From Kitasatospora cineracea (GTDB lineage: Bacteria > Actinomycetota > Actinomycetes > Streptomycetales > Streptomycetaceae): a stretch of DNA of 64,000 bases. Position 1 is the stretch's first letter; each line of letters opens with the position of its first letter. The position numbers and the translations under genes are program-made. The notes below the pieces were generated by a model that did no database searches, had not been told where the DNA came from, and saw nothing but the letters and a program-made list of their open reading frames with translations. Positions 1 to 64,000 of the stretch are shown here, piece after piece. Location: the NCBI RefSeq assembly GCF_003751605.1, contig NZ_RJVJ01000001.1, forward strand, positions 3,162,001 to 3,226,000, in the 5' to 3' direction.

Positions 1-1983
1 CACCACCGCGGCCCGCTTGTTGGCGGCGGGGACGGCTTCGCTCAGCAGACCGTGGAGTTCCTGCTGGACGAGGGAGAGGAAGTTCTCACTACGGGGTGAG
101 GTCAGGGCGGCCAAGGCTCGTCGCAGAGCGTCCCAGTCCGCCGAGGCAGGGTCGTCGATGTGGTCGGACGGTTCGGGCGCGTTCCACCGCTCGGGCATGA
201 TCTCTTCGAGGAAGTGGAAGAGCTGCGGGGGAACGGCATCGGGGCTGGGCACCAGGTCAGGGAAGAGCAGCTGGAGGATCTCGCGGTCGCGGGAATGCGT
301 CAGGCGCCACCCCTCGTTGTCACGCCCTGCGGCGCCCCACCCCTCGGCCTCGTTCCCTGGGTTGAGCTTCAGCGCGCGGGAACAGAGCCACAGCAGCAGG
401 AACTCGGCCATCAAGCGGGCATGGCTGACTGGGGACAGGATCTGTTCCTGGTTCTCGCTCGGCAGCCGCTTGGCGTCCTGGTCGATCTCCCGCAGGGCGC
501 TGTCCCGCTTACGGGAGGCCAGCACGACGGAGGACGTGCAGCGGCCGATCGTGGTCTTCTGGAACGCGTCGACTTCGTCGACGACCAGCGCGTCGAACGA
601 GCGCAGTGCCAGCTCCAGTGCGCTCACCCCGGCGGTGCCGCGGGCCTGGCTTCGCCACTCCTGCCCGTCGATGACGGCTCCGACCCGCAGAGCTCCGTCC
701 AGGAGGTTGGCGTGGTTGGTGACCACGATGTTCGCCTCTGCTGCCTCGTAGACGGGGCGGAACTTGTCGCACACCGGGAGGTAGGGACAGGCGTGCCGCT
801 TGGCGCTGTCGGCCGTTGGTGCGATGAGCGTCAGGCAGTTCTCCTCCCCGGGCGGATAGAGGTCTGGTGGGTCCATGAGGACGCGCTGTGCGCACCCGTA
901 GGCAAGGTGGGCGATGTCACGCTGTCCTCGCAGGTCCCACTGGGTGATCTTGGCTGAGGGGGTCAGCGCGGCGTAGTCCATGGCCCGCTTGTGCATGCTG
1001 GTGGCCGACATCAGCGGCACGCAGGTGGCCAAGTTGTCGAGCTTGCCGAGTTCGTAGAGCCAGCCGAGGTCGTTGTTGATGTCCCAGGCCATGTTGAGGG
1101 TGGCGCGCACATCGGTGAGCGCGATGGCCAACCGGTACCCCTGGAGGACCGCCCAGGAGGCCAAGACGCGTACGAGGACCGTCTTGCCGCTGCCGGTCGG
1201 CGCGTTGAGCACCTGCAGTAAACCGGACAGCAGGTCCAGCTCGGACAGTTCACCACCGGCGCTGCTCTTGAGGGCGCTGAGGAACTTCTTCAGCACCGGG
1301 TGCAGGTATGCCACCGACTCGTTGCGTTCGGACAGCCACTGCGCAACTTCCAACAGTTCGTGTACGGGCGCCGCGATCCGCTCGCAGGCCGGCGCGGTCG
1401 TCAGCCGTGGAAGTGCTTCATGCCCGGGCGCCTTCTCGAACAGTGGGGTAGCAGGGAACTCGATCTCCCGGTTGGTGACCCCGTGCTCCTTGCCCAGGTA
1501 GGTGGTCCTGGTCTTCCACACGCCCGGTCCGGCGAACTCAGTGGCCTTGGGCCGCTTCCCCGGGGTGAAGAACCGCCCGGTCAGGCGTTCGGCGTGGCCG
1601 AGGAAGTCGCCCCCGATCTTCAGTAGCGCGGCCTCTGCCGCGAAAGGATCGCCTTCGACCAGGGCGACGGTGCCACCTGACTTGTCATATCCGTCGCCCT
1701 CCGGAGCGAGCTTGCCCACGAATGCCAGCACGGCTGACTTGAACGCCTTGGGGTTGCACCACTCGGCCGGCATCAGCTGCCCCACCTGGCGGACCACGCG
1801 TCGCTCGGCGAGCGTCAGCATCGGCCACTGGTCCCACGCCTGCGGCTTGCGCGCGGCGAAGAACGCCGCGTCCCTGAAGGAGGCCACGACGTTGCCATCG
1901 GCGTCCTTGCGCCTCATGCAGTGAGAGGCCAGGGCGAGGGCCCCGATCAGGCCCGCCTCCGCACCGGTCAGTTCCCCGTTCAC
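1..1983 (-). CDS. Rad3/XPD/DinG-type superfamily 2 helicase, 3' end beyond the window (possible pPIWI-RE helicase)
   Basis: The frame is open from a GTG at 1983 through 661 codons to the left edge, so the C-terminal half is missing. Visible motifs: Walker A NAPTGSGKT (near residue 245), an XPD/DinG-like cysteine region ending CPYLPVC followed by NIVVTNHANLL, and motif II VVDEVD in place of DEAH. These are the hallmarks of 5'-3' iron-sulfur helicases of the Rad3/DinG class. The cluster cysteines are inferred by pattern, not by alignment. The GTG overlaps the stop of the upstream nuclease-like gene (GTGA), so the two are probably translated together. Rad3/DinG-like helicases paired with a REase-like protein are two of the three components of pPIWI-RE islands; the PIWI gene would lie beyond the edge. 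It could instead be a DISARM- or CRISPR-type accessory helicase. Confidence 0.75.
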   Translation of the reverse strand, partial: MNGELTGAEAGLIGALALASHCMRRKDADGNVVASFRDAAFFAARKPQAWDQWPMLTLAERRVVRQVGQLMPAEWCNPKAFKSAVLAFVGKLAPEGDGYDKSGGTVALVEGDPFAAEAALLKIGGDFLGHAERLTGRFFTPGKRPKATEFAGPGVWKTRTTYLGKEHGVTNREIEFPATPLFEKAPGHEALPRLTTAPACERIAAPVHELLEVAQWLSERNESVAYLHPVLKKFLSALKSSAGGELSELDLLSGLLQVLNAPTGSGKTVLVRVLASWAVLQGYRLAIALTDVRATLNMAWDINNDLGWLYELGKLDNLATCVPLMSATSMHKRAMDYAALTPSAKITQWDLRGQRDIAHLAYGCAQRVLMDPPDLYPPGEENCLTLIAPTADSAKRHACPYLPVCDKFRPVYEAAEANIVVTNHANLLDGALRVGAVIDGQEWRSQARGTAGVSALELALRSFDALVVDEVDAFQKTTIGRCTSSVVLASRKRDSALREIDQDAKRLPSENQEQILSPVSHARLMAEFLLLWLCSRALKLNPGNEAEGWGAAGRDNEGWRLTHSRDREILQLLFPDLVPSPDAVPPQLFHFLEEIMPERWNAPEPSDHIDDPASADWDALRRALAALTSPRSENFLSLVQQELHGLLSEAVPAANKRAAVV

Positions 1984-3266
1984 GCCCGTCCTTCCCGGAT
2001 TGCCGCCAGCACCTCGTCCACGAAGCCGCTCGCGGTGATCGCCCGCATTCCGTAGCGGCGGCACACCGGATCGAGCGTCGGCACCTGTGCGTCCCGGTGG
2101 TCGGGCACCACCAGCCACTTGGCGTCGCCCTTGTCGCCCGCATCCATGTCCAGTTTGTCGACCAGGTGGTTGACGAAGGTGTAGTCCTTGAAGTCCGCCG
2201 GGAACGCGATCTTTCGCCTCGGACCGTTGTCATTGATGACGTGCAGGTCGATGCGGTCGCCGTCGACCCACAGCTCAGCCCGCCAACCTGTGCCCTTGAG
2301 ATGATGGTTCAGGACACGGTGAAGCCTCAGTTCTGGCAGACCGGGCACACAAGTACTCCGCCACACCGACCTCACCAGCGCCTTGTGGCCCTCGACCGGC
2401 TGAGCCTGTGGGACCTCGGGCACACAGCCTGTCCACAGCTCACCCTGTCGTCCCCGCGGAACGTGGCACTCGAATGCGGGATGCAGCACGGGAGGTTCTG
2501 CCTCGGTCGGCTGGAACAGGTAGCTCGCGCCGGTCTGCTCATGCCAGCGATACAGGCACCAGGCCTTGCCCTGCTCCCGCCCGTCGACTCGGGCTACCGA
2601 GACTTTCATCGGCCACCTGCACGCCGGGCAGGGAAACCACCACCCGCGGTAGCGCGCGTGCTGAGGAACCGGCCGGTAGAAGTCGATCGCCCGGGTCGGG
2701 AACTCCAGGTCAGCAAGGACAGGTCGGTCGCTGACGGCGGTGGCCGTCTCCCTCTCCAGCACCACGGGGTGCTCGATCAGGTTCGTGCGGTGCCTCTCGT
2801 AGTAGGGGCCCTTAATGGCACTGAACACCGACTCCTGGCTGTGCTCGTCGTCGAGCGCCGTGAACGTCACCCGCCCGGCGAACCTGCCCACCTTCTTTGC
2901 GGCCCGGATGACCCGCTCGGCCTCCAGCCGAAAGTCGAAAGCATCCCCCGGCGCGACCCCGTCCACATCGAGGAACCGAAGCCCGTCCAGGCTGCCCGGG
3001 TCCGCCCACTCGGGCATCAGGCCCGTCATGGAACCCGCTTCTGAACCGGTCAGCCTTTCCAACAGATCGGTGAACCTGACACGGTGCCCCGGACCGGCGG
3101 CGGCCATCAGCGCACCTTGAGCTTCCATGAGGCGCTCCAGCCGGCCGGGGCCGCTCAAGTCCTCTCGCGTGAGAGCATCCCCGCACACCGCGAAGGCCAT
3201 CGCCGCGCTGAGCAACGCCTCCGTCTGGCGGAACTGCTCCGTGCCGCTTGCCTCTTCGCTATCCAC
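1980..3266 (-). CDS. Nuclease-like protein with zinc-ribbon and REase-like C-terminus (candidate pPIWI-RE REase)
   Basis: The protein has 428 residues. The middle carries a zinc-ribbon-like FPCPACRWPM segment (about residue 212). The C-terminal part shows DRIDLHV followed by FPADFKD (about residues 335-360), compatible with the D...(D/E)xK core of restriction-endonuclease folds. The segment GPYYERHRTNLIEHP and the overall layout recall the REase-containing Y/Z proteins described for pPIWI-RE three-gene islands; that match is from memory of the family. The gene follows the XRE gene by 54 bp and overlaps the helicase gene by four bases, so the three look like one operon. Expected role: endonuclease component of a defence system. 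The family call is moderate; operon membership is strong. Confidence 0.5.
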   Translation of the reverse strand: MDSEEASGTEQFRQTEALLSAAMAFAVCGDALTREDLSGPGRLERLMEAQGALMAAAGPGHRVRFTDLLERLTGSEAGSMTGLMPEWADPGSLDGLRFLDVDGVAPGDAFDFRLEAERVIRAAKKVGRFAGRVTFTALDDEHSQESVFSAIKGPYYERHRTNLIEHPVVLERETATAVSDRPVLADLEFPTRAIDFYRPVPQHARYRGWWFPCPACRWPMKVSVARVDGREQGKAWCLYRWHEQTGASYLFQPTEAEPPVLHPAFECHVPRGRQGELWTGCVPEVPQAQPVEGHKALVRSVWRSTCVPGLPELRLHRVLNHHLKGTGWRAELWVDGDRIDLHVINDNGPRRKIAFPADFKDYTFVNHLVDKLDMDAGDKGDAKWLVVPDHRDAQVPTLDPVCRRYGMRAITASGFVDEVLAAIREGRA

Positions 3267-3319
3267 GTCAGAACGCTACGTGGCCGTGACGAGCGAACAG
3301 CCCCGTCCCTTGGAGACAT

Positions 3320-4555
3320 TCACTCGATCGCGCTGTTTAGATCGGAAGTCCCAACCTCCGGGTACAGCTCCTGGTATAAGCCAAGGTAGTCCTTCACGTG
3401 CTGTCGGCCGCTGTCGGTCAGGAACCAGAAGTACGGGCCGCTGTCCACGCCGTCCGGATGACGCAGAACGATGAATCCTCGGCTGGGGTTGTGGCCGTCC
3501 GGGCTTCGCCCGACAGCCAGGGCGTGCGGGGCTCGCCCCGCCAGTGATCCGTCCAGCCCGACTCCGCCGGCGCGGGCGACGCGCACGAGGACACTCCACA
3601 GCCAGCGGGACAGCAGCGGTGCCGGCGTCCCTTTGCTGTTGGGTACCTTCAGGGCCGCTCGCGCGACGCTTCGTCCGCGGCGTGTCACCTCAACCAGAGT
3701 GCGAGCGACCTCACCGACACCGTCGATGTACACGCGGTCCCGGTAGGTGGTGACCAGGCCGCGTCGCCGCAACGCGGCGACCGACGAGCCCACTCCTGGA
3801 TCGCGCACACCCTCGTGCCGTAGCCGCTCCTGAAGCCTAGTTAGCCCGACCAATTCCTTGGGCGCGTCAAGCGCGAGGGGCATTCTTCGCCACTCCCGCG
3901 CAGCACTGCGGACGCCGCCCCTCGCGTGGCTCCGCTGTTGCAGTAGTTCCTCCTCTTGGTCCTGCCAGAAGAGACAGGCCAGGTAGATGCGCTGGCGCTC
4001 GTTCAGCTCTTCCCACACTGCCAGCGGCCCGGATGCCTCTCCACTGCCAGGCTCCCTCCTAGGAAGGATTGGCACAGCCCCGTCCACCGGCCGACTGCGA
4101 CGCCAGGCATCCAGTAGCACCCGCTCAGGTACGCCGTACACCCGAGCGAGGGCACGTGCGACTCTCCCGGCCATCTCCGGGGATTCTCCATCCCACCCCG
4201 CTACGGCCCGTCCGAGCTCCAGCGCCCGGAGCTTCCCGACGTCGAAGCCCAAGTCCCGAGCCCATGGCCTCTCGGCCACTGCAGCGGCGGCCTGACCTAC
4301 CTCCAGCCCCGCGTCCCGGCGAAGATCCGAAAGCGTCTCCGTTCCGCGGAGCCGGCCGCACAACTCCTGCGCGTCGCATCGCAGAACGGCCAGCAAACGC
4401 CCGAACGACCGATCCCCAGGAGCGCTCCGCCCCGCCAGCCAGTACTGCACGGCCCGCTCGGAGACGCCGACGGCCCTCGCCAGCTCGGCCGTGCCAAGGC
4501 CGCGCCGCTCGATGTACCTCGCCAGCGCGGACGGAGAAAACGCGGTCTCGGTCAT
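3320..4555 (-). CDS. XRE-type regulator with large C-terminal extension
   Basis: I chose the ATG at 4555 (411 residues, starting MTETAFSPSALARYIE) because an N-terminal Cro/C1-type helix-turn-helix begins at once: TAELARAVGVSERAVQYWLAG. A second HTH-like segment (LRRDAGLEVGQAAAAVAE) follows. The C-terminal half contains a winged-helix-like stretch (SVAALRRRGLVTTYRDRVYI) and ends FWFLTDSGRQHVKDYLGL, a DNA-binding-like tail. It is the first gene of the XRE-nuclease-helicase unit and is separated by about 280 bp from the DUF499 gene, which leaves room for its own promoter. It probably regulates the defence genes, but no operator could be assigned with certainty. Confidence 0.7.
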   Translation of the reverse strand: MTETAFSPSALARYIERRGLGTAELARAVGVSERAVQYWLAGRSAPGDRSFGRLLAVLRCDAQELCGRLRGTETLSDLRRDAGLEVGQAAAAVAERPWARDLGFDVGKLRALELGRAVAGWDGESPEMAGRVARALARVYGVPERVLLDAWRRSRPVDGAVPILPRREPGSGEASGPLAVWEELNERQRIYLACLFWQDQEEELLQQRSHARGGVRSAAREWRRMPLALDAPKELVGLTRLQERLRHEGVRDPGVGSSVAALRRRGLVTTYRDRVYIDGVGEVARTLVEVTRRGRSVARAALKVPNSKGTPAPLLSRWLWSVLVRVARAGGVGLDGSLAGRAPHALAVGRSPDGHNPSRGFIVLRHPDGVDSGPYFWFLTDSGRQHVKDYLGLYQELYPEVGTSDLNSAIE

Positions 4556-4804
4556 GTGCCCAGGTAACGGTAAGAGCGTGGTTCCGGGCAACCGCCGAAC
4601 AGGGACCGGCCGTGTGAGCCGGGCACCCATCTCCCTCCCTTACCTGAAAGCTCCACCTTCCTGCGGCTCCTTGGTTTCCTGTGACACAGGCGGACCACGT
4701 CCCGGCGGAGAGAACGTCCGCACACTTCACTCTTGGGCCAATGGCGGCGAGTTGGGCGCCCGCATGCGTCCGGGTCTTCAGGGCGCCCAACTCCAATGCC
4801 TCCT

Positions 4805-4820
4805 GGTCGATATATCGACC
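4805..4820. promoter_or_regulatory. Perfect 16-bp palindrome, candidate operator
   Basis: GGTCGATATATCGACC is a perfect 8+8 palindrome in the gap between the DUF499 stop codon (4835) and the XRE gene start (4555). Its AT centre is unusual in this GC-rich setting. It could be an operator for the XRE protein or part of its promoter. Nothing else in the 4556-4834 gap is recognisable. Confidence 0.45.
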
Positions 4821-4834
4821 GGTGTGACAAGTGC

Positions 4835-7800
4835 CTAGATCTCCTTGAACGTCGCCGAGATCCCCAGCTCGTCGAGTCGCTGTCGGATCTGCTCGGCTCC
4901 CTCGGCACTCAGTACGACCTGGAATGTGCTTTGAAGGTAGCTGATCTGCCTCTCATCCAGAGCCATGAAGAACGAACGGAACAATGCGGCGAGTCCATCA
5001 GCGGCGTCATCGTCGGCAAGGAGGTTGCAGGTGAACGAGAACACTGCCTTCTGGTCCTTGCCGACGGAATCCTGAGGGGCCCCGTTGCTTGAACCGTCTG
5101 CTCCGGTGTTTTGGCTGGCTGCCCCGTTCGCCTGGGCAGCGCTGGCTGCCCCTGCCCCGCCCTGGGCGGTGTCATTCGGAACTGCGGGCTCGCTGGAATC
5201 GGCGCAGGCGCCGTCATGGGAAGGTTCGCCGCAGGTCGGGCAGAGCTGAGGCTGCGGCTTCGAGAGCCGCAGGCTCGTGCTCGCCAGGTTGACTTGCGCG
5301 GGCCCGGTGACAGCGACCTCGGTTCCGTTACCGTCGACGATGCTCACCAGGCCCTGGTCCACGGCGTCGTGAATCGCTTGCTGAAGATCGCGATCCCCGC
5401 CGTAGAGCAGCGGGAGTCTCGGCGCGCTGTAGAACGCGGCGCGGATATCGGAGAGCGTCTTCCCGTAGTCCTGGTCACGGAGGTTGTGGTGCAGGGCCCG
5501 GGGAGTGAACTCCCCGACGTCGAAGACCTTGTCCCGCGCGGCTAGTGCCTTCCAGACCGCAGTGCCGTTCAGAGCGGTGAAGTTGTCATCGTCGTAGGTC
5601 AGTTCGTCGAGGTAGCGTTCTCCGTCCGGGTCAGGCTGCGCGAGGAATACGACGTGCTGATAGGCCCGCTTCAGGGTCTTCTCCAGCTGTTCTTTTGCCG
5701 TGGCAAGTTCCTTGGTGCCGATCGCCTTGAGTTCGCTGTCGTTCTGCACCTCGGGAGCGGCAAGGGCTCGTTGCCGCGCCAAGTACTCCACTGCCAGGCC
5801 GCGCACCAGGCTGCGCCGCTGAGTGTTCGCCACCGCGTAGACCGCGCTGCTGGCCCATTGGACGGGGAGCTGGTGGACACCTTGCCCGAGGCCCATCGCC
5901 ACGGTCAGCGCCTCCATGGTCAGCTTCTCCATACCGTTGCGGAGGCTGAACTGCGCAGGGTCGAGCACAACAAGCCGGTTTGTGTAAGCCATGTCCAAGC
6001 CGCTGGTGGCCATGACATCGGCCGCGGTGCGTTGGGCATCGGCGGGAATGAACTTGAGTTCACGGAACGGGCCGCTGTTGGCGAGCTTCTGAGCAAAGTC
6101 GGCGATGACCTGGTCCCGCTCGGATTCGGTGATTGTGCGCCGGATGTCCTTGACGAGCATCTGGTGAGTGAGGCGGGTGGACATGAAGTAGCGAGCGGGT
6201 TTGTTGTTGCCCTGACCTCTGGCGATGTCGAGAGCGCTTATGCCCCGTTCCTGGTTGACAACCTCTTCGACGACGATGTCGGCATCGGTGATGGTGTAGC
6301 TGGTGGCCGGGACACTGGTGGCTGCCTTGACCTCGGGTGCGCTGGCACCGCGCCCTCGACCGGGGCGGAGGGTGCCGACGATGCTTACGAGGAAGATGAA
6401 GGTGGCAGCGCGCTCAGCGGCTCGCGGATTATCCCCATGCCACGGCACTTCGGGGCGTTCAAGGTCCTGGCGGCGCGCTGTTCCTGACGAGCCCTCGTGG
6501 TTGATGACCTCGATTTCGGCGAGGCTTCGGTAGTTCGCGATCGTGCGGTCATCCTCCACCAGGCCGCTGCCCAGGAGCGCCTCGCGGACAGTGCTCTCCG
6601 ACAGGGGAAGGTCGCCGGGGCCGATGAGTGCCGGCACCCACTCTCCCGCCTTGCCTCGCTGTTGCAGGGCGAACACCGTGGCAGCGAAGATCCGAATGGT
6701 GGATCGGACACGCTGGAATCCGGTGACTCGACTCCACTCGTCCTTCGCCAGACTCACAAGCATGGGGTGGAAGGGGTAGCAGGCAGCAACCTCGTCCGAC
6801 CAGTTGCGCCGCCAGTCAGCACCGATCTGCTCCCAGACGTGCTTGGTCCAGCCGTTGTCGCTTAGGACCGGCTCGTAGAGGCGGGCCGTCGCGGCGAGGA
6901 CCTCGGTGGCCGGCTCGGTGTCGAAGAGTCGCCGCCGCAGGATGTCGGCGAAATCGCTGACCTCGGTGACCGTGGCCGGCAGGCCGTTGCGTTCGAGCAG
7001 GGTGTTGAGGTCGTCGCGGCGTTCCTTGCCAGCCGGCGAGAGCGCGGTCTTGTCTGCGTCGGAAGCGATCATCACGACGAGCATCGCCACGTGAGGGACG
7101 TCGTTGACGACGTCGAGAAGGGCACGCAGGAATGCCATGTCCTGGGCTGCAAGATCGGGCTTGTTGGTGCCGTCGAGACCGTTGCCGATGTAGTCCAGGA
7201 CCTCGTCGATGATGATCAACACTGGCCTGTTCACGGCGCGGATGGCCTCGGCGATCTTGTGCTTGTCGCTCCAGAAGGGCAGGTAGCGCTCGTAGAGCGA
7301 GTAGTCCTTGGAGAACAGCCGCCACAGGAACCGCTCGTAGAGGCTGACCGCCGGCCCGTCGAGCTCCTGTACGCCAGCACCAGCGGTCATGTTGTCGCAC
7401 GGCAGGACGACCACATGCGGCCCCCCGAGGTCCCGGGCAAGCTCTCGGCCCATCTTAGCCTTCGCCCGTTCGGTGACCTTCTCGCCCAGTTCGGTGGACA
7501 GCAACGCCGCGGGATTGGCAGCCAGGTGGAAGGCTCCGATGCAGGCGTGCGACTTACCGCCACCCATACCCTGGTCGAGCCGGGTGACGGCCCGGGCCTT
7601 CAGGTAGTCGTCACCGCCTCCGACGCGGACCGCGATCTCGGTGAGGAGGTCGATCAGCCGCTCGGTGGGGTGGGTGATGTCACCGTAGTAGGCCGCGTCC
7701 GCATATGGCGGCCGGTCCGTGGCGGTGCCGTGGACGGCGCGGAACAGCGACATTTGCACATCGTCGATCTGGCCGGAGGCGTTGAGGATCTCCTCACGGA

Positions 7801-7840
7801 TCCTCAACGCCTTCCACCACGGGGTCACGCTCGTCGTCAC
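4835..7840 (-). CDS. DUF499-family P-loop ATPase (BrxC/PglY-type)
   Basis: The protein has 1001 residues. Near residues 85-97 it shows the DUF499 P-loop LDQGMGGGKSH, and near residue 205 a Walker B-like VLIIIDEVLDY. A zinc-knuckle-like CPTCGEPSHDGAC lies near residue 880, followed by a low-complexity Ala/Gly/Asn linker and a compact C-terminal domain. DUF499 defines the large BrxC/PglY ATPases of BREX and related phage-defence loci. Its upstream neighbour is a DUF1156 methylase (50-bp gap), the same pairing as BrxC with PglXI in BREX type 3. The family is clear; assignment to BREX proper is uncertain because no PglZ alkaline-phosphatase-fold gene is present. Confidence 0.85.
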   Translation of the reverse strand: MTTSVTPWWKALRIREEILNASGQIDDVQMSLFRAVHGTATDRPPYADAAYYGDITHPTERLIDLLTEIAVRVGGGDDYLKARAVTRLDQGMGGGKSHACIGAFHLAANPAALLSTELGEKVTERAKAKMGRELARDLGGPHVVVLPCDNMTAGAGVQELDGPAVSLYERFLWRLFSKDYSLYERYLPFWSDKHKIAEAIRAVNRPVLIIIDEVLDYIGNGLDGTNKPDLAAQDMAFLRALLDVVNDVPHVAMLVVMIASDADKTALSPAGKERRDDLNTLLERNGLPATVTEVSDFADILRRRLFDTEPATEVLAATARLYEPVLSDNGWTKHVWEQIGADWRRNWSDEVAACYPFHPMLVSLAKDEWSRVTGFQRVRSTIRIFAATVFALQQRGKAGEWVPALIGPGDLPLSESTVREALLGSGLVEDDRTIANYRSLAEIEVINHEGSSGTARRQDLERPEVPWHGDNPRAAERAATFIFLVSIVGTLRPGRGRGASAPEVKAATSVPATSYTITDADIVVEEVVNQERGISALDIARGQGNNKPARYFMSTRLTHQMLVKDIRRTITESERDQVIADFAQKLANSGPFRELKFIPADAQRTAADVMATSGLDMAYTNRLVVLDPAQFSLRNGMEKLTMEALTVAMGLGQGVHQLPVQWASSAVYAVANTQRRSLVRGLAVEYLARQRALAAPEVQNDSELKAIGTKELATAKEQLEKTLKRAYQHVVFLAQPDPDGERYLDELTYDDDNFTALNGTAVWKALAARDKVFDVGEFTPRALHHNLRDQDYGKTLSDIRAAFYSAPRLPLLYGGDRDLQQAIHDAVDQGLVSIVDGNGTEVAVTGPAQVNLASTSLRLSKPQPQLCPTCGEPSHDGACADSSEPAVPNDTAQGGAGAASAAQANGAASQNTGADGSSNGAPQDSVGKDQKAVFSFTCNLLADDDAADGLAALFRSFFMALDERQISYLQSTFQVVLSAEGAEQIRQRLDELGISATFKEI

Positions 7841-7889
7841 TACTTATCTCCTGGGCTGGTGAGCATAGGTGCTCGTGGTGTGCTCGTCA

Positions 7890-10598
7890 TCACATCAGCT
7901 TCAGCTGGGCGCCCTGGCGGCGCGCACGTTCGAAGGCGCTGGCGGTGACCGCCTCGGCGGCGCTGCCGATCCCGGCCCGGGTGCGCAGGACTCGGGTGAA
8001 CGCGATGGAGTCGGGGTCGTTGTCGGGAAGCCGGTCAGCGAGGAACTGGATGGCCGACCAGAGGTAGGTGTCGTCGACACCGCGCTCCGATGCCGCCAGA
8101 ACCTCACCCATGGCCTGCAAGCCCTCATCGGACGCCGCGGCGAGCGCGAGTGCGACGTCGACCGCGGCGGAGTCGCTGTCGACCTTGCCGTAGTACTCAC
8201 GCGAGGTGATGAAGCGGACCCCCTTGTCGGCGTCATTCACAAGATCGCGTACGGCGGCGAGGTCGAGGGAAGAAGCGAGGGCCTGCCAGCGCAGCTCGGA
8301 CTTTGCCTGGACCTGTCGGCCATAGAGTCGAATCCACCAGAGGGCGAACCGGGTGCGGGCGTCGAAGGCCGAGAGCGGCTGGTTGTTGACCTCGACGGCC
8401 ATGGCTTCCTGGACCGCGGCGCGAGCCAGCGGCAGGAACGTGTGGATGTCGACCGGTCCGCCCTTGGCATCGAGGACCTCGCTGTAGCGGCCCACAACCT
8501 CCATCGCGGGGCCGGCCGCCGCCATCAGCATGTCGGCGGGTGCCAGGCCCCACCGCTCCCAGTCGGGGTAGCGGCGCTTGATCTCCGCCTTGATCTCTGC
8601 CTCGACGGCACCCTTACGGCCGGCTGGCCGTCCGGCCGGGGCAGGACGGCAGGCCATGGTCAGCGTGGTCTCGATATTCGCCTTGCCCTGCTGCCCGCCG
8701 GATTCAGTGTTGGCCGGCCACGAGCCGGTCATCACCAGCCCCGCCTTCTCGATGGAGTGCAGCAGCCGCTGCCACACCTCGGGCTCACCGTGGCCGAAGA
8801 CGATTGTGACGACGCCGTCGTCGCGGACGGCCAGGCGCATCTGCGCGAAGGCGTCCGCGATGAGGTTGTCGTAGTGCTCGCGGGTGCGGTGCTCGTCCGG
8901 GGCCTCACCGCGTACCCGCTTGACGATGATCTCCTGGCTCTTGTCCTGGCAGCCGTGCGGGTCGGCGGTGACAGCAAGCTCCGGCCAGGTGTTGTGCAGG
9001 CACCGCTTGACCCAGGTGTAGAAGAGATCCGAAGCGTCCGCGTAGGCGATCATCTGGTCGTACGGCGGGTCTGTGACCACCGCACTGAACGTCTTGGGCG
9101 GGTAGGACAGCGCGGTCGCACTTCCGCGCTGCACCGAGGCGGGAACCCCGCGCAGGTCGGAGAACAGGTTGCGGCAGGCGGCCAGCACGTTGTCCGAGAT
9201 CGATTTCCACGTTCCGGGGCCGTCGCCGATGCCGGACTCGAAGAAGTCGTGGGAGAACGTGATGGACCCTTCATTGACGAACAGGTCCCCGACCTGAGCA
9301 CCGCCCTTGCTTTGGAACCGGGCGCCGCGGGTTGAACGCCGCAGCTTCTTCACCACGACCGCGGTTGCGTAGCCGCACAGGGCCCTCACGTAATCGCGCG
9401 ACAGCCCGGCTGCGGTGAGCTCGTCGCCGAGCTCGTTGATGATGCGTGCCAGGCGCACGTACGAGAGGGTCTGGCGGTCGACCATGAAGTCGCCGTAGGT
9501 TTTCGCTCCATAGATGCTCGGCCCGATGATGTTGTTGTTGCCAGGCGCGATCCCCTCGTCCGGGACCGCCGGGAGGAAGGGGCTGAAAGCCGGCTCGAAG
9601 CCCAGCGCAGTGGTGGCCGCAGCGGCAGCCTTCCGCTCCTCGTCGGTGGGCTGGCGGAAGGTCTTCTGGCTCTTCGCGTCGATATCTGCTGCCAGGACGA
9701 GAGCGTCTCGGCCCTGACGTTCCTGCAAAAGCCGCCGGTGGACAGCCAGCGAGTGGACGTGGCTGCAGAACACACAGATCGCGCTCTTACCCGGAACCTT
9801 CTTGCCGTTCTCCACGGCATTGGTCAGCGTGGGCGCCCGGGTGGGCTTGCCCGGCGTCACGACCGCTTCCCACGTTCCGGAGGCCCGGTCCGCCGCAATG
9901 TAGAACGCCACCGCCTCGCGAGAGCCGCGAGCGGGCATCAACTCGTAGGAACCGATGAGTGGGAACGCGTGCCCGCACTCCTGGCAGGGGATCTCGACGG
10001 CCCACAGGTACCCCCATGGAAACGCGCCGTTGCTGCGAGGGTAGAAGTCGCTCATCGCAGCGGTGTGCCTGGCCTGGATTTCGGCGAACAGCGTCTCAAG
10101 GTCGCCGAGCAGCCGGTCCGTGCGGGAGGTCAGCAAATGGCCGAGGTCGCCGAACGGAAGGTCAGGCTCCCGGCTCCAGTCCTCGAACGGGGCCGAGGTA
10201 AGCAGGTGGCTGGCCAGCACTGCGACCGGGCTGTAGTCGACGGCAGACGCCTGGACGCCCAGGCGTGCCGACTCCAGTGGGATCATGCCGCGTCCCGAGA
10301 ACGGATCAAGGGTGGCTGCGCCCTGCGGGTTGGCCTTGGCGATCTCGGCCTGCAGCTCGCTCCACGCCCCGTAGCGCCCCGTCATGGCCTCCCGGACGAG
10401 GTTCTGCAACCGGGTCTGCTCGCCGACCTCGTCGGGCCATGGCAGCAGGGAGCAGATCGTGGCGGCCTTGGCCTGGGCAGTGGGTCGCTTGGCGAACCAC
10501 ATGAACAGGGAGATCTCACTGTTCCCTGACCCCCAGCCCTTGTCGCTGTTGGCAGACACCTCGGCGCTGGGAAACCATCGTTCGATCATCCGGCTCAT
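7890..10598 (-). CDS. DUF1156 DNA methylase (PglXI-like)
   Basis: The protein has 902 residues. The N-terminus carries the DUF1156 signature region (ISLFMWFAKRPTAQAKAA). The SAM-binding motif I is TLDPFSGRGMIPLE (about residue 98), and the catalytic DPPY motif lies in VVTDPPYDQMIAY (about residue 508), as in N6-adenine or N4-cytosine amino-methyltransferases. Between them are two CxxC pairs (CQECGH and CVFCSH) that probably bind zinc. The ATG at 10598 overlaps the upstream helicase stop (ATGA). In defence loci such a methylase modifies host DNA so that the system spares self; its target site cannot be read from the sequence. Confidence 0.88.
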   Translation of the reverse strand: MSRMIERWFPSAEVSANSDKGWGSGNSEISLFMWFAKRPTAQAKAATICSLLPWPDEVGEQTRLQNLVREAMTGRYGAWSELQAEIAKANPQGAATLDPFSGRGMIPLESARLGVQASAVDYSPVAVLASHLLTSAPFEDWSREPDLPFGDLGHLLTSRTDRLLGDLETLFAEIQARHTAAMSDFYPRSNGAFPWGYLWAVEIPCQECGHAFPLIGSYELMPARGSREAVAFYIAADRASGTWEAVVTPGKPTRAPTLTNAVENGKKVPGKSAICVFCSHVHSLAVHRRLLQERQGRDALVLAADIDAKSQKTFRQPTDEERKAAAAATTALGFEPAFSPFLPAVPDEGIAPGNNNIIGPSIYGAKTYGDFMVDRQTLSYVRLARIINELGDELTAAGLSRDYVRALCGYATAVVVKKLRRSTRGARFQSKGGAQVGDLFVNEGSITFSHDFFESGIGDGPGTWKSISDNVLAACRNLFSDLRGVPASVQRGSATALSYPPKTFSAVVTDPPYDQMIAYADASDLFYTWVKRCLHNTWPELAVTADPHGCQDKSQEIIVKRVRGEAPDEHRTREHYDNLIADAFAQMRLAVRDDGVVTIVFGHGEPEVWQRLLHSIEKAGLVMTGSWPANTESGGQQGKANIETTLTMACRPAPAGRPAGRKGAVEAEIKAEIKRRYPDWERWGLAPADMLMAAAGPAMEVVGRYSEVLDAKGGPVDIHTFLPLARAAVQEAMAVEVNNQPLSAFDARTRFALWWIRLYGRQVQAKSELRWQALASSLDLAAVRDLVNDADKGVRFITSREYYGKVDSDSAAVDVALALAAASDEGLQAMGEVLAASERGVDDTYLWSAIQFLADRLPDNDPDSIAFTRVLRTRAGIGSAAEAVTASAFERARRQGAQLKLM

Positions 10599-13500
10599 GT
10601 GTTGCTCCCCGGGGCGTTCTTGAGACTGCTACCGGGGACGCGGAAGATTGCGTTCCCGGTCATGACATTGGCGAAGAGGGTAGCGGGGTCCTGGTAGGCC
10701 CCGAAGAAACGGCCGCGGCCGTCAGCACACTGGTCGACGACGTAGAGCCAGTACTCCTTGCGGTGTTGGGTGGCGATCAGGACCTCGTTGCCGGTCATCC
10801 GGATGCCGTCGCTGGCCGCGTTGCCCAGCAGGCCCTTGACCTCGACATGCCGGACCTGGCTGTTTCGACGCGCTTCCAGATCGTAGCCACGGCCCTCCGT
10901 GTGCACGTCCTCCACAGCCCACCCGTCATCCGCGAGGAGTTGCTGGACGTGGCGCATGGAGACCAGCTCGGCGTCTATCTCCGCTTGGACCGTGATGTCG
11001 GCAGCTGCCAGGACACGGATACGGCCGATCAGCTTTGGCGCGGTCAACTGCACGTCCGCGAGACGCTCAAGCTCGTCGAGGCGTTGCGCGGTCTGGGCCT
11101 GGAGCCGGCGTCGCAGCTCGACTCGGGCCGCGCGGTCGTCGATGTTCTCGGTCAGGCTCAGCGGCAGGTTGGTCAGATCCTTGCGGGCCTGGGCGAACCA
11201 GTCAGCGCGCACGCGTCGGTGTTCGGCGACAGTCTCATCAGCCACCACCTGTGCAGTCGAGAGCGCTAGCCCCTCTCGGGCGGGATGAGGTGCGGTGCCG
11301 TACTGACCAGTGGGCACGAGGTTGGCCAGCGTCTCCCACCGCACCGGCCGGGCGTTGCCGCTGTCGTCGACCTTGACCAGGCTCGCCCAGATGCTCGCGC
11401 GCTTCCCGTCGCTTTCCGTCAATGTCGCCGTGTACGCGTACAGGTCGTACGGGGTGAGACTTGTGGGGTCGGCAGCGGCGCCGGACTGGTGCAGGTCCTC
11501 GGCGAGAGAGTGTTCCGCCATGCCGATCAGATCGGTGAACCCAGGCTCGCCTGGACCGAGCGTGATGGTGTCGCCGACGTCGATGCTCTCCGCGGCCTCA
11601 CGTACCGCATCGCCGCTGGTGGCGATGTGTACCTCGCCAGTGCCGCCGAGGGTGACGGGGAACTTTGCCGCACCCTCCAGCGACAGTCGGCGGAATCCGG
11701 CACCGGCAGCCGTCGGGGAAGACCGCAGCACTCGGGCAGCGGTGAGCCGGTCGAGGTACGCCTCGACGATCGCGGGGTTGATCCGCGCGAACAGATCACG
11801 CTGAAGCAGGGTCAGTGCGGCGACGGCGTCCACCTGGCTGGCGAGACGTCGTTCATTGTCCCGCACCTGTCTGGCAGCCCGGGTGAGCTCCTGGGACTGG
11901 ACGGCCTTGGCGGCGTCGATCGCCTGTTGCTTCCTACTTTCGTCGTTGCCGTATAGATCGGAGAGCCACTTGTCGTAGTCAACGCCGGTGATCTCGGCGA
12001 CCGCTGACAGGCTGTCGAACATCTGGCCACGCAGCTCATTCGCCGCAGTGACGAAGTGGTCCAGCAGCCTGAGGAGGGTCTCACCCTCTCGCGTGTCAGT
12101 GGCGACCAAGTTGTACAGGTGGACATCACGCAACTGACCGACGCGGTGGATACGTCCCATTCGCTGCTCAAGGCGTACGAGGGACCATGGGATGTCGTAG
12201 TTGACCAACACGTGCGCGGCCTGAAGGTCGATGCCTTCGTTGCCGGCGTCGGTGGTGACGATGACCTGGAACTCGCCTCGCATGAAGGCTCGGCGCACCT
12301 CGTCGCGCTCAGCCTTGTTCTGCCGACCCGAGTAAAGCTTGGCGGTGAACCCTTCGGCTTCGAGGCGTTGTGCGACCCACTGGGCCGAGTCGGCGTACTC
12401 GGTGAACACCACAGCTTGCTCTCCGTTGCCGGGGAGGATCCCGTGCGGGGCAAGGCAGTCTTCAGTGAGCCGTTTCCACTTCGACGGCTTCCAAGCCTGA
12501 TCACGGATCGTGGCGTTGATCTGATCCGCGAGGCTCTTGATCGCTGCCCGCTCAGCCCGGCTGGCTGTCGAGCTCGTGTGGACGACCTTCGCCTCATCGA
12601 CCTCCGCCTCGTCACCTTGCCCGTCGCCCTCAGCGATGAGTGCGGCCTCGGCCTCACTCATCACCCCCATGTGGTCGTGGCGCCGGCGGAGTGTCTCCGC
12701 AAGTGCGTACAAACTCGAAGCGGCCCGCTTCGCGTACACCATGCGGGCAAGCGGCTGCGCGGCGGGTGGGAAATACCTGTCGACCATGTCCAGGGCAGCC
12801 TGGTAATACCCGTATTCGACCTGCGACAGCGGAACACTGTGGTTGTGCGCGGCACGGCCTTTGAACAGACGTGTCCTGCCGTCGTAGTCGACCAGGTCTT
12901 CCTTCATCCGCCGCAGGAAATGGATCGGACCCGGGCGAAGCGCACGCAGCGCCACATTCGGGTCGCTGCCAGGATCCGGGTAGATCGCCGGGTCCACGAG
13001 GTGCAGCAGGTGCCGGAAGAGCCACTCCTTGCCTCGGTGTGGGGTTGCGGTCATCAACAGTGCCCGCGGGGTATTCTTGGCCAGGAGGCGGCCGACTTGG
13101 TGGAACCCGGCGGCGGTAGGGGTCAGCCGGTGCGCCTCATCGAAGACGACCAGGTCCCAGCCGGCCTTGTCCGGCCGAATGGCGTCCTGCACGGCCGGGT
13201 TGACGGATGCCAGCTCAAGCGAGACTACCCACAGGTCGTTGGAGTTCAGCGCGTTCTCACGCACCGTCGCCGAGGTGAGCTGGCGCAGTCCTCCGCCGAG
13301 CAGACGCTCAAAGTCGTCGACCCACTTCGTGGCCAGATTCGCGGGGCAGACGATGATCGCACGCTTGACCAGGCCCAGTCGCTGCATCTCGCGGAGATAC
13401 AGGCCAGCCATGATCGTCTTGCCCGTACCAGGCTCGTCCGCGAGCAGGAAGCGCAGCAGCGGCTGCGGCAGCATCGCGCCGTAGACGGCCGTGGTCTGGT

Positions 13501-13831
13501 GCGCGTACGGCTTCAACGGGGTGGCTGCCATGGCGCTGGATTCGGCGTTGGTGGCGGCGGCGTACATCCACTGGGTCCACATGGCTGCCAGCACCCGCGC
13601 CGAGTCGGCCCTACCGTCGCTGACCAGAGGGCGCACGGTCTGGGTGTCTCCGGCCGCCAGGTTCACCTCGTGCCGTCTGTCCTGGTCGTCAACAAGGATG
13701 AGGTCCCACGAACCCGGGGCATCGCCGGGCAGGGCAAACCGGACAGTGGCGAATTCAGGCACTCCGCTGGCCCGGACCCTCACTCGTTGCCCGCGCTCGA
13801 ACGACACCTCGTCCTGCGGCTGATTGCTCAT
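10595..13831 (-). CDS. SNF2-family helicase with C-terminal DUF3883
   Basis: I set the start at the ATG at 13831 (1078 residues, MSNQPQDEVSF) because it overlaps the stop of the ATPase gene as ATGA. Upstream in-frame residues to 13891 are therefore unlikely to be used. Motifs: Walker A ADEPGTGKTIMAG (about residue 135), DEAH box VVFDEAHRL (about 230), motif III MTATPHRGKEW, and helicase-C motifs EGIDLQAAHVLVNYD and RMGRIHRVGQ. The last 120 residues (GYDLEARRNSQVRHVEVKG onward) match DUF3883. Helicases of this architecture occur as BrxHII in BREX type 3 and resemble DrmD of DISARM. It probably translocates on or remodels invading DNA. Confidence 0.88.
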   Translation of the reverse strand: MSNQPQDEVSFERGQRVRVRASGVPEFATVRFALPGDAPGSWDLILVDDQDRRHEVNLAAGDTQTVRPLVSDGRADSARVLAAMWTQWMYAAATNAESSAMAATPLKPYAHQTTAVYGAMLPQPLLRFLLADEPGTGKTIMAGLYLREMQRLGLVKRAIIVCPANLATKWVDDFERLLGGGLRQLTSATVRENALNSNDLWVVSLELASVNPAVQDAIRPDKAGWDLVVFDEAHRLTPTAAGFHQVGRLLAKNTPRALLMTATPHRGKEWLFRHLLHLVDPAIYPDPGSDPNVALRALRPGPIHFLRRMKEDLVDYDGRTRLFKGRAAHNHSVPLSQVEYGYYQAALDMVDRYFPPAAQPLARMVYAKRAASSLYALAETLRRRHDHMGVMSEAEAALIAEGDGQGDEAEVDEAKVVHTSSTASRAERAAIKSLADQINATIRDQAWKPSKWKRLTEDCLAPHGILPGNGEQAVVFTEYADSAQWVAQRLEAEGFTAKLYSGRQNKAERDEVRRAFMRGEFQVIVTTDAGNEGIDLQAAHVLVNYDIPWSLVRLEQRMGRIHRVGQLRDVHLYNLVATDTREGETLLRLLDHFVTAANELRGQMFDSLSAVAEITGVDYDKWLSDLYGNDESRKQQAIDAAKAVQSQELTRAARQVRDNERRLASQVDAVAALTLLQRDLFARINPAIVEAYLDRLTAARVLRSSPTAAGAGFRRLSLEGAAKFPVTLGGTGEVHIATSGDAVREAAESIDVGDTITLGPGEPGFTDLIGMAEHSLAEDLHQSGAAADPTSLTPYDLYAYTATLTESDGKRASIWASLVKVDDSGNARPVRWETLANLVPTGQYGTAPHPAREGLALSTAQVVADETVAEHRRVRADWFAQARKDLTNLPLSLTENIDDRAARVELRRRLQAQTAQRLDELERLADVQLTAPKLIGRIRVLAAADITVQAEIDAELVSMRHVQQLLADDGWAVEDVHTEGRGYDLEARRNSQVRHVEVKGLLGNAASDGIRMTGNEVLIATQHRKEYWLYVVDQCADGRGRFFGAYQDPATLFANVMTGNAIFRVPGSSLKNAPGSNT

Positions 13832-14937
13832 GCGCGTGTCCCATAGTTCGTCTGGATCCAGCGGGCTAGCAGTGGATCGATCACACGCCACCCTCGACTC
13901 GTGTCTTCGATGAGCCCGGCAGCGACCAAATGCGGTGCAGCCTTTTGAGCTGTCGTCTTAGGTAGGCCCAGCGTCCGCGCGGCCCGCGCGGCCATCGGGG
14001 CGCCGTACTCAGCCACCGCCCGAAGAACCTTGCGCTGGCCTACGCTGAGCCCGCTCATCGTTGCTCGCGATTCAGGGTCGATCTGCCGCAGAGCCGTAGC
14101 AATCGCCGCATCGAGATGATCACTGGTGGCTGGCTTTCCTGCGGGGACCTCTTGCCACAGCAGGTGAGCCAACAGCATGGTCCGCTGGGGATGTCCCTCA
14201 CCCGCAGCCAGTAGCTCGTCCAGCACGCCAGTCACGTCGCGGTCCCCTGCGGTAGTGAACCGCTCTTGGATCGATGCGCGGAGTTCCGCTTTGGGCAGCC
14301 GGCCAAGGCGGAGCGCGGCCACTGGCTCCCCGTCGGCAGACCCTGTGGACAGCATGTCTGGCCTGCTCCCGGAGAGCAGGTAGGAGACGGCCGTCCGCTG
14401 CCGGTAGGCATGCTGCCGGATCAACGCCTCTGCTCCCGGCACGCTAGCAACAGATTGGTACTCATCGAGCACGATCAGAGTCCGCCCGCCCTCACGCTGA
14501 GCCAACAGGGAGGGAAGCTCCAGCAGAGCGTTCAATGCCGCCGACGGGTCGGCTGCGGGCCGACTGTCCATGGCCGAAGCGAATCCGGACCCCGTGATCG
14601 ACACTCCAGTCTGCGAGGCGGCCAAGATCTTGCTCACTGCCGGACGCACCACCTCGGGTGCAGATGACGCCCAGGCCCGCTCAAGACGAAGCACCAGGTC
14701 AGAGGGGCTGGCGACGCCGAACAGATCGGCAGTGACCACAGTCAGGCCATCCCGCTGCCCCTCGGCCGAGATCTTGTGAATCAGGCTCGTCTTGCCAAAA
14801 CGCCTCGGTGCCACCAGTGCCATCAGCTGGCCCTCGCGGGCCCACGCCTTGATCATCTCGACTTCTCGGCACCTGCCGACCAACTGGTCGCCGGCGACTG
14901 GCCCGTCGTATTCGAACGGGCCCGCGCTGTCCCGCAT
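13828..14937 (-). CDS. AAA-family ATP-binding protein with C-terminal winged helix
   Basis: I prefer the ATG at 14937 (369 residues, MRDSAGPFEYDGPV) because GGAG lies six bases upstream. A GTG at 14970 in the same frame has no close ribosome-binding site. The N-terminus has a P-loop LVAPRRFGKTSLIHKI, typical of archaeal-type or STAND-like ATPases. A Walker B-like TLIVLDEYQSVA follows, with an arginine-finger-like LLSGSRPDML. The C-terminal 80 residues (VGQRKVLRAVAEYGAPMAAR... AAPHLVAAGLIED) look like a winged helix. It is the promoter-proximal gene of the DUF1156/DUF499 operon, so a sensor or loader role is plausible (inference). Confidence 0.75.
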   Translation of the reverse strand: MRDSAGPFEYDGPVAGDQLVGRCREVEMIKAWAREGQLMALVAPRRFGKTSLIHKISAEGQRDGLTVVTADLFGVASPSDLVLRLERAWASSAPEVVRPAVSKILAASQTGVSITGSGFASAMDSRPAADPSAALNALLELPSLLAQREGGRTLIVLDEYQSVASVPGAEALIRQHAYRQRTAVSYLLSGSRPDMLSTGSADGEPVAALRLGRLPKAELRASIQERFTTAGDRDVTGVLDELLAAGEGHPQRTMLLAHLLWQEVPAGKPATSDHLDAAIATALRQIDPESRATMSGLSVGQRKVLRAVAEYGAPMAARAARTLGLPKTTAQKAAPHLVAAGLIEDTSRGWRVIDPLLARWIQTNYGTRA

Positions 14938-14996
14938 CGTCGACTCCAGGAAGTGTGGCGCTGAGGTCACAAAGGTATGCCGACAGCCTACCTCCT

Positions 14997-15015
14997 GGTA
15001 CGCCAGCGGCGTACC
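14997..15015. promoter_or_regulatory. 8-3-8 inverted repeat upstream of the defence operon
   Basis: GGTACGCC-AGC-GGCGTACC lies 60-78 bp upstream of the chosen ATPase start. On the transcribed strand it is flanked on both sides by AGGAGG-like sequence. It could be an operator or a leader hairpin. No convincing -10/-35 pair was found beside it. Confidence 0.35.
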
Positions 15016-15203
15016 TCCTTTGCCCAGTCCCGGACCGACCTTCCGCAGGCAATCCGATCATGGTGACGGACTCCCCTGTGTCGCCGCGGGCGTGGAGCCA
15101 GGCGTGAGGGGTGCTGCACAGTACTCACTGCGAGATCGAACTCAGTGCACTCTCATTTCACATCGCGAGCCCGAGAGCACTCCGGGCAAGTGGGCGGTCC
15201 GAC

Positions 15204-15327
15204 GTTTCCGCAGGTCAGGGCGTTGCCGACCTGCGGAAACGATGAGAGATCGAATCACGTTTCCGCAGGTCAGAGGTACCCCTAGCAGTCGTAGTACTGA
15301 TCGAACATGCCTCTGACCTGCGGAAAC
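15204..15327. repeat. Two nested pairs of perfect inverted repeats sharing a 13-bp motif
   Basis: The motif GTTTCCGCAGGTC occurs at 15204-15216 and 15259-15271, and its reverse complement at 15228-15240 and 15315-15327. The outer pair extends to 18 bp: GTTTCCGCAGGTCAGAGG at 15259-15276 against its complement at 15310-15327. The arrangement is two convergent pairs with loops of 11 and 33 bp, inside the 559-bp gap between the ATPase and integrase genes and 170-290 bp past the integrase stop. Candidates are recombinase arm sites, attachment-site structure, or operators of the defence operon that starts at 14937. Confidence 0.8.
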
Positions 15328-15496
15328 ACCCCCTTCTGGCAAGATCATTTCACAACCAGTGCACACGCGAGGCCCTTGACGATGAGATGCACCGAGAAGC
15401 GCTGAGCGGTGCCGAGCAGGTCGTCCGCGCCGCCCCTGCCGGCTGCTACGAGGTGCAACCGACAGGGACGGCACGAGAGCGGGTGTCCGTCCTCGC

Positions 15497-16774
15497 TCAG
15501 GCGGCCAGTCGGTAGCGCCGGCCGAGCGCCTTCCGGGCCTTCTCGAACGACTGGGCCACGCGGTGCACGTACCGGCGGAGGGTGAAGGCCGGGTCTTCGT
15601 GGCCGAGGAGATCGGCGAGCGTATAGATGTCGACCCCTTCGTTCAACGCCTCAGAAGCGAACAGGTGCCGGAGGGAGTGCATCATCTTGTCTCGGCACTT
15701 CTCCCACAGCCGGCCACGGCCCACCGGCTTGTCGTTCAGTGCCTGGATGAGCCCAATTTCTTCAAGGGCTGCCTTCCAGAGCCAGTTAAAGTAGTTCTTG
15801 TTGATCGGCTTCCGTTCGCGCGACGTGAAGAACAGCTTGACCGTGACGGGAGGGCCGTCCTTTTCAATCCAGGGAAGTGTGATTTCCACCGAGGGAAACT
15901 GTCGGATATGTTCGGCCAGAATGAAAGCCAGGTCCTCGCCGATCGGGACGTACCTATCCTTCGGATCATCCTTGCTTCCGCCCTTTGGTGGAGCGAACAC
16001 CATCACGCCGCGGTCGTGCGCAATCTGGCGGCGGATGTGCACCACCTTATCCTTCTGGAGCCAGTTAATGTCATCAGGGCTGAATGCGAATATCTCACCC
16101 TGTCGCATTCCGATGGCGCGACCGCAGTCGACAGTAGCCTTGTATCGGTCTGGCATGTTCTGCTTGATTCCTTCGGAATCTTCCCAGCTAACAGGGAGTT
16201 CCTTGGATGTCTTGCGCTGGCGGCGCGGCTTAACTCGCTGAACCGAGCGAGAGGCACACGGATTCTTGAGGATCAGTCCATCATCAACGGCCATCATGAC
16301 GATGGAGTTGAAGTGGCTGAAAATCAGGCCAGCGTAGGTCTCGCCGATGGTGCGGAGCATGCCCTTGATCCAGGAGACGATCCGCGAGGGGATCAAATCT
16401 TTGATCTTTATATGCCCCAGCGGCTCGATGATGTAGCGCTTTACGCGAGCGTGGTACTGCGGCTCAGTGCGAGGGTTCTTGAAGATGAGGTCGGCGAGCC
16501 ATTGCTCCGCCAGCTTCTTTATGAGGGTATCGCCCTTGTCTTTGGCGATGTAGGTGCCCTCGGTAACGCTCGTTTCAATCTTCGCCAAGTGCCTCTTGGC
16601 GTCCTCATACTTTTCGAAGCTTTCGCTTAGCTGCTGCCCGTCATGGTCCCGCCATCGGGCGAGCCAGCGCTTCCCCAATCCGTGGCTGCTCGACGGCACC
16701 TTCTTGTGGGCGGTGCACTTCTTTTCCCCGGGGGTCGGGCGCGACTTGTGCCAGCGGTCGTAAGGTTCAGACAC
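15497..16774 (-). CDS. int: Tyrosine recombinase (phage-type integrase)
   Basis: The protein has 425 residues from a GTG at 16774 preceded by GGTGGA. It has an N-terminal arm-binding region (KKVPSSSHGLGKRWLARWRDHDG), a SAM-like core-binding domain and a C-terminal catalytic domain. The catalytic domain shows the first arginine in GRAIGMRQGEIFAF (about residue 224), HxxR in MHSLRHLFASE (about 365), LLGHEDPAFTLRRY and the tyrosine nucleophile in RRYVHRV (about 402). All catalytic residues appear intact. Codon use is visibly less GC-rich than that of its neighbours, suggesting a separate origin. It sits at the border of the defence island and probably mobilises that island. The att site is not identified. 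Confidence 0.92.
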   Translation of the reverse strand: MSEPYDRWHKSRPTPGEKKCTAHKKVPSSSHGLGKRWLARWRDHDGQQLSESFEKYEDAKRHLAKIETSVTEGTYIAKDKGDTLIKKLAEQWLADLIFKNPRTEPQYHARVKRYIIEPLGHIKIKDLIPSRIVSWIKGMLRTIGETYAGLIFSHFNSIVMMAVDDGLILKNPCASRSVQRVKPRRQRKTSKELPVSWEDSEGIKQNMPDRYKATVDCGRAIGMRQGEIFAFSPDDINWLQKDKVVHIRRQIAHDRGVMVFAPPKGGSKDDPKDRYVPIGEDLAFILAEHIRQFPSVEITLPWIEKDGPPVTVKLFFTSRERKPINKNYFNWLWKAALEEIGLIQALNDKPVGRGRLWEKCRDKMMHSLRHLFASEALNEGVDIYTLADLLGHEDPAFTLRRYVHRVAQSFEKARKALGRRYRLAA

Positions 16775-16931
16775 TTGTATCCACCGTGCTTCATTGCGAT
16801 TCGGTTCATTCCCATAACTCCTTCTTTCTGCCCGTTGAGTTCTTGGCCCGTGAGCCTGGATCGGGTTGCCTAATATTCCGTGGTGCCTGCCGCCGAGGAA
16901 AATTTGTCAAGCTGAGGTGTCGCGGCAGACG
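16775..16931. other. Gap between the two integrase genes
   Basis: This 157-bp stretch is locally AT-rich (for example CCTAATATTCCG and GAAAATTTGTCAAG) compared with its surroundings. I see no gene, tRNA fragment or clear terminator. It may hold a recombination junction. Confidence 0.3.
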
Positions 16932-17474
16932 TTAAAGCGATTGGGAGGGGCGTGACGCTTGCCCGGGAATCGGGCGGATGCCGAGCGCGGGGTGGTAGGG
17001 CAAGAGACCTTCGTGGACACCAAACTCGAAGACTCGCTTCAATGTCGCGAGGACTCGGTTGATCGTGCTGACGCCCAGGCGCCCCTCGGCGTAGAGCCTG
17101 TACCTCAGCTGCTCGATGTCCGCCCGGGTGATCGTGGCGGCACGCCGGGCTCCGAGGCTCGGGAGCACGTGCAAGTCGAGCGTTCGGCGACTCGGGAGCT
17201 GCGGTTGACCGGGCCGGCCGCGGTCTAGAGGGGTCGCTGCCCACTGGTCCACCAAGCGGTCGAGGGTCAGCGGCGGCCGTTCATGCACGATGTTGGCCTG
17301 CGCAGCCCTCGCGAGCGGCCAGCTCGGCAGGCTCACGCTGCGGAGGACTCCTGCTTCGTCACGCCAGCGGACGCGGTAGCGGGAGGGTGGGGTGCGGCGG
17401 GCCGCGCGGGCACGGGCGACGGCCAGCTGGTAGTCCGCGTGGTTAGCGCGGTCCTCGATTCGTGCGTGGATCAT
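16932..17474 (-). pseudogene. Truncated tyrosine recombinase (N-terminal and core-binding part only)
   Basis: The 180-residue frame begins MIHARIEDRANHADYQLAV. It contains an arm-type segment (SRYRVRWRDEAGVLRSVSLP) and a core-binding domain (LTLDRLVDQW... STINRVLATLKRVFEFGVHEGLLPYHPALGIRPIP). It stops exactly where the catalytic domain of such integrases should start; no R, HxxR or Y motif follows. It lies downstream of the XRE repressor and upstream of the intact integrase on the same strand. The simplest reading is an older element integrase whose catalytic half was lost. A stand-alone DNA-binding role is possible but less likely. Confidence 0.7.
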
Positions 17475-17612
17475 CGGTTCGCTTCCTTATTTGATGTGTA
17501 TATGACATGTGTCTCCCTCTTCTCTGCCCGTGCGGGTGCGGGCCGGTCGGCCGCATTCGGGTTCGCTGAACTCGCGTCGCGGCGCTGCCGGACGCGGGGG
17601 TGGGGCGTGGAG

Positions 17613-18227
17613 CTATGCGGAGCTGGAGTCGCCCGGCCGGAGCAGGGCGGCGAGTTCCTCGGGGGAGGCGCCGGCCTCGACGGCGGTGGTCAGCTTCTCC
17701 ATGGTCGCTGCCATGTTGGAGTTGAACGCCTCGGTCAGCACGGCCGCCCGTTCTTCGAGCACCGACCTTGTGAGGTCGGCGACGGACTGCTGGCTGTCAG
17801 CGGCCGGCAGCCGCTGGAGAGCCGCGGAGTAGAACTGGCGGGCGTCGCTTCCGGGAAGCGCCTGTTGTCCGCAGAACCAGGCCAGGATCAAGCTGCCGTC
17901 GCTGAGCGCCAGTTGGGGAGTCAGCTGTAGTTGAGTCCCCGGCTCGGCATTGTCGGGCAACCCCAGGAGGTGGATGGGGGCCACGTCCAGCACGGCGGCC
18001 AGAAGTACGACCTCGTCCACCGACAGCTCCCGCCGCCGAACCCCGTTGTCGTCTCGGCGTCCGGTCTCGATGTTCGCCAATGCGGCGGCGGTCAGCTTCT
18101 CCGCCCCTGCTTCGGCGCACCGGGTTGCCAGATCCTTGACGGTCCACCCGCGCCTGTTCCGGGCCTGCTTCAGCCGGAGTGCTGCCGCGTCGCTCACCGA
18201 CAGGGTCGGTGGTGAGCCGCTGGACAT
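17613..18227 (-). CDS. XRE-family repressor of the integration/excision module
   Basis: The protein has 204 residues. Its N-terminal HTH (LRLKQARNRRGWTVKDLATRCAE... LTAAALANIETGRR) is of Cro/C1 type, followed by DEVVLLAAVLDVAPIHLLGLP, as in many Streptomyces element repressors. The C-terminal half is helical and Ala/Glu-rich. It is divergent from two excisionase-like genes, and the 254-bp gap between them carries five matching operator-like sites, so it probably represses both its own gene and the excisionase promoter. It is followed on the same strand by the truncated integrase. Confidence 0.8.
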   Translation of the reverse strand: MSSGSPPTLSVSDAAALRLKQARNRRGWTVKDLATRCAEAGAEKLTAAALANIETGRRDDNGVRRRELSVDEVVLLAAVLDVAPIHLLGLPDNAEPGTQLQLTPQLALSDGSLILAWFCGQQALPGSDARQFYSAALQRLPAADSQQSVADLTRSVLEERAAVLTEAFNSNMAATMEKLTTAVEAGASPEELAALLRPGDSSSA

Positions 18228-18241
18228 CTGGCCTCCTTGCT

Positions 18242-18459
18242 CGTCGTATCGGCAACTCTACCCATCACTTCTCGATCGCGCAATCGACCTCTTCGGCTGT
18301 CGTTTCGACACTTGCGACGCGCTGATTGGCCCCCACTCCGCGAGCCGTCTACATGGTTTGTCGATACGACAAATTTAGAAGTCGCATTGACAAGTTCGTG
18401 TGCCCTGGCGGATGCTCATCTCGGTTGTTCGAACGACAGCTCAAGTTGTCGAAACGACG
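18242..18459. promoter_or_regulatory. Five-site operator array, consensus TGTCG-N3-CGACA
   Basis: Sites with identical 5-3-5 geometry lie at 18242-18254 (CGTCG TAT CGGCA), 18298-18310 (TGTCG TTT CGACA, perfect), 18359-18371 (TGTCG ATA CGACA, extending to a perfect 17-bp palindrome at 18357-18373), 18426-18438 (TGTTC GAA CGACA) and 18447-18459 (TGTCG AAA CGACG). They fill the divergent gap between the XRE repressor and the excisionase-like genes. The geometry fits a dimeric XRE protein, most simply the product of 17613-18227. Confidence 0.75.
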
Positions 18460-18481
18460 AACGAGATGGATGTGAGTGCTC

Positions 18482-18685
18482 ATGGGCATCGACGGCACGG
18501 ACACGATGTGGACCTTGCAGGAGCTCGCGGACTTCCTGAAGGTCCCGAAGCAGACGGTGTATCAGATGAATTGGCGAGGCACCGGGCCGCGCAGCTACAA
18601 GGTGGGCCGGCACAGGCGCTACGACCCCGTTGACGTGCGCACTTGGCTCAAGGCTCGCTCCTCCGATGCGGAGGACGCGCGATGA
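18482..18685 (+). CDS. Small MerR/Xis-like DNA-binding protein
   Basis: The protein has 67 residues from ATG 18482; a GTG at 18476 in the same frame is also possible. The core WTLQELADFLKVPKQTVYQM, followed by GTGPRSYKVGRHRRYDPVDVRTWL, is a classic excisionase-type helix-turn-helix with wing (HTH_17/MerR-like). It is divergent from the XRE repressor across the operator array and overlaps the next gene as ATGA. It is expected to direct excision with an integrase, although the integrase beside it is truncated. Confidence 0.75.
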   Translation: MGIDGTDTMWTLQELADFLKVPKQTVYQMNWRGTGPRSYKVGRHRRYDPVDVRTWLKARSSDAEDAR

Positions 18686-18915
18686 AGCGACAGATGCAGG
18701 CAAGCCAGCGCCGACCGTGGTGGTCCGTTGACGAGGCGGCGAACTTCCTCGGGATCACGATCTTCGATCTGCGGGAGGTCGGTGCGGCCGGCGTCGGCCC
18801 CAGGTACAGCCAGGACACCGGCGGCGCTCGCCGCTACCGGCCGGCTGACGTCCGGCTCTGGGCTTCGACCGGCCTGATCCGCGACCACCGTGGCTGGAAC
18901 GGAGAGGCCCGATGA
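18682..18915 (+). CDS. Second MerR/Xis-like DNA-binding protein
   Basis: The protein has 77 residues from ATG 18682, coupled to the preceding gene by ATGA. It has the same helix-turn-helix plan as its neighbour: WWSVDEAANFLGITIFDLRE, then GVGPRYSQDTGGARRYRPADVRLW. Two tandem excisionase-type paralogues suggest a heteromeric or dual-site arrangement. Their roles are inferred from fold and position only. Confidence 0.65.
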   Translation: MKRQMQASQRRPWWSVDEAANFLGITIFDLREVGAAGVGPRYSQDTGGARRYRPADVRLWASTGLIRDHRGWNGEAR

Positions 18916-19075
18916 CTCGCGGACAGTCGGCAGGCGGCTCCACCTCCCGGTCGACGTACAGCACTGCGGCCTCGTGTTTCCCACGACCGTCGAGGCCGCC
19001 CTGATCGGGTGCGGCCCGAACGCGGGCCGCTCGACCCGGATGCCGACACCAACCCCCGCTCTCGCTGGAGACACC

Positions 19076-19297
19076 ATGCAGAACTTCACCCACGACCGTT
19101 ACGCCGAGCAGCCGCCCTCCAGTTGGGTCGGTCGCCACTGGCTCTCTACCACCCGCGACGGCTCCGGCGGTTACCTGCGCGGCCTGATCCTCGATGTCCG
19201 CCCCGGCGCCGTGCTCGTTGAGTGGCCGGCATCCGGAGGGGAGGCAGCCACTGAGCAGTGGACCTCCAGAGACCGAGGAACCCTCGCCCGGGAGTAG
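19076..19297 (+). CDS. Small hypothetical protein
   Basis: The protein has 73 residues (MQNFTHDRYAEQPPSSWVGRH). Its short Trp-containing beta-rich sequence (WLSTTRDGSGGYLRGLILDVRPGAVLVEWP) suggests a small barrel. It ends just before a strong terminator. I recognise no family. The 18916-19075 stretch before it holds only a weak 30-codon frame. Confidence 0.5.
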   Translation: MQNFTHDRYAEQPPSSWVGRHWLSTTRDGSGGYLRGLILDVRPGAVLVEWPASGGEAATEQWTSRDRGTLARE

Positions 19298-19300
19298 ATA

Positions 19301-19352
19301 CGACAGAAGGCGGAGGCCCACACCGAATGGTGTGGGCCTCCGCCTTCTGTCG
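19301..19352. terminator. Bidirectional 24-bp stem terminator
   Basis: A perfect 24-bp stem (19301-19324 with 19329-19352) has a four-base GAAT loop. It sits between the plus-strand gene ending at 19297 and the minus-strand gene ending at 19414, so it can stop transcription from both sides. There is no U-tract, as is usual in streptomycetes. Confidence 0.8.
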
Positions 19353-19413
19353 TTACGGCGGCTGGGCGGGAAGGATCGCCGAACTGGTCGCGCCAATCGC
19401 CAGCGTCGCTGAT

Positions 19414-19734
19414 TCAGCGGGAGCGTCGGTACCTCGCCAGGGCAAGCAGCAGAGCCCCTGCACCCTCAACGGCGCTTACGAGGAGCAGGATGGACCTCAG
19501 GTCCGGAACGATCCAGGCGAGGAGGGCCGCCACCGCGGCCCCGCCCGCCCACGCGGCCCACACATTGCGGCGGTCAGCCTGAAAGGCAGCCACCACTGCA
19601 CTTAGCACGGTGCCGACTGCCAAGATCACCAGTGCATGTGAGCCGGTGATTGCGGCGAACGAGGCCAATGTTCCCGCACCCGCGACGAGCCCGAGAGCGA
19701 GACGCGCCTTCTCGGACATAGGAGTGTTCTGCAT
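19414..19734 (-). CDS. Small membrane protein
   Basis: I chose ATG 19734 (106 residues, MQNTPMSEKARLALG) because GAAGG lies just upstream. There are about four hydrophobic segments: ALGLVAGAGTLASFAAI, ALVILAVGTVLSAVVAAF, WAGGAAVAALLAWIV and SILLLVSAVEGAGALLLAL. It ends in a basic tail. It lies downstream of the secreted NlpC/P60 gene on the same strand (63-bp gap) and could be co-transcribed with it. The function is unknown. Confidence 0.6.
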   Translation of the reverse strand: MQNTPMSEKARLALGLVAGAGTLASFAAITGSHALVILAVGTVLSAVVAAFQADRRNVWAAWAGGAAVAALLAWIVPDLRSILLLVSAVEGAGALLLALARYRRSR

Positions 19735-19797
19735 GGACCTTCGTTCCTCGGTTCGCACGTGATAAGGGCAAGTCTGCCGTCCTCAGCCGGCAGGTGG

Positions 19798-20844
19798 TCA
19801 TGACGGGACGATGCGGCGGAACGCCACGGCCTCCGCGTCCCAGTACCCGCCGGTGAAGGTGGTGATCTGGATGTTCTTCCCGGTGCGCGGCGCGTCGAGG
19901 ACCAAGTTCGAGCCCAGGTACATGCCGACGTGGCCGGGCGACGAAGGGGTTCCGTCGGACCCGGCGAGGAAGATCAAGTCGCCCGGTTTGAGCTGGTTGG
20001 CGCTGTAGACCGGGGTTCCGTTGTAGACCTGCTCGAAGGTGGTCCTGCTGATGTTGATCCCGGCGGCCTCGTAGGCGCGCATCAGCAGGCCGGAGCAGTC
20101 GTAGCTCGGATTCCCCGTCCCTCCCCACTGGTACGGCATGCCGAGCTTCGAGATGCCGAAGGTGATCGCGGTGACCACCTGGACCGGAGTGCCGGCCGGG
20201 AGAGAGAAGCCCGCGGGCAGGTTGACCGCCTCGGTGATCGCCTCCCCGGAGCCCGCGCCGTTGCCGAGAGAGCAGTTGGTGGCCGAGCCTCCGAACGTTG
20301 CGACCAGCTGCTGCGCCAGGCCCTCCCACTTTGCGTAGGCATCGGGATAGGCGCTCTGCTGAACCTTCTGCGCAGCGACGGTGACCGGCAGTGCCTCCCA
20401 CAAGGAGACCTTCACCAACTGGGCGTAGAACGCCTTGGAGGAGTAGACCGGGTCCATGATCTGCGCAGGGGTGCCCCACCCCTGGCTCGGCCGCTGCTGG
20501 AACAAGCCCAAACTGTCGCGGTCACCCCAGGCCAGATTGGTCAAGGTGCTCTCCTGCATCGCCGTTGCGATGGCCACCACCGCGGCATGGGCAGGGAGCT
20601 GGAGCTGGACCGACACCTGGTAGATGATCTGGGCGTTGTTGATCTGCTCGGTGGTCAGCTGCTGGCCGTCGGCGACCGCTTCGCCGGGCGCCACCGGCTT
20701 GAAGCAGCCGATTCCTCCGATGCCGCTCCCCGCAGCGATCGCAGGGGTCGTCGCCGACGCGGTCCCGCCGGTCAGTGTCACGCCGAGCACCACACCGCAT
20801 GGCGCGAGGACCGACACGATGGCTATCTGAGCTGCCTTCTTCAC
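19798..20844 (-). CDS. Secreted lytic transglycosylase + NlpC/P60 peptidase (VirB1-like)
   Basis: I chose GTG 20844 (348 residues) because GAGGTG lies six bases upstream. It has a signal peptide (VKKAAQIAIVSVLAPCGVVL... GGTASA). A lysozyme-like domain follows (IATAMQESTLTNLAWGDRDS with catalytic Glu, then LGLFQQRPSQGWG). The C-terminal NlpC/P60 domain has Cys in YDCSGLLMRA, His in PGHVGMYLG and the third residue near LDAP. Such bifunctional peptidoglycan hydrolases open the wall for conjugation machinery in Gram-positive bacteria. It is transcribed away from the secretion operon, but its promoter is a near copy of the operon's promoter. Confidence 0.9.
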   Translation of the reverse strand: MKKAAQIAIVSVLAPCGVVLGVTLTGGTASATTPAIAAGSGIGGIGCFKPVAPGEAVADGQQLTTEQINNAQIIYQVSVQLQLPAHAAVVAIATAMQESTLTNLAWGDRDSLGLFQQRPSQGWGTPAQIMDPVYSSKAFYAQLVKVSLWEALPVTVAAQKVQQSAYPDAYAKWEGLAQQLVATFGGSATNCSLGNGAGSGEAITEAVNLPAGFSLPAGTPVQVVTAITFGISKLGMPYQWGGTGNPSYDCSGLLMRAYEAAGINISRTTFEQVYNGTPVYSANQLKPGDLIFLAGSDGTPSSPGHVGMYLGSNLVLDAPRTGKNIQITTFTGGYWDAEAVAFRRIVPS

Positions 20845-20882
20845 GAGCCACCTCGGAGCCGGCGCGCTTCGCACGCGGCCTT

Positions 20883-20984
20883 TTCACATCAGCTAATGGA
20901 TTGGTGTCAAACCATAGGCTGATGCGTCTGCCATTGGTCAACCAAAGTAAACGTGATGATCGACACTTCTTAGCTGATGTGAAA
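20883..20984 (-). promoter_or_regulatory. Promoter of the NlpC/P60 gene with paired operators
   Basis: On the minus strand, -35 TTGACC (20936-20941) and -10 TATGGT (20911-20916) are 19 bp apart. The 12-mer ACTTTGGTTGAC across the -35 is shared with the secretion-operon promoter near 22000. Downstream of the -10 is CCATTAGCTGATGTGAA (20883-20899). Its core recurs inverted upstream, giving a perfect 15-bp inverted repeat, TTTCACATCAGCTAA (20882-20896) with TTAGCTGATGTGAAA (20970-20984), that brackets the promoter. Confidence 0.7.
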
Positions 20985-21041
20985 GATGCGGGCGTCGTGG
21001 TGGCGGCAGGCCGATGGCGCGGCGCGGTCTGCCGACGTCGA

Positions 21042-21287
21042 TCAGTGGCCGAGGATGTGCTGGAGGGCTGCGGGGGCGAGGTCGGGGAAGGCGGCGGCCA
21101 GTGCGGCCGGGACGAGCGCGGTCGGCATGGTGGCCGAGGGGTGGGGGTCGAGGGTGGCCGACCTGTCGGCGATCGAAGCCGGCCGCACCGAGGCGGCTTC
21201 GCGACGACTGGCGACGACGCGAAGAACGACCTGTGCCGACGTCGGGTGCGGCCCTCCCTGTCGGGCCTCGCAGCGGATCGCGCTCAT
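21042..21287 (-). CDS. Small hypothetical protein
   Basis: The protein has 81 residues from ATG 21287 (MSAIRCEARQGGPHPTSAQ), with GGGAGG about 12 bases upstream. It is Ala/Pro-rich and ends FPDLAPAALQHILGH. No family is recognised. Its ribosome-binding site lies within a strong hairpin, so translation may be controlled, or the frame may not be expressed. Confidence 0.4.
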   Translation of the reverse strand: MSAIRCEARQGGPHPTSAQVVLRVVASRREAASVRPASIADRSATLDPHPSATMPTALVPAALAAAFPDLAPAALQHILGH

Positions 21288-21289
21288 GG

Positions 21290-21316
21290 AAGTGCCTCCC
21301 TGGTCGGGAGGCACTT
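21290..21316. promoter_or_regulatory. 11-bp hairpin covering a ribosome-binding site
   Basis: AAGTGCCTCCC (21290-21300) pairs perfectly with GGGAGGCACTT (21306-21316) around a TGGTC loop. In minus-strand RNA the stem contains the GGGAGG serving the frame starting at 21287. It may be a translational switch or simply a terminator downstream of the regulator gene ending at 21436. Confidence 0.5.
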
Positions 21317-21435
21317 GCTGTGAGGTGACGTAGTCATCCGGTCACCCGCCCCCGACTCGCAGAAGCGTATGCGAACGATTGCCGAGAGTGTGGCGGGTGT
21401 ATGAAGTTGTGATGATCCGGTGATGGTGGCGTGCG

Positions 21436-21879
21436 TCACTCGCCATCGCCGTCGGCGGGGTCCAGCCCCTCGATCCGACGGGCGGATTGGATCATGGTCA
21501 ACATGGCGTGCAGGCTGTTGTCGGAGAGCCCGTTTGCGGTGAGCGCCAACTGTCGAACGAGGGGGTTCGTCAGGGCGGCTGCGAGTTCCAGTTGCTCGTC
21601 GGTCCGCCGGGCCGTGTCGTCCTCGTAGAAGTAGGCCACCGGGACGCCGAAGAAGTCGGCAAGTGCCGTGAGGCGGCTGTGGGTTGGGTCCGTCCGCTTG
21701 CCGGTCTTCAGCTGCCACAAGTAGGTGGGGCTGAGGATCTGCTCCCCGGCCTTCTCGTTGATCGCCTTTGCGACCTCGGTGGTGCTGTAGGGCTTCCGGC
21801 CGGCGGGGTGGACGGTGCTGAACAGGTGGGTGAGTCGCTCGGCGACCACACCGCCCTCGGCGGGGTTCTCGTCAGACAT
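21436..21879 (-). CDS. EspR-like XRE regulator
   Basis: The protein has 147 residues from ATG 21879 (MSDENPAEGG). The upstream ATG at 21939 has no ribosome-binding site. The HTH region LTHLFSTVHPAGRKPYSTTE...AKAINEKAGEQILSPTYLWQLKTGKRTDPTHSRLTALADFFGVPVAYFYEDD closely follows the EspR/XRE layout of actinobacterial regulators, with a helical C-terminus for dimerisation. It lies between the two promoter regions that share the TTAGC...GTGAA operators, so it is the natural candidate regulator of the conjugation genes (inference). Confidence 0.8.
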   Translation of the reverse strand: MSDENPAEGGVVAERLTHLFSTVHPAGRKPYSTTEVAKAINEKAGEQILSPTYLWQLKTGKRTDPTHSRLTALADFFGVPVAYFYEDDTARRTDEQLELAAALTNPLVRQLALTANGLSDNSLHAMLTMIQSARRIEGLDPADGDGE

Positions 21880-21934
21880 GACGCGCGTAGCACTCCTCTC
21901 GGCTGACCGGGCCTCATCGTTGCGCACAGTGACG

Positions 21935-22049
21935 CCCATTAGCCAGAGAAAACAGAGAGTGTTGGGGTGAGCCTCCTCACATTCACTTTGGTTGACGGAA
22001 CTACTTCACTCCTGCCTATCGTTTGGCCACAGCCCATTAGCCAGAGTGA
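21935..22049 (+). promoter_or_regulatory. Promoter/operator region of the type IV secretion operon
   Basis: -35 TTGACG (21992-21997) and -10 TATCGT (22017-22022) are 19 bp apart. The repeat CCCATTAGCCAGAG occurs at 21935-21948 and again at 22033-22046, where it continues TGAA. The -35 context ACTTTGGTTGAC (21985-21996) and the post -10 element are homologous to those of the NlpC/P60 promoter near 20900. The 5' leader to the first gene at 22179 is about 150 nt. Confidence 0.7.
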
Positions 22050-22178
22050 ATCGCACCGACTTGACGTGCTGAATCCGAAGCCAGGGCTTCCTGCCTCCCC
22101 GCCAATCGAGTCGGGGTGGCTCCTCGTAGCCAGCAGGCCGTTGAGGCGGCTGGCGCGTCCGTAATTCTGGGAGCCTCC

Positions 22179-22478
22179 ATGTCCACTACTGCGCATGTCG
22201 TCCAGTTCCTCGCCGACATCCAGAACCCCGCGCCGGCCGATCCGACCAACGGCTCCAAAGGCGCGAACTTGCTTCTGTCGTACGCCAAGTGGGGGGCGCT
22301 CATAGCCTGTGCCGTCGCGGCCGTCGTGTCCGGTGGCCTCATGGGAATCGGCCACCTGAGCAACCGGCCCGACTCGGCGGAGAAGGGCAAGCGCTCCCTC
22401 GTGTGGAGCTTGGGCGGCGTGATCGTGACCGCGTGCGCCATCCCGGTGGTCAACACGGTCTTCGGCGCCGCGGCCTAG
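22179..22478 (+). CDS. Pilin/VirB2-like small membrane protein
   Basis: The protein has 99 residues from ATG 22179 (MSTTAHVVQFLADIQNPAP). It has two hydrophobic helices, YAKWGALIACAVAAVVSGGLMGIG and SLVWSLGGVIVTACAIPVVNTVFG, joined by a short basic loop. This is the plan of VirB2/TrbC-like pilin subunits of Gram-positive type IV secretion clusters. It is the first gene of the operon, 13 bp before the next. The assignment rests on size, topology and context. Confidence 0.6.
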   Translation: MSTTAHVVQFLADIQNPAPADPTNGSKGANLLLSYAKWGALIACAVAAVVSGGLMGIGHLSNRPDSAEKGKRSLVWSLGGVIVTACAIPVVNTVFGAAA

Positions 22479-22491
22479 GACCAGGAACGCC

Positions 22492-23244
22492 ATGAACCAG
22501 TTCCTCGACCGCCGTCCGCGTCGGCGGATTCTTCCGCTCCTGCTCCTCGGCATCTTCGTCTTCCTGGCCGCCATCGGCGTAGGAGTCGCGATCGAGTCGG
22601 ACAACGGGCCGCGTGGGCCCAAGACCTACTCGCCGCCAGCCGCGATCCCGGCTCCGGGTTCGGTCACCGGCATCGACCCCAACGCCGAGTCCACTTCACC
22701 CGCCCTTGCCGGGCCGCTCCAGCTCATTCGCGGAGCACGCCTGGTCAACGGCGTCGCGGTGGGCTACCCACACTCCAGCGTAGGCGCGGTGTCGGCGGCG
22801 GTCGAGTACTGGCGTCAACTCGGCTCCACCCTGGAACCGGACCGGGCCGCAGCAGTCGCCCGGGTTGTCGCCGACGCCGACTGGTCCGACGCGCCGGACA
22901 CCCTTGCCAAGGGGCCGGCCGCCACGCGGAAGGCGCTCCGGCTACCGGCGAGCGGTCAGCTCGACCCCGGCACGTCCGTCACGTTGAACCCGGTCGAGTA
23001 CCAGGTCCGCTCCGTCGGCGCCGACAGCATCCAGGTGCTGCTCCTGTCGACCTACACGACCAGCGTGCCGGGCACCGGAATGCAGACCCGCATGGGTGTC
23101 TACCCGCTCGACCTCGTCTGGTCCGGCGGCGACTGGCGCATTCCCGCACCCTCCGGGACGTCCACCACCGACTACACCAGCCTTGTCGCCGAGCCGGGCA
23201 GCGCCCAGGCGTCGGCCAAGGGCTGGAACGAATTGAAGCGATAA
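22492..23244 (+). CDS. Single-pass membrane protein, VirB8/TcpC-like
   Basis: The protein has 250 residues. A cytoplasmic basic N-terminus (MNQFLDRRPRRR) precedes one transmembrane helix (ILPLLLLGIFVFLAAIGVGVAI) and an extracytoplasmic domain of about 210 residues containing GAVSAAVEYWRQLGSTL and SVGADSIQVLLLSTYTTSV... VYPLDLVWSGGDWRI. The latter resembles NTF2-like folds of VirB8/TcpC conjugation proteins. No catalytic motif is seen. It is expected to be a scaffold of the transfer channel. Confidence 0.6.
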   Translation: MNQFLDRRPRRRILPLLLLGIFVFLAAIGVGVAIESDNGPRGPKTYSPPAAIPAPGSVTGIDPNAESTSPALAGPLQLIRGARLVNGVAVGYPHSSVGAVSAAVEYWRQLGSTLEPDRAAAVARVVADADWSDAPDTLAKGPAATRKALRLPASGQLDPGTSVTLNPVEYQVRSVGADSIQVLLLSTYTTSVPGTGMQTRMGVYPLDLVWSGGDWRIPAPSGTSTTDYTSLVAEPGSAQASAKGWNELKR

Positions 23245-23281
23245 CCATCATGGCCAGCACCACGAGCACCAGGAGGCCGGC

Positions 23282-25126
23282 ATGCCCTGCGGCCTGACCG
23301 ACCCTGTCGGCTGCGTCACCGACACCGTCCTCGGCGGCCTGGCGGGCGACGCCGTCGGCAAGATGGCGACCTCCGCGTGGGAGTCGATCTGCAAGTCCTT
23401 CGCCGACGCGATGGTCGAGTTGTTGAAGACCTTCTCCGGCGCCTTCGTGAAGATGCCCGGCCCCGACCTCGCGTCCAACGGAGTGCGGAGCGTCTACGCC
23501 ATATCCCTGGGCGTGGCTGCTCTGGTGGCCTGCCTGCTGGTCATCGGACAGGTGGTCCGTACCGCCGTCACCCACGACGGCCGGCCCCTTGCGACCGCGG
23601 CGGTGGGCCTCGGCAAGGCGGTGCTCGCCTTCATGCTCACCCTGATCGTCGCGTCCACCACGTTGGTGGCCAGCGACGAGCTGACCAAGTACATCGTGGA
23701 CAGCACGCTCGGCGGTCAGCAGGCGTTCAGCGACAAGATCGCCAAGCTCGTGGCGTGGAACCCCGGCAACTCGGTCTCCCTGCTGCTGATCCTGGCGATC
23801 ATCGGCATCCTGCTGACCTTGGTGCTCTGGTTCGAGATGCTGCTGCGGGGCGCGGCCATCGCGGCGCTCATCGCGACCTCGCCGATCAGCGCGGCTGGCC
23901 AGGTCTCGGACTCCACCAAGACGTGGTGGTCGAAGCTCGTCTCGATGACGATCCAGCTGATCATCTTGAAACCGATCATCGCGCTCGTCTTCGCCCTGGG
24001 GTTCAACCTCGCAGGTGACAGCCAGGACTTGAACAGCACGCTGTCCGGGATGCTCGTCCTGCTGCTGGCTGCGCTCGCCTGGCCGGCCGTCGCCCGCTTC
24101 TTCACCTTCGCCTCAGTCCAGGTCGGGGGCGGCGCAGGACTCGCCGCGCTGCTCGGCTTCGCTGGAGGCCGTCTCAGCACAGCCGGCGGCCCGCCGACCG
24201 GCGCCTCCCCGGATACCTTCGGGCAGGACAGCGCTACCCGGACGATGACGAACTTCGCCAGCAAGGGCGGAGGTGCTGCCGGAGGCGCTGCTACCGGTGG
24301 TGCCGGGGGAGCGGGGGCTGCGGCGGGTGGCGCCGGTGCCGCTGCGGGCCCGATCGGCATGGCCGCCGCGGCCGGTGTGCGACTCGCTCAGCAGGCCGTC
24401 AACAGCCTCGCCCAGGGGATGGAGAAGATGGCTGGCCACGCGGGAGCGCAAGGAGCGAACCCCTACGCAGCTCAGCCAGCGGGCTACGTCAACCGTCACG
24501 CGGGGGCTCAGCTTCCCACCAGCGGATACCTGCCGGACCAGCCGAAGCCGGACTGGTCCGGGCAGCAGGAGCAACAGCCCGAACCCGCCGAGCCGGCCGC
24601 CCAGCAGGCCGACCACCAGCAGGCACTCCAGGACTCGACCCCGGACTTGCCGGTCGCCAGCGCACCGCGCTCCGACCCCCCGACGATCGAGATGCCCCCG
24701 GTTCCCGCTGGGCCGCCTGCTGGCTCAGCGGCAGCCAGTGCCGCGCCGCTGCCCGGCCCCGTGCCGCAGGGTGGCAGCGGTTCGGCCTCCCCCCTCGGGG
24801 CATCGCATCCCGGCAGCCCGGGACCGACGGCCAGCGCTCCCGGCACGTCGGCGGCTCCCCCCGCCGAGGCGCAGGCGCCGGCCGCCGCAGGGTCGCCGAC
24901 CGCCGCCGCGGCGGCTCCCTTGAACACCAGTCGGCCAGCTCCCGCCGTGCAGACTACGGCGACCCCGGGGCAGGCGGACCGCATGCCGGCCCGGCCGCCA
25001 GCCGCCAATCCCGGCTCGGTGAGTCCCGAGGTCGCCCCCACCGAGCGTCCCGCCGACCCGCCCCAGGCCGCGCCGCCTGCGACTTCCACCCCCGCTGACC
25101 AGCCCGAAGGAGGCGACCAGACGTGA
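23282..25126 (+). CDS. TrbL/VirB6-like polytopic channel protein with Pro-rich tail
   Basis: The protein has 614 residues. At least six hydrophobic segments occupy residues about 75-290, for example VYAISLGVAALVACLLVIGQVV, AVLAFMLTLIVASTTLVA, LLLILAIIGILLTLVLWFEMLLRGAAIAALIA and IALVFALGFNLAG. A Gly/Ala-rich stretch and a disordered, Pro/Ala/Ser-rich C-terminal tail of about 200 residues follow. This is the topology of TrbL/VirB6 inner-membrane channel proteins. It overlaps the next gene by four bases (GTGA). Confidence 0.75.
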   Translation: MPCGLTDPVGCVTDTVLGGLAGDAVGKMATSAWESICKSFADAMVELLKTFSGAFVKMPGPDLASNGVRSVYAISLGVAALVACLLVIGQVVRTAVTHDGRPLATAAVGLGKAVLAFMLTLIVASTTLVASDELTKYIVDSTLGGQQAFSDKIAKLVAWNPGNSVSLLLILAIIGILLTLVLWFEMLLRGAAIAALIATSPISAAGQVSDSTKTWWSKLVSMTIQLIILKPIIALVFALGFNLAGDSQDLNSTLSGMLVLLLAALAWPAVARFFTFASVQVGGGAGLAALLGFAGGRLSTAGGPPTGASPDTFGQDSATRTMTNFASKGGGAAGGAATGGAGGAGAAAGGAGAAAGPIGMAAAAGVRLAQQAVNSLAQGMEKMAGHAGAQGANPYAAQPAGYVNRHAGAQLPTSGYLPDQPKPDWSGQQEQQPEPAEPAAQQADHQQALQDSTPDLPVASAPRSDPPTIEMPPVPAGPPAGSAAASAAPLPGPVPQGGSGSASPLGASHPGSPGPTASAPGTSAAPPAEAQAPAAAGSPTAAAAAPLNTSRPAPAVQTTATPGQADRMPARPPAANPGSVSPEVAPTERPADPPQAAPPATSTPADQPEGGDQT

Positions 25127-26664
25127 GCACTCAAACCGCTCCCAACCGCACCTACTTCGGCTGGCAGCAGGAGAAGGTCGCCTTCCTCTTCGGCCTGAGC
25201 GTCCAGCGGGCGGCCATGCTCGGCGGCGCGGTCCTGGCGACGATCTGGCCGTTCGCAATCTCGTACGTCCGGGCGGGCCTCGTGACGTGGCCCGTTGCCT
25301 TTGTCCTCTTCCTACTTGCGTTCGTCCGGATCGCCGGCCGCACCGTTGACGAATGGGCGGTGTCCTTCGTGTCCTTCGAAATCCTCAAGTTCCGTGGGCA
25401 GAATCGTTTCCTCGCCGGTGCCTTCTCGCCGCGCAAGGCCACCACGGACGAGCCGAAGATGGACCTGCCGGGCATCCTCGCGCCGCTGTCGATCCTCGAA
25501 GCGGACGGCGGCAGCGGCGACCCGATCGCGGTGATCCACCACCAGCTCGACCGGACCTTCACCGCCGTCGCCCGGGTGCGCTTCCCCGGCATCGGACTGG
25601 TCGACTCCCAGCGGCGCGACCAGCGTGTGGCCAGCTGGGGCGAGCTGCTCAACTCGCAGTGCACGGAAGGAAATCCGATCATCCGCATCCAGGCGCTCCA
25701 GCGCCTGGTCCCCGAGTCCGGCGCCGCGCTCCAGCGCTGGCACGCCGACCACGTCTCCGACGAGGCCCCCGGCGTCGCGGTGGACATCACCAAGTCACTG
25801 CTCTCCACCGCCACCCTGGCGACCAGCCAGCGCGAGGCGTACCTGGCGATCACCATGGACGCCGCCCGGGCGGCCGGCCCCATCAAGGCGGCCGGTGGCG
25901 GCACCGCCGGAGCCGCCACCGTCCTGATCCGCCACCTGCGGGCCCTCACCTCCGGTATCGCCTCCGCGGACCTCCAGGTGGAGAGCTGGCTGAACCCGCG
26001 CGAACTCGCCGAGGTCCTGCGGACCGCGTTCGACCCGCACTCCAGCCGAATGCTCGCCGAACGCCGGGCCGCCGCCGCGGCCGCCGCCTTCCGAGGCCAG
26101 GACGTGCCCTTCGAACCGGGCGTCGACCCGGTCGCGGCGGGCCCCTCCGCCGCCGAGAGTTGGCGCGGCCGGTACGAGCACGACGGCGCGCTCTCCGTCA
26201 CCTACGCCGTCCGGAACTGGCCCAAGAACAAGATCTACTCCACAGCGCTCTCCCCGCTGCTGGGCGAAGGCAAGTACCGCAGGGCGTTCAACCTTCACAT
26301 CGAACCCCGCGGACCGCGCGCCGCCGAGCGCGAGGTCATGCAGGAACGCACTGCCCGCGAGGTTGCCGTCAGCATGCGGCACAAGACCGGCCAGATCATC
26401 CCGGAGCACGAGAAGCAGGCACTGCGGCACGCCGAAGCCCAGGACCAGGAGCGCGCAGCCGGCCACGGCCTTGTCCGCTACACCGCCTACTGCACCGTCA
26501 CCGTCACCAACCCGGCTGACCTCGAAGACGCCTGCGCCGCGCTGGAGGCCGACGCCAACCAGGGCCGGATCGAAGTCCAGCGGATGTGGATGGCCCAGGA
26601 CATCGGATTCGCCCTCGGCGCGCTGCCCGTCGGCATGGGCCTGCCCCGGAAGCGGGTGGCCTGA
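25123..26664 (+). CDS. SCO6880-family conjugation protein
   Basis: The protein has 513 residues from a GTG overlapping the previous stop. Two PrgI-like membrane helices near the N-terminus (AAMLGGAVLATIWPFAISYV and PVAFVLFLLAFVRIAG) are followed by a large cytoplasmic part with repeated alpha/beta segments (DRTFTAVARVRFPGIGLVDS, YTAYCTVTVTNPADLEDAC) that resemble the N-terminal domain of VirB4 without the motor. This combination is the Streptomyces SCO6880 family, found upstream of VirB4-like ATPases. It shares a TGATG junction with the ATPase gene. Confidence 0.75.
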   Translation: MSTQTAPNRTYFGWQQEKVAFLFGLSVQRAAMLGGAVLATIWPFAISYVRAGLVTWPVAFVLFLLAFVRIAGRTVDEWAVSFVSFEILKFRGQNRFLAGAFSPRKATTDEPKMDLPGILAPLSILEADGGSGDPIAVIHHQLDRTFTAVARVRFPGIGLVDSQRRDQRVASWGELLNSQCTEGNPIIRIQALQRLVPESGAALQRWHADHVSDEAPGVAVDITKSLLSTATLATSQREAYLAITMDAARAAGPIKAAGGGTAGAATVLIRHLRALTSGIASADLQVESWLNPRELAEVLRTAFDPHSSRMLAERRAAAAAAAFRGQDVPFEPGVDPVAAGPSAAESWRGRYEHDGALSVTYAVRNWPKNKIYSTALSPLLGEGKYRRAFNLHIEPRGPRAAEREVMQERTAREVAVSMRHKTGQIIPEHEKQALRHAEAQDQERAAGHGLVRYTAYCTVTVTNPADLEDACAALEADANQGRIEVQRMWMAQDIGFALGALPVGMGLPRKRVA

Positions 26665-28154
26665 TGTTCCGCCAACGTTCGACCGACCTCCCCGTCCTCG
26701 ACCTGACCGACGTGCTCGGCCGGCCGACCCCGGTCGCCCCGAAGCCCGCCAAACAGAAGGCGCCCAAGCAGCGCCGCGAGCCGGTCGCGCCCCGGCGCGG
26801 CTACGCCCGGCCCTTCGCCGGCCGGTCCCCCCGGATGCCGGAAATCCCGGTCTTCCGAGGCAGCACCGGCCAGGTCCAGGGTCTCTACCCCTGGCTGTAC
26901 GGGGCCTCGATGCCCCCCGCCGGGGCCTACATCGGCGTCGACTGCTTGGCCGGAGGCGCTTTCTCCTGCCATCCGATCGAGTGGCTGCACCGCGGACTGA
27001 TCACCAACCCGAACCTGCTGGTGACCGGCGTGCCCGGCACCGGCAAGTCGGCGACGGTCAAGGTCCTCGCCACCAGGCTCGCCGCCTACGGTGTACGCAC
27101 CTTCGTGCTCGGCGACATCAAGAACGAGTACGCACCGCTGGCCAGGGCGTTCGGTGTCGAGCCCGTCGAGCTTGGCCCCGGCTTGCGTAACAGGTTGAAC
27201 CCGCTGGACGCCGGGCCGTTGGGCGCGAACCTGCCGGCCGACCCGGAGGAGCTGCGCGAGCGCCTGGACGAAGTCCACCGGCGCCGAATCACCCTGCTGT
27301 CCTCTCTGCTGGTCATGCGGCTCGGCCGCAACCTCACGCCCACAGAGGAAGCCGCACTCTCCCTGGCGATCAAGCACGCCTCCGGCCAGGCCACCGGCGC
27401 CAGCCACCTCCAGGACCCGACGATCCCGCAGGTGTGGGCCCTGCTGCGCGACCCGCTACCCGAGATGGCGGAGGACCTCCGCGTCCGTGACGCCGACGTG
27501 AGCGAGCTGAGGGAGATGATCCGGCCGGCCGCCGACGCCCTCGGCAACATGGTCCGCGGAAGCCTCAGCGGTCTGTTCGACGGACCGACCACCGTCCGTC
27601 CCGACTTCGCCGCACCGATCCAGACCGTCGACCTCTCCCGGATCGACGGCCGCGGTGACGAGACCGTTGCCATGACCCTGGCCTGCGTCAGCAGTTGGGG
27701 CCAGGCCGCGATCGACGAGCCCGGCGGCCCCGTCCGCCTGGTCGTCCGCGACGAGCTGTGGCGCGCGATGCGCGTTCCCGCGATGATCCGCAAGCTCGAC
27801 TCCGACCTCCGGCTCTCCCGCGCGCAGGGCACCATCCAGGTCCTCAGCACGCACCGGCTTGCCGACTTCGAGGCCGTCGGCGCCCAGGGCAGCGAAGAGG
27901 TCAGCATCGCCCGCAACCTCATCGCGTCCTGTGACGTGCGGATCTGCCTGCGCCAGGACACCGCGCCGCTCGCCATGACGAGGGACGCCATCGGCCTCAC
28001 CGACACCGAGTGCGCGCACATCGCCAGTTGGTCGGGTGAGCAGATCGGCCGCGCGATCTGGAAGATCGGCCGGACCAGCTCCCATGTGGTCCAGACCATC
28101 CTCAGCCCGATCGAGCGGCAGCTCTACTACACCAACGAGCGAATGGCCGTGTGA
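26664..28154 (+). CDS. VirB4/TraC-like conjugation ATPase
   Basis: The protein has 496 residues from ATG 26664. Walker A is LLVTGVPGTGKSATVKVLA (about residue 120). The segments RTFVLGDIKNEYAPLARAFG and RLVVRDELWRAMR (Walker B-like, about 365), and VLSTHRLADF, are arranged as in VirB4/TraC ATPases. The bulky N-terminal VirB4 domain is missing from this protein, and its upstream partner (25123-26664) appears to supply it. It energises assembly of the transfer channel. The start is fixed by the TGATG overlap. Confidence 0.85.
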   Translation: MFRQRSTDLPVLDLTDVLGRPTPVAPKPAKQKAPKQRREPVAPRRGYARPFAGRSPRMPEIPVFRGSTGQVQGLYPWLYGASMPPAGAYIGVDCLAGGAFSCHPIEWLHRGLITNPNLLVTGVPGTGKSATVKVLATRLAAYGVRTFVLGDIKNEYAPLARAFGVEPVELGPGLRNRLNPLDAGPLGANLPADPEELRERLDEVHRRRITLLSSLLVMRLGRNLTPTEEAALSLAIKHASGQATGASHLQDPTIPQVWALLRDPLPEMAEDLRVRDADVSELREMIRPAADALGNMVRGSLSGLFDGPTTVRPDFAAPIQTVDLSRIDGRGDETVAMTLACVSSWGQAAIDEPGGPVRLVVRDELWRAMRVPAMIRKLDSDLRLSRAQGTIQVLSTHRLADFEAVGAQGSEEVSIARNLIASCDVRICLRQDTAPLAMTRDAIGLTDTECAHIASWSGEQIGRAIWKIGRTSSHVVQTILSPIERQLYYTNERMAV

Positions 28155-29968
28155 TGGCCGCCGCCTCGAACTCGACCGTCGCCCGGCGGCCAGTGCTGGA
28201 CGGTCCAGCGGACTACCTGATCGTGGCGCTGATCATCGTCGTCGTCACCGTCACCGTCGGTACCTGGGCCACCGGCCAGATTGCGGGCCTGATCACCCAC
28301 GCCGCGTGGCCCGCCGTCCCGTTCGGTGAAGCATTCGCCGTCGCCAAGCAGATCCCCCAGCACCTGGACGACCCGAAGTTGGCCTGGCCTGAGCAGGCCA
28401 GGGCCGACCTGCCCGGTCCGGTCGGCTTCGCCGTCGCCACCGCCATCGTCGTCTGCATGATGATCACGGCAGGAGGCTTCGCCCTTCGCCGGCTGCGGCG
28501 CAACCGGTCCGTGCGCGGCTACGCCTCCCCGGCCCAGCTGGCGAAGACGATGTCCGCTGCGGCGGTGGTCCGACGCGGACCGATCGTGCGGCCCTCCCTC
28601 AAGGGGAGCCGGATCAAGGCCGCCGACGTCGCCGTGCAGCTCGGCCGAACCATGGCGGGGATGCTGCTGTGGGCCTGCATCGAGTCGTCGGTGCTGATGC
28701 TCGCAGCTCCTCGCCAGGGCAAGACCTCCCAGGTGATCATCCCGTGGATCAAGGCATGGCGGGGGCCGATGCTGGTCACCAGTGTCCGCGGCGACCTGCT
28801 CGACGCGACCGCGCTGATCCGGCGGAAGCTCGGCCCCACCCTGGCGATGACGCCGACCGGCATGGTCGAGTGGCCGGACCAGGTCCAGTGGTCGCCGGCC
28901 AGCGGATGCGCCGACTTCGGCAAGGCGATGCAGCGGGCCGACCTGATGGTCAGGATCGGCAAGAGCGAGACGTCCGACTCCAGCGGCGCGGGTTTCTTCG
29001 GCGCCACCGCGACCAGCCTGCTGGCGGCCTGGCTGCACGCCGCCGAGATCACCGACAACTCCATGGAGGACGTTCTCCGCTGGGCGTTCAACCCCCATGT
29101 GGAGGAGCCGATCAAGCTGCTCGCGGAGTCCCGCCGGGCGGAACCCGGCGTCGCCGAGATGCTCGACGCGCTGTACCGGCAGCCCGGAGAGACCCGTGCG
29201 AACCTCTTCAGCACGGTCCAGACCGCGCTGACCCCGCTGTTCTCGCCGCTGGCCCGCCGCACCTTCGTCCCAAAGACCGGCAACAGCATCGACATCGAGG
29301 CGTGGTTGCGGAGCAACGGGACCATCTACTTGCTGGTCGACAAGGAGGACTCCAAGGCGCTCGCGCCGCTGATCTCGGCGTTTGTCTCCGAGGTCTTCGG
29401 CACGGCCAAGCGAATCGCGGACCGCTCGCCGGGCGGCCGGCTCGACCCCCCGCTGGGTGCTCTGCTGGACGAGGTCGCCAACGTCACCCCGCTGCCGAAC
29501 CTCCCCGACCTGATGTCCTTCGCGGGCGGCTCGGGCATCTACGTCCTGGCCGTCCTTCAGAACATGGCCCAGGCCCGCACCATCTGGGGACACGACGGCG
29601 CCGAGATGCTCTGGGGCAGCTCCACCATCAAGATCGCCCTCGGCGGCCTGGGCGGTGCCGAACTCGAAGAATTCTCGAAGCTGGCCGGCATCTACCGCGA
29701 GTCCCTGACCACCTACCAGAGCGGCAGCCACGGCACCACGATGCAGACCACCCTCCAGGACCGTAAGACCGTCACCCCGGACGAGATCCGCACCTTGGAC
29801 GAGGAGAAGCGCGAGGCGCTGGTCATCCACGCCACCACACCCCTCGCCAAGGTCCGGATGCTGCGCCACTACGAAGGCCCGGACCGGAAGGCGTACGAGG
29901 AGAGCGTTCAGTGGGCACGCCGATACCGAGCCGGGGAACTCGACCCGACCGAGGTGGTGGCCGCGTGA
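28154..29968 (+). CDS. VirD4/TraG-type coupling ATPase
   Basis: The protein has 604 residues from ATG 28154; a GTG at 28151 is also possible. Two N-terminal membrane helices (YLIVALIIVVVTVTVGTWATG and FAVATAIVVCMMITAGGFAL) are followed by Walker A MLAAPRQGKTSQVIIPW, the segment PMLVTSVRGDLLDAT, Walker B LGALLDEVANVTPLP and the late motif GIYVLAVLQNMAQA. This is the coupling protein that brings the DNA-relaxase complex to the secretion channel. No relaxase gene is visible nearby, so the substrate is unknown. Confidence 0.88.
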   Translation: MAAASNSTVARRPVLDGPADYLIVALIIVVVTVTVGTWATGQIAGLITHAAWPAVPFGEAFAVAKQIPQHLDDPKLAWPEQARADLPGPVGFAVATAIVVCMMITAGGFALRRLRRNRSVRGYASPAQLAKTMSAAAVVRRGPIVRPSLKGSRIKAADVAVQLGRTMAGMLLWACIESSVLMLAAPRQGKTSQVIIPWIKAWRGPMLVTSVRGDLLDATALIRRKLGPTLAMTPTGMVEWPDQVQWSPASGCADFGKAMQRADLMVRIGKSETSDSSGAGFFGATATSLLAAWLHAAEITDNSMEDVLRWAFNPHVEEPIKLLAESRRAEPGVAEMLDALYRQPGETRANLFSTVQTALTPLFSPLARRTFVPKTGNSIDIEAWLRSNGTIYLLVDKEDSKALAPLISAFVSEVFGTAKRIADRSPGGRLDPPLGALLDEVANVTPLPNLPDLMSFAGGSGIYVLAVLQNMAQARTIWGHDGAEMLWGSSTIKIALGGLGGAELEEFSKLAGIYRESLTTYQSGSHGTTMQTTLQDRKTVTPDEIRTLDEEKREALVIHATTPLAKVRMLRHYEGPDRKAYEESVQWARRYRAGELDPTEVVAA

Positions 29969-30717
29969 CACCCCGACCCGCTTGGAGCACAGGTGATCGC
30001 GAGGCGAGCACCGATGCCGACCACCGCTGGGAGTCCCGCTTCGACCGGCGGCACCACCAGGGACTGCTCCGCCGCCCCGATGCCCCGACCGACTGCACCC
30101 TCCGGTGGAGCGGACCGGTGCGAGGTATCGACGGCGCGCTGTACCACGCCGGCACCGATCACACCGGCGCTCCCGTCGTGACGGTGTTCAGCCCCGGCTA
30201 CCAGGAGACCGTCCCCGCTTTGTGGCCGACCGACGACTGGACCACCCACCGAGCCGACTCCGACGGCCCATTCCACCCGCTCAGCACCTGGCGCCCTACC
30301 CGAGCCGACTACGAGGACCTTGTCCTCGCATACCTCGCCCAGCGCCCGCGTGAACTCGCCGACCTCGGAACCTGGGTGCCGGTGGACGTCTTCACCACAC
30401 ACGTCCGGTACGGGATCTACGAGGCGATGCTGGCACTCCACACCGAGGCCGCTGCGGTGACCACCGAAGCCATCGAGGCCCGCGTCCGCCTGAGCATCAC
30501 GGCACTGTCCCCGCGCCTGGCCGCTCTGGTCACCAGCACGATGGACACCGCCTCCTACCTCCGCCGACTGCTGCTCACCCCCAGCACGTCGGTCGAGGCG
30601 CTCGACGCTGCCGTGCACCTGGTCATGACCGACTGGAAGGCCGTCGCCACCACCGCGCAGCCGAACTCCTCCGGGAACACCCGCACCCTGCCCGCTCAGC
30701 TCCAGGACCAGACATGA
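29965..30717 (+). CDS. Protein with a DnaB N-terminal-like domain, no motor
   Basis: The protein has 250 residues from a GTG overlapping the coupling-protein stop. After about 110 residues of unknown fold, the segment YEDLVLAYLAQRPRELADLG followed by DVFTTHVRYGIYEAML resembles the DnaB N-terminal dimerisation domain. No RecA-type ATPase motor follows. Two genes downstream encodes two more such domains. It may contact primase or the host replicative helicase (inference). Confidence 0.5.
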   Translation: MTPRPAWSTGDREASTDADHRWESRFDRRHHQGLLRRPDAPTDCTLRWSGPVRGIDGALYHAGTDHTGAPVVTVFSPGYQETVPALWPTDDWTTHRADSDGPFHPLSTWRPTRADYEDLVLAYLAQRPRELADLGTWVPVDVFTTHVRYGIYEAMLALHTEAAAVTTEAIEARVRLSITALSPRLAALVTSTMDTASYLRRLLLTPSTSVEALDAAVHLVMTDWKAVATTAQPNSSGNTRTLPAQLQDQT

Positions 30718-31535
30718 CCGAATCCGCGATCACGCCGATCGGCCGGGTCAAGCACCGCCCGCACGCCCGGATACGCCGACGCCGAACCGACAACACGGCC
30801 ACCAGCGTCAGCAAGACCGACTCGGCAGGCGCGAGCCCGCGTACCCGCCTGGTCGAGTGGCACACCATGACCGGTCCCGAGCGGGTCGTGGCGTGGGCCG
30901 GTCTCTGCGACTGGGTGACCTGGCTGCACGACCGCTACGAGCTGGCCGTGGAGTCGCGGCTGCCGCAGTGCTGGGCCGAGCACCCTGGGCTGATTGAGGA
31001 GCTCTGGGCACTCAAGGTCTGGCGGGAGGAGATCTACGGGGCGGGCGCAGACCAGCAGGTAGGACAAGCAGCCCGCTACTGGCACGCTGAGCTCCGCGCG
31101 GTGGTGGCCAACGCCACCGGCGTCTACGCCACGGCCTGCCGAACTGGCCACCGGGCTCCCGAGCTCCGAGCCGCCGATTCCCCGGACCTCCAGAAACGGT
31201 GGACCGAAGCCGATGCTTGGGCCGGGATTCCGGGCAAGCTGCTCGCCGCCCACGCGGACACCGCCGAAGCCGGCAGCCCCGACCGTCTCACCGCCGCCCA
31301 GATGGATGACGCCCGCTCCCGCGGCCTCGCCACGCCGATCAGCCCCGGCATCCCCGAGTACCTGCGATTCGCCGATGCCTGGTGGGCGGTCGAACTCGGA
31401 GGTGAGTGGCTGCGGGTCGCCAACGAGGAGCTACTGGAACGGCTCGATCAGGCGGCTGCCCGGATGGCAGCCGCTGACGACGCGGCTCGCCGCTACCGGG
31501 AAGCCACCACCGGATCTAAGTCAAGGACGAACTGA
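30714..31535 (+). CDS. Hypothetical protein, DUF4913-like
   Basis: The protein has 273 residues and starts at an ATG overlapping the upstream stop. The central region LCDWVTWLHDRYELAVES...PQCWAEHPGLIEELWALKVWREEIYG...ARYWHAEL has the Trp-rich pattern of DUF4913 proteins found in actinobacterial conjugation clusters. The C-terminus contains a helical, Ala-rich stretch (LLERLDQAAARMAAADDAARRY). The function is unknown. It lies inside the secretion operon with four-base overlaps on both sides. Confidence 0.55.
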   Translation: MTESAITPIGRVKHRPHARIRRRRTDNTATSVSKTDSAGASPRTRLVEWHTMTGPERVVAWAGLCDWVTWLHDRYELAVESRLPQCWAEHPGLIEELWALKVWREEIYGAGADQQVGQAARYWHAELRAVVANATGVYATACRTGHRAPELRAADSPDLQKRWTEADAWAGIPGKLLAAHADTAEAGSPDRLTAAQMDDARSRGLATPISPGIPEYLRFADAWWAVELGGEWLRVANEELLERLDQAAARMAAADDAARRYREATTGSKSRTN

Positions 31536-32560
31536 TGACCAACCCCGACCTCGCGCTGCGCGCCGAGCAGGCCGTCATCGGTGCCGCCCTGCGCGATCCC
31601 CAACAGCTCGACCAAATCGCCTACTTGACGCCCGACCGCATGGCCCACCCGACCAACCGGGCCCTGTTGGGCGCCCTGATCGAGTCGCGGACCAGCAACC
31701 CCGCGGCTCCCGCTACCCGAATGCCGGAACTGGTCGCCCAGAAGGCCGCCGTCCGGGGAGTCGGCGCGGACTACCTCCGGCGGCTTGCCGACGCGGCACC
31801 ACAGCCCCGGGCTATCGCGAGCTACGCCCGGCTCGTACAGGAAGCCGCGGTCCGACGCGACCTTGCACTCCATCTCGACCGACTTCGCGCGCCCAGCGCT
31901 GGTCAGCGCGGGCCGGAACCAGCTCTCGACCGGCTTACCCAGCGGCTCGAACAGGCCCCGTTGACGGCCAAGTTCAGCGAGCCGGCTCCCGAGCCGTACC
32001 AGCCGAGACCCCTGCCGGCCAACAGCCAGGAGGTTCGGCTCGACCTCCGGCTTGAGCGCCAGGACACTGTCCTCGCGGATCTCCTCCAGAACCCGGAGCA
32101 CATCCGGGAGGTGAGTGCCTGGCTCTACCCCGAGGCTTTCGAAGCGGGGCCACGACGGGAGGTCTATGAGGCCATCGTCGTGCTCGCTGAGCGCGGCGAC
32201 CCCGTCGACACGCTCACCGTCGAGTGGGAGGTGGACCGGCAGGACCCTGAGCGCTACGAAGTCAAGGTCGAGGTCATCGTGGAGGAACGTCCCGACTACC
32301 TCGCGAGGCTCGCCACCACAGCCGTTGTTGTCGGCGCTGCTGTTGAACTGGGTGGGGAGATCATGGCGGAGGACATTCGGGCAACGCTGGCGAACGATTT
32401 CGGCAGCATTGACGTGACCGCTCGCGGCCCGGGCGCAGAGCCGAAGCCGAGCCCGGACGTCAGGGTGACCGGGCCTGCTCCCCAAGTGGAGCCCGCCCCA
32501 CTTCTCCAACCGCCTCCGGCACAGCAGGCCCACGTCGTCCAGCCGAACGTCCGGCCGTGA
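31535..32560 (+). CDS. Tandem DnaB N-terminal-domain protein without helicase motor
   Basis: The protein has 341 residues. One DnaB-N-like domain lies at the N-terminus (RAEQAVIGAALRDPQQLDQI...AHPTNRALLGALIE) and a second at about residues 175-235 (RQDTVLADLLQNPEHIREV... RREVYEAIVVLAERGDPVDT). No Walker motifs are present. The tail is Pro/Gln-rich. Full DnaB is about 450 residues, so this is a family derivative, possibly an adaptor that recruits primase or competes with the host helicase on entering DNA (inference). Confidence 0.65.
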   Translation: MTNPDLALRAEQAVIGAALRDPQQLDQIAYLTPDRMAHPTNRALLGALIESRTSNPAAPATRMPELVAQKAAVRGVGADYLRRLADAAPQPRAIASYARLVQEAAVRRDLALHLDRLRAPSAGQRGPEPALDRLTQRLEQAPLTAKFSEPAPEPYQPRPLPANSQEVRLDLRLERQDTVLADLLQNPEHIREVSAWLYPEAFEAGPRREVYEAIVVLAERGDPVDTLTVEWEVDRQDPERYEVKVEVIVEERPDYLARLATTAVVVGAAVELGGEIMAEDIRATLANDFGSIDVTARGPGAEPKPSPDVRVTGPAPQVEPAPLLQPPPAQQAHVVQPNVRP

Positions 32561-32820
32561 GGGTGGACAAGATGATCAGTTCCGAAGCGGGCGTCAAGGC
32601 CGACCTCAGCCACGCCGCGATGGACGCTGCCCTCGCGGACGGAACGGCCCAGTACCTGAGCGAGACGATCGCTGACTTCGCGTGGTTCCGGTCCAGCTGG
32701 TGGATCTACGACCGGGCTGGCTGGTGGCAGGTGACCAGGGCGGATGTGGCCGCAGGGCTGGACCTCATGGCCCAGAACATGCGTCTGGCGGATCAGGCAG
32801 TACGGAGGAGTAGCAGCTAG
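32557..32820 (+). CDS. Small hypothetical protein, end of the secretion operon
   Basis: The protein has 87 residues from a GTG overlapping the upstream stop (GTGA). It is amphipathic with a Trp-rich middle (AWFRSSWWIYDRAGWWQVTRADVAAGLDLMAQNM). No family is recognised. Confidence 0.55.
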   Translation: MRVDKMISSEAGVKADLSHAAMDAALADGTAQYLSETIADFAWFRSSWWIYDRAGWWQVTRADVAAGLDLMAQNMRLADQAVRRSSS

Positions 32821-33038
32821 TCGGCCTCGCAAATCGGGTAGCGCCAGGGTGCCGCGCAACTCGATGCTGACGATGCGGTCGCCCGGGTCGGTGGCGCTTC
32901 GCTGCTGACCCTAAGAGGCGGCTCGGGTGCTTCGAGACCTACAGCGAAGGGTCGCCGGTGTAGGGTTTCTAGCTGCGCTGGTGCGGACTCCGCCGTGGTC
33001 GGAACGCATCGAAGTAGTCGGCTCATCTTGGAGGACAG

Positions 33039-33875
33039 GTGCCAGCGATCCAGAGGATCACCTCCCGCAACGCCCGGTTCCAGCAGTGGGAGGCGCTGCT
33101 CACCAACCGGAAGAAGCGCAACCAGCTCGGTGAGTTCCTGGTGCAGGGGGTTCGGCCGATCTCGCTGGCGGTGGAGTACGGCTGGCCGATCCACGCGCTG
33201 CTCTACGACGACCGGCGGAAGTTGTCCGGGTGGGCGCAGGAGTTGCTGCGGACGACCCGGGCTGAGCGGATCGTGATGGCGCCGGAGCTGCTGGCCGAGC
33301 TGGGTGAGAAGACCGAGGGCGTGCCCGAGGTCATCGCGGTGGTCGGCATGCCGGCGGACGACCTCAACCGGATCGAGGTAGGGCCGGACTTCCTCGGCGT
33401 CCTCTTCGACCGGCCGACCACGCCGGGCAACATCGGGAGCATCATCCGGTCCGCGGATGCCTTCGGCGCACACGGGATGATCGTTTCGGGCCACGCCGCC
33501 GATGTCTACGACTCGAAGGCTGTGCGGGCGACCACGGGCAGCCTCTTCTCGCTGCCGTCCGTCCGTGTGCCGGGGCCGAACGAGGTGATGGCCTGGGTGG
33601 AGCAACAGCGGGCCGCCGGTCGTCCGCTGGTCCTGGTGGGCACGGACGAGAAGGGCGACGCCGATGTCTTCGACTTCGACCTGACTCAGCCGGTGCTGCT
33701 GCTGGTGGGCAACGAGACGACCGGGCTGTCCAGCACGTGGCGGGAGCTGTGCGACTTCACGGTGAGCATCCCGATGACCGGGGCGGCCAGTTCGTTGAAC
33801 GCGGCGAACGCTACGACCGCAGTTCTGTATGAGGCTGCCCGGCAGCGGATCGCGGCCGGGCAGCGCTCGCGCTGA
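33039..33875 (+). CDS. TrmH/SpoU-family 23S rRNA 2'-O-methyltransferase, AviRb-like
   Basis: The protein has 278 residues from GTG 33039, with GGAGG eight bases upstream. The substrate-binding N-terminal domain begins RITSRNARFQQWEALL, and the SPOUT knot carries DRPTTPGNIGSIIRSADAFG, LLVGNETTGLS and IPMTGAASSLNAANATTAVL (motifs 1-3). The sequence strongly recalls AviRb, the avilamycin-resistance methyltransferase acting on U2479 of 23S rRNA; I judge this from memory, not from a search. It has its own 218-bp upstream gap and converges with the sugar operon (7 bp between stops). It may be a self-resistance gene for that operon's product or an acquired resistance gene. Confidence 0.8.
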   Translation: MPAIQRITSRNARFQQWEALLTNRKKRNQLGEFLVQGVRPISLAVEYGWPIHALLYDDRRKLSGWAQELLRTTRAERIVMAPELLAELGEKTEGVPEVIAVVGMPADDLNRIEVGPDFLGVLFDRPTTPGNIGSIIRSADAFGAHGMIVSGHAADVYDSKAVRATTGSLFSLPSVRVPGPNEVMAWVEQQRAAGRPLVLVGTDEKGDADVFDFDLTQPVLLLVGNETTGLSSTWRELCDFTVSIPMTGAASSLNAANATTAVLYEAARQRIAAGQRSR

Positions 33876-33882
33876 CCGTAGC

Positions 33883-34884
33883 TCAGGCCCAGATGCCGCC
33901 CGCGGCGGCGCGGCGGTAGACCTCCAGGTACTTCGAGGCGATCACGTCGTGGCCCCAATGCTCGATCGCGGTGACGCGCAGGTGCTCCGGGACGGGGAGG
34001 CCGGCCAGGATCTTGGCGGCCTCCTCCGGGGTGGGCGTCCGCTCGACCGGCAGGACAGTGCCGACGTGCGGGGCAATCTCGGCGAGACAGCCGTTGTTGC
34101 TGGCGATGACCGGGGTACCGCTGACGGCGGCCTCGGCGACGACGGTGGCCCCGGGCTCGGTCCACTCGCCTCCGAAGGGTCCGCCGAACGGCTGGGAGAG
34201 GACGAGCAGGGCGCGGGCGGCGGCGAGCAGCTCGGTGCGCCGGCTGCCTCCGACCTCGCCGACGTACTCGGCGGTGCCGGGGTAGTCGGTGAGGATGCCG
34301 TGCAGGTAGTCCGGCTCCCAGGCGGGTCCGGCGAGCTTCAGTGGGAGGCCGGCGGCCTGGGCGAAGGCGGCGGCGTCCCTTGCGCCCTTGTGGACGGAGA
34401 CTCGGCCGAGGAACAGCAGGAAGTCCTCCTTCTCCTCCCGGTAGGTGTAGCGGTCGGGGTTGACCGGCAACCGGATGACCGGTGCCTCCGCGGACCCGGC
34501 GGCGCGGCGCTGGGCGTGAGAGAGGTAGATGCCGTTCGCCGTGTGCTCGGGCACGCCGTTGAGGTGGTGAGTGCGGACGGCGGGCCAGCCGGGTTCGGCG
34601 GGCAGCAGCTGGCCGTTGGTGTGGTCGTGCACCACGTCCGGGCCGAACGCGCTCAGCGCGTCCCGAGAGGTGTCGTAGGTAGTGGCGTCGGAGACGGTGA
34701 GGCCCGGCTGGGGGGTGCTGCCGGGAGCGCCGACCAGGAGGATCTCGTGTCCGGCGGCGAGGAGTCCGTCGATGAGGGTGGCGACCACCCACTGGATGCC
34801 GCCGTAGCCCTGCGGCGGGACGGTGATCCACCGGGTGGTGTCCTGCCCGAAGCGGTGGGGCGGGTTGAGCATGGCGATCTTCAC
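33883..34884 (-). CDS. GT4-type glycosyltransferase
   Basis: The protein has 333 residues from GTG 34884 (VKIAMLNPPHRFGQDT), overlapping the upstream stop. It is a GT-B fold: N-terminal GGIQWVVATLIDGLLAAGHEI, then FLLFLGRVSVHKGARDA, and the C-terminal donor-binding ETPGATVVAEA-like motif seen here as WTEPGATVVAEAAVSGTPVIAS. It is the last gene of the nine-gene sugar operon. The donor is probably an NDP-sugar made by the operon's epimerases; the acceptor is unknown. Confidence 0.85.
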   Translation of the reverse strand: MKIAMLNPPHRFGQDTTRWITVPPQGYGGIQWVVATLIDGLLAAGHEILLVGAPGSTPQPGLTVSDATTYDTSRDALSAFGPDVVHDHTNGQLLPAEPGWPAVRTHHLNGVPEHTANGIYLSHAQRRAAGSAEAPVIRLPVNPDRYTYREEKEDFLLFLGRVSVHKGARDAAAFAQAAGLPLKLAGPAWEPDYLHGILTDYPGTAEYVGEVGGSRRTELLAAARALLVLSQPFGGPFGGEWTEPGATVVAEAAVSGTPVIASNNGCLAEIAPHVGTVLPVERTPTPEEAAKILAGLPVPEHLRVTAIEHWGHDVIASKYLEVYRRAAAGGIWA

Positions 34885-35732
34885 GAGCGCCTCCGAGCGG
34901 GATCGAGGAGTTCGCGGCCGATGCCGGTCAGCACGGCGGCCGTGTAGAGGACGGCGAGCACGGCGGGGCGAGCGCCGGGGCCGCTGGAGCGGTTGCGTCT
35001 CCACTCCTTGTGCAGGCCGGCGCGGGCGGTGCCGCGGCGGACCTCGCTGCGGCCCTGCCAGTAGGCACGGCGCAGGAGGTAGCCGGGGCGGAGCCGGTGG
35101 GCAGGGATCAGGTGGCGCACCTGCGTGTCGTGGAGAACAGCGGTGGTCGCGCCGAGGGCGGTGAGTTCGCGCACGAGCGTGGTGTCCTCGGCGGAGGCCA
35201 GGTTGGTGCCCACGCGGCCCAGACGACTGTCGAAGTCGAGGCCGAGCAGCCGGGCGTGGTCGCGGTCGAGGGCGAAGCACCCGCCCCAGATGCTGGCGGG
35301 CAGGTCCGGGTGGTGGGAACCGAGGTAGTGCAGCTGCCCGGTGGTCAGCCACCACGGGGTTCGGCGGCCCTGGAGATCGGCGGTGATCCGGGTGCCGGCC
35401 ACGTGCGCCCCGTCGGCCAGGGCGGCGCGCAAGTCCTCTACGGCGTCGGTGGTGGGCACGATGTCGTCGTCCACGAACACGACGTGTCGGGTGGGGGCCT
35501 CCTTCAGCGCTAGGTTGCGGCTGTACGACAGGCCGATGGTGGCCCCGTTGAAGAGGACGGTGCGCCGGTCGGCGGGCACGGTGAGCCGCCGCTGGGTGGC
35601 GGCGTCCGCGGCGGTGTCCACGACGACCACGAGGTGGTCGTCCGTGCCGAGTACGCCGGGGAGCCGGTCGAGGGCGGCCAGCAGCAGGTCGGGCCGGTTG
35701 CTGCACACCGCCACCGTGAGCGGGACAGTCAT
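34881..35732 (-). CDS. GT2-type glycosyltransferase
   Basis: The protein has 283 residues from ATG 35732 (MTVPLTVAVCSNRPDLLLAAL). It is a GT-A fold: LSYSRNLALKEAPTRHVVFVDDDIVPT contains the DxD motif (DDD), SIWGGCFALDRDH follows, and a late SAEDTTLVRELTALGA matches the ED catalytic region. It overlaps both neighbours by four bases. It adds one sugar in the operon's pathway. Confidence 0.85.
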   Translation of the reverse strand: MTVPLTVAVCSNRPDLLLAALDRLPGVLGTDDHLVVVVDTAADAATQRRLTVPADRRTVLFNGATIGLSYSRNLALKEAPTRHVVFVDDDIVPTTDAVEDLRAALADGAHVAGTRITADLQGRRTPWWLTTGQLHYLGSHHPDLPASIWGGCFALDRDHARLLGLDFDSRLGRVGTNLASAEDTTLVRELTALGATTAVLHDTQVRHLIPAHRLRPGYLLRRAYWQGRSEVRRGTARAGLHKEWRRNRSSGPGARPAVLAVLYTAAVLTGIGRELLDPARRRS

Positions 35733-36505
35733 CGGACCACCACCGTGCGGTGCCGGGCCGAAACGCGGTCGGCGAACCGGGTGGTCAGGTCGGCGAGGTC
35801 GAGGGCGTGCAGGCTGTGGTCGGCGGCGGGGTGCCGGCGGACCTCCATGCGTTCGGCCCGCACCTCCCGGTAGGCGGCGACCAGCGCCGGGTCGGTGCCG
35901 GGCGGGGCGCTCCAGCCGGTGGGCGGGGTGACGAGCGCGGCGTGGGCACCGAGGCGCTGGGCGGGGGCGGCGTCGTGGTCTGGCCGGTCGCCGACCATCA
36001 GGGTGGTGGCCGGGTTCCAGCCGAGCTGCTCGATCGCCCAGCCGAGCAGGCCGGGGTCGGGCTTGGCGATGCCAACGGTGGTGTCGAGGGCGACGAGGGC
36101 CAGGTGCTCTGTGGCGCCGCTGGCGCGCAGGACCTCCTCGCATTCGGGGGGCTGGTTGGCGACCACGCACACCGGCCGGTGCTCGGCGAGGGTGGCGAGG
36201 GCGGTGACGGCGTCGGGGACCAGCTGCGCGAGGTCGGACCAGCGGCGGCGGACGCTGGTCCAGGCGTGCGCGCCGGCCGGGCTGTAGAGACCGGGGCTGG
36301 CGGTGGCGCTGGCCCGCTGGAGGTAGAAGCGGCGCATCTCGGCGGTGAACCGCTCGATGGTCAGAGTCGGGTCGGCCTCGCCGGCCAGCTCCAGGACGCC
36401 TTGGAGCCAGGCGAGTTCGAAGGGCTCGTCGTAGTAGAGGACGCCGCCGACGTCGGTGGCGATGGTCTCGACGGCCGGGGCGGCGGGCTTGGCGGGCTTG
36501 GTCAC
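35729..36505 (-). CDS. HAD-family hydrolase-like protein
   Basis: The protein has 258 residues from GTG 36505 (VTKPAKPAAPAVETIATD). HAD motif I reads TDVGGVLYYDE, where the usual second Asp is Gly. Motif III is GIAKPDPGLLGWAIEQLG and motif IV is MVGDRPDHDAAPAQRLGA. The fold is clear. The altered motif I leaves phosphatase activity uncertain, although DxG variants are common in this subfamily. It lies between a GT2 and an epimerase with four-base overlaps. A sugar-phosphate phosphatase role is plausible. Confidence 0.8.
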   Translation of the reverse strand: MTKPAKPAAPAVETIATDVGGVLYYDEPFELAWLQGVLELAGEADPTLTIERFTAEMRRFYLQRASATASPGLYSPAGAHAWTSVRRRWSDLAQLVPDAVTALATLAEHRPVCVVANQPPECEEVLRASGATEHLALVALDTTVGIAKPDPGLLGWAIEQLGWNPATTLMVGDRPDHDAAPAQRLGAHAALVTPPTGWSAPPGTDPALVAAYREVRAERMEVRRHPAADHSLHALDLADLTTRFADRVSARHRTVVVR

Positions 36506-37524
36506 GGGGTGTCCGTCCGGGAGGTGGCGGTGGTGTACCACTCGGGCTGGGTGTCGGAGCCGGTTTCGAGGGTGAGCGTGCTGCGCGGGGTGACGGGGCC
36601 GTGGCCCTTGGCCCAGGCGGCGGTGGCGGCGAGGCCGGCGGCCAGCGGGGTGTCCTTCCAGTCGCCGAGCAGCATCCGGGCGAGTTCGCTGCTGGTGTAG
36701 GCGGCGTGGACCTCTTCGCGGGTCTCCAGGTGTCGGATCGGGTGGTCCGGCACGCCCATCGCCTCGCGGACCGCGTGGGCCATCTCCAGGACGGTGCAGG
36801 GCTGCTGGCTGCCGACGTTGATTACCCGGTTCCAGTGCTGGGAGTTGTCGGCGGCGTCGAGGAAGCAGCCGACGATGTCGTGGACGTAGGTGAAGGAGCG
36901 GCGCTGGCTGCCGTCGCCGTAGACGGTGATCGGCTCGCCCCGCAGGATCTGGTTGAGGAAGATCGCCACGGCGTTGCGCAGGGGGTCGCCCATGTTCTGG
37001 CGCTCGCCATAGACGTTGTGCATCCGCAGCGCGGTGAACGGCAGGCCCTGCATGTGCGCGGTGATGGCGAGTTCGCGTTCGATGGTGAGCTTGGCGTTGC
37101 CGTAGCTGTCGACGGGCTGGGGGTGGTCGTCCTCGCACATCGGGACGCGGCCGGTGCCGTAGACGGCGACGGAGGAGGCGTAGGAGAAGTACCGGACGCG
37201 GGTGCGCAGGGCGGCGTTGATCAGGTGGATGCTGCCGAGGACGTTGACCTCGTAGTTGTGGGCCTTGACGGCGTGGCTGATGCCCTCGGCGGCGAAGGCT
37301 CCCAGGTGGAAGACGCTGTCGAAGGTGTGGTCGGCGAAGAGGTCGTCCACGGTGCCCCGGTCGGCGATCGAGCCGACAACGAGCCGCGCGCCGTCGGGGA
37401 CGTTCTCCTTCTTGCCGCCGTCGAGGTTGTCGAGGACGACGACCTCGTGTCCGGCGGCCAGGAGCCGGTCGGCGAGGTGGGAGCCGATGAATCCGGCTCC
37501 GCCGGTCACCAGGTGAAGGGCCAT
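36502..37524 (-). CDS. NAD-dependent NDP-sugar epimerase/dehydratase
   Basis: The protein has 340 residues. It is an extended SDR: Rossmann LVTGGAGFIGSHLADRL, catalytic Ser in YASSVAVYG and YxxxK in DSYGNAK, then RMHNVYGERQNMGDP and FTYVHDIVGCFLDAA. This is the GalE/UXS-type plan, acting on UDP- or dTDP-sugars. The C-terminal 25 residues are disordered. It is followed by the HAD gene with a four-base overlap and separated from the pyruvyl-transferase gene by 26 bp. Confidence 0.88.
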   Translation of the reverse strand: MALHLVTGGAGFIGSHLADRLLAAGHEVVVLDNLDGGKKENVPDGARLVVGSIADRGTVDDLFADHTFDSVFHLGAFAAEGISHAVKAHNYEVNVLGSIHLINAALRTRVRYFSYASSVAVYGTGRVPMCEDDHPQPVDSYGNAKLTIERELAITAHMQGLPFTALRMHNVYGERQNMGDPLRNAVAIFLNQILRGEPITVYGDGSQRRSFTYVHDIVGCFLDAADNSQHWNRVINVGSQQPCTVLEMAHAVREAMGVPDHPIRHLETREEVHAAYTSSELARMLLGDWKDTPLAAGLAATAAWAKGHGPVTPRSTLTLETGSDTQPEWYTTATSRTDTP

Positions 37525-37550
37525 GCTGTGCTCCGATCGGGCTGGGAGAG

Positions 37551-38753
37551 TCAGGAGTTGAGGAGCGCCCGCACCCGGGCGATGTCCGCGGCGGCGAGTG
37601 CGGCCTGAGTGGGGAGCCGGGTGGCGAGGTGGTCGCGGAGCTTCTCGGTGTCGAGGTGGGCGAGGTGTTCGGCGGCGCCCGGGTCGGCGGTGAATGCGGC
37701 GATGTCACGGTGGACGTCGCCGGGCGGGACGTCGGGGCCGTAGGTGTCGGCGAGGACGCCGTGGAACTTCGGGCTGTGGCCGAGGGCGACGGCGGGGGTA
37801 CCGCTGGAGAGGGCGCCGATCGAGGCGTGCAAGCGCTCTGAGACCACCAGCTCCGCCCCTCCGAGGACGGCCTTGTAGTCGCCGGCCCCGGTGCCGTCGG
37901 CGTCCAGGACGTGCACCGGCACGTTCGGGAGGCGGGTCGCGATCTGCCGGGCCAGGAGGCGGTCGTCGTTGTGCTCGCGGGAGTCGTGGCAGTGCGGCAC
38001 GAGGACCAGCGGGCGGCAGCGAACGCGCCACAGGGTGTCGGCGAGTCGGGTCAGCGCGTCCAGGTGCTGGGCGTCGCTGATCGGGCTGTAGCGGGTGACG
38101 CCCCGGCTCGGCGCCAGGCACACGTACTCCTGGGCGGCGTCGAGGCCAGCTGCGGAGAGCAGCTGCGCGGTGCGGTCGGGGCTGGACGGCTGGAGGAGGA
38201 AGGCAGGGTCGGCGGCGAGCACTACCCGGTCCTCGGGTAAGGCGAGGGGGCCGGTGAGGTAGGCCAGGGTGGTGCTCTCGCGGACGGTCAACAGGTCGAG
38301 GCGCTGGGCGGTGGCGGTGAACGCGGCCTGCTCGGCGGGGTCGGTGAAGCCGACGGACTGGCCGACCATCGCGGTGGGGATGCCGAGCTTTTGGGCCCGG
38401 TCGAGCACGGCGAGGTATGAGGTGGAGACGCCGTAATCGGAGGTGTGCAGGTCACCGCCAGTGGCGAGGACCAGGTCCGCCTGCTTGACGAGGCGGGAGG
38501 CGCGTTCGCGGCGGTGCTGCTCGGTTTCGACCGGCCGCATCGTGGCCCAGGAGCGGGAGACGACGAACGGGTCCGCGGTGCAGTCGGCGCCGCTGCCGGC
38601 GAGCGCTTCGCTGTCGAGGTCGGGGGTCTGGGTGAGAACGGTGACCGTGGTATCGGGAGCGGCGGTCAGCGAGGTGGCCAGGGAGCGGGCGAGGGCCTCG
38701 ACTCCTCGGCTCTCGCAGCTGGTGATGCCGGTGATCAGGATGTTCGCGGGCAC
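37551..38753 (-). CDS. Polysaccharide pyruvyl transferase family protein
   Basis: The protein has 400 residues from GTG 38753 (VPANILITGITSCESRGVEAL). Family features are an N-terminal nucleotide-fold strand with G-E-A-L-like SRGVEALARSL, LVLATGGDLHTSDYG in the middle, ADPAFLL, and the C-terminal LVVSERLHASIGALSSGTPAVALG. Members transfer pyruvate from phosphoenolpyruvate to sugars as a ketal, or have lost that activity. It suggests a pyruvylated glycan or oligosaccharide as product. Confidence 0.82.
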   Translation of the reverse strand: MPANILITGITSCESRGVEALARSLATSLTAAPDTTVTVLTQTPDLDSEALAGSGADCTADPFVVSRSWATMRPVETEQHRRERASRLVKQADLVLATGGDLHTSDYGVSTSYLAVLDRAQKLGIPTAMVGQSVGFTDPAEQAAFTATAQRLDLLTVRESTTLAYLTGPLALPEDRVVLAADPAFLLQPSSPDRTAQLLSAAGLDAAQEYVCLAPSRGVTRYSPISDAQHLDALTRLADTLWRVRCRPLVLVPHCHDSREHNDDRLLARQIATRLPNVPVHVLDADGTGAGDYKAVLGGAELVVSERLHASIGALSSGTPAVALGHSPKFHGVLADTYGPDVPPGDVHRDIAAFTADPGAAEHLAHLDTEKLRDHLATRLPTQAALAAADIARVRALLNS

Positions 38754-38767
38754 GGGGGACTCCTGGG

Positions 38768-39805
38768 CTAGTGGGTGAAGGCGAGGAGGTCGCCCAGGAC
38801 GCGCCGGTAGTTGAAGCTGCGGCGGAGTTTGTCCTGGACGTGGCCGAGCTGCTGGCGGTTGGCAGGGCTGTCGCGCAGGAGCCGTGCGAGGTCTTCGGCC
38901 GGGTCGCCGCCGAGCAGGAACGGGGCGATCTCCTCGCCGTAGAGGGCGGTGGTGTAGGCGAGTTCGGGCGGCAGGGCGGGCATGGTGCCGGCCGCGACGG
39001 TCTCGAACATGCGTGGGGTGAGCAGCTGTTGGTGGGCGAGCAGGGGGCGGGCCAGGATCGGGGTGATCTCGGCCTTCGCCATCTGGGTGAGGACCTGGCC
39101 GAACGGGACGGGGCCGGTGACCTTGACGCCGTGCTCGGCAAGCCAGCCGGGCCGGTTGGCGGTGGCGGTGAGGTGCTCGGGATGGGGGTCGCCGGACCAC
39201 CAGCGGCCGGCCACCCGCAGGCGGGTCAGCGGCGGCTTGGCGGACCGGGCGGCTTCGACCAGGTCTGCGAGTGCGTCCCAGCGCCACCAGTTCGCACCGA
39301 CGTACTGGAGGTCGTAGGTCGCGGCCGGTGTCCGCTCCGGCCGGTGCACCGGCTTGGGCATCCCGAAGTACGGGAAGAACTGCGCGCCGTCGGGGAGCTT
39401 GCCGAGACGCGGCTGGAGGATGACGTCGCTCAGCAGCCGGTAGAGCTGCTGCCACTGCTGGTGGCCGTAGGGTCCGGCGGAGTCGTCGTCTCCGAGGACG
39501 GTGTGCTCGCCCCAGTGGGCGTCCGGGTCCAGGACGATCCGGCGGCTCCGCGGGAAGCGCTCGCACAGCTCCAGCCGCCGCTCGTCCAGGAACTGACGGC
39601 CCTCGAAGACCAGGACCAGGTGGGTGCCCCAGGCGAGGTCGTCGACGACCGGCAGCAGGCCGGGGACCTGGTCGTCCAGGCGGCACAGCGGCCCGGCGAG
39701 GGCGACTTCGCAGTCCAGTGCCGGGGCGGCGCGAACGTACTCGCTGATCATGTGCGCCGATCCGGCCTGCCAGTGGAAGTCCCCGGCGAACAGCACCCTG
39801 GTCAC
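38768..39805 (-). CDS. CgeB-like glycosyltransferase
   Basis: The protein has 345 residues from GTG 39805 (VTRVLFAGDFHWQAGSAH), overlapping the GT2 stop. The middle strand YDLQYVGANWWRWDALADLV and the following TRLRVAGRWW, then TPRMFETVAAGTMPALP, match the CgeB/GT1-like GT-B layout with donor-site Glu in FE. It is a fourth transferase in the operon, with its acceptor unknown. Confidence 0.72.
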   Translation of the reverse strand: MTRVLFAGDFHWQAGSAHMISEYVRAAPALDCEVALAGPLCRLDDQVPGLLPVVDDLAWGTHLVLVFEGRQFLDERRLELCERFPRSRRIVLDPDAHWGEHTVLGDDDSAGPYGHQQWQQLYRLLSDVILQPRLGKLPDGAQFFPYFGMPKPVHRPERTPAATYDLQYVGANWWRWDALADLVEAARSAKPPLTRLRVAGRWWSGDPHPEHLTATANRPGWLAEHGVKVTGPVPFGQVLTQMAKAEITPILARPLLAHQQLLTPRMFETVAAGTMPALPPELAYTTALYGEEIAPFLLGGDPAEDLARLLRDSPANRQQLGHVQDKLRRSFNYRRVLGDLLAFTH

Positions 39806-40815
39806 CGCGCACCCCCGGCGGTGCGCAGGCGGCGGTGGGCTCGGCGGCGCCGGGCGATGGTCGGGGTGAGCCGCAGCAGCCACCAGGCGGCGGTGGCCGT
39901 CTCCGTCCACCCGCGGACCACGGTGGTGTTCCCGCCGACCGAGCGGCCGGCCAGGTCCTGGCCCAGCCACCGCCCGGCCAGGGAGAGGATCGCGGGCCAC
40001 GTCCAGGTGACGTCGGTGAGCAGGAAGTAGTACCGGTTGCGGCGCATCTGCACCCGCCGGTAGGTGCTCGCGCCGGTTCCACCACCGCCGTAGTGCTGGA
40101 TGCCCAGGTCCAGGACGAGGGCGACCCGCCAGCCCGCCCAGCGGGCTCGGCGGCACAGGTCGGTCTCCTCGTAGTAGGTGTGGAAGACCCGGTCGAACAG
40201 CCCGAGCGTGCGCAGGACCTCAGCCCGGACGAACAGGGCGGCGCCCTGGACGTAGGCGTGCTCCAGGGTGGCGGGGGCGCGACCGTGCTCGGGGCCGGCC
40301 GGGGAGGGCCGGTTCGGGCGGTCGCCCACGAAGCCGTCGGCCTCGCCGAGCTTCAGCGCGAGGCGCGACCAGTCGTTGTGCTCGTCCAGCGCGACGGTGC
40401 CGCCGTCGGCGTCGGTGTAGACGTACTGCATGGGGCCGCAGATGCCGTAGGTGGGCCACTGCTCCATGAAGTCGGTCAGCTGGTGGACGAGGTCGGCGGG
40501 GGTGCGGGTGTCGGGGTTGACGAGGAACACGTAGTCGGCGCCGGCGGTCAGGGCGGCGCGCATGCCGACGTTGTTGGCGCGGGAGAAGCCGAGGTTGGTG
40601 TCGTTCTGGATGATCTGCACCGTGGGGAAGGTCTCGCGGATCATCTCGGTGCTGCCGTCGGTGGAGGCGTTGTCGACGTAGTAGACGGTGAGGTCGAGGT
40701 CGGGGGTGTGGCTGGCGAGGAGGGTGGACAGGCAGGCGGGCAGCCAGCGCGCTTCGTTGGTGCCGACCGTGACGGTGGCGACCTTCGGGCGGCGGGCGGG
40801 TGCGGTGCTGGTCAC
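39802..40815 (-). CDS. GT2-type glycosyltransferase (rhamnosyltransferase-like)
   Basis: The protein has 337 residues. The N-terminus VATVTVGTNEARWLPACLSTL is followed by VYYVDNASTDGSTEMI, FSRANNVGMRAA and YVFLVNPDTRTP (NPD replaces DxD, as in WbbL-like rhamnosyltransferases). Then come VQGAALFVRAEVL, FDRVFHTYYEETDLCRRARWAGW and a C-terminal helix pair. The ETDLC motif is the catalytic region. dTDP-rhamnose or a similar deoxysugar is a reasonable donor guess. Confidence 0.85.
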   Translation of the reverse strand: MTSTAPARRPKVATVTVGTNEARWLPACLSTLLASHTPDLDLTVYYVDNASTDGSTEMIRETFPTVQIIQNDTNLGFSRANNVGMRAALTAGADYVFLVNPDTRTPADLVHQLTDFMEQWPTYGICGPMQYVYTDADGGTVALDEHNDWSRLALKLGEADGFVGDRPNRPSPAGPEHGRAPATLEHAYVQGAALFVRAEVLRTLGLFDRVFHTYYEETDLCRRARWAGWRVALVLDLGIQHYGGGGTGASTYRRVQMRRNRYYFLLTDVTWTWPAILSLAGRWLGQDLAGRSVGGNTTVVRGWTETATAAWWLLRLTPTIARRRRAHRRLRTAGGAR

Positions 40816-41471
40816 GGTGCCTCCGTGGTGTCGGGGACGAACTCGATGACGAGGCTGCGGCGGGGGCGCGGGGTGGTGTTGGGGCGCGAGGCGTGGACGG
40901 TCCGCACGTCGTGCACGGCCACGTCGCCGGCCACCGCGCCGATCGTCAGCACGGGCCCGGCGGTGCGGACCTTCTCCACTTCCGCGTCGTCGGCCAGCAG
41001 GTGGCTGCCGGGCACGAACTCCAGGGCCCCGTTAGAGGCATCGGAGTCGTCCAGGAACAGGCTCAGGTTGATGGCGCGGCCGGGTTCGGCGTCGGTGCGG
41101 TCGCGGTGCCAGGGGACGGCGGCGGCCACCTGCGGCATCTTGACGATCATGGCGATGACCCGGGCCCGCGCCGGACCGCCCAGGATGGTCTCGGCGAGGT
41201 GGTGCAGCGGGCCGGTGGCGAACAGCCCGGCCGCGAGCGGGGCGCCCGGCTGCTGCTCAAGGTTGTGGATGCGGAAGAGCACCGGCGCGCTCTCGCCCTC
41301 GCGGGTGAAGTGCCAGAAGTCCTCGCTGCGGTGGCCGTCCTCGAACGCGGTCACCATGGCGTCGGCCTCGGTGCGCAGCCGCTCCAGCAGCGAGCCGGTG
41401 ACCACGGCCGGGACGACCGTGTATCCGTCCGCCCAGAGTCGGCCGAGGGCTTCGGCGGTCGGCGCGCTCAC
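40812..41471 (-). CDS. PhyH-family Fe(II)/2-oxoglutarate dioxygenase
   Basis: The protein has 219 residues from GTG 41471 (VSAPTAEALGRLWADGYTVV). The iron ligands are HxD in VPWHRDRTDAEPG (about residue 122) and the distal His in DVAVHDVRTVHAS, with 2-oxoglutarate-binding Arg near HASRPN. It lies between a GT2 and an epimerase gene with four-base overlaps. Dioxygenases of this family hydroxylate small molecules, and related ones form ortho-ester links in orthosomycins. The substrate here is presumably a sugar or glycoside (inference). Confidence 0.85.
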   Translation of the reverse strand: MSAPTAEALGRLWADGYTVVPAVVTGSLLERLRTEADAMVTAFEDGHRSEDFWHFTREGESAPVLFRIHNLEQQPGAPLAAGLFATGPLHHLAETILGGPARARVIAMIVKMPQVAAAVPWHRDRTDAEPGRAINLSLFLDDSDASNGALEFVPGSHLLADDAEVEKVRTAGPVLTIGAVAGDVAVHDVRTVHASRPNTTPRPRRSLVIEFVPDTTEAP

Positions 41472-42424
41472 CGGGTGGCCCCGGCGGCGAGCTGCTCGGT
41501 GAACCAGGCGATGGTGGCGGCCAGGCCGTCCTCGATCGCCGTCCGCGGCGACCACTCGAACTGCTCGCGGGCCAGGGTGGTGTCGGGCCTGCGGCGTACC
41601 GGGTCGTCCTCGGGCAGGGCGGTGAACTCCACCTCCGCGGCGGAGCCGGTGAGGTCGAGGACCAGGTGGGCGAGGGCCAGCACCGTCCGCTCGTCCTCGG
41701 TGCCCAGGTTGACCGGGCCCGGGTGGTCGCTCGCGGCGACGGCCAGCAGTCCGGCCACCGTGTCCTCCACGAAGCACAGCGAGCGGCTCTGGCCACCGTC
41801 CCCTGCGACTCGGAGGGGTTGCCCGGCGAGCGCCCGGGTGATGAAGGCCGGCACCGCGCGGCCGTCGTCGGTGCGCATCCGCGGGCCGAAGGTGTTGAAG
41901 ATCCGCACGATCGCGGTGTTGGTGCCGAACTCGCGGCGGTACGCGGCGGTGCTCGCCTCCGAGAAGCGCTTGGCCTCGTCGTAGACGCTGCGCGGTCCGA
42001 TCGGGTTGACGTTGCCCCAGTACGCCTCGGTCTGCGGGTGCTGGTGCGGGTCGCCGTACACCTCCGAGGTCGAGGCCAGGACGAACCGGGCCCCGCGCTC
42101 CTTCGCCAACTCCAGCACGTTCAGCGTGCCGATGGAGCCGACCGACAACGTCGGAAGGGGGTGGCGCAGGTAGTCCGCCGGGGAGGCCGGCGAGGCCAGG
42201 TGGAACACCACGTCCACCTCGCCCGTGACGGCGAGCTTGTCGTTGACGTCCTGCTCGACCAGCTCGAAGTGCTCGGTGCCGAGCAGGTGCGCGATGTTGT
42301 CGCGGCTGCCGGTCAGGAAGTTGTCCACGCAGACCACGGCGAGGCCGTCGCGGATCAGCGCGTCGCACAGGTGGGAGCCGATGAATCCGGCTCCACCGGT
42401 CACAACAGCGGTCCTTCGGGGCAT
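41468..42424 (-). CDS. NAD-dependent UXS-like NDP-sugar epimerase/decarboxylase
   Basis: The protein has 318 residues from ATG 42424, the promoter-proximal gene of the sugar operon. Rossmann VVTGGAGFIGSHLCDAL, VVFHLASPASPADYLRHP, the catalytic STSEVYGDP and YDEAKRFSEA (YxxxK), and RIFNTFGPRM are all close to UDP-glucuronate decarboxylases. It should produce a UDP-pentose or epimerised sugar that feeds the transferases downstream. Confidence 0.88.
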   Translation of the reverse strand: MPRRTAVVTGGAGFIGSHLCDALIRDGLAVVCVDNFLTGSRDNIAHLLGTEHFELVEQDVNDKLAVTGEVDVVFHLASPASPADYLRHPLPTLSVGSIGTLNVLELAKERGARFVLASTSEVYGDPHQHPQTEAYWGNVNPIGPRSVYDEAKRFSEASTAAYRREFGTNTAIVRIFNTFGPRMRTDDGRAVPAFITRALAGQPLRVAGDGGQSRSLCFVEDTVAGLLAVAASDHPGPVNLGTEDERTVLALAHLVLDLTGSAAEVEFTALPEDDPVRRRPDTTLAREQFEWSPRTAIEDGLAATIAWFTEQLAAGATR

Positions 42425-42821
42425 GGGACTCCTCCAGGCTCGGGCACGCCCGACCCGCCCGGCGGCACGAGGGCACGGCGGACTGGAGCGGCGTACGCGG
42501 TGAACGGGTGCGGGCGCGGCCGGCTTGTCGCGCCCCGGTGATCAGTGCGAGCGGTCCGTCCGTCGGTGGACGTCGTCTCGTCGTGCGGCCGGGTCAGCGT
42601 CAGGTCCCTGGTGGTCCCCGGTCGGCCCCCAGGGCACCCGGCCGCAGTTCAGCCAGCCGGGCACCCGTCGGGGGGAGCACTAGCTAACCCCCGATCAACT
42701 GCTGCTGAACAGAGCGGGTTTGTCGTCTTCCTGTCGTCTTCTGGCCCCAGCCGCCTCGGAGGTACCATCAGCGCACAGTGGTGGGCCGACTACGGTCCGG
42801 TGAATACATCGGGGGTTGGGA
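42425..42821. promoter_or_regulatory. Divergent promoter region
   Basis: This 397-bp gap lies between the minus-strand sugar operon and the plus-strand TPR regulator. It contains a tandem 11-bp repeat, TGTCGTCTTCC then TGTCGTCTTCT (42721-42742), and AT-richer sequence around 42680-42720. No certain promoter elements were found. It probably serves both directions. Confidence 0.4.
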
Positions 42822-44174
42822 ATGGGCCGGTCGACCGGCTTACGCGCACCAGTTCGGCTGGTTCATCCGCTGAGCGTGGTGCGGGAGGAAAAGGGCTGGA
42901 CCTACCAGGACGTTGTCGACATCGTCGCCAAGGCCACCCGTCGGTCGGCCGACCGGCGCAAGGCGTGGAAGTGGGAGCACTGGAGCGTCGAGCCGGACGC
43001 GGAGAGCCAAGCAGCCCTCGCCGCCGAACTCGGCGTTCCGATGAGGGAGGTGCACCGGCTCGGCTGGCCAGGCTGGCTGCCGGACGGCGGCCCGGTCCGC
43101 ACCGGTTTCCCCTGGACCCGTGCGGGGACGCTCCAGTCGTTGGACGACACCTTGGAGCACGCCATGTTCGACCGACGCGGATTCATGAAGCTCGGCGGCG
43201 AGGCCCTGACCGCGCTCGCCGGCCAATGGCTCACCCGAGCCCCCGAGCCGGTGGCCGCAGCGCTAGCCGGAGGCCGCATCGACATCCAGCTCGTCGCGGA
43301 CCTGGAGGACGGCCTTCCCCGGCTCCGACGTTTGGAGGCCCGCCTCGGGGGACCGCGCACCCGCCAGCTCCTGGACGCCGAACTCGACACGGTCACCGGC
43401 ATCCTCAAGGAAGCGTCCTACTCCGATAAGGTCGGCCAGCGGCTGCTCCGCCTCGGCGCCGAGCTTGCCCGCCTCGCCGGGTGGTCCTCCTTCGACGCCG
43501 GACTCCACGCCGCAGCACAGCGGTACTGGGCCACCGGCTTGCGCGCCGCCCACACTGCCGCCGACCGCGCGCTGGGCGCCAATATCATCAAGTCGCTCAG
43601 CCTCCAGTGCTACGACCACGGCCTCTACGCTGACTCGCTCTGGCTCGCGGAGGCTGCCGTCGAGGGAGCCGGCGAGGTCACCCCCCGGACCTTGGCCATG
43701 CTGCTGCTGCGGCAAGCCCGCGCGGCAGCGGCCTGCGGAGACCATGCCGAGTGCGACCGCCTGCTGTCCGCAGCCGAGACACAGATGGCCCGCGCCGACA
43801 GCAGCGACGACGATCCTGACTGGACCAACTACTTCGACGCTGCGGAGTTCCACGCCCAGACCGCCACCTGCCACGCCGACCTCCGCCGCCCGCGACTCGC
43901 CCAGCGCCACTACGGCACCGCGGTGGCTCTCATGCCAGCCGCCAAGCGCCGCGACCTGGCCACCTACACCATCCAGAACGCCCGGACGCACACCGCGCTC
44001 GGCGATGCCGACCACGCTGTCCACCTCCTGGAGACGGCCATCCCGATGATCACCGCTGCACCATCTCATCGAAACGCCGCCCGCGCTGCCGCCGCCCGCG
44101 CCGAACTTCCGCTCACCGCCAAGGACCCGAAAGTCCAGCGCCTCGATCAACTGCTCGCCACACTGGTCGCATGA
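42822..44174 (+). CDS. Transcriptional regulator with TPR-like repeats
   Basis: The protein has 450 residues from ATG 42822 (GGGGTTGGGA upstream). The N-terminus has an HTH-like region (LSVVREEKGWTYQDVVDIVAK... SQAALAAELGVPMREVHRLGW). RRGFMKLGGEALTALAGQWL is followed by about 300 residues of Ala/Leu-rich helical pairs typical of Streptomyces TPR regulators (LLLRQARAAAACGDHAECDRLLSAAE; YTIQNARTHTALGDADHAVHLL). It overlaps the SDR gene by four bases and is divergent from the sugar operon, which it may control. Confidence 0.75.
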   Translation: MGRSTGLRAPVRLVHPLSVVREEKGWTYQDVVDIVAKATRRSADRRKAWKWEHWSVEPDAESQAALAAELGVPMREVHRLGWPGWLPDGGPVRTGFPWTRAGTLQSLDDTLEHAMFDRRGFMKLGGEALTALAGQWLTRAPEPVAAALAGGRIDIQLVADLEDGLPRLRRLEARLGGPRTRQLLDAELDTVTGILKEASYSDKVGQRLLRLGAELARLAGWSSFDAGLHAAAQRYWATGLRAAHTAADRALGANIIKSLSLQCYDHGLYADSLWLAEAAVEGAGEVTPRTLAMLLLRQARAAAACGDHAECDRLLSAAETQMARADSSDDDPDWTNYFDAAEFHAQTATCHADLRRPRLAQRHYGTAVALMPAAKRRDLATYTIQNARTHTALGDADHAVHLLETAIPMITAAPSHRNAARAAAARAELPLTAKDPKVQRLDQLLATLVA

Positions 44175-44884
44175 CCACACAACCCGTCTCCCGCGTCGCG
44201 CTCGTCTCCGGCGGAAACCGCGGCTTGGGCCTCGCCGTCGCCACCCGCCTCGCCGAACAGGGCATGCAGGTCGTCCTCGGCGTGCGCGACCGCCTCGCCG
44301 GCCGGGAGGCGGAAGAAGCCCTCGGCCGCAAGCGGCTGTTCGTCCACTCGCACGAACTGGACGTCACCGACCCGGCCAGCGTCGCCCGCTGCATCGCCGA
44401 CGTTGCCGCTCCGCTCGGACGCCTGGACGTGCTGGTCAACAACGCCGCAGTTGCCGTCGACCGCGGCCAGGCCGCTGCCGCGCCGGACTTCGAGCGCGTC
44501 CGGGCCACCCTGGACACCAACCTGCTCGGTGCCTGGCGGCTTGCCGCCGCAGCTGCTCAGGAGATGCGAAAGAACGGCTATGGCCGCATCGTCAACATCA
44601 CCAGCCACCTCGGCTCACAGAGCAACATGGGTACGGGCAACGTGAGTTACCGGGTCTCCAAGGCCGGCCTCAACGCCCTCACCCAGATCCTCGCCGCCGA
44701 ACTCCACGGGACTGGAATCCTGGTCAACGCCGTGTCTCCTGGACGCATGGCGACCCGCATGGCCTACGGCGAGACCGACCGTACCCCGGAGGACGCCGCC
44801 GACACACCCGTCTGGCTCGCCACCCTCCCCGATGACGGGCCCACCGGTGGACTCTTCTACGAGCGACAGCCGTTGGGCTGGTGA
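44171..44884 (+). CDS. Short-chain dehydrogenase/reductase
   Basis: The protein has 237 residues. Cofactor motif SGGNRGLGLAVA (TGxxxGxG type), NNA motif LVNNAAVAVD, catalytic Ser in NITSHLGS, and YxxxK in YRVSKAGLNAL are all present, with SPGRMATRM after it. It is a complete classical SDR of normal length, probably NADP(H)-dependent, translated with the upstream regulator. The substrate is unknown. Confidence 0.88.
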   Translation: MTTQPVSRVALVSGGNRGLGLAVATRLAEQGMQVVLGVRDRLAGREAEEALGRKRLFVHSHELDVTDPASVARCIADVAAPLGRLDVLVNNAAVAVDRGQAAAAPDFERVRATLDTNLLGAWRLAAAAAQEMRKNGYGRIVNITSHLGSQSNMGTGNVSYRVSKAGLNALTQILAAELHGTGILVNAVSPGRMATRMAYGETDRTPEDAADTPVWLATLPDDGPTGGLFYERQPLGW

Positions 44885-45219
44885 TGTTCCCCACCGCCGG
44901 AGTCCGCTGGGGAGGGCGAGCCCGTGGCCGTCCGGATGAACCGCACGAGGTCCTCCGGCGCGTACCCCAAGAGGCCGCCTCGGTAGATCGCCAGGAGTAG
45001 ATGCTGAGCTACCGTCTCCGCCCCGAACCCGTTCAGGCCGTCGCGAGACCACTCTTGGATCTTCTCTACGCCCAAGTCGTTCAGGAGAATCCCGTGGCGT
45101 GCCCTCGCCTCGCCCACGACGTTCGCGATGCCTTCAAGGAGGGTGTCCGCTTCTCGGCTGCACTCCAAGAAGGGCAGCCCGTCGACCGCCGGAACGCACC
45201 CGTCTGGAGGCGAGGACAT
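44857..45219 (-). CDS. Hypothetical protein, convergent with the SDR
   Basis: From ATG 45219 it has 120 residues; a GTG at 45324 would give 155. A helical core (ADTLLEGIANVVGEARARHGILLNDLGVEKIQEWSRDGLNG and AQHLLLAIYRGGLLGYAPEDLVRFI) looks like a folded small protein. Its 3' end overlaps the SDR gene by 28 bp. No family is recognised. Confidence 0.45.
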   Translation of the reverse strand: MSSPPDGCVPAVDGLPFLECSREADTLLEGIANVVGEARARHGILLNDLGVEKIQEWSRDGLNGFGAETVAQHLLLAIYRGGLLGYAPEDLVRFIRTATGSPSPADSGGGEHHQPNGCRS

Positions 45220-45501
45220 CAGAGCATGAAGCGGTGAGGACTGTGTCACGCCCCGGTCCTCGTGATCATCAAGGCCGAGGGAGAAGCTGTGGTCCAATGC
45301 GACTCCTCGAAGGTGTTCAACCACGGTAGGGGGCGGGTAGGTCGATGCCTATCGCTCGCGTGAGTTGTTTGCTGGCACGGAAGTTGACGCCTCGACGGCG
45401 GCTTCTTCAAGGCCAGCCGGACAGTTTCAGTCAGAACGTCATGCGGTGGGCAGTCCTGACGGGTACGGTCCAAAGGCAGAAGTTCATGAAGGGGGAAAGC
45501 T

Positions 45502-46710
45502 GTGAGTCAGTGGGGGGACTTCACCACCGGTGAGCGGATCAAGATGCTCCGGGGGAAGGACCTGACCCAAGCGGGACTGGCTGAGCGCAGCGGGCTGTCG
45601 CTGCCGACGGTCCAGAAGGCGGAACAGGACAAGGGGCCGCTGTCGTTGCCGACACTCCTGCGTCTTGCGGAGGCGTTGCACTCCGACGTGTCGGTGGTTC
45701 TTGGGCAGCAGGCTCCCCGGCGCGGGATGGGAAGCGATGATCGCTCGATGCTGCGGGAGCTGTCGCGGACGGTCCACGACACCGCTGCGGGCATCGTGGC
45801 GGACCCTGTCGAGGGTGCGGCTCCGGGCCAGGCTGATCTCGCGGAGGCGGCCGAGCGGATGTGGCGGGTGTACTGGCGCGGGGCGTACGCCGAGGCCGGC
45901 TCGCTGGTCGCGCCCTTCCTGCGGTCGGTCGCCCTGTTCGCACAGGCAGCACCGGCCGACCAGCAGGCGGCTGCGAATGGTCTGCTGTCCGACGCCTACC
46001 GGGCGGCGGGGCTCATCAGCAACTTCCTTGGCGCGCGGGACCTGGCGTACGCCTCGGTCGGCCACGCCCTCCGGCACGCGGAGCTGGCGGCCGATCCGGT
46101 GAGGATCTCGATGCTGGGGTCCGCGCGAGCACGGGTGCTCTTGCGGGACGGGCGGGTGGAGCAGGCGCTGCGCGAGGCCGAGGGAGCGGCGGCCCGTGCT
46201 GAGCCACGGTTCTCCGAGCAGGGCGCGGGGTTGCTGGCCGCGTACGGGAAAAACATCGTCTTCGCGGCCGTCGCGGCGAGCAGGCTCGGCGACGCCGACC
46301 GATCGGCGGACCTGCTCTCGCAGGCCCACGCGGTGGCGGCGCGGCTGGGGCGCGATGTCTTCGGCAACGGGATGCAGTTCGGGCCGTCCTACGCCGGCGC
46401 CCAGGCCGTGGGCGTCAACGTCACACTCGGGAACGCGGGGAAGGCGCTTGACCTGTCCCGCAGGTTCGATCCGTCCGGCCTGACCCAGGCTGCGCTGAAC
46501 CGGATGCAGTTGGACATCGCGTTGGCGCAGGCCGACTCGCGGCAGTGGGACACCTCCCTGGACACTCTGCTGGAGGTCTGCTCGGCACACCCGGAGTGGG
46601 CCAAGCACCAGGCCATCCCTGGCGTGATCATCCAGCGGGCCGGTCGCGCCGGGAACTCCAGGATTCGCAAGCTGTCTGAGATCCTGGGGACCTCACCGGC
46701 CGTCCGGTGA
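45502..46710 (+). CDS. XRE regulator with TPR-like C-terminus
   Basis: The protein has 402 residues from GTG 45502 (GGGGGA upstream). The HTH is IKMLRGKDLTQAGLAERSGLSLPTVQKAEQDKGPLSLPTLLRLAEAL (residues 12-58). A long helical repeat region follows (LLSDAYRAAGLISNFLGARDLAYASVGHALRHAELA; ARVLLRDGRVEQALREAEGAA). This architecture is common in Streptomyces pathway regulators. It is followed 36 bp later by a HAD gene. Confidence 0.78.
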   Translation: MSQWGDFTTGERIKMLRGKDLTQAGLAERSGLSLPTVQKAEQDKGPLSLPTLLRLAEALHSDVSVVLGQQAPRRGMGSDDRSMLRELSRTVHDTAAGIVADPVEGAAPGQADLAEAAERMWRVYWRGAYAEAGSLVAPFLRSVALFAQAAPADQQAAANGLLSDAYRAAGLISNFLGARDLAYASVGHALRHAELAADPVRISMLGSARARVLLRDGRVEQALREAEGAAARAEPRFSEQGAGLLAAYGKNIVFAAVAASRLGDADRSADLLSQAHAVAARLGRDVFGNGMQFGPSYAGAQAVGVNVTLGNAGKALDLSRRFDPSGLTQAALNRMQLDIALAQADSRQWDTSLDTLLEVCSAHPEWAKHQAIPGVIIQRAGRAGNSRIRKLSEILGTSPAVR

Positions 46711-46745
46711 GGCGCTGGTCCGATTCCTGAGCCTGGGAGAGCCCG

Positions 46746-47384
46746 TTGTCCTACCGCGGCCTGATACTCGACTTCGCGGGAGTGATGACCACTCCGATCG
46801 GCCAGTCCTCGCGGGCGTGGTGTGCCAGCGAGGGGCTGCCGGCGGACGCCTGGCGGCGCACGCTGGAGGACGATCCCGCGGGCCGCGCTCTGTACGTGGA
46901 GCTGGAGCTGGGTCGCATGGAGCAGACCGAGTGGAACCGGCGGACGGCGCAGCTCATGGGCGTCCCGGGCGACAACCTGATGGGCCGGGCCCACAGCGGG
47001 GTGCGGGCCGTGGCGGAGATGGTGGAGCTGACGCGACGCGCCCGCTCCGCCGGGATCGTCGTCGCCCTGCTGTCGAACTCGTACGGCTTCGCGCCGTACA
47101 ACCCCTATGTGGAGACGGGGGTCTGGGATCTGTTCGACGTACGGGTCATCAGCGGGGTGGAGGGCCTGGCGAAGCCGGACCCGGCCATCTACCGACGGAC
47201 GCTGGAGCGGATGGGGCTGGCCGGCTCCGAGTGCGTGTTCGTGGACGACCACCGGCCGAACCTGCTGCCCGCCGAGGCGCTGGGCATCACTGCGGTGTTC
47301 GCCGACGGACTCGGCACCGCCTCCCGGGTAGCCAGGCTGCTGGACCTGGACCCGGTCGAGCCGAGCCCGGTGGCGTGCTCCTGA
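46746..47384 (+). CDS. HAD-IA family hydrolase-like protein
   Basis: The protein has 212 residues from TTG 46746, with GGGAGAG upstream. Motif I is LILDFAGVMTTP (second Asp replaced by Ala), motif II VVALLSNSYG, motif III GLAKPDPAIYRRTLERMG and motif IV VFVDDHRPNLLPAEALG. It is the second HAD homologue in the window with an altered motif I, so activity is uncertain. A strong terminator follows. Confidence 0.82.
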   Translation: MSYRGLILDFAGVMTTPIGQSSRAWCASEGLPADAWRRTLEDDPAGRALYVELELGRMEQTEWNRRTAQLMGVPGDNLMGRAHSGVRAVAEMVELTRRARSAGIVVALLSNSYGFAPYNPYVETGVWDLFDVRVISGVEGLAKPDPAIYRRTLERMGLAGSECVFVDDHRPNLLPAEALGITAVFADGLGTASRVARLLDLDPVEPSPVACS

Positions 47385-47406
47385 CGGGGGTCGGCAGGGT
47401 TGGTGC

Positions 47407-47441
47407 AGGGTGAACTCGTACGTACCGTACGAGTTCACCCT
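47407..47441. terminator. 16-bp stem terminator
   Basis: A perfect stem of 16 bp (47407-47422 with 47426-47441) has a TAC loop, about 22 bp after the HAD stop. The stem itself contains the palindromic CGTACG-type core. Confidence 0.75.
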
Positions 47442-47509
47442 CCGGCGATCTTCGGAAGTCGTACGGAGCGCAGGTTCGCTGAGAGCGACGATGGCGTGAC
47501 AGTAGTGGC

Positions 47510-47980
47510 ATGCCATCGGACGTACCTCGATCGCCGGGCCGTGTCCCCGTAGCGATCTACCTCGCTTCCCCGGGCGGAGACCCGGGCGGCGTGCTGGAGA
47601 ACCACTGCCGACTGTTCGCGGAATCCCGCGAGTGGGTGGTGGTCGATGTGTTCACCGACGCTGGCCAGCTGCCTGCTCTAGACGCACGGCCGGGTTGGCG
47701 CTCGGTGCAAGGCGTCCTCGCGGCCGGTACCGCGCGGGGCGTGGTGACGTGGACCCGTTCGATGGTGGCCAACGACGCCCAGGCGTGGGAGCACCAGGCT
47801 GTGCTCGTCGGCGAATTGGGCTGGTTCCTGGTGGCCGGGGCGCTCGATACCCCCGGCCAGTCCCTCTACAGCCGGGGCGCACCGGGCCAGCTGCCCGCCA
47901 GCCGTCGCTCTGGAACGCGCCGTGCGCCGGGCGGGAGTGGTCCCTACCCCAAGCCCGCGCCCGGCCTCGGCAGTCCGTGA
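47510..47980 (+). CDS. Resolvase-N-like protein lacking catalytic residues
   Basis: The protein has 156 residues from ATG 47510. The segment VAIYLASPGGDPGGVLENHCRLF...WVVVDVFTDAGQLPALDARPGWRSVQGVLAAGTARGVVTWTRSM follows the strand/helix order of serine-recombinase N-terminal domains. However, the YxRVS core reads YLASPG, so the Arg and catalytic Ser positions are not conserved. The last 40 residues are Pro/Gly/Arg-rich and probably disordered. It could be a domesticated recombinase fold with a non-catalytic role. Confidence 0.5.
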   Translation: MPSDVPRSPGRVPVAIYLASPGGDPGGVLENHCRLFAESREWVVVDVFTDAGQLPALDARPGWRSVQGVLAAGTARGVVTWTRSMVANDAQAWEHQAVLVGELGWFLVAGALDTPGQSLYSRGAPGQLPASRRSGTRRAPGGSGPYPKPAPGLGSP

Positions 47981-48055
47981 CCCGCGCACGTACCGCGCCC
48001 GGCCGATTCTCCCTCCGCCCCCACCGCCCCCTCACTTTCTGGCCAAGGAGTAACC

Positions 48056-48448
48056 GTGCAGCCACACCCGCAGCCGCCCTTCCTCGATCGCCTGGTGACC
48101 GGGACTTCCGGCGCTGTCGCTGCCGTCCACGTCAGCCCGGAAGGTCTTGTCCTGGGTACCTCGCCCGGGGTTGACCGCGACCAGGCCGACAGGTGGGCCG
48201 CGCTGATGTCGGCGCTGGGGTCCGTGAGCGCCCGCAGCATCAGCATCGCCGGCGAACTCGCCTCCAGCACGCACCCGTGGGGCCACAGCGTGATCGAAGA
48301 CCGTCACGGCCAGACCCTCACCCTGGTGGGCGTGCCCGATCAGTCGATGCTCGCTGTGGTCGGGTCCAAGGGCGCGGACCTGGGCGAGATCGCAGGCCAG
48401 ATGATCGAACTCGCCGACCAGGGCCTCCCGGCGCCGGTGGCGGCGTGA
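48056..48448 (+). CDS. Roadblock/LC7-domain protein
   Basis: The protein has 130 residues from GTG 48056, with AAGGAG upstream. The order GAVAAVHVSPEGLVLGTSPGVDRDQADRWAALMSALGSVS... VIEDRHGQTLTLVGVPDQSMLAVVGSKGADLGEI matches roadblock/LC7 domains, which in actinomycetes usually act with a small GTPase. No GTPase is present here. The gene starts a plus-strand run and overlaps the Mur-like gene by four bases, so the two products may interact. Confidence 0.72.
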   Translation: MQPHPQPPFLDRLVTGTSGAVAAVHVSPEGLVLGTSPGVDRDQADRWAALMSALGSVSARSISIAGELASSTHPWGHSVIEDRHGQTLTLVGVPDQSMLAVVGSKGADLGEIAGQMIELADQGLPAPVAA

Positions 48449-49902
48449 ACGCGACACCGGCACGGCGTACGACGTGCCCGATCCTGCTGCCCGATGTCCT
48501 GCTGGCCCCGCACTTCCCCGACCCGAGCAGCCCCGGGATGGCCGGGCTCGTCTGCTACCTCGCTCGGCGCGGGGCCAGGGTCACTGTCTCGACCGGTCCG
48601 GACGGCCGCCGCACCGAGTTGCTCGGGCGGCTGGAGCGTGCGGGGGCCATGTTGCACCCCGTGGTGCCGGGCACGACGACCTCGCTCGTGTGGGGTGGGG
48701 ACGACGCGGCGGTGCCGGAGATCCTGGAGCTGGCGACGGGCCAGGGCCTGCCAACGCTGGGGCATTCCCGTGCGGTGGAGCTGCTGGCCGGCTCGGCGTC
48801 CGCTGTCGTGGCGGTCGTCGGCAGCCATTCCACCGCGACGGCCGCCGCCGCGCTGACGTGCGCGCTAACCGTTCGTGACCCGGGCTGGATTCTCAACACC
48901 GCACCGGCCGGCGACACGCCCGGCTACGACGGCGGCGGGGAGGTCCTGGTGATGGACCTGGGCATCGACCCGGCCCTGCACGAGGCCGCCCCTCCGGACC
49001 AGCAGCACCGGCCCCTCGGAGCGGGTGTGAACCCGGCGGTCACCCTGGTCACCGCCGTGGACGCGGCACCCCCGGCGTTTGCCACCCGCAAGCAGGCGCT
49101 GGACGACATCGAGGCGCTGGCCCGCCGCAGCGGGAGCGTGGTGGTGTGGTCCGGCCAGCCGGGCTGCACGGAGCTGCTGGAGCGACTTCACCGGCAGCCG
49201 GGCCCGCGGGTGGTGACGGTCGGCCGAGGTGAAGATCCGGACGTCGCGGTCCTCGGGCTGTTGTGGAGCGGTGTGGACCACCGGCTCACCGTCGAGGCTG
49301 GCGGCGAGCGGTTCACCGTCACCGTGCCCGTCGTCAGCACCACGGCCGCGCTCGGCGTCGCGGCGGCGTTCGCGGCTGGCTTCGCGCTCGGCGTGTCCGG
49401 TGCCGACCTCACAGACGGACTCGGGGCGTTCCCCGGGGTCGAGCGGTCGCTGACCCGCCTGGGCACGGTCGGTGAGATCACCGTGATGGAGTCCATCGCG
49501 CAGCACCCGGAGGAGATCGCGGCCGACCTCCAAGGAGCACGGATGCTCACCGAAGGCTCCGTGATCGCGGTGTTCGAGCCGGTCGGCCACCTGCGCACCG
49601 TCGCGCTCGCCGAACGGATCGCCGAGGCCCTGGCGGAGACCAACCACACGGTGCTGCTGCCCGTCCTCTCCACCCCGGGCCGGTCCCAGCGCCGCACCGA
49701 CGGCACCGAGGCCCTGGCCCAAGCGGACGTTCGGGGCGCTCTCGTGATCCCCGAGCCCGGACCGTGCCAGATGAGTGCCGAAGACCTGGCCGTCTCCCTC
49801 GTCCACCCCGGCGACCTGATCCTGACCATCGGCCCCGAGGCCGCCCGCCGCAGCGGCCCTCGGCTGCTGGCCGCGCTCGACCGGCCCCAGCCCGCCGAAT
49901 AG
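48445..49902 (+). CDS. Mur-ligase homologue with degenerate active site
   Basis: The protein has 485 residues from GTG 48445, coupled to the roadblock gene. Three-domain MurC-like layout: an N-terminal Rossmann-like part (PGMAGLVCYLARRGARVTVS), a central domain with VVAVVGSHSTATAAAALTCAL where MurC has GTHGKTT, and a C-terminal domain (VMESIAQHPEEIAADLQGA... VIAVFEPVGHLRTVALAERIAEAL) like the Mur C-domain. The P-loop Lys is absent, and the acidic and NxxDH residues that normally follow are not recognisable. Ligase activity is therefore unlikely; a binding or regulatory role is inferred. Confidence 0.7.
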   Translation: MNATPARRTTCPILLPDVLLAPHFPDPSSPGMAGLVCYLARRGARVTVSTGPDGRRTELLGRLERAGAMLHPVVPGTTTSLVWGGDDAAVPEILELATGQGLPTLGHSRAVELLAGSASAVVAVVGSHSTATAAAALTCALTVRDPGWILNTAPAGDTPGYDGGGEVLVMDLGIDPALHEAAPPDQQHRPLGAGVNPAVTLVTAVDAAPPAFATRKQALDDIEALARRSGSVVVWSGQPGCTELLERLHRQPGPRVVTVGRGEDPDVAVLGLLWSGVDHRLTVEAGGERFTVTVPVVSTTAALGVAAAFAAGFALGVSGADLTDGLGAFPGVERSLTRLGTVGEITVMESIAQHPEEIAADLQGARMLTEGSVIAVFEPVGHLRTVALAERIAEALAETNHTVLLPVLSTPGRSQRRTDGTEALAQADVRGALVIPEPGPCQMSAEDLAVSLVHPGDLILTIGPEAARRSGPRLLAALDRPQPAE

Positions 49903-49954
49903 CCACGCCCGCACCACCCACCTTCCGCTCGTACTCGCCACGAGGAGTTTCGCC

Positions 49955-50479
49955 ATGCCCGAAACCCTGCCCCAGCGGCCCGACCTGTCCGCTGCCGAAA
50001 TCGTCCTGCTGCGGCAGGTGGCCGGCGGACACCTGAACGCCGCGGTCAGCCGTGCCACCGGCATCCCCGAGAAGGAGGTCACCGCTGCCATCACCGCGCT
50101 GACGGCCAAGCTCGGCACGGCGCACCGCCACCGCGCCGCCGCCCTCGGCGTCGGCTGGGGATGGGTGCGTGAGCAGGACGTGCCCGTGAGCCACCCCACC
50201 GGCATCACGCTGCCCGCCCAGCAGAAGGCGGTCCTCACCGGCCTGGTCGCAGGGGAGGAGCCGAAGGAGACGGCGACGCGACTCGGCCTGACCGAGGGCA
50301 CCGTGCGCAACTACGTGCAGAAGATCCTCGCCGCCCTTGGTGCTCGCTCCCGGCAGCAGGCGGCGGCCAGGGCTCTGCTCACGGGCATCGCGCCCCTTAG
50401 CGCCCTGGGCGACGGCTGGCCGGACACCACCCTCGGCGCGGCCGACGTCGACACCGAGCAGTCGGCCGGGGCGAGCTGA
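49955..50479 (+). CDS. Double LuxR-type helix-turn-helix protein
   Basis: The protein has 174 residues from ATG 49955. Two LuxR/GerE-like helix-turn-helix segments are present: LSAAEIVLLRQVAGGHLNAAVSRATGIPEKEVTAAITALTAKLG and LPAQQKAVLTGLVAGEEPKETATRLGLTEGTVRNYVQKILAALG. There is no receiver domain. It overlaps the following small membrane gene by one base, and the gene after that contains four more such segments. Confidence 0.7.
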   Translation: MPETLPQRPDLSAAEIVLLRQVAGGHLNAAVSRATGIPEKEVTAAITALTAKLGTAHRHRAAALGVGWGWVREQDVPVSHPTGITLPAQQKAVLTGLVAGEEPKETATRLGLTEGTVRNYVQKILAALGARSRQQAAARALLTGIAPLSALGDGWPDTTLGAADVDTEQSAGAS

Positions 50480-50694
50480 TGTCCAGCACCCGGGTCTGGG
50501 CGCTGCTGCTCGGCGGGTCGGCCTGCCTGCTGCTGGCGCTGGCGACCGGAGCGGCGACCACGGCGGCACTTCGGTACGGACACTCCGTCCGCGGACCGGC
50601 GGTGCTGGCCGCCGCCACCTACGCCACCGGCGTGGTCTTGCTGCTGGCCGCCCGCTTGCTCGGCGGTGGTCGCGCTCCGGAACCGGGCCGGTGA
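50479..50694 (+). CDS. Small two-helix membrane protein
   Basis: The protein has 71 residues. There are two hydrophobic helices, VWALLLGGSACLLLALATGAATTAAL and AVLAAATYATGVVLLLAARLLG, with a short loop and a basic C-terminus. It lies between the HTH genes with overlaps on both sides. The function is unknown. Confidence 0.6.
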   Translation: MSSTRVWALLLGGSACLLLALATGAATTAALRYGHSVRGPAVLAAATYATGVVLLLAARLLGGGRAPEPGR

Positions 50695-52787
50695 GCGCCG
50701 ACGGTGCGCGGGGGAAGCTGACCGCGCAGCAGACCGCCGTCCTGGACCGTGTCGGCACGGGGCTGAGCAACAGCGAGATCGCCGCGGCCCTCTCCCTCGC
50801 GCCTGACACCGTCAAGCGGTACTTGGCGCAGGCGTTTGAGTGCCTGGGGGTGGAGGACCGTGTGGCGGCCTTCGCCCGGGCCTGGCAGTCCGGTGATCTC
50901 CCGCACGCCCAACCGGTGACGGACGCTCCTCTGCTGAGCGACGAGCAGCTCCTGATCCTGCGGATCTGGGCGGCCGGCGGCAGCCGGTCCCACGTCGCCA
51001 CCGTGCTGAACGTCTCCAAGAACACCGCGAGCCGCCGCGAGCGGGGCGTCCTCGCCGCGCTCGGCACTCGCCACCGGGCGGTCGCCGTCCGCGGTGCCCT
51101 TGAGCACCGACTGATCAACCCGGTCGGCGAGAGCCTCGCCGACCTGTGCACCACACCCACGGCGACCGACTCGGGCCAGGGTCGCACCCACCAACTCCAT
51201 GATGAGGAGACGAACGATGCCACCACTCGCACCGTTCCCCCTGTAGTCCGACCGGGCCTCAGCGCGGCGAGTCGCTTCGAGGAGGTCCTGCGCTCCGCCT
51301 CGGGGCTGATCGTCCACCTGGGAGCCTTGGCCGGGCTGCCGCCCACCCCGGCGCTGCCGGAGATCCTGCTCGGTCGTCCGCCGTTGGACAGGACTCCGGC
51401 CGTGGTGCGGCTGGTCCACCAGGCGCTCGCCCTGCGGGTGCCGTGCGTTCTGGTGATCCCGCCCGGCGCGACGAACCCGGTCTCGGCCGTGTCCGCGGCG
51501 GGCCTGGCGTGCGCGTGGTCGAGCGCCGTCCGCCAGGGCGCCGCCAATCCGTCCACCGCGTACGCGGCAGCCGCCCACCAACTCGGCACGCTCCCCGCAG
51601 AGTGCGTGGTGGTCTGCACCGGAGACCAGGCCCCGGTTGCCGCGCAGGCCGGCCCCGGGCAGGTACTCACCACGGCGAGCACCCTCGCGCGTACCCGGCC
51701 GGTGCCCCGCCGACCGCCGCCCGCGCTCACCTCGCGCGAGCAGCACGTGGCCGAACTGACCGCCCGGGGCTACGACACCGCGCACATCGCGGAGCGGCTC
51801 GCCACCGGTGAACACCTGGTCAGCGCCGAACTAGCCGCGCTGCGACACCGCTTCGCGGCGGCGGACGACACCCAGCTCATCGCCCGAATGCTGTCCGCCG
51901 AGCTGCTCGACACCCGGCACCTGCGCGCCGAACTACCTGACCGCCCGACCGAGCTCGACCAGGCCGAGCGCGCCGTGCTCGCCCTGCTGTGCGCGGGCTC
52001 GCTCACCCCGGAGCGGGTGAGGGCGGCCGGTCTCACCTGGCGCGAGGCCCACGCCGCCGAAGCCTGCGCCGTCCAGGCGCTGTCTTCGCGCCGCAGCCGC
52101 GTCCATGCCGTGGCGGTCGCCCTGATCACCGGCGCGGTCACTCCGCCGCTTCCTCCAACCACCACCGACCGGGAGTCCGCCATCCGACCCACCGCGCCGC
52201 ACCCCCCCCAGCGTCCCACCGCACCGGCTCCCGGCCGGCCGCCCGCATCCCCGCGCCCGTCCGGGAGCCGGGAGTGCGTCCGCACCCGCACCCACGAACC
52301 GGTGAGACCCGCCACCGCGGCCGGCGTTCTGCAGCGCGTCCAAGCACCCCACCTCCCCGCGCCGGGCAGCGGGCCGATCGTCCTGCTCGCCGGGGCGGTC
52401 ACGGGACAGCCGAACTGGCAACACCGGGCCGTACGTCTGCTCGCCGAGTGCGGGTTCACCGGAACCGTGCTCGACCCGTACGTACCCGGCGACACCGAAC
52501 TTCCCTGGCGCACTGGCTGGTTGAACCGAGCCGAAGGAGTGGCCGACGTTCTGTTGGCCTGGCGACCACTCGGCCCGTGGGCGGTCGCCCGTGCCCACCG
52601 CGCCTACCTCGCCGACCGCCTACGTCCGCCGGTCGTCGTCGGCTGCCCTCCCAATGTCGAGTGGCAGGTAGCCACCCGGCACTGCCTCGCCGTGGACGTT
52701 CCGACCCTGATCGTGCACTCCACCCTCGCCAGCACCGCCGAAGCAGCCATCACCCGAGTCAACTCCCGTACCCGCCGAAGCCGCTGA
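50691..52787 (+). CDS. Multi-HTH protein fused to a nucleoside 2-deoxyribosyltransferase-like domain
   Basis: The protein has 698 residues from GTG 50691, which overlaps the membrane-protein stop (GTGA). Four LuxR-like HTH segments are visible: LTAQQTAVLDRVGTGLSNSEIAAALSLAPDTVKRYL (about residues 10-45), LLSDEQLLILRIWAAGGSRSHVATVLNVSKNTASRRE (80-120), LTSREQHVAELTARGYDTAHIAERLAT (345-375) and LDQAERAVLALLCAGSLTPERVRAAG (420-450). After a Pro-rich linker, residues about 560-685 (GPIVLLAGAVTGQPNWQHRAVRLL... VADVLLAWRPLGPW... PPVVVGCPPNVEW) resemble the nucleoside 2-deoxyribosyltransferase-like family (PF15891). This is an unusual fusion. Confidence 0.65.
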   Translation: MSADGARGKLTAQQTAVLDRVGTGLSNSEIAAALSLAPDTVKRYLAQAFECLGVEDRVAAFARAWQSGDLPHAQPVTDAPLLSDEQLLILRIWAAGGSRSHVATVLNVSKNTASRRERGVLAALGTRHRAVAVRGALEHRLINPVGESLADLCTTPTATDSGQGRTHQLHDEETNDATTRTVPPVVRPGLSAASRFEEVLRSASGLIVHLGALAGLPPTPALPEILLGRPPLDRTPAVVRLVHQALALRVPCVLVIPPGATNPVSAVSAAGLACAWSSAVRQGAANPSTAYAAAAHQLGTLPAECVVVCTGDQAPVAAQAGPGQVLTTASTLARTRPVPRRPPPALTSREQHVAELTARGYDTAHIAERLATGEHLVSAELAALRHRFAAADDTQLIARMLSAELLDTRHLRAELPDRPTELDQAERAVLALLCAGSLTPERVRAAGLTWREAHAAEACAVQALSSRRSRVHAVAVALITGAVTPPLPPTTTDRESAIRPTAPHPPQRPTAPAPGRPPASPRPSGSRECVRTRTHEPVRPATAAGVLQRVQAPHLPAPGSGPIVLLAGAVTGQPNWQHRAVRLLAECGFTGTVLDPYVPGDTELPWRTGWLNRAEGVADVLLAWRPLGPWAVARAHRAYLADRLRPPVVVGCPPNVEWQVATRHCLAVDVPTLIVHSTLASTAEAAITRVNSRTRRSR

Positions 52788-52824
52788 CCTCTAACTCCAA
52801 CCACTGACCCGTCAGGACGACCCC

Positions 52825-54717
52825 ATGCCCGCGCCGCTCCACCAACCGCCCCTCATCGACCTCGCCCCCGTTGGCAACGGCCGCTCGACCGCCCTCGTCG
52901 ACCGCACCGGCTCGATCCCGTGGCTGTGCCTGCCCGAGCCCGACTCGCCCTCGGTCTTCGCCTCCCTGGTCGGCAGCCGCCGCCACGGCTCCTGGTCGCT
53001 CGGCCCCGCATCCCCAAAGCCGGTCCCGGCCACCCGCCGGGCCTACCGCGCCGGCTCCCTGGTCCTGGACCAGGTTTGGGAGATGCCGGACGGTTCGGCC
53101 TTGCAGATCACCGACTTCATGCCCGCCACCACCGACGACCGGCCCGCGCAGGTGATCCGGACCGCGACGTGCCTGCGCGGTCAGGTCACCGTCTCCTCCC
53201 GCATCCTGATCGCCCCCGACTACGGCCGCACGGTCGCACGCCTCGGGGCGACCATCGGCACCGGCGGCGTGCACCGCCTCGCCGCCGAGTACCAGGACGC
53301 CACCCTGTGGCTGGACAGCGACGGCACCCCGCACCGGATCGCCCGCGGCGGCACCGCCGCTGCCGACACCGCCCTGGTGGCCGGGCAGCAAGTGACCTAC
53401 GCCCTGTCCTGGCAGCAGCCCGACGAACCGGCAGTCGCCGTCCCCGACGGGAAGGCCGCCCTGGCCGAAACGCTGCGCGAGTGGGACGGCTGGACCTCGC
53501 GCTGCACCTACACCGGCCCGTACCGCGACGCCGTCCTCAGTTCCCTGGCCATCCTCGCCTCGCTCATCCACTCCCCGACCGGCGGGATCATCGCCGCCCC
53601 CACCACCTCCCTGCCCGAGGAGATCGGCGGGGAGCGGAACTACTGCTACCGGTACACCTGGCTCCGGGACTCCGCGCTCATTGTCCGGGAGCTGCTCCGC
53701 GCCGGCCACTACCTGCCCGAGGTACGGGCCTGGCGCCGCTGGCTGGTCGACACGATCGGCGACCCGGCCACCGTGAAGATCATGTACCGGCTCGACGGCA
53801 CCACCGACCTGACCGAGACCACGCTGGACCACCTGCCCGGCTACCAAGGCTCCCTCCCCGTTCGCATCGGGAACGGAGCAGCCGATCAACTCCAACTCGA
53901 TGTCTTCGGCTACGTTGCGGACGCCCTGCTCACTGCCGAGGAAGCCGGTCTCGAACCCGATCCCGCCGCCGACGCGCTGCTGCTCGGCCTCGCCGAGGTT
54001 GTCGCCGCCAACTGGCACCGCCCCGACCGAGGCATCTGGGAAATCCGTGGCCCGGAACGGCACTTCACCTCCTCCAAGGTGCTGGCGTGGGTGGCGCTCG
54101 ACCGCACCGTTGCGCTACTGGAGCGGCGTTCGGACGCGGATTCGCCCGCTCTGGCCCGGCTGCGCGAGCTGGCCGCCCGCATCCACGCGGACGTCCTCGC
54201 CAACGGGTACGACCGGGAGAAGAACTCCTTCGTCCAGTACTACGGCGGCCAGGAGCTGGACGCCTCCCTGCTGCTGCTGCCGTTGCTCGGCTTTCTGCCG
54301 GCGGACGACAAGCGGGTCATCGGCACCATCGAAGCCGTGCAGCGCGACCTCGCCACCTACGACGGGCTCGTGCTGCGCTACCGCACTCACCAGGACGCCA
54401 GTGCCAACGTGGACGGCCTCCGCGGCCACGAGGGTGCGTTCGTCGCGTGCTCGTTCTGGCTCGTCTCCGCCCTCGACCTCATCGGTCGCAGCGACGAGGC
54501 CACGGAGCGTATGGACGTTCTGCTAGACCTGCGCTCGGACGTCGGCGTTCTCGCTGAGGAAGTCGACCCGGCCACTCGGCAACACCTCGGCAACACCCCC
54601 CTTGGGCTGTCTCACCTGGCCCTGGTCAACGCCGCCCTCACCAGGCGTAGCCGTGACGTGGTCACCCTTCCACAGCAGCGGCTGAACACGTCCTCCACCG
54701 CCCCGTGCGCGAGGTGA
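52825..54717 (+). CDS. GH15 glycoside hydrolase (glucoamylase/trehalase type)
   Basis: The protein has 630 residues from ATG 52825. The N-terminal beta-sandwich contains NGRSTALVDRTGSIPWLCLPEPDS. The (alpha/alpha)6 barrel has YRYTWLRDSALIVRELLRAG, a first catalytic-region Glu in GGQELDASLLLLPLLGFLP (about residue 476), CSFWLVSALDLIGR and a second Glu in GVLAEEVDPATRQHLGN (about 574). The set is complete and of normal length, with no signal peptide, so it is cytoplasmic. It probably hydrolyses trehalose or an alpha-glucan. It ends the operon. Confidence 0.88.
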   Translation: MPAPLHQPPLIDLAPVGNGRSTALVDRTGSIPWLCLPEPDSPSVFASLVGSRRHGSWSLGPASPKPVPATRRAYRAGSLVLDQVWEMPDGSALQITDFMPATTDDRPAQVIRTATCLRGQVTVSSRILIAPDYGRTVARLGATIGTGGVHRLAAEYQDATLWLDSDGTPHRIARGGTAAADTALVAGQQVTYALSWQQPDEPAVAVPDGKAALAETLREWDGWTSRCTYTGPYRDAVLSSLAILASLIHSPTGGIIAAPTTSLPEEIGGERNYCYRYTWLRDSALIVRELLRAGHYLPEVRAWRRWLVDTIGDPATVKIMYRLDGTTDLTETTLDHLPGYQGSLPVRIGNGAADQLQLDVFGYVADALLTAEEAGLEPDPAADALLLGLAEVVAANWHRPDRGIWEIRGPERHFTSSKVLAWVALDRTVALLERRSDADSPALARLRELAARIHADVLANGYDREKNSFVQYYGGQELDASLLLLPLLGFLPADDKRVIGTIEAVQRDLATYDGLVLRYRTHQDASANVDGLRGHEGAFVACSFWLVSALDLIGRSDEATERMDVLLDLRSDVGVLAEEVDPATRQHLGNTPLGLSHLALVNAALTRRSRDVVTLPQQRLNTSSTAPCAR

Positions 54718-54804
54718 GTGCCGCCGCCGGGCAGGTCGCCGCACTAGCTGGCGAGAGAGTTCGCCCCTTCTGAGAAGGTCCCCGGCCTCCGCAGAGCGGC
54801 CTCG

Positions 54805-54840
54805 CTGCCCGCCCCCGGCACTCGTCGTGGTGGCGGGCAG
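54805..54840. terminator. Hairpin before repeat copy A
   Basis: CTGCCCGCC (54805-54813) pairs with GGCGGGCAG (54832-54840), 88 bp after the GH15 stop and three bases before repeat copy A. It is a probable terminator. Confidence 0.55.
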
Positions 54841-54842
54841 TA

Positions 54843-55196
54843 GCGGTCGCGCCTTCGGCGCGGCGTTCTTCTGGTCCGGGCGCCCCGCTGCGCGGTTCCC
54901 CCGGCCCCCCTCCGCGGCCCAGTATCCGGAGCCGGCCGCCCGCTTCAAGGGCGCTCCCGTTGGTCGCGTGGCTGCGCCACCGGCCTGCGGCCGGCCCTTG
55001 ACCCGGACGGCCTCTTTGCCCCGGACCCCAGGCAGCTGTCGGGGGGACGGGGGAGGTGCGCCCGTTGATCTGACGGTCCGTCAGCCGTCGGACCGGCGTG
55101 CCGAACTGCGCCTTCGAGCTTGACCAGAAACCCCCAACGAGGTAATATTGTCCTTGTTGGGAGGGGATGGCACCCCCGACCAACAGACAGAGACCA
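54843..55196 (+). repeat. Repeat copy A: 354-bp hairpin-rich promoter element
   Basis: As read by eye it is identical base for base to 59966-60319. Compared with repeat C it carries the same sequence from GCGGTCGCGCC to GGGAGGGGA except one base. Contents in order: a CGCGCC-TTC-GGCGCG hairpin, several GC inverted repeats, a 15-bp palindrome CTGACGGTCCGTCAG (55070-55084), and the promoter at 55120-55148. The ParB-like gene starts 20 bp after its end. No ORF in it looks real. Confidence 0.9.
55120..55161 (+). promoter_or_regulatory. Promoter of the ParB-like gene (repeat A)
   Basis: -35 TTGACC (55120-55125), 17-bp spacer, -10 TAATAT (55143-55148): a near-consensus vegetative promoter. The -10 sits between CCCAACGAGG (55133-55142) and CCTTGTTGGG (55152-55161), a 9/10 inverted repeat, so the element can fold as a stem-loop exposing the -10 or act as an operator. 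The same promoter occurs at 60243-60271 and 63577-63605. Confidence 0.82.
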
Positions 55197-55215
55197 TGCA
55201 CCTGTTGGAGGATTC

Positions 55216-56937
55216 GTGACCACCGCATTCGCCCCCGTCGAGCTGCTGACCGATGAGCTGGCCTCGCTGGAGCTGGACGAGTTGACCGTCGCCCCCGATG
55301 CCGAGTCGAGCGAAAGCCCCGACGGCCCCACTGGTCAGCCCGATAACGCGGGGAAGGTGCTTCTCGAAGACGTCGACCCGAACGAGCTGACGTTCACTCG
55401 CAACGTCCGAAAGGCCGAGTTGGACACCGAGTTCGTCGCGTCCATCAGGGAGAACGGCTTGGTGCAGCCCATCATCGCCACGCCCCATGAGGACGGAATC
55501 GCGATCATCCTCGGCAACCGTCGAGCCAAGGGCGCGATCGAGGCCGGCCGACTCGTTGACGTCGTCGTTCGCAACGACCTCACCACCGAACAGGCGCGCA
55601 TCATCGCGCAGCTGATCGAGAACATGCACCGGGAGGACATGAAGCAGAGCGAGATCGGCGACGCCTACGCGCAGCTGTCGATCGAGCTGGGCCTTGACGC
55701 CGAGGAAATCGCTACCCGGGTCGCGCAGGACCCGAAGAAGGTCCGGGCGTCGATCGCGTTGGCCGGAATGCCGAAGACTGCCCGCGCCGCCGTCGACAAG
55801 GGCGCGCTGACTTTCGAGGAGGCCGAGGCTCTCGCCGAGTTCGAGGGCGACCCGAAGGCGTACAAGCGACTCCTTGCCAAGATCGAGAACGGGCACGGTC
55901 TGAGCTGGGCCATCAAGGACGAGCGGCGGAAGGCGGAACGGGCCGCGCTGCGAGCGGAGACCGCCCAGGCGCTCGCTGCCATCAACGTCCGGATGGTCGG
56001 CGAACCGCAGGCTTTCAGCTGGGGTGGATCGCGCGAGGTGAAGGTTGACCGTCTCGCCGATGCTGACGGCGTGGTCCTGACGCCCGAGACGCACGCAGCT
56101 TGCCCCGGGCATGCGGCGTTCTTCAACGAGCACCAGGCGGGAGACCTCAAGGCCACGTTCCTCTGCCGTGACCCCCACCAGTACGGGCACCACGTCTCCG
56201 GCTCCTACAACTTCCTCAGCGACGAGGAGCAGGCCGCGAAGGCGGCGGCGGAGCAGGCCGCGCGCGAGCGCCGGGAGGCACTGGCCATCTCCCAGGAGGT
56301 GCGAGTGGAGTACATCCAGGAACTCTGCCGCTCCAAGAAGGTGCCCAAGGGGATGACGAAGAAGGTTCTTCGGCTGCTCTACACGTTGGGAGCGGACGAG
56401 ACCAGCCCCGAGGTGCTGGTGTACCTCAACGCGCCGGGTGACGACGACCGTACCGATCGGTTCGAGCGCTTCACCCGACGGATGGCCGAGGCCCGGCTGC
56501 CGCTGGTACTGCTCGCCGCTGTTGCGGTGCGGGCTGAGCGCGCGGTCCGACAGGCACTCTCTGGCTACGGAGACAAGTGGGCCGCACTGGAGTGGTTCGA
56601 CTTCCTGACCGCCCACGGCTACCCGCTGACGGACCCTGAGATTGAGTTGGTGGCCGAACTCCGGGCAAAGATCGCGGAGTCCGAAGCACGGGCCGCAGCG
56701 AAGGCAGCGGCGGAGGCTGCCCGACAGGCCGACGCGGACGAGTACGACGAGGACTCGGAGAGCGAGGAGGCCGAGGAGGAGTCGGGCGAGCCGGAGCTGA
56801 CCGCCGAGGAGGAGCCGGAGGAGGCCGAAGACGAGCTGAGCCGGCATCTGGCGATCATCGCGGGGACCGGCCCGGATGACTCGGGGAAGGACTGGGAGGC
56901 GATGTACCCCGAGATCAACGAGCCGATTGCCGCCTAG
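55216..56937 (+). CDS. ParB/Spo0J-like nuclease-domain protein
   Basis: The protein has 573 residues from GTG 55216 with GGAGG upstream. The ParB-N domain is at residues about 55-125: TRNVRKAELDTEFVASIRENGLVQPIIATP, then IILGNRRAKGAIEAG and AQLIENMHREDM. The HTH follows (DAYAQLSIELGLDAEEIATRVAQDPKKVRASIALAG). The C-terminal half has an unusual CxxH/HxxC-rich region (HAACPGHAAFFNEHQ... FLCRDPHQYGHH), a helical part and an acidic tail (EDSESEEAEEESGEPE). At 573 residues it is much longer than partition ParB. No ParA is adjacent. It may be a KorB-like regulator or a leading-region ParB-type nuclease. Confidence 0.8.
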   Translation: MTTAFAPVELLTDELASLELDELTVAPDAESSESPDGPTGQPDNAGKVLLEDVDPNELTFTRNVRKAELDTEFVASIRENGLVQPIIATPHEDGIAIILGNRRAKGAIEAGRLVDVVVRNDLTTEQARIIAQLIENMHREDMKQSEIGDAYAQLSIELGLDAEEIATRVAQDPKKVRASIALAGMPKTARAAVDKGALTFEEAEALAEFEGDPKAYKRLLAKIENGHGLSWAIKDERRKAERAALRAETAQALAAINVRMVGEPQAFSWGGSREVKVDRLADADGVVLTPETHAACPGHAAFFNEHQAGDLKATFLCRDPHQYGHHVSGSYNFLSDEEQAAKAAAEQAARERREALAISQEVRVEYIQELCRSKKVPKGMTKKVLRLLYTLGADETSPEVLVYLNAPGDDDRTDRFERFTRRMAEARLPLVLLAAVAVRAERAVRQALSGYGDKWAALEWFDFLTAHGYPLTDPEIELVAELRAKIAESEARAAAKAAAEAARQADADEYDEDSESEEAEEESGEPELTAEEEPEEAEDELSRHLAIIAGTGPDDSGKDWEAMYPEINEPIAA

Positions 56938-56968
56938 GCCCGAGGGGGCGAGAGTCCCAGCCTGAACG

Positions 56969-57005
56969 AGCCGGGGGTGTCTGATGGCACCGGGCACCCC
57001 CGGCT
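56969..57005 (+). terminator. 11-bp stem terminator after the ParB-like gene
   Basis: AGCCGGGGGTG (56969-56979) pairs perfectly with CACCCCCGGCT (56995-57005). It sits 32 bp after the ParB-like stop and 37 bp before the next gene. Confidence 0.65.
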
Positions 57006-57041
57006 TGCTGACCACACACCACCACTCCGCCGGAGGACCCA

Positions 57042-57593
57042 GTGCACCTGCACCTCGCCACCACCGACCACCGACCGCCCACTGTCCGAGCCGATCTTGC
57101 TGTCCATCTCGCGGGGAATCACGAAGCCCACGCGGTGCTGATCGCTCGCACGATCCTGCTGACCATGCCGTCTGTCCGCGTCCGCCTGGCCCACCCGCAG
57201 CCCGCGTACGAGGCGTACAAGGCGTGGACCGGTGTGGCAGACCACGCCGACCGCGTGTTCGCCGGGACGGAGTCCGGCACGGTACCCGCGCCCGAGGGGG
57301 CGGTGTCCGGGCACCTTCGCCTTGACCGCCCGGTACCCCCGGCAGTCGTGGAGACGCTGCCCGCGAAGCTGAGCCCGACCCGCGCGCCGCAGCTGCGTGT
57401 CAGTGTGGGGGGCCTGCTGACCGTTGTCACCGACAAGGCTGCGTTCACCAGCCAGCTCAACCTCTGGACCACCGCCTACCGCCACGCCGCCCGCCGATGG
57501 GCCAACCTCCCCTCCGCCGAGGAGCTTGCCGCCGGAGCGCTGCCCCGCTTCGGCGACGTCACGGCTCCGGTGCTCGCCAAGGCGGCTGCGTGA
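57042..57593 (+). CDS. Hypothetical protein
   Basis: The protein has 183 residues from GTG 57042, with GGAGG eight bases upstream. Mixed alpha/beta sequence, with HEAHAVLIARTILLTMPSVRVRLA and LWTTAYRHAARRWANLPSAEELAAG. It overlaps the next gene (GTGA). No family is recognised. It is probably an accessory protein of the conjugative element. Confidence 0.6.
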   Translation: MHLHLATTDHRPPTVRADLAVHLAGNHEAHAVLIARTILLTMPSVRVRLAHPQPAYEAYKAWTGVADHADRVFAGTESGTVPAPEGAVSGHLRLDRPVPPAVVETLPAKLSPTRAPQLRVSVGGLLTVVTDKAAFTSQLNLWTTAYRHAARRWANLPSAEELAAGALPRFGDVTAPVLAKAAA

Positions 57594-58267
57594 GTAGCAC
57601 CCGGCCCACTGGCCCGCAGTACGTCACCCTGGTCACCGAAGGCGGCTACCGGATACATGCCACGATCACCCTGGACTGGGAGATCGGGGCCGCCCTCTAC
57701 CGAATCCCGGAGCTGGGCGGAACCATCACCGTCGGGTGGGAGTCCGGCCACTACTACACCCGGTGCTGCGACGGGAACGCGATCCAGATCACCTACGGCA
57801 AGCCCGACCGAAACCCCTTCACCACCAACTACCCGGACGCGCCGACCGTCTACGGTGTCCGGCTCGCCGAGCGGGCTGTCTTCCACCCCGAGCAGATGGA
57901 CCCCACCAGCCACCGGTGGCTGGTGGTCCGGCGCGACATCGGGGGAACCTACTGCCCCAGTGCACCGGAGGGCACCCAGCGCAGGACCGCCGCCATCGTC
58001 CACGCGATCACCCGGCACATGCTCTCCCGCCCGTGGGCGGCCGAGCTGCGCCGCGCCCACGACGAACAGCACGCCCCCGCCCGGCACCGCCACCACCAGA
58101 AGGTCATTGACGAGCTGGAGACGGAGGCAGCCACGCTCCGCGAGAAGATCACGCAGGAGAGAACCTGGGCGGCCGTCCAGGCTGCGGTGATCGAGCGGGC
58201 GGCCAGCCGGGCGGAACCGCAGGCCCTGCCTGCTCCGCCGGAGGAGCACCAGCAGCTCGCTGCCTGA
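57590..58267 (+). CDS. Hypothetical protein with C-terminal coiled coil
   Basis: The protein has 225 residues from a GTG overlapping the previous stop. The beta-rich N-terminal part (YVTLVTEGGYRIHATITLDWEIGAALYRIPELGGTITVGWESGHYY) is followed by a His/Arg-rich linker and a helical C-terminus (KVIDELETEAATLREKITQERTWAAVQAAVIERAA) likely to form a coiled coil. No family is recognised. Confidence 0.6.
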   Translation: MSSTRPTGPQYVTLVTEGGYRIHATITLDWEIGAALYRIPELGGTITVGWESGHYYTRCCDGNAIQITYGKPDRNPFTTNYPDAPTVYGVRLAERAVFHPEQMDPTSHRWLVVRRDIGGTYCPSAPEGTQRRTAAIVHAITRHMLSRPWAAELRRAHDEQHAPARHRHHQKVIDELETEAATLREKITQERTWAAVQAAVIERAASRAEPQALPAPPEEHQQLAA

Positions 58268-58318
58268 CACCGGCCGCCCGATCCGCCGCGCGGGTTGGGC
58301 GGCCGAGCGGCCGGCACC

Positions 58319-58351
58319 GCGGGGGAGGGGGCATCGAGCCCCCACCCCCGC
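58319..58351 (+). terminator. GC-rich hairpin terminator
   Basis: GCGGGGGAGGGGGC (58319-58332) pairs with GCCCCCACCCCCGC (58338-58351) with one A-A mismatch and a five-base loop. It lies 51 bp after the preceding stop. The rest of the 58268-58491 gap shows only the leader of the antitoxin gene. Confidence 0.7.
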
Positions 58352-58491
58352 GCCCGCCTCCGCCGTCCGAAGTCGGCCGCCTGCCGCGCCCGACCCGCCG
58401 ACCGTCCGAGCACCAGCAGCCACTCCCAGAGGCCACGTACGCTGATGAGAGAATCCGCGTCCACCCGGCGCGAACCCGAGGAGTCAACCCG

Positions 58492-58698
58492 ATGCACCGC
58501 CCCGCCCCCACCCCGGAGGACCGCCGCAGAGCGGTCTCCTCCGCCACCGGCTCGGTTCGAGCCGAGGGTCTCACCCCCAGCGCGGAGTACCTCACCGACG
58601 CAGAGGAGTACGCGGCCGGGGTGATCACCGCCGACGAACTGGTCCAGCGTGCCGAGGCCCGCCACCGCGCACCGGGCGTAGAGCAGACGGCTCACTGA
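58492..58698 (+). CDS. VbhA-like antitoxin of a Fic toxin
   Basis: The protein has 68 residues from ATG 58492, with GAGGAG upstream. RRRAVSSATGSVRAEGLTP contains the Fic inhibitory motif [S/T]xxxE[G/N] as SVRAEG, followed by AEEYAAGVITADELVQRAEARH, the VbhA antitoxin layout. The helix blocks ATP binding in the partner Fic protein. The toxin gene follows after two bases. Confidence 0.8.
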   Translation: MHRPAPTPEDRRRAVSSATGSVRAEGLTPSAEYLTDAEEYAAGVITADELVQRAEARHRAPGVEQTAH

Positions 58699-58700
58699 GC

Positions 58701-59381
58701 ATGGCCGACCCCTACGCTGATCCGGACAGCGGCGTCCTGCGCAACCGGCTCGGCATCACCGACCAGCAGCAGCTCGCCGCCGCCGAAGCCGACATCACCG
58801 CCGCCCGCCTCACCAGGATCGCGGAGAAGCCCGTCCCCGGCCGCTACGACCTCGCCCACCTCCAGAGCTTCCACCGCGAGGTCTTCGGCAGCATCTACCC
58901 GTGGGCCGGCGAAGTCCGCTCCATCGAGATCGCCAAAGGCAACACCCAGTTCTGTCTCGTCCGGATGATCCCTGGCTTCGCCGATGACGTGTTCGGCCGC
59001 CTCGCCCGCCGCCGGGACCACCTCCGCGGCCTCGACCGCGACCAGTTCCTCACCGGCCTGGCCGACCTGTACGGCGACGTCAACGCGCTGCACCCGTTCC
59101 GCGAGGGCAACGGACGGGCGCAGAGAGCCTTTCTCGGCCAGCTCGCCGCCGACGCAGGACACCCGATCGACTGGACCCGACTCGACCCAGAGCGCAACAC
59201 ATTGGCGTCTATCGCCTCGTTCAACGGCAACACAGGGCCCGTCCGCGCGATGCTCGCCGACCTCACCATCGAGCAGCCGGCCACCACCAGGACCACGCCG
59301 ACCACCAGGACCACGGCCCCGGCGCAGCTGATCCAGCCGCCGCCGGTCCAGCAGGCCAGCCCGCCGACCATCCGTCCCTGA
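58701..59381 (+). CDS. Fic-domain toxin (AMP-transferase type)
   Basis: The protein has 226 residues. The catalytic core HPFREGNGRAQR begins at about residue 131 and matches HPFx(D/E)GNGRxxR exactly; the upstream GNTQFCLVRMI flap and YPWAGEVRSIEIAKG are also Fic features. The C-terminal 40 residues are Thr/Pro-rich and disordered. With the adjacent VbhA-like gene it forms a class I Fic toxin-antitoxin pair, as found on conjugative plasmids. It is expected to adenylylate host targets when not inhibited. Confidence 0.9.
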   Translation: MADPYADPDSGVLRNRLGITDQQQLAAAEADITAARLTRIAEKPVPGRYDLAHLQSFHREVFGSIYPWAGEVRSIEIAKGNTQFCLVRMIPGFADDVFGRLARRRDHLRGLDRDQFLTGLADLYGDVNALHPFREGNGRAQRAFLGQLAADAGHPIDWTRLDPERNTLASIASFNGNTGPVRAMLADLTIEQPATTRTTPTTRTTAPAQLIQPPPVQQASPPTIRP

Positions 59382-59398
59382 CCGCTGAATATGCAGAA

Positions 59399-59458
59399 GG
59401 CCGGTGGACACACCCGCGAGCGGGTACCCCGAAGGGCGTTGGCACGTATCCACCGGCC
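59399..59458. repeat. 60-nt structured inverted repeat
   Basis: GGCCGGTGGA (59399-59408) pairs with TCCACCGGCC (59449-59458), enclosing smaller hairpins (CCCGCGAGCGGG). It lies 18 bp after the Fic stop and could be a terminator or a small structured RNA. Confidence 0.5.
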
Positions 59459-59532
59459 AGAGACCACAGCACCCCGCGAACGGAGAGCAGCGGAACTCTA
59501 GAGTAGAGGACCGGAGGGCTCAGGCGACAACA

Positions 59533-59694
59533 TCACGCAGTGCCGCCTCCGCGTCCCCTGAACGACTCGCGGAGCTTCCGGAGCGCATCGACAAGTTCGG
59601 GCAACTGCTTGACCAATGCGGTCAACTGCGTGACGACCAGGCCGAGGACGCCGAAGGCGGCCAGCAGGAAGAGGGTCAGGGCGTTCCAGTCCAC
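59533..59694 (-). CDS. Small membrane-anchored protein
   Basis: The protein has 53 residues from GTG 59694 (a TTG at 59733 would give 66). One transmembrane helix (ALTLFLLAAFGVLGLVVTQLTAL) is followed by an amphipathic helix (VKQLPELVDALRKLRESF) and a basic tail. It is the only minus-strand gene in the 16 kb around it. The plan resembles small hydrophobic peptides, but no family is recognised. Confidence 0.45.
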   Translation of the reverse strand: MDWNALTLFLLAAFGVLGLVVTQLTALVKQLPELVDALRKLRESFRGRGGGTA

Positions 59695-59779
59695 GTCGTT
59701 CGATGGCCTTTCCAGCGATCGAACCGCAGGCAAGCAGCCTCAGCCCGACCACCTGTGAAGTGATCCAACCAAAGACCGC

Positions 59780-59850
59780 CATTGCGAACGGGGCTCAGTA
59801 CAAGCGAGCAGCAGACCGCTGCTCGCTTGTACTGAGCCCCGTTCGCAATG
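59780..59850. repeat. Perfect 33-bp stem inverted repeat
   Basis: Bases 59780-59812 are the exact reverse complement of 59818-59850, with loop AGACC. It is far longer than an ordinary terminator and only moderately GC-rich. It lies 47 bp before repeat copy B. It may form a cruciform or single-strand hairpin used in replication, transfer or recombination, or a dual terminator. Confidence 0.85.
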
Positions 59851-59896
59851 TACGCCCAACTCCGAAGAATACATGGAGGTTGGGGCTGCGTTCGGC

Positions 59897-60319
59897 TTGG
59901 GTCGCGCCTTCGGCGCGGCGGTGTTGTTGGGCGGCTGTCGCCGCCGGCCGCCTGCGGTGGCGGATGCGGTCGCGCCTTCGGCGCGGCGTTCTTCTGGTCC
60001 GGGCGCCCCGCTGCGCGGTTCCCCCGGCCCCCCTCCGCGGCCCAGTATCCGGAGCCGGCCGCCCGCTTCAAGGGCGCTCCCGTTGGTCGCGTGGCTGCGC
60101 CACCGGCCTGCGGCCGGCCCTTGACCCGGACGGCCTCTTTGCCCCGGACCCCAGGCAGCTGTCGGGGGGACGGGGGAGGTGCGCCCGTTGATCTGACGGT
60201 CCGTCAGCCGTCGGACCGGCGTGCCGAACTGCGCCTTCGAGCTTGACCAGAAACCCCCAACGAGGTAATATTGTCCTTGTTGGGAGGGGATGGCACCCCC
60301 GACCAACAGACAGAGACCA
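59897..60319 (+). repeat. Repeat copy B: promoter element with extended 5' part
   Basis: Bases 59966-60319 match copy A, and 59897-60290 match copy C over 394 bp with one difference seen (G at 60215 against A at 63549). The extra 5' part starts TTGGGTCGCGCC and repeats the CGCGCC-TTC-GGCGCG hairpin. The promoter is at 60243-60248 (-35 TTGACC) and 60266-60271 (-10 TAATAT), the palindrome at 60193-60207. It drives the gene at 60341 and, with it, ssb. Confidence 0.9.
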
Positions 60320-60340
60320 CGGCACGATCGGAGGCCGGAC

Positions 60341-60622
60341 GTGAGCCCGCGCTACATCGCCTACTTCACCAATCCGTTCTCCGGTAGCGGCAATCCCGAG
60401 CCCGTCGAGTCGATCCGCCAAGCGGCGGACCGGCTGCGGACCCGAGCCCGCGACCCCCGAACCGGCTGCACCGAGCAGTCGTTCGCCGACCTCTACCTCA
60501 TCACCGACGGGCAGATGCTCGCGGAAGCGGAGGAGATGGCCGGGGTGGGAGTGCCGTTCGGTGGCGGTCCGGATCTCCGGATCACCCTGGGCCCGCGCGG
60601 CGGCGCCCACATCGAACGCTAA
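60341..60622 (+). CDS. Small hypothetical protein upstream of ssb
   Basis: The protein has 93 residues from GTG 60341, with GGAGG seven bases upstream. SPRYIAYFTNPFSGSGNPEPVESIRQAADRL and EQSFADLYLITDGQMLAEAEEMAGVG suggest a small alpha/beta fold. It is the first gene after repeat copy B and is followed 14 bp later by ssb. No family is recognised. Confidence 0.6.
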   Translation: MSPRYIAYFTNPFSGSGNPEPVESIRQAADRLRTRARDPRTGCTEQSFADLYLITDGQMLAEAEEMAGVGVPFGGGPDLRITLGPRGGAHIER

Positions 60623-60636
60623 GAGGAGCAGGAACC

Positions 60637-61143
60637 ATGGCAGGCGAAACCAAGATCACTATTGTCGGAAACCTCGCGGACAACCCGACGCTCAAGTACA
60701 GCGACAGCGGAGCCGCGCGGGCCACCTTCACCGTCATCTCCAACGAACGAGTGTGGGACAGCTCCACCCGCAACTACCGCGACGGCGACTCCATCTCGAT
60801 GCCGTGCGTCGCCTGGCGACAGTACGCGGAGAACATCGCGGCGAGCCTGGCCAAGGGGTCGCGCGTCGTCGTGACCGGCGTTCTCAAGCAGCGCACCCAC
60901 CAGCCGGCCGACGGACCTCGCCAGGTCTACACCGAGCTCCAGATTGACGAGGTTGGGGCGTGCCTCCGCTTCGCCACCGTCGAGGTCACCAAGGCCGGGA
61001 GCCGACCCGCCCAGCAGGGAGCCGCCACCGCCCCGCCCGCGACCGGCGCGTTCGAGGCGACTTGGCCGCCCGTCCAGGTCCCGCCCGCCCCGGCGGTCCC
61101 GCCCACTGTCGGCTCCTGGCCGACTCCGGCCATGGTCGGCTGA
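60637..61143 (+). CDS. ssb: Single-stranded DNA-binding protein
   Basis: The protein has 168 residues from ATG 60637 (GAGGAG upstream). The OB fold runs MAGETKITIVGNLADNPTLKYSDSGAARATFTVISNERVW... RDGDSISMPCVAWRQYAENIAASLAKGSRVVVTGVLKQR (residues 1-90), as in bacterial SSB. The C-terminal third is Pro/Ala-rich and ends PAMVG, without the acidic DDIPF tip that recruits host repair proteins. Plasmid SSBs often act on DNA entering as a single strand. It is transcribed from repeat copy B. Confidence 0.92.
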   Translation: MAGETKITIVGNLADNPTLKYSDSGAARATFTVISNERVWDSSTRNYRDGDSISMPCVAWRQYAENIAASLAKGSRVVVTGVLKQRTHQPADGPRQVYTELQIDEVGACLRFATVEVTKAGSRPAQQGAATAPPATGAFEATWPPVQVPPAPAVPPTVGSWPTPAMVG

Positions 61144-61207
61144 CCTCCCGCAGGCCGGGCGGAGCCCTCCGCCCGGCCCTGGCCAGCCCCGCCCACGAAA
61201 GGACAGC

Positions 61208-61876
61208 TTGAGCACCACCACCCTCTACTCAGAACCCGTCAGCACCGCCGCCGTGCCGGGTGGCCCGGCCCCCAGGAAGACACCGGCCAGCGTCGCCGCC
61301 GTCGTTGCCTACGCCCGTCGCCACGGCTGGAACGCCCATGCCGCGTGGTCCCCGGCGGACGAGACCAACACCGGTGACGGATGGGTGGTGAAGACGTCGG
61401 CCGACACCGCGCGCGGGCGCGGCGAGTTCCGGCTGGTCTGGCGCTACCAGGGCAGGGGCCTGCGGTACGAACGCTACTTCTCCGAAGGACGAGGCCCTGG
61501 AAAGTTCAGCCACGGCCCCACCCTGCCGTTCGTGCGGTGGGCCATGCGGAACAACCCGATCCCCTCGGCAGTGGCAGGCGACGAACCGCCGGTCTGGCGC
61601 TGGCGCGAGCCGGACGCGCTACCGCCCACGGTCGAGGAGCTGACGGAGTCCATGCTGGCACCGATCCGGCGCAGTGCGGAGCACTCGTGGCTACCCCAGA
61701 CCGTCTACGCCTCGCGGTGGATCGGGCGCGACTTCCTCGGCCAGGACTGTCTCCTCATCAGCGTGGCCATGCCGCGCGACGACTACCGACCCGAGGACGT
61801 CCACCCCGGCAGCCCCCTGCCGCTGCTGACCATCCTTCCCCGCTTCTACCACGGCACCGTCCCCATGGGAGGGTGA
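61208..61876 (+). CDS. Hypothetical protein
   Basis: The protein has 222 residues from TTG 61208, with GAAAGGA upstream. Segments include VVAYARRHGWNAHAAWSPADET, EFRLVWRYQGRGLRYERYFSEGRGPGKF and PLPLLTILPRFYHGTVPMGG. It has the look of a small DNA-binding or adaptor protein (basic, Trp/Arg-rich), but no family is recognised. Confidence 0.55.
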   Translation: MSTTTLYSEPVSTAAVPGGPAPRKTPASVAAVVAYARRHGWNAHAAWSPADETNTGDGWVVKTSADTARGRGEFRLVWRYQGRGLRYERYFSEGRGPGKFSHGPTLPFVRWAMRNNPIPSAVAGDEPPVWRWREPDALPPTVEELTESMLAPIRRSAEHSWLPQTVYASRWIGRDFLGQDCLLISVAMPRDDYRPEDVHPGSPLPLLTILPRFYHGTVPMGG

Positions 61877-61949
61877 GCCGTCCACGCAGCCCAAGGCCCA
61901 CCCGACACCCTGTTCCACCAGCCGAACAGCAGCGACGAAAGGTTCCACC

Positions 61950-62219
61950 ATGCCCACGGTCCCGCCCCCGAGCGAGCTGACCCGCACCATCAACACCATT
62001 CAACGCGGCATGTTCGCCGCCGTCCTGGTGGTCATCGCCGCCACCGCCGCCTCCGCTCTGCGGGACCAACTCCTCATCACCTACCCGCTGCTCGCGGTCG
62101 TGGCCGGTCTGCTTTGGCTCCAGTCCGTCGTGGTGCTCCGCCTGCCCAAGGCCATCAACCAGGCCGCCGAGCAGCACGGCGGGCCGCCCTTGCTGCCCGG
62201 CACCGCCGCCCGAAGCTGA
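61950..62219 (+). CDS. Small two-helix membrane protein
   Basis: The protein has 89 residues from ATG 61950 (AAAGG upstream). The helices are GMFAAVLVVIAATAASAL and LLITYPLLAVVAGLLWLQSVVVLRL. The C-terminus is soluble. The function is unknown. Confidence 0.6.
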   Translation: MPTVPPPSELTRTINTIQRGMFAAVLVVIAATAASALRDQLLITYPLLAVVAGLLWLQSVVVLRLPKAINQAAEQHGGPPLLPGTAARS

Positions 62220-62271
62220 CCCAACCCGGCAGGTCGGGCCACCCGGGCCCGGCCTGCCACCCGGAGAACTC

Positions 62272-63180
62272 TTGATCACCACCTACACCTCCACCCGCCT
62301 GCTGCTCCGTTACGAGGTCGAGCACGCAGAGACCGGCCTCACTTACTACACCGTCCGCGCGCCCCACGTCACCGGCACCATCACGCTGCACCCCGAGGCC
62401 ACCCCCGGCGCGGCCGACAACCCCGACGCCTACACCCGGCTGCGGTTCGTCTCCGGCCGGTACGACCCGGACGAGGGCCCCAGCACCTACACCGATCGAC
62501 TCGCCGTCTACAACTCCTGGATCTACGACGGCATCACGCTCCCCGAGCCCGGCACACCCATCGACCGTGACCCGTGGGACCGACTCCACCGCAGCACCTA
62601 CGAACTGGCCACCGAGAAGACCCGCGCCCGCGCCAAGGAGGTCGGACAAAAGATCATCAACGAGTACCGGTTGGACCGCCACCGCCATGCACAGCACACC
62701 CGCTACCTCCGGTCGGCAGCCGACCGCCAGCTGGCACGGGCCACCCGCGAGGCGGACGAACTCCGCCCAGCCGTCGACAGGCTAGGCGTGCTGGAGACCC
62801 AGATCGACCGCTGGACCCGGCTCCGCCACCCGGGGACGAGCACCACGACCGTCGAAGTCGGAGGCCACCTGGCCGACTGGATCGACGCCCGGTTGGCCGG
62901 CCGCCAGCCACTCACCTCCGCCGACCACGAGGTCTACCGCTCCTGGGCCGCCGCCCGCCGACTTGGCGATCGTGCGGCGATCTTCCAATCCCGCCGCACG
63001 ATGCTGCCCACCGCCGCCGCCCTCGCCAGCTTCGCGCGCATCCTCACCGAGGCCAGCCAGGAGTCACCGAGCAAGGCCGCCCGAGCCGACGCCCGTTGCC
63101 GCCTCCGCCGCATCGCCGAAGTCCATCCCACCCTCGCTCCGATGGCTCCCCCTCGGGAAGACGAGGAAGCACCCCGCTAG
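62272..63180 (+). CDS. Hypothetical helical protein
   Basis: The protein has 302 residues from TTG 62272, with GGAG nine bases upstream. The beta-rich N-terminus (RLLLRYEVEHAETGLTYYTVRAPHVTGTITL) is followed by a long charged helical middle (KTRARAKEVGQKIINEYRLDRHRHAQHTRYLRSAADRQLARATREADEL) with coiled-coil character, then an Ala/Arg-rich tail. No family is recognised. Confidence 0.6.
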   Translation: MITTYTSTRLLLRYEVEHAETGLTYYTVRAPHVTGTITLHPEATPGAADNPDAYTRLRFVSGRYDPDEGPSTYTDRLAVYNSWIYDGITLPEPGTPIDRDPWDRLHRSTYELATEKTRARAKEVGQKIINEYRLDRHRHAQHTRYLRSAADRQLARATREADELRPAVDRLGVLETQIDRWTRLRHPGTSTTTVEVGGHLADWIDARLAGRQPLTSADHEVYRSWAAARRLGDRAAIFQSRRTMLPTAAALASFARILTEASQESPSKAARADARCRLRRIAEVHPTLAPMAPPREDEEAPR

Positions 63181-63181
63181 C

Positions 63182-63230
63182 CCCGGTTGGGCACCGCCAC
63201 CGGCCACCCCGGTCGCGGTGCCCAACCGGG
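63182..63230. terminator. 16-bp stem terminator before repeat C
   Basis: CCCGGTTGGGCACCGC (63182-63197) pairs perfectly with GCGGTGCCCAACCGGG (63215-63230). It begins two bases after the preceding stop and ends directly at the start of repeat copy C. Confidence 0.8.
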
Positions 63231-63624
63231 TTGGGTCGCGCCTTCGGCGCGGCGGTGTTGTTGGGCGGCTGTCGCCGCCGGCCGCCTGCGGTGGCGGATG
63301 CGGTCGCGCCTTCGGCGCGGCGTTCTTCTGGTCCGGGCGCCCCGCTGCGCGGTTCCCCCGGCCCCCCTCCGCGGCCCAGTATCCGGAGCCGGCCGCCCGC
63401 TTCAAGGGCGCTCCCGTTGGTCGCGTGGCTGCGCCACCGGCCTGCGGCCGGCCCTTGACCCGGACGGCCTCTTTGCCCCGGACCCCAGGCAGCTGTCGGG
63501 GGGACGGGGGAGGTGCGCCCGTTGATCTGACGGTCCGTCAGCCGTCGAACCGGCGTGCCGAACTGCGCCTTCGAGCTTGACCAGAAACCCCCAACGAGGT
63601 AATATTGTCCTTGTTGGGAGGGGA
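63231..63624 (+). repeat. Repeat copy C: 394-bp promoter element
   Basis: It matches copy B over its full length with a single base difference. The promoter elements are -35 at 63577-63582 and -10 at 63600-63605, the palindrome at 63527-63541. After GGGAGGGGA the sequence diverges from copies A and B. The DUF2958-like gene starts 47 bp later. Confidence 0.9.
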
Positions 63625-63671
63625 GGGCAACCCCGACCGACACCCACGAAGCGCGAACCGAGAGGCCGAAC

Positions 63672-64000
63672 ATGACCGAACTGCACAGCGCGAACGTCGA
63701 ACCGGCGAGCTGGGCCTGGGGAGCGATGCCCGAGCAGAACCGCCATGTGCGCGGGCACGAGTTCTACCCGCCCTTCGCCGACCTGGAGAAGATCCCCGCG
63801 CTCTACGCGACCGACGGGCAGTCCTTCGAGGAGAAGACCCTCCACATCCATTACTTCACCGGCGGCTCGGACTGGTACATCGCCGAGGTGGACCCGGCCA
63901 GCGGCCTGGCCTTCGGCTGGGCCAGGGTCAACTACCCCGAGGGCGAGTGGGGTTACATCCACCTGGTGGAGCTGGAGGAGCTCTACCTGACCCCCGCTCC
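63672..64000 (+). CDS. DUF2958-like protein, 3' end beyond the window
   Basis: The frame is open from ATG 63672 (GAGAGG upstream) to the right edge, 109 codons visible. The segments IPALYATDGQSFEEKTLHIHYFTGGSDWYIAEVDPASGLAFGWARV and GEWGYIHLVELEELYL follow the DUF2958 pattern. DUF2958 genes are typical of plasmids and conjugative elements; their function is not established. It is the third gene placed directly behind the repeated promoter element. Confidence 0.7.
   Translation, partial: MTELHSANVEPASWAWGAMPEQNRHVRGHEFYPPFADLEKIPALYATDGQSFEEKTLHIHYFTGGSDWYIAEVDPASGLAFGWARVNYPEGEWGYIHLVELEELYLTPA

What the first reader, a model, noticed from the sequence alone, without database searches (positions are those of the whole stretch)
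20883..22049. Homologous promoters coordinate the wall hydrolase and the transfer operon
Two promoters facing opposite directions, 1.1 kb apart, share ACTTTGGTTGAC, a 19-bp spacer, TAT-GT at -10 and CCATTAGC...GTGAA downstream. Four copies of the TTAGC element (20883, 20970, 21938, 22036) surround the EspR-like gene. This is a compact transfer switch that can be read directly from the sequence.
Basis: partly seen in the sequence, partly recalled or inferred. Interest (0 to 1): 0.65.

Follow-up and report, generated by a model that had tools for sequence, protein, structure and literature searches.

The report
Paired promoters of a conjugation island
In a Kitasatospora mobile island, the DNA-transfer operon and its cell-wall-cutting enzyme start from two matching promoters with the same repeated operator; seven related loci keep the same layout, which makes a shared on/off switch, probably run by the small EspR-like protein encoded between them, very likely but not yet shown experimentally.

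Summary
The NlpC/P60 wall-hydrolase promoter (minus strand, ~20883-20983) and the T4SS operon promoter (plus strand, ~21939-22050) align without gaps: 51 of 77 bases match, against at most 42 in 2,000 shuffles. Each has TTGAC-N20-TATNGT and a 14-bp operator, TTAGC-N4-GTGAA, downstream of the -10 box, with a second copy upstream. Seven orthologous loci (Kitasatospora, Streptacidiphilus, relatives) keep both promoters, 14 of 14 at near-fixed spacing, while the DNA between the motifs has diverged. A blind pattern scan of 84,980 genomes found only five of these loci plus three chance hits in AT-richer genomes. The gene between the promoters encodes a true EspR homologue (PDB 3r1f, E=7e-22), and the operator's first half resembles the published EspR consensus (TTTGC[TC][GA] versus TTAGC[TC][GA]). 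My reading: an autoregulated EspR-type repressor holds hydrolase and transfer apparatus off together, with a Crp-like input. Co-regulation is well supported; the binder's identity is likely; repression and looping are inferred. New variant of a known kind.

The parts
19798..20844 (-). NlpC/P60 wall hydrolase of the T4SS (start GTG chosen at 20844, after an SD-like GAGGTGG)
   Evidence: Pfam NLPC_P60 E=7.2e-24; divergent from the T4SS operon and conserved in all seven loci; start codon inferred from sequence
20883..20896 (-). Operator copy D of the hydrolase promoter, TTAGCTGATGTGAA, about +7 to +20
   Evidence: same offset (+45 from TTGAC) in 7/7 loci, z=7.9
20911..20916 (-). -10 box TATGGT of the hydrolase promoter (TSS not mapped)
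   Evidence: TAT at fixed distance from -35 in 7/7
20937..20951 (-). -35 box TTGAC (20941-20937) overlapped by an inverted degenerate operator copy M (20951-20938)
   Evidence: M z=4.1 in hydrolase promoters
20952..20966 (-). Degenerate CRP-like site (GTGTCGATCATCACG)
   Evidence: same offset (-25) as in the T4SS promoter, 41/63, z=4.9
20970..20983 (-). Upstream operator copy U of the hydrolase promoter, inverted (TTCACATCAGCTAA)
   Evidence: perfect inverted repeat with D; same offset (-42) in the 7 loci, 59/70 matches, z=6.6
21436..21879 (-). EspR-like regulator, 147 aa
   Evidence: EspR 3r1f/3qf3/4ndw, E about 1e-21 over residues 12-140; 49-64% identical orthologues between the promoters in 6 other loci
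21939..21952 (+). Upstream operator copy U of the T4SS promoter (TTAGCCAGAGAAAA)
   Evidence: present in 5 of 7 loci, lost in the two Streptacidiphilus loci
21967..21981 (+). CRP-like site GTGAGCCTCCTCACA, centred about -56
   Evidence: GTGA-N6-TCACA invariant in 7/7 loci (63/63, z=6.9); Streptomyces Crp motif GTG(N)6GNCAC quoted in PMC10033298
21982..21996 (+). -35 box TTGAC (21992-21996) overlapped by inverted operator copy M (21982-21995)
   Evidence: (I7)
22017..22022 (+). -10 box TATCGT of the T4SS promoter (TSS not mapped)
   Evidence: TAT at fixed distance in 7/7
22037..22050 (+). Operator copy D of the T4SS promoter, TTAGCCAGAGTGAA
   Evidence: same offset in 7/7 (one locus 2 bp longer), z=6.8
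22179..22478 (+). Pilin-like first gene of the T4SS operon
   Evidence: weak Pfam T4SS_pilin E=5e-4; conserved
22492..32560 (+). Rest of the T4SS operon: unnamed gene, TrbL-like, SCO6880/EccE-PrgI-like, VirB4-like ATPase, VirD4 coupling protein, three downstream genes (two with DnaB-N-like domains)
   Evidence: same order in relatives

Best explanation
The hydrolase gene and the T4SS operon of an integrated mobile island are a two-promoter regulon with a common operator, TTAGC-N4-GTGAA. The EspR-like protein encoded between them is the most likely binder. A dimer at copy D (just downstream of the start site) and one at upstream copy U, 87 bp apart at the hydrolase promoter and 98 bp apart at the T4SS promoter (an 11-bp difference, about one helical turn), would cooperate, probably by bridging as reported for M. 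tuberculosis EspR, and block RNA polymerase; the degenerate copy over the -35 would add to this. The conserved 19-bp spacer makes the promoters intrinsically weak. A CRP-like site at about -56 in the T4SS promoter would let host cAMP-Crp-type control raise expression once the repressor is relieved. The upstream copy U near espR suggests autoregulation. Shown: sequence, geometry, conservation, homology to EspR. Inferred: binding, repression, looping, Crp input, autoregulation, and the inducing signal (unknown).
For: Ungapped homology of the two promoters far above shuffles. All seven orthologous loci carry both promoters, 14/14 (one with TTGCT at the -35; one with a 2-bp longer gap), though spacer, gap and upstream DNA match only 32-39% between the two promoter types. 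Offsets D +45, U -42 or -53, CRP-like -25 stand out from all others, z 4.6 to 7.9. A blind scan of 84,980 genomes hit five of these loci, each with NlpC, EspR and T4SS genes, plus three unrelated hits in genomes of 34-43% GC. In two loci (S. tateyamensis G066 and G113) about 2 kb separates the hydrolase from espR, yet the promoter stays with the hydrolase. The -35 region co-varies within genomes (p=0.019), and the GTGAA to GTAAA change in those two loci occurs in both promoters. The EspR consensus TTTGC[TC][GA] and EspR bridging are published (PMC3315491).
Against: No binding or expression data. Co-variation is modest: D alone p=0.17, all regulatory positions p=0.055, and GTAAA is probably a single event in related loci; the -35 block was one of several blocks tested. 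The -35-overlapping copy loses its outer arm in four of seven loci. The upstream copy is lost in the T4SS promoter of both Streptacidiphilus loci. A related element upstream of other EspR-like genes is found in 9 of 44 cases at p<=0.05 (2.2 expected), and a hold-out test on 20 more gave only 3. Operator copy M at about -41 would also suit an activator.
Confidence: 0.6

Rival explanations
1. Same regulon and same protein, but the EspR-like protein is an activator, or a lambda-cI-like dual regulator: bound at the copy over the -35 (centre about -41) it recruits RNA polymerase to promoters weakened by a 19-bp spacer, and at high level represses through D.
For: 19-bp spacer conserved in 14/14 promoters; an inverted copy centred about -41, the usual activator position (general knowledge); M. 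tuberculosis EspR is described as a positive regulator of ESX-1/espACD (PMC3315491).
Against: The copy over the -35 is degenerate in four of seven loci, while the downstream copy D is the best conserved, which suits a block rather than recruitment.
Confidence: 0.22
2. The two promoters are co-regulated, but by another protein (a second island regulator such as the HTH protein at 17613-18227, or a host regulator); the EspR-like gene is only a neighbour.
For: The same 14-mer, TTCACATCAGCTAA, is conserved in front of an MFS-MarR operon in 11 Kitasatospora genomes, most without the island; 17613-18227 is HTH-like and found in several of the loci; EspR-like genes elsewhere lack a clear common element.
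Against: The operator resembles the EspR consensus; the EspR gene is between the promoters in all seven loci; the MFS site sits inside a TTAGTT...AACTA palindrome next to its own MarR gene, so it is best explained by MarR; the 17613 homologue was not seen in the fetched part of G087 and G131.
Confidence: 0.15
3. Chance or plain ancestry: the promoters look alike only because of ordinary -35/-10 sequences or a past duplication, with no shared regulator.
For: The exact 12-mer alone is reached by 3 of 2,000 shuffles.
Against: Conservation of operators and spacings in seven divergent loci with unconserved DNA between; the pattern's near-uniqueness among 84,980 genomes.
Confidence: 0.03

Closest known systems
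EspR of Mycobacterium tuberculosis and its espACD and espR sites (PMC3315491)
   Same: Homologous regulator over nearly its whole length; half-site TTTGC[TC][GA] against TTAGC[TC][GA]; multiple separated sites, some inverted, at promoters including its own; controls a secretion system
   Different: Here the local targets are a T4SS operon and its wall hydrolase on a mobile island; full operator TTAGC-N4-GTGAA with near-fixed promoter geometry; EspR is a genome-wide nucleoid-associated protein with hundreds of sites, here only one further exact site was found in the genome
T4SS of Streptomyces plasmids (e.g. Streptomyces sp. NBC_01012 plasmid, L107)
   Same: Same divergent order: NlpC/P60 hydrolase, then pilin-like, TrbL, SCO6880 family, VirB4-like, VirD4 genes
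   Different: No EspR-like gene between them, and the paired promoters were not seen in the 0.3-kb intergenic region (by eye)
XRE/cI-type control of mobile elements (ImmR of ICEBs1, lambda cI) and KorSA/Pra of pSAM2
   Same: Element-encoded HTH regulator next to the promoters it is thought to control
   Different: From memory except pSAM2 (PMC3218068); different protein families and operators; here one operator serves a hydrolase promoter and a transfer promoter
Streptomyces Crp sites, GTG(N)6GNCAC (quoted in PMC10033298)
   Same: GTGA-N6-TCACA in the T4SS promoter fits the GTG...CAC frame; three of seven loci match the quoted motif exactly
   Different: The window's own copy has C where the motif has G; no binding test

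Membership tests
EspR regulator family | Sequence homology over the HTH and the C-terminal dimerisation domain | tested here: met
   phmmer 12-140 of 147 against 8-134 of EspR 3r1f, E=7.4e-22
EspR regulator family | Binding site of the EspR type TTTGC[TC][GA] | tested here: inconclusive
   Conserved element TTAGC[TC][GA] differs at one position; binding itself not testable
EspR regulator family | Dimer-of-dimers bridging of separated sites | not testable with these tools
   Only site spacing is available: 87 and 98 bp
Gram-positive-type conjugative T4SS | VirB4-like ATPase, VirD4 coupling protein, TrbL/VirB6-like channel, wall hydrolase | tested here: met
   the VirB4 call rests on weak partial matches plus 57% identity to plasmid T4SS-cluster ATPases
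Integrative conjugative element | Integrase and relaxase in the same element | tested here: inconclusive
   Tyrosine integrase at 15497-16774; MobF/TrwC relaxase about 11 kb beyond the window; element ends not determined
Crp/CRP regulon | TGTGA-N6-TCACA-like site at a promoter | tested here: met
   GTGA-N6-TCACA in 7/7 T4SS promoters
Crp/CRP regulon | Binding by the cAMP-Crp protein | not testable with these tools
   none

The most novel reading that the evidence does not exclude
An EspR-type architectural protein bridges its four operator copies, including across its own 1.1-kb gene region, into one closed complex that silences hydrolase and T4SS promoters together, with Crp opening only the T4SS side: a nucleoid-protein-style lock on conjugation carried by the element itself.
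Probability: 0.2. Interest if true: 0.6.

Novelty: new variant of a known kind. Interest (0 to 1): 0.5.

Why it matters
Regulation of T4SS-type conjugation in streptomycete relatives appears little described (my literature searches, in an open-access library only, found nothing on it). A complete predicted regulon with one regulator, two targets, exact operators and seven natural variants can be tested with one gel-shift and one reporter experiment, and gives an EspR homologue a defined local operator outside mycobacteria.

Tried and rejected
The search for related loci with the regulator in genome contigs found nothing. Searching the unnamed operon gene across the phylum gave only distant hits. 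A family-wide EspR operator was tested: the first test, with a profile that included the -35 copies, looked strong (25 of 44 at p<=0.05), but the TTGAC box inflates it; without them 9 of 44, and a hold-out gave 3 of 20, so it is not claimed. EspR-like genes on plasmids: the two neighbourhoods opened held no T4SS. The fourth exact genomic copy of the operator (G000:C1:5563637) was followed and is best explained as a MarR site. The sigma-70 scan does not list these promoters because it allows spacers of 16-18 only.

Full report
SETTING. The window lies in a Kitasatospora-type genome of 8.76 Mb (G000:C1:3162001-3226000; the genus is inferred from named relatives). A tyrosine integrase lies at 15497-16774, an NlpC/P60 wall hydrolase at 19798-20844 (minus), an EspR-like regulator at 21436-21879 (minus), and a T4SS operon from 22179 to about 32560 (plus).

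THE OBSERVATION. Both promoters are as described, with a few coordinates off by one base. They align without gaps over about 100 bp; in the best 77-bp stretch 51 positions match, against a maximum of 42 in 2,000 shuffles. The TTAGC elements are the left arms of a 14-bp pseudo-palindrome, TTAGC-N4-GTGAA. Two copies form a perfect 15-bp inverted repeat around the hydrolase promoter; two form a 15-bp direct repeat around the T4SS promoter. In the 64-kb window the full element occurs only here.

CONSERVATION. Searching the regulator in related genomes gave six further loci in which espR lies between a divergent NlpC gene and T4SS genes: G023 (Kitasatospora phosalacinea), G026 (Streptomyces rubellomurinus), G066 (S. 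tateyamensis), G113, G087 (Streptacidiphilus jeojiense; contig ends after the pilin gene) and G131 (Streptacidiphilus sp. 4-A2); names come from contigs of equal length. All have both promoters: TTGAC-N20-TATNNT-N14-TTAGCYRNNGTRAA, with these exceptions: the G113 hydrolase promoter has TTGCT at the -35, the G026 T4SS promoter has N16, and the G023 hydrolase operator ends GTGTA. The spacer, the stretch between -10 and D, and the upstream DNA match only 32-39% between the two promoter types, whether within or between genomes, so the motifs are kept by selection, not by recent duplication.

BLIND SCAN. The pattern TTGAC-N20-TATNNT-N13-16-TTAGCYRNNGTRAA, searched without reference to any protein, hit nine stretches in 84,980 genomes. 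Six stretches are five of these loci, with the hydrolase, EspR and T4SS genes at hand; three are in sequence of 34-43% GC with no related genes, i.e. chance.

GEOMETRY. Scoring every offset over the seven loci: the downstream copy D starts at +45 from TTGAC in both promoter types (z=7.9 and 6.8). The upstream copy U starts at -42, inverted, in hydrolase promoters (z=6.6) and at -53, direct, in T4SS promoters (z=4.6; absent in the two Streptacidiphilus loci). U to D is thus 87 and 98 bp, a difference of 11 bp. A weaker inverted copy overlaps the -35 (z=4.1 and 3.3). A CRP-like GTGA-N6-TCACA is invariant at -25 in all seven T4SS promoters (63/63), and a degenerate version lies at the same offset in hydrolase promoters (41/63, z=4.9).

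THE REGULATOR. It is homologous to EspR over residues 12-140 (PDB 3r1f, E=7.4e-22). EspR binds TTTGC[TC][GA], in multiple and sometimes inverted copies, bridges separated sites, and binds its own promoter (PMC3315491). The element here, TTAGC[TC][GA], differs at one base.

CO-VARIATION. Within-genome similarity of the two promoters exceeds between-genome similarity in the -35 block (0.78 against 0.68, p=0.019 over all 5,040 pairings), not in D alone (p=0.17) nor in the spacer, gap and upstream controls (p 0.56 to 0.84). G066 and G113 carry GTAAA instead of GTGAA in both promoters. This supports one shared binder but is modest, and those two loci are close relatives.

MECHANISM. Operators just after the inferred start site and over the -35 fit repression; the U-D spacing fits cooperative or bridging binding; the 19-bp spacer fits a weak promoter that needs help, possibly from Crp at the T4SS side. 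An activator reading remains open because the -35 copy is centred at about -41. None of this has been measured.

RIVALS. The strongest challenge to EspR as binder is a fourth exact operator copy, conserved in 11 Kitasatospora genomes upstream of an MFS gene. It lies inside a TTAGTT...AACTA palindrome, and the next gene is a MarR regulator, so I take it as a MarR site with a chance overlap, not as a target of the island regulator; this is a judgement, not a test. A general EspR-family operator was tested and not established.

NOVELTY. Streptomyces plasmids carry related T4SS with the same divergent hydrolase but, in the one examined, no EspR gene and no paired promoters. I found no paper on this regulation (open-access library only). 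It is a new variant of a known kind: an element-encoded HTH regulator with a two-promoter regulon.

Noticed in passing
window 4835-13891 and 1980-3266: A likely anti-phage defence island beside the integrase: HmaA/HmaB/HmaC-like helicase, methylase and ATPase, and a pPIWI-RE-type REase domain protein.
   Followed up: partly
G000:C1:5563637 (L141:5638-5651): Exact copy of the operator 14-mer in front of an MFS transporter followed by a MarR gene, conserved in 11 Kitasatospora genomes; all 11 also have a chromosomal EspR-like gene of about 33% identity. Probably a MarR site.
   Followed up: partly
window ~21922-21933: TCACTGTGCGC between the T4SS promoter and espR is invariant in all seven loci, even where the nearby operator copy is lost; perhaps the espR promoter or another site. 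Unexplained.
   Followed up: partly
window 16932-17474: A 180-aa protein resembling only the N-terminal/central part of a tyrosine integrase, next to a full integrase, conserved in several relatives, so probably not decay.
   Followed up: no
window 29911-32560: Genes at the end of the T4SS operon with DnaB-helicase N-terminal-like domains, an odd companion for a transfer operon.
   Followed up: no
G000:C1:3236977-3238125 and G000:C2:4944-6092: Two MobF/TrwC-type relaxase genes with equally long open frames (1,697 aa), one about 11 kb right of the window and one near a contig end.
   Followed up: no
L063 ~1700-3600 and L064 ~10450-12500: About 2 kb of extra DNA between espR and the hydrolase in two relatives, with the hydrolase promoter kept beside the hydrolase.
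   Followed up: no
L067:8198-9696: More distant relative (G096): EspR-like gene divergent from the unnamed operon gene, with TTGAC-N20-TATCGT-N14 followed by TTTTACTACAGTGAAA in place of TTAGC...GTGAA.
   Followed up: partly
window 21290-21316: Perfect 11-bp hairpin AAGTGCCTCCC/GGGAGGCACTT between espR and the hydrolase promoter, possibly the espR terminator.
   Followed up: no
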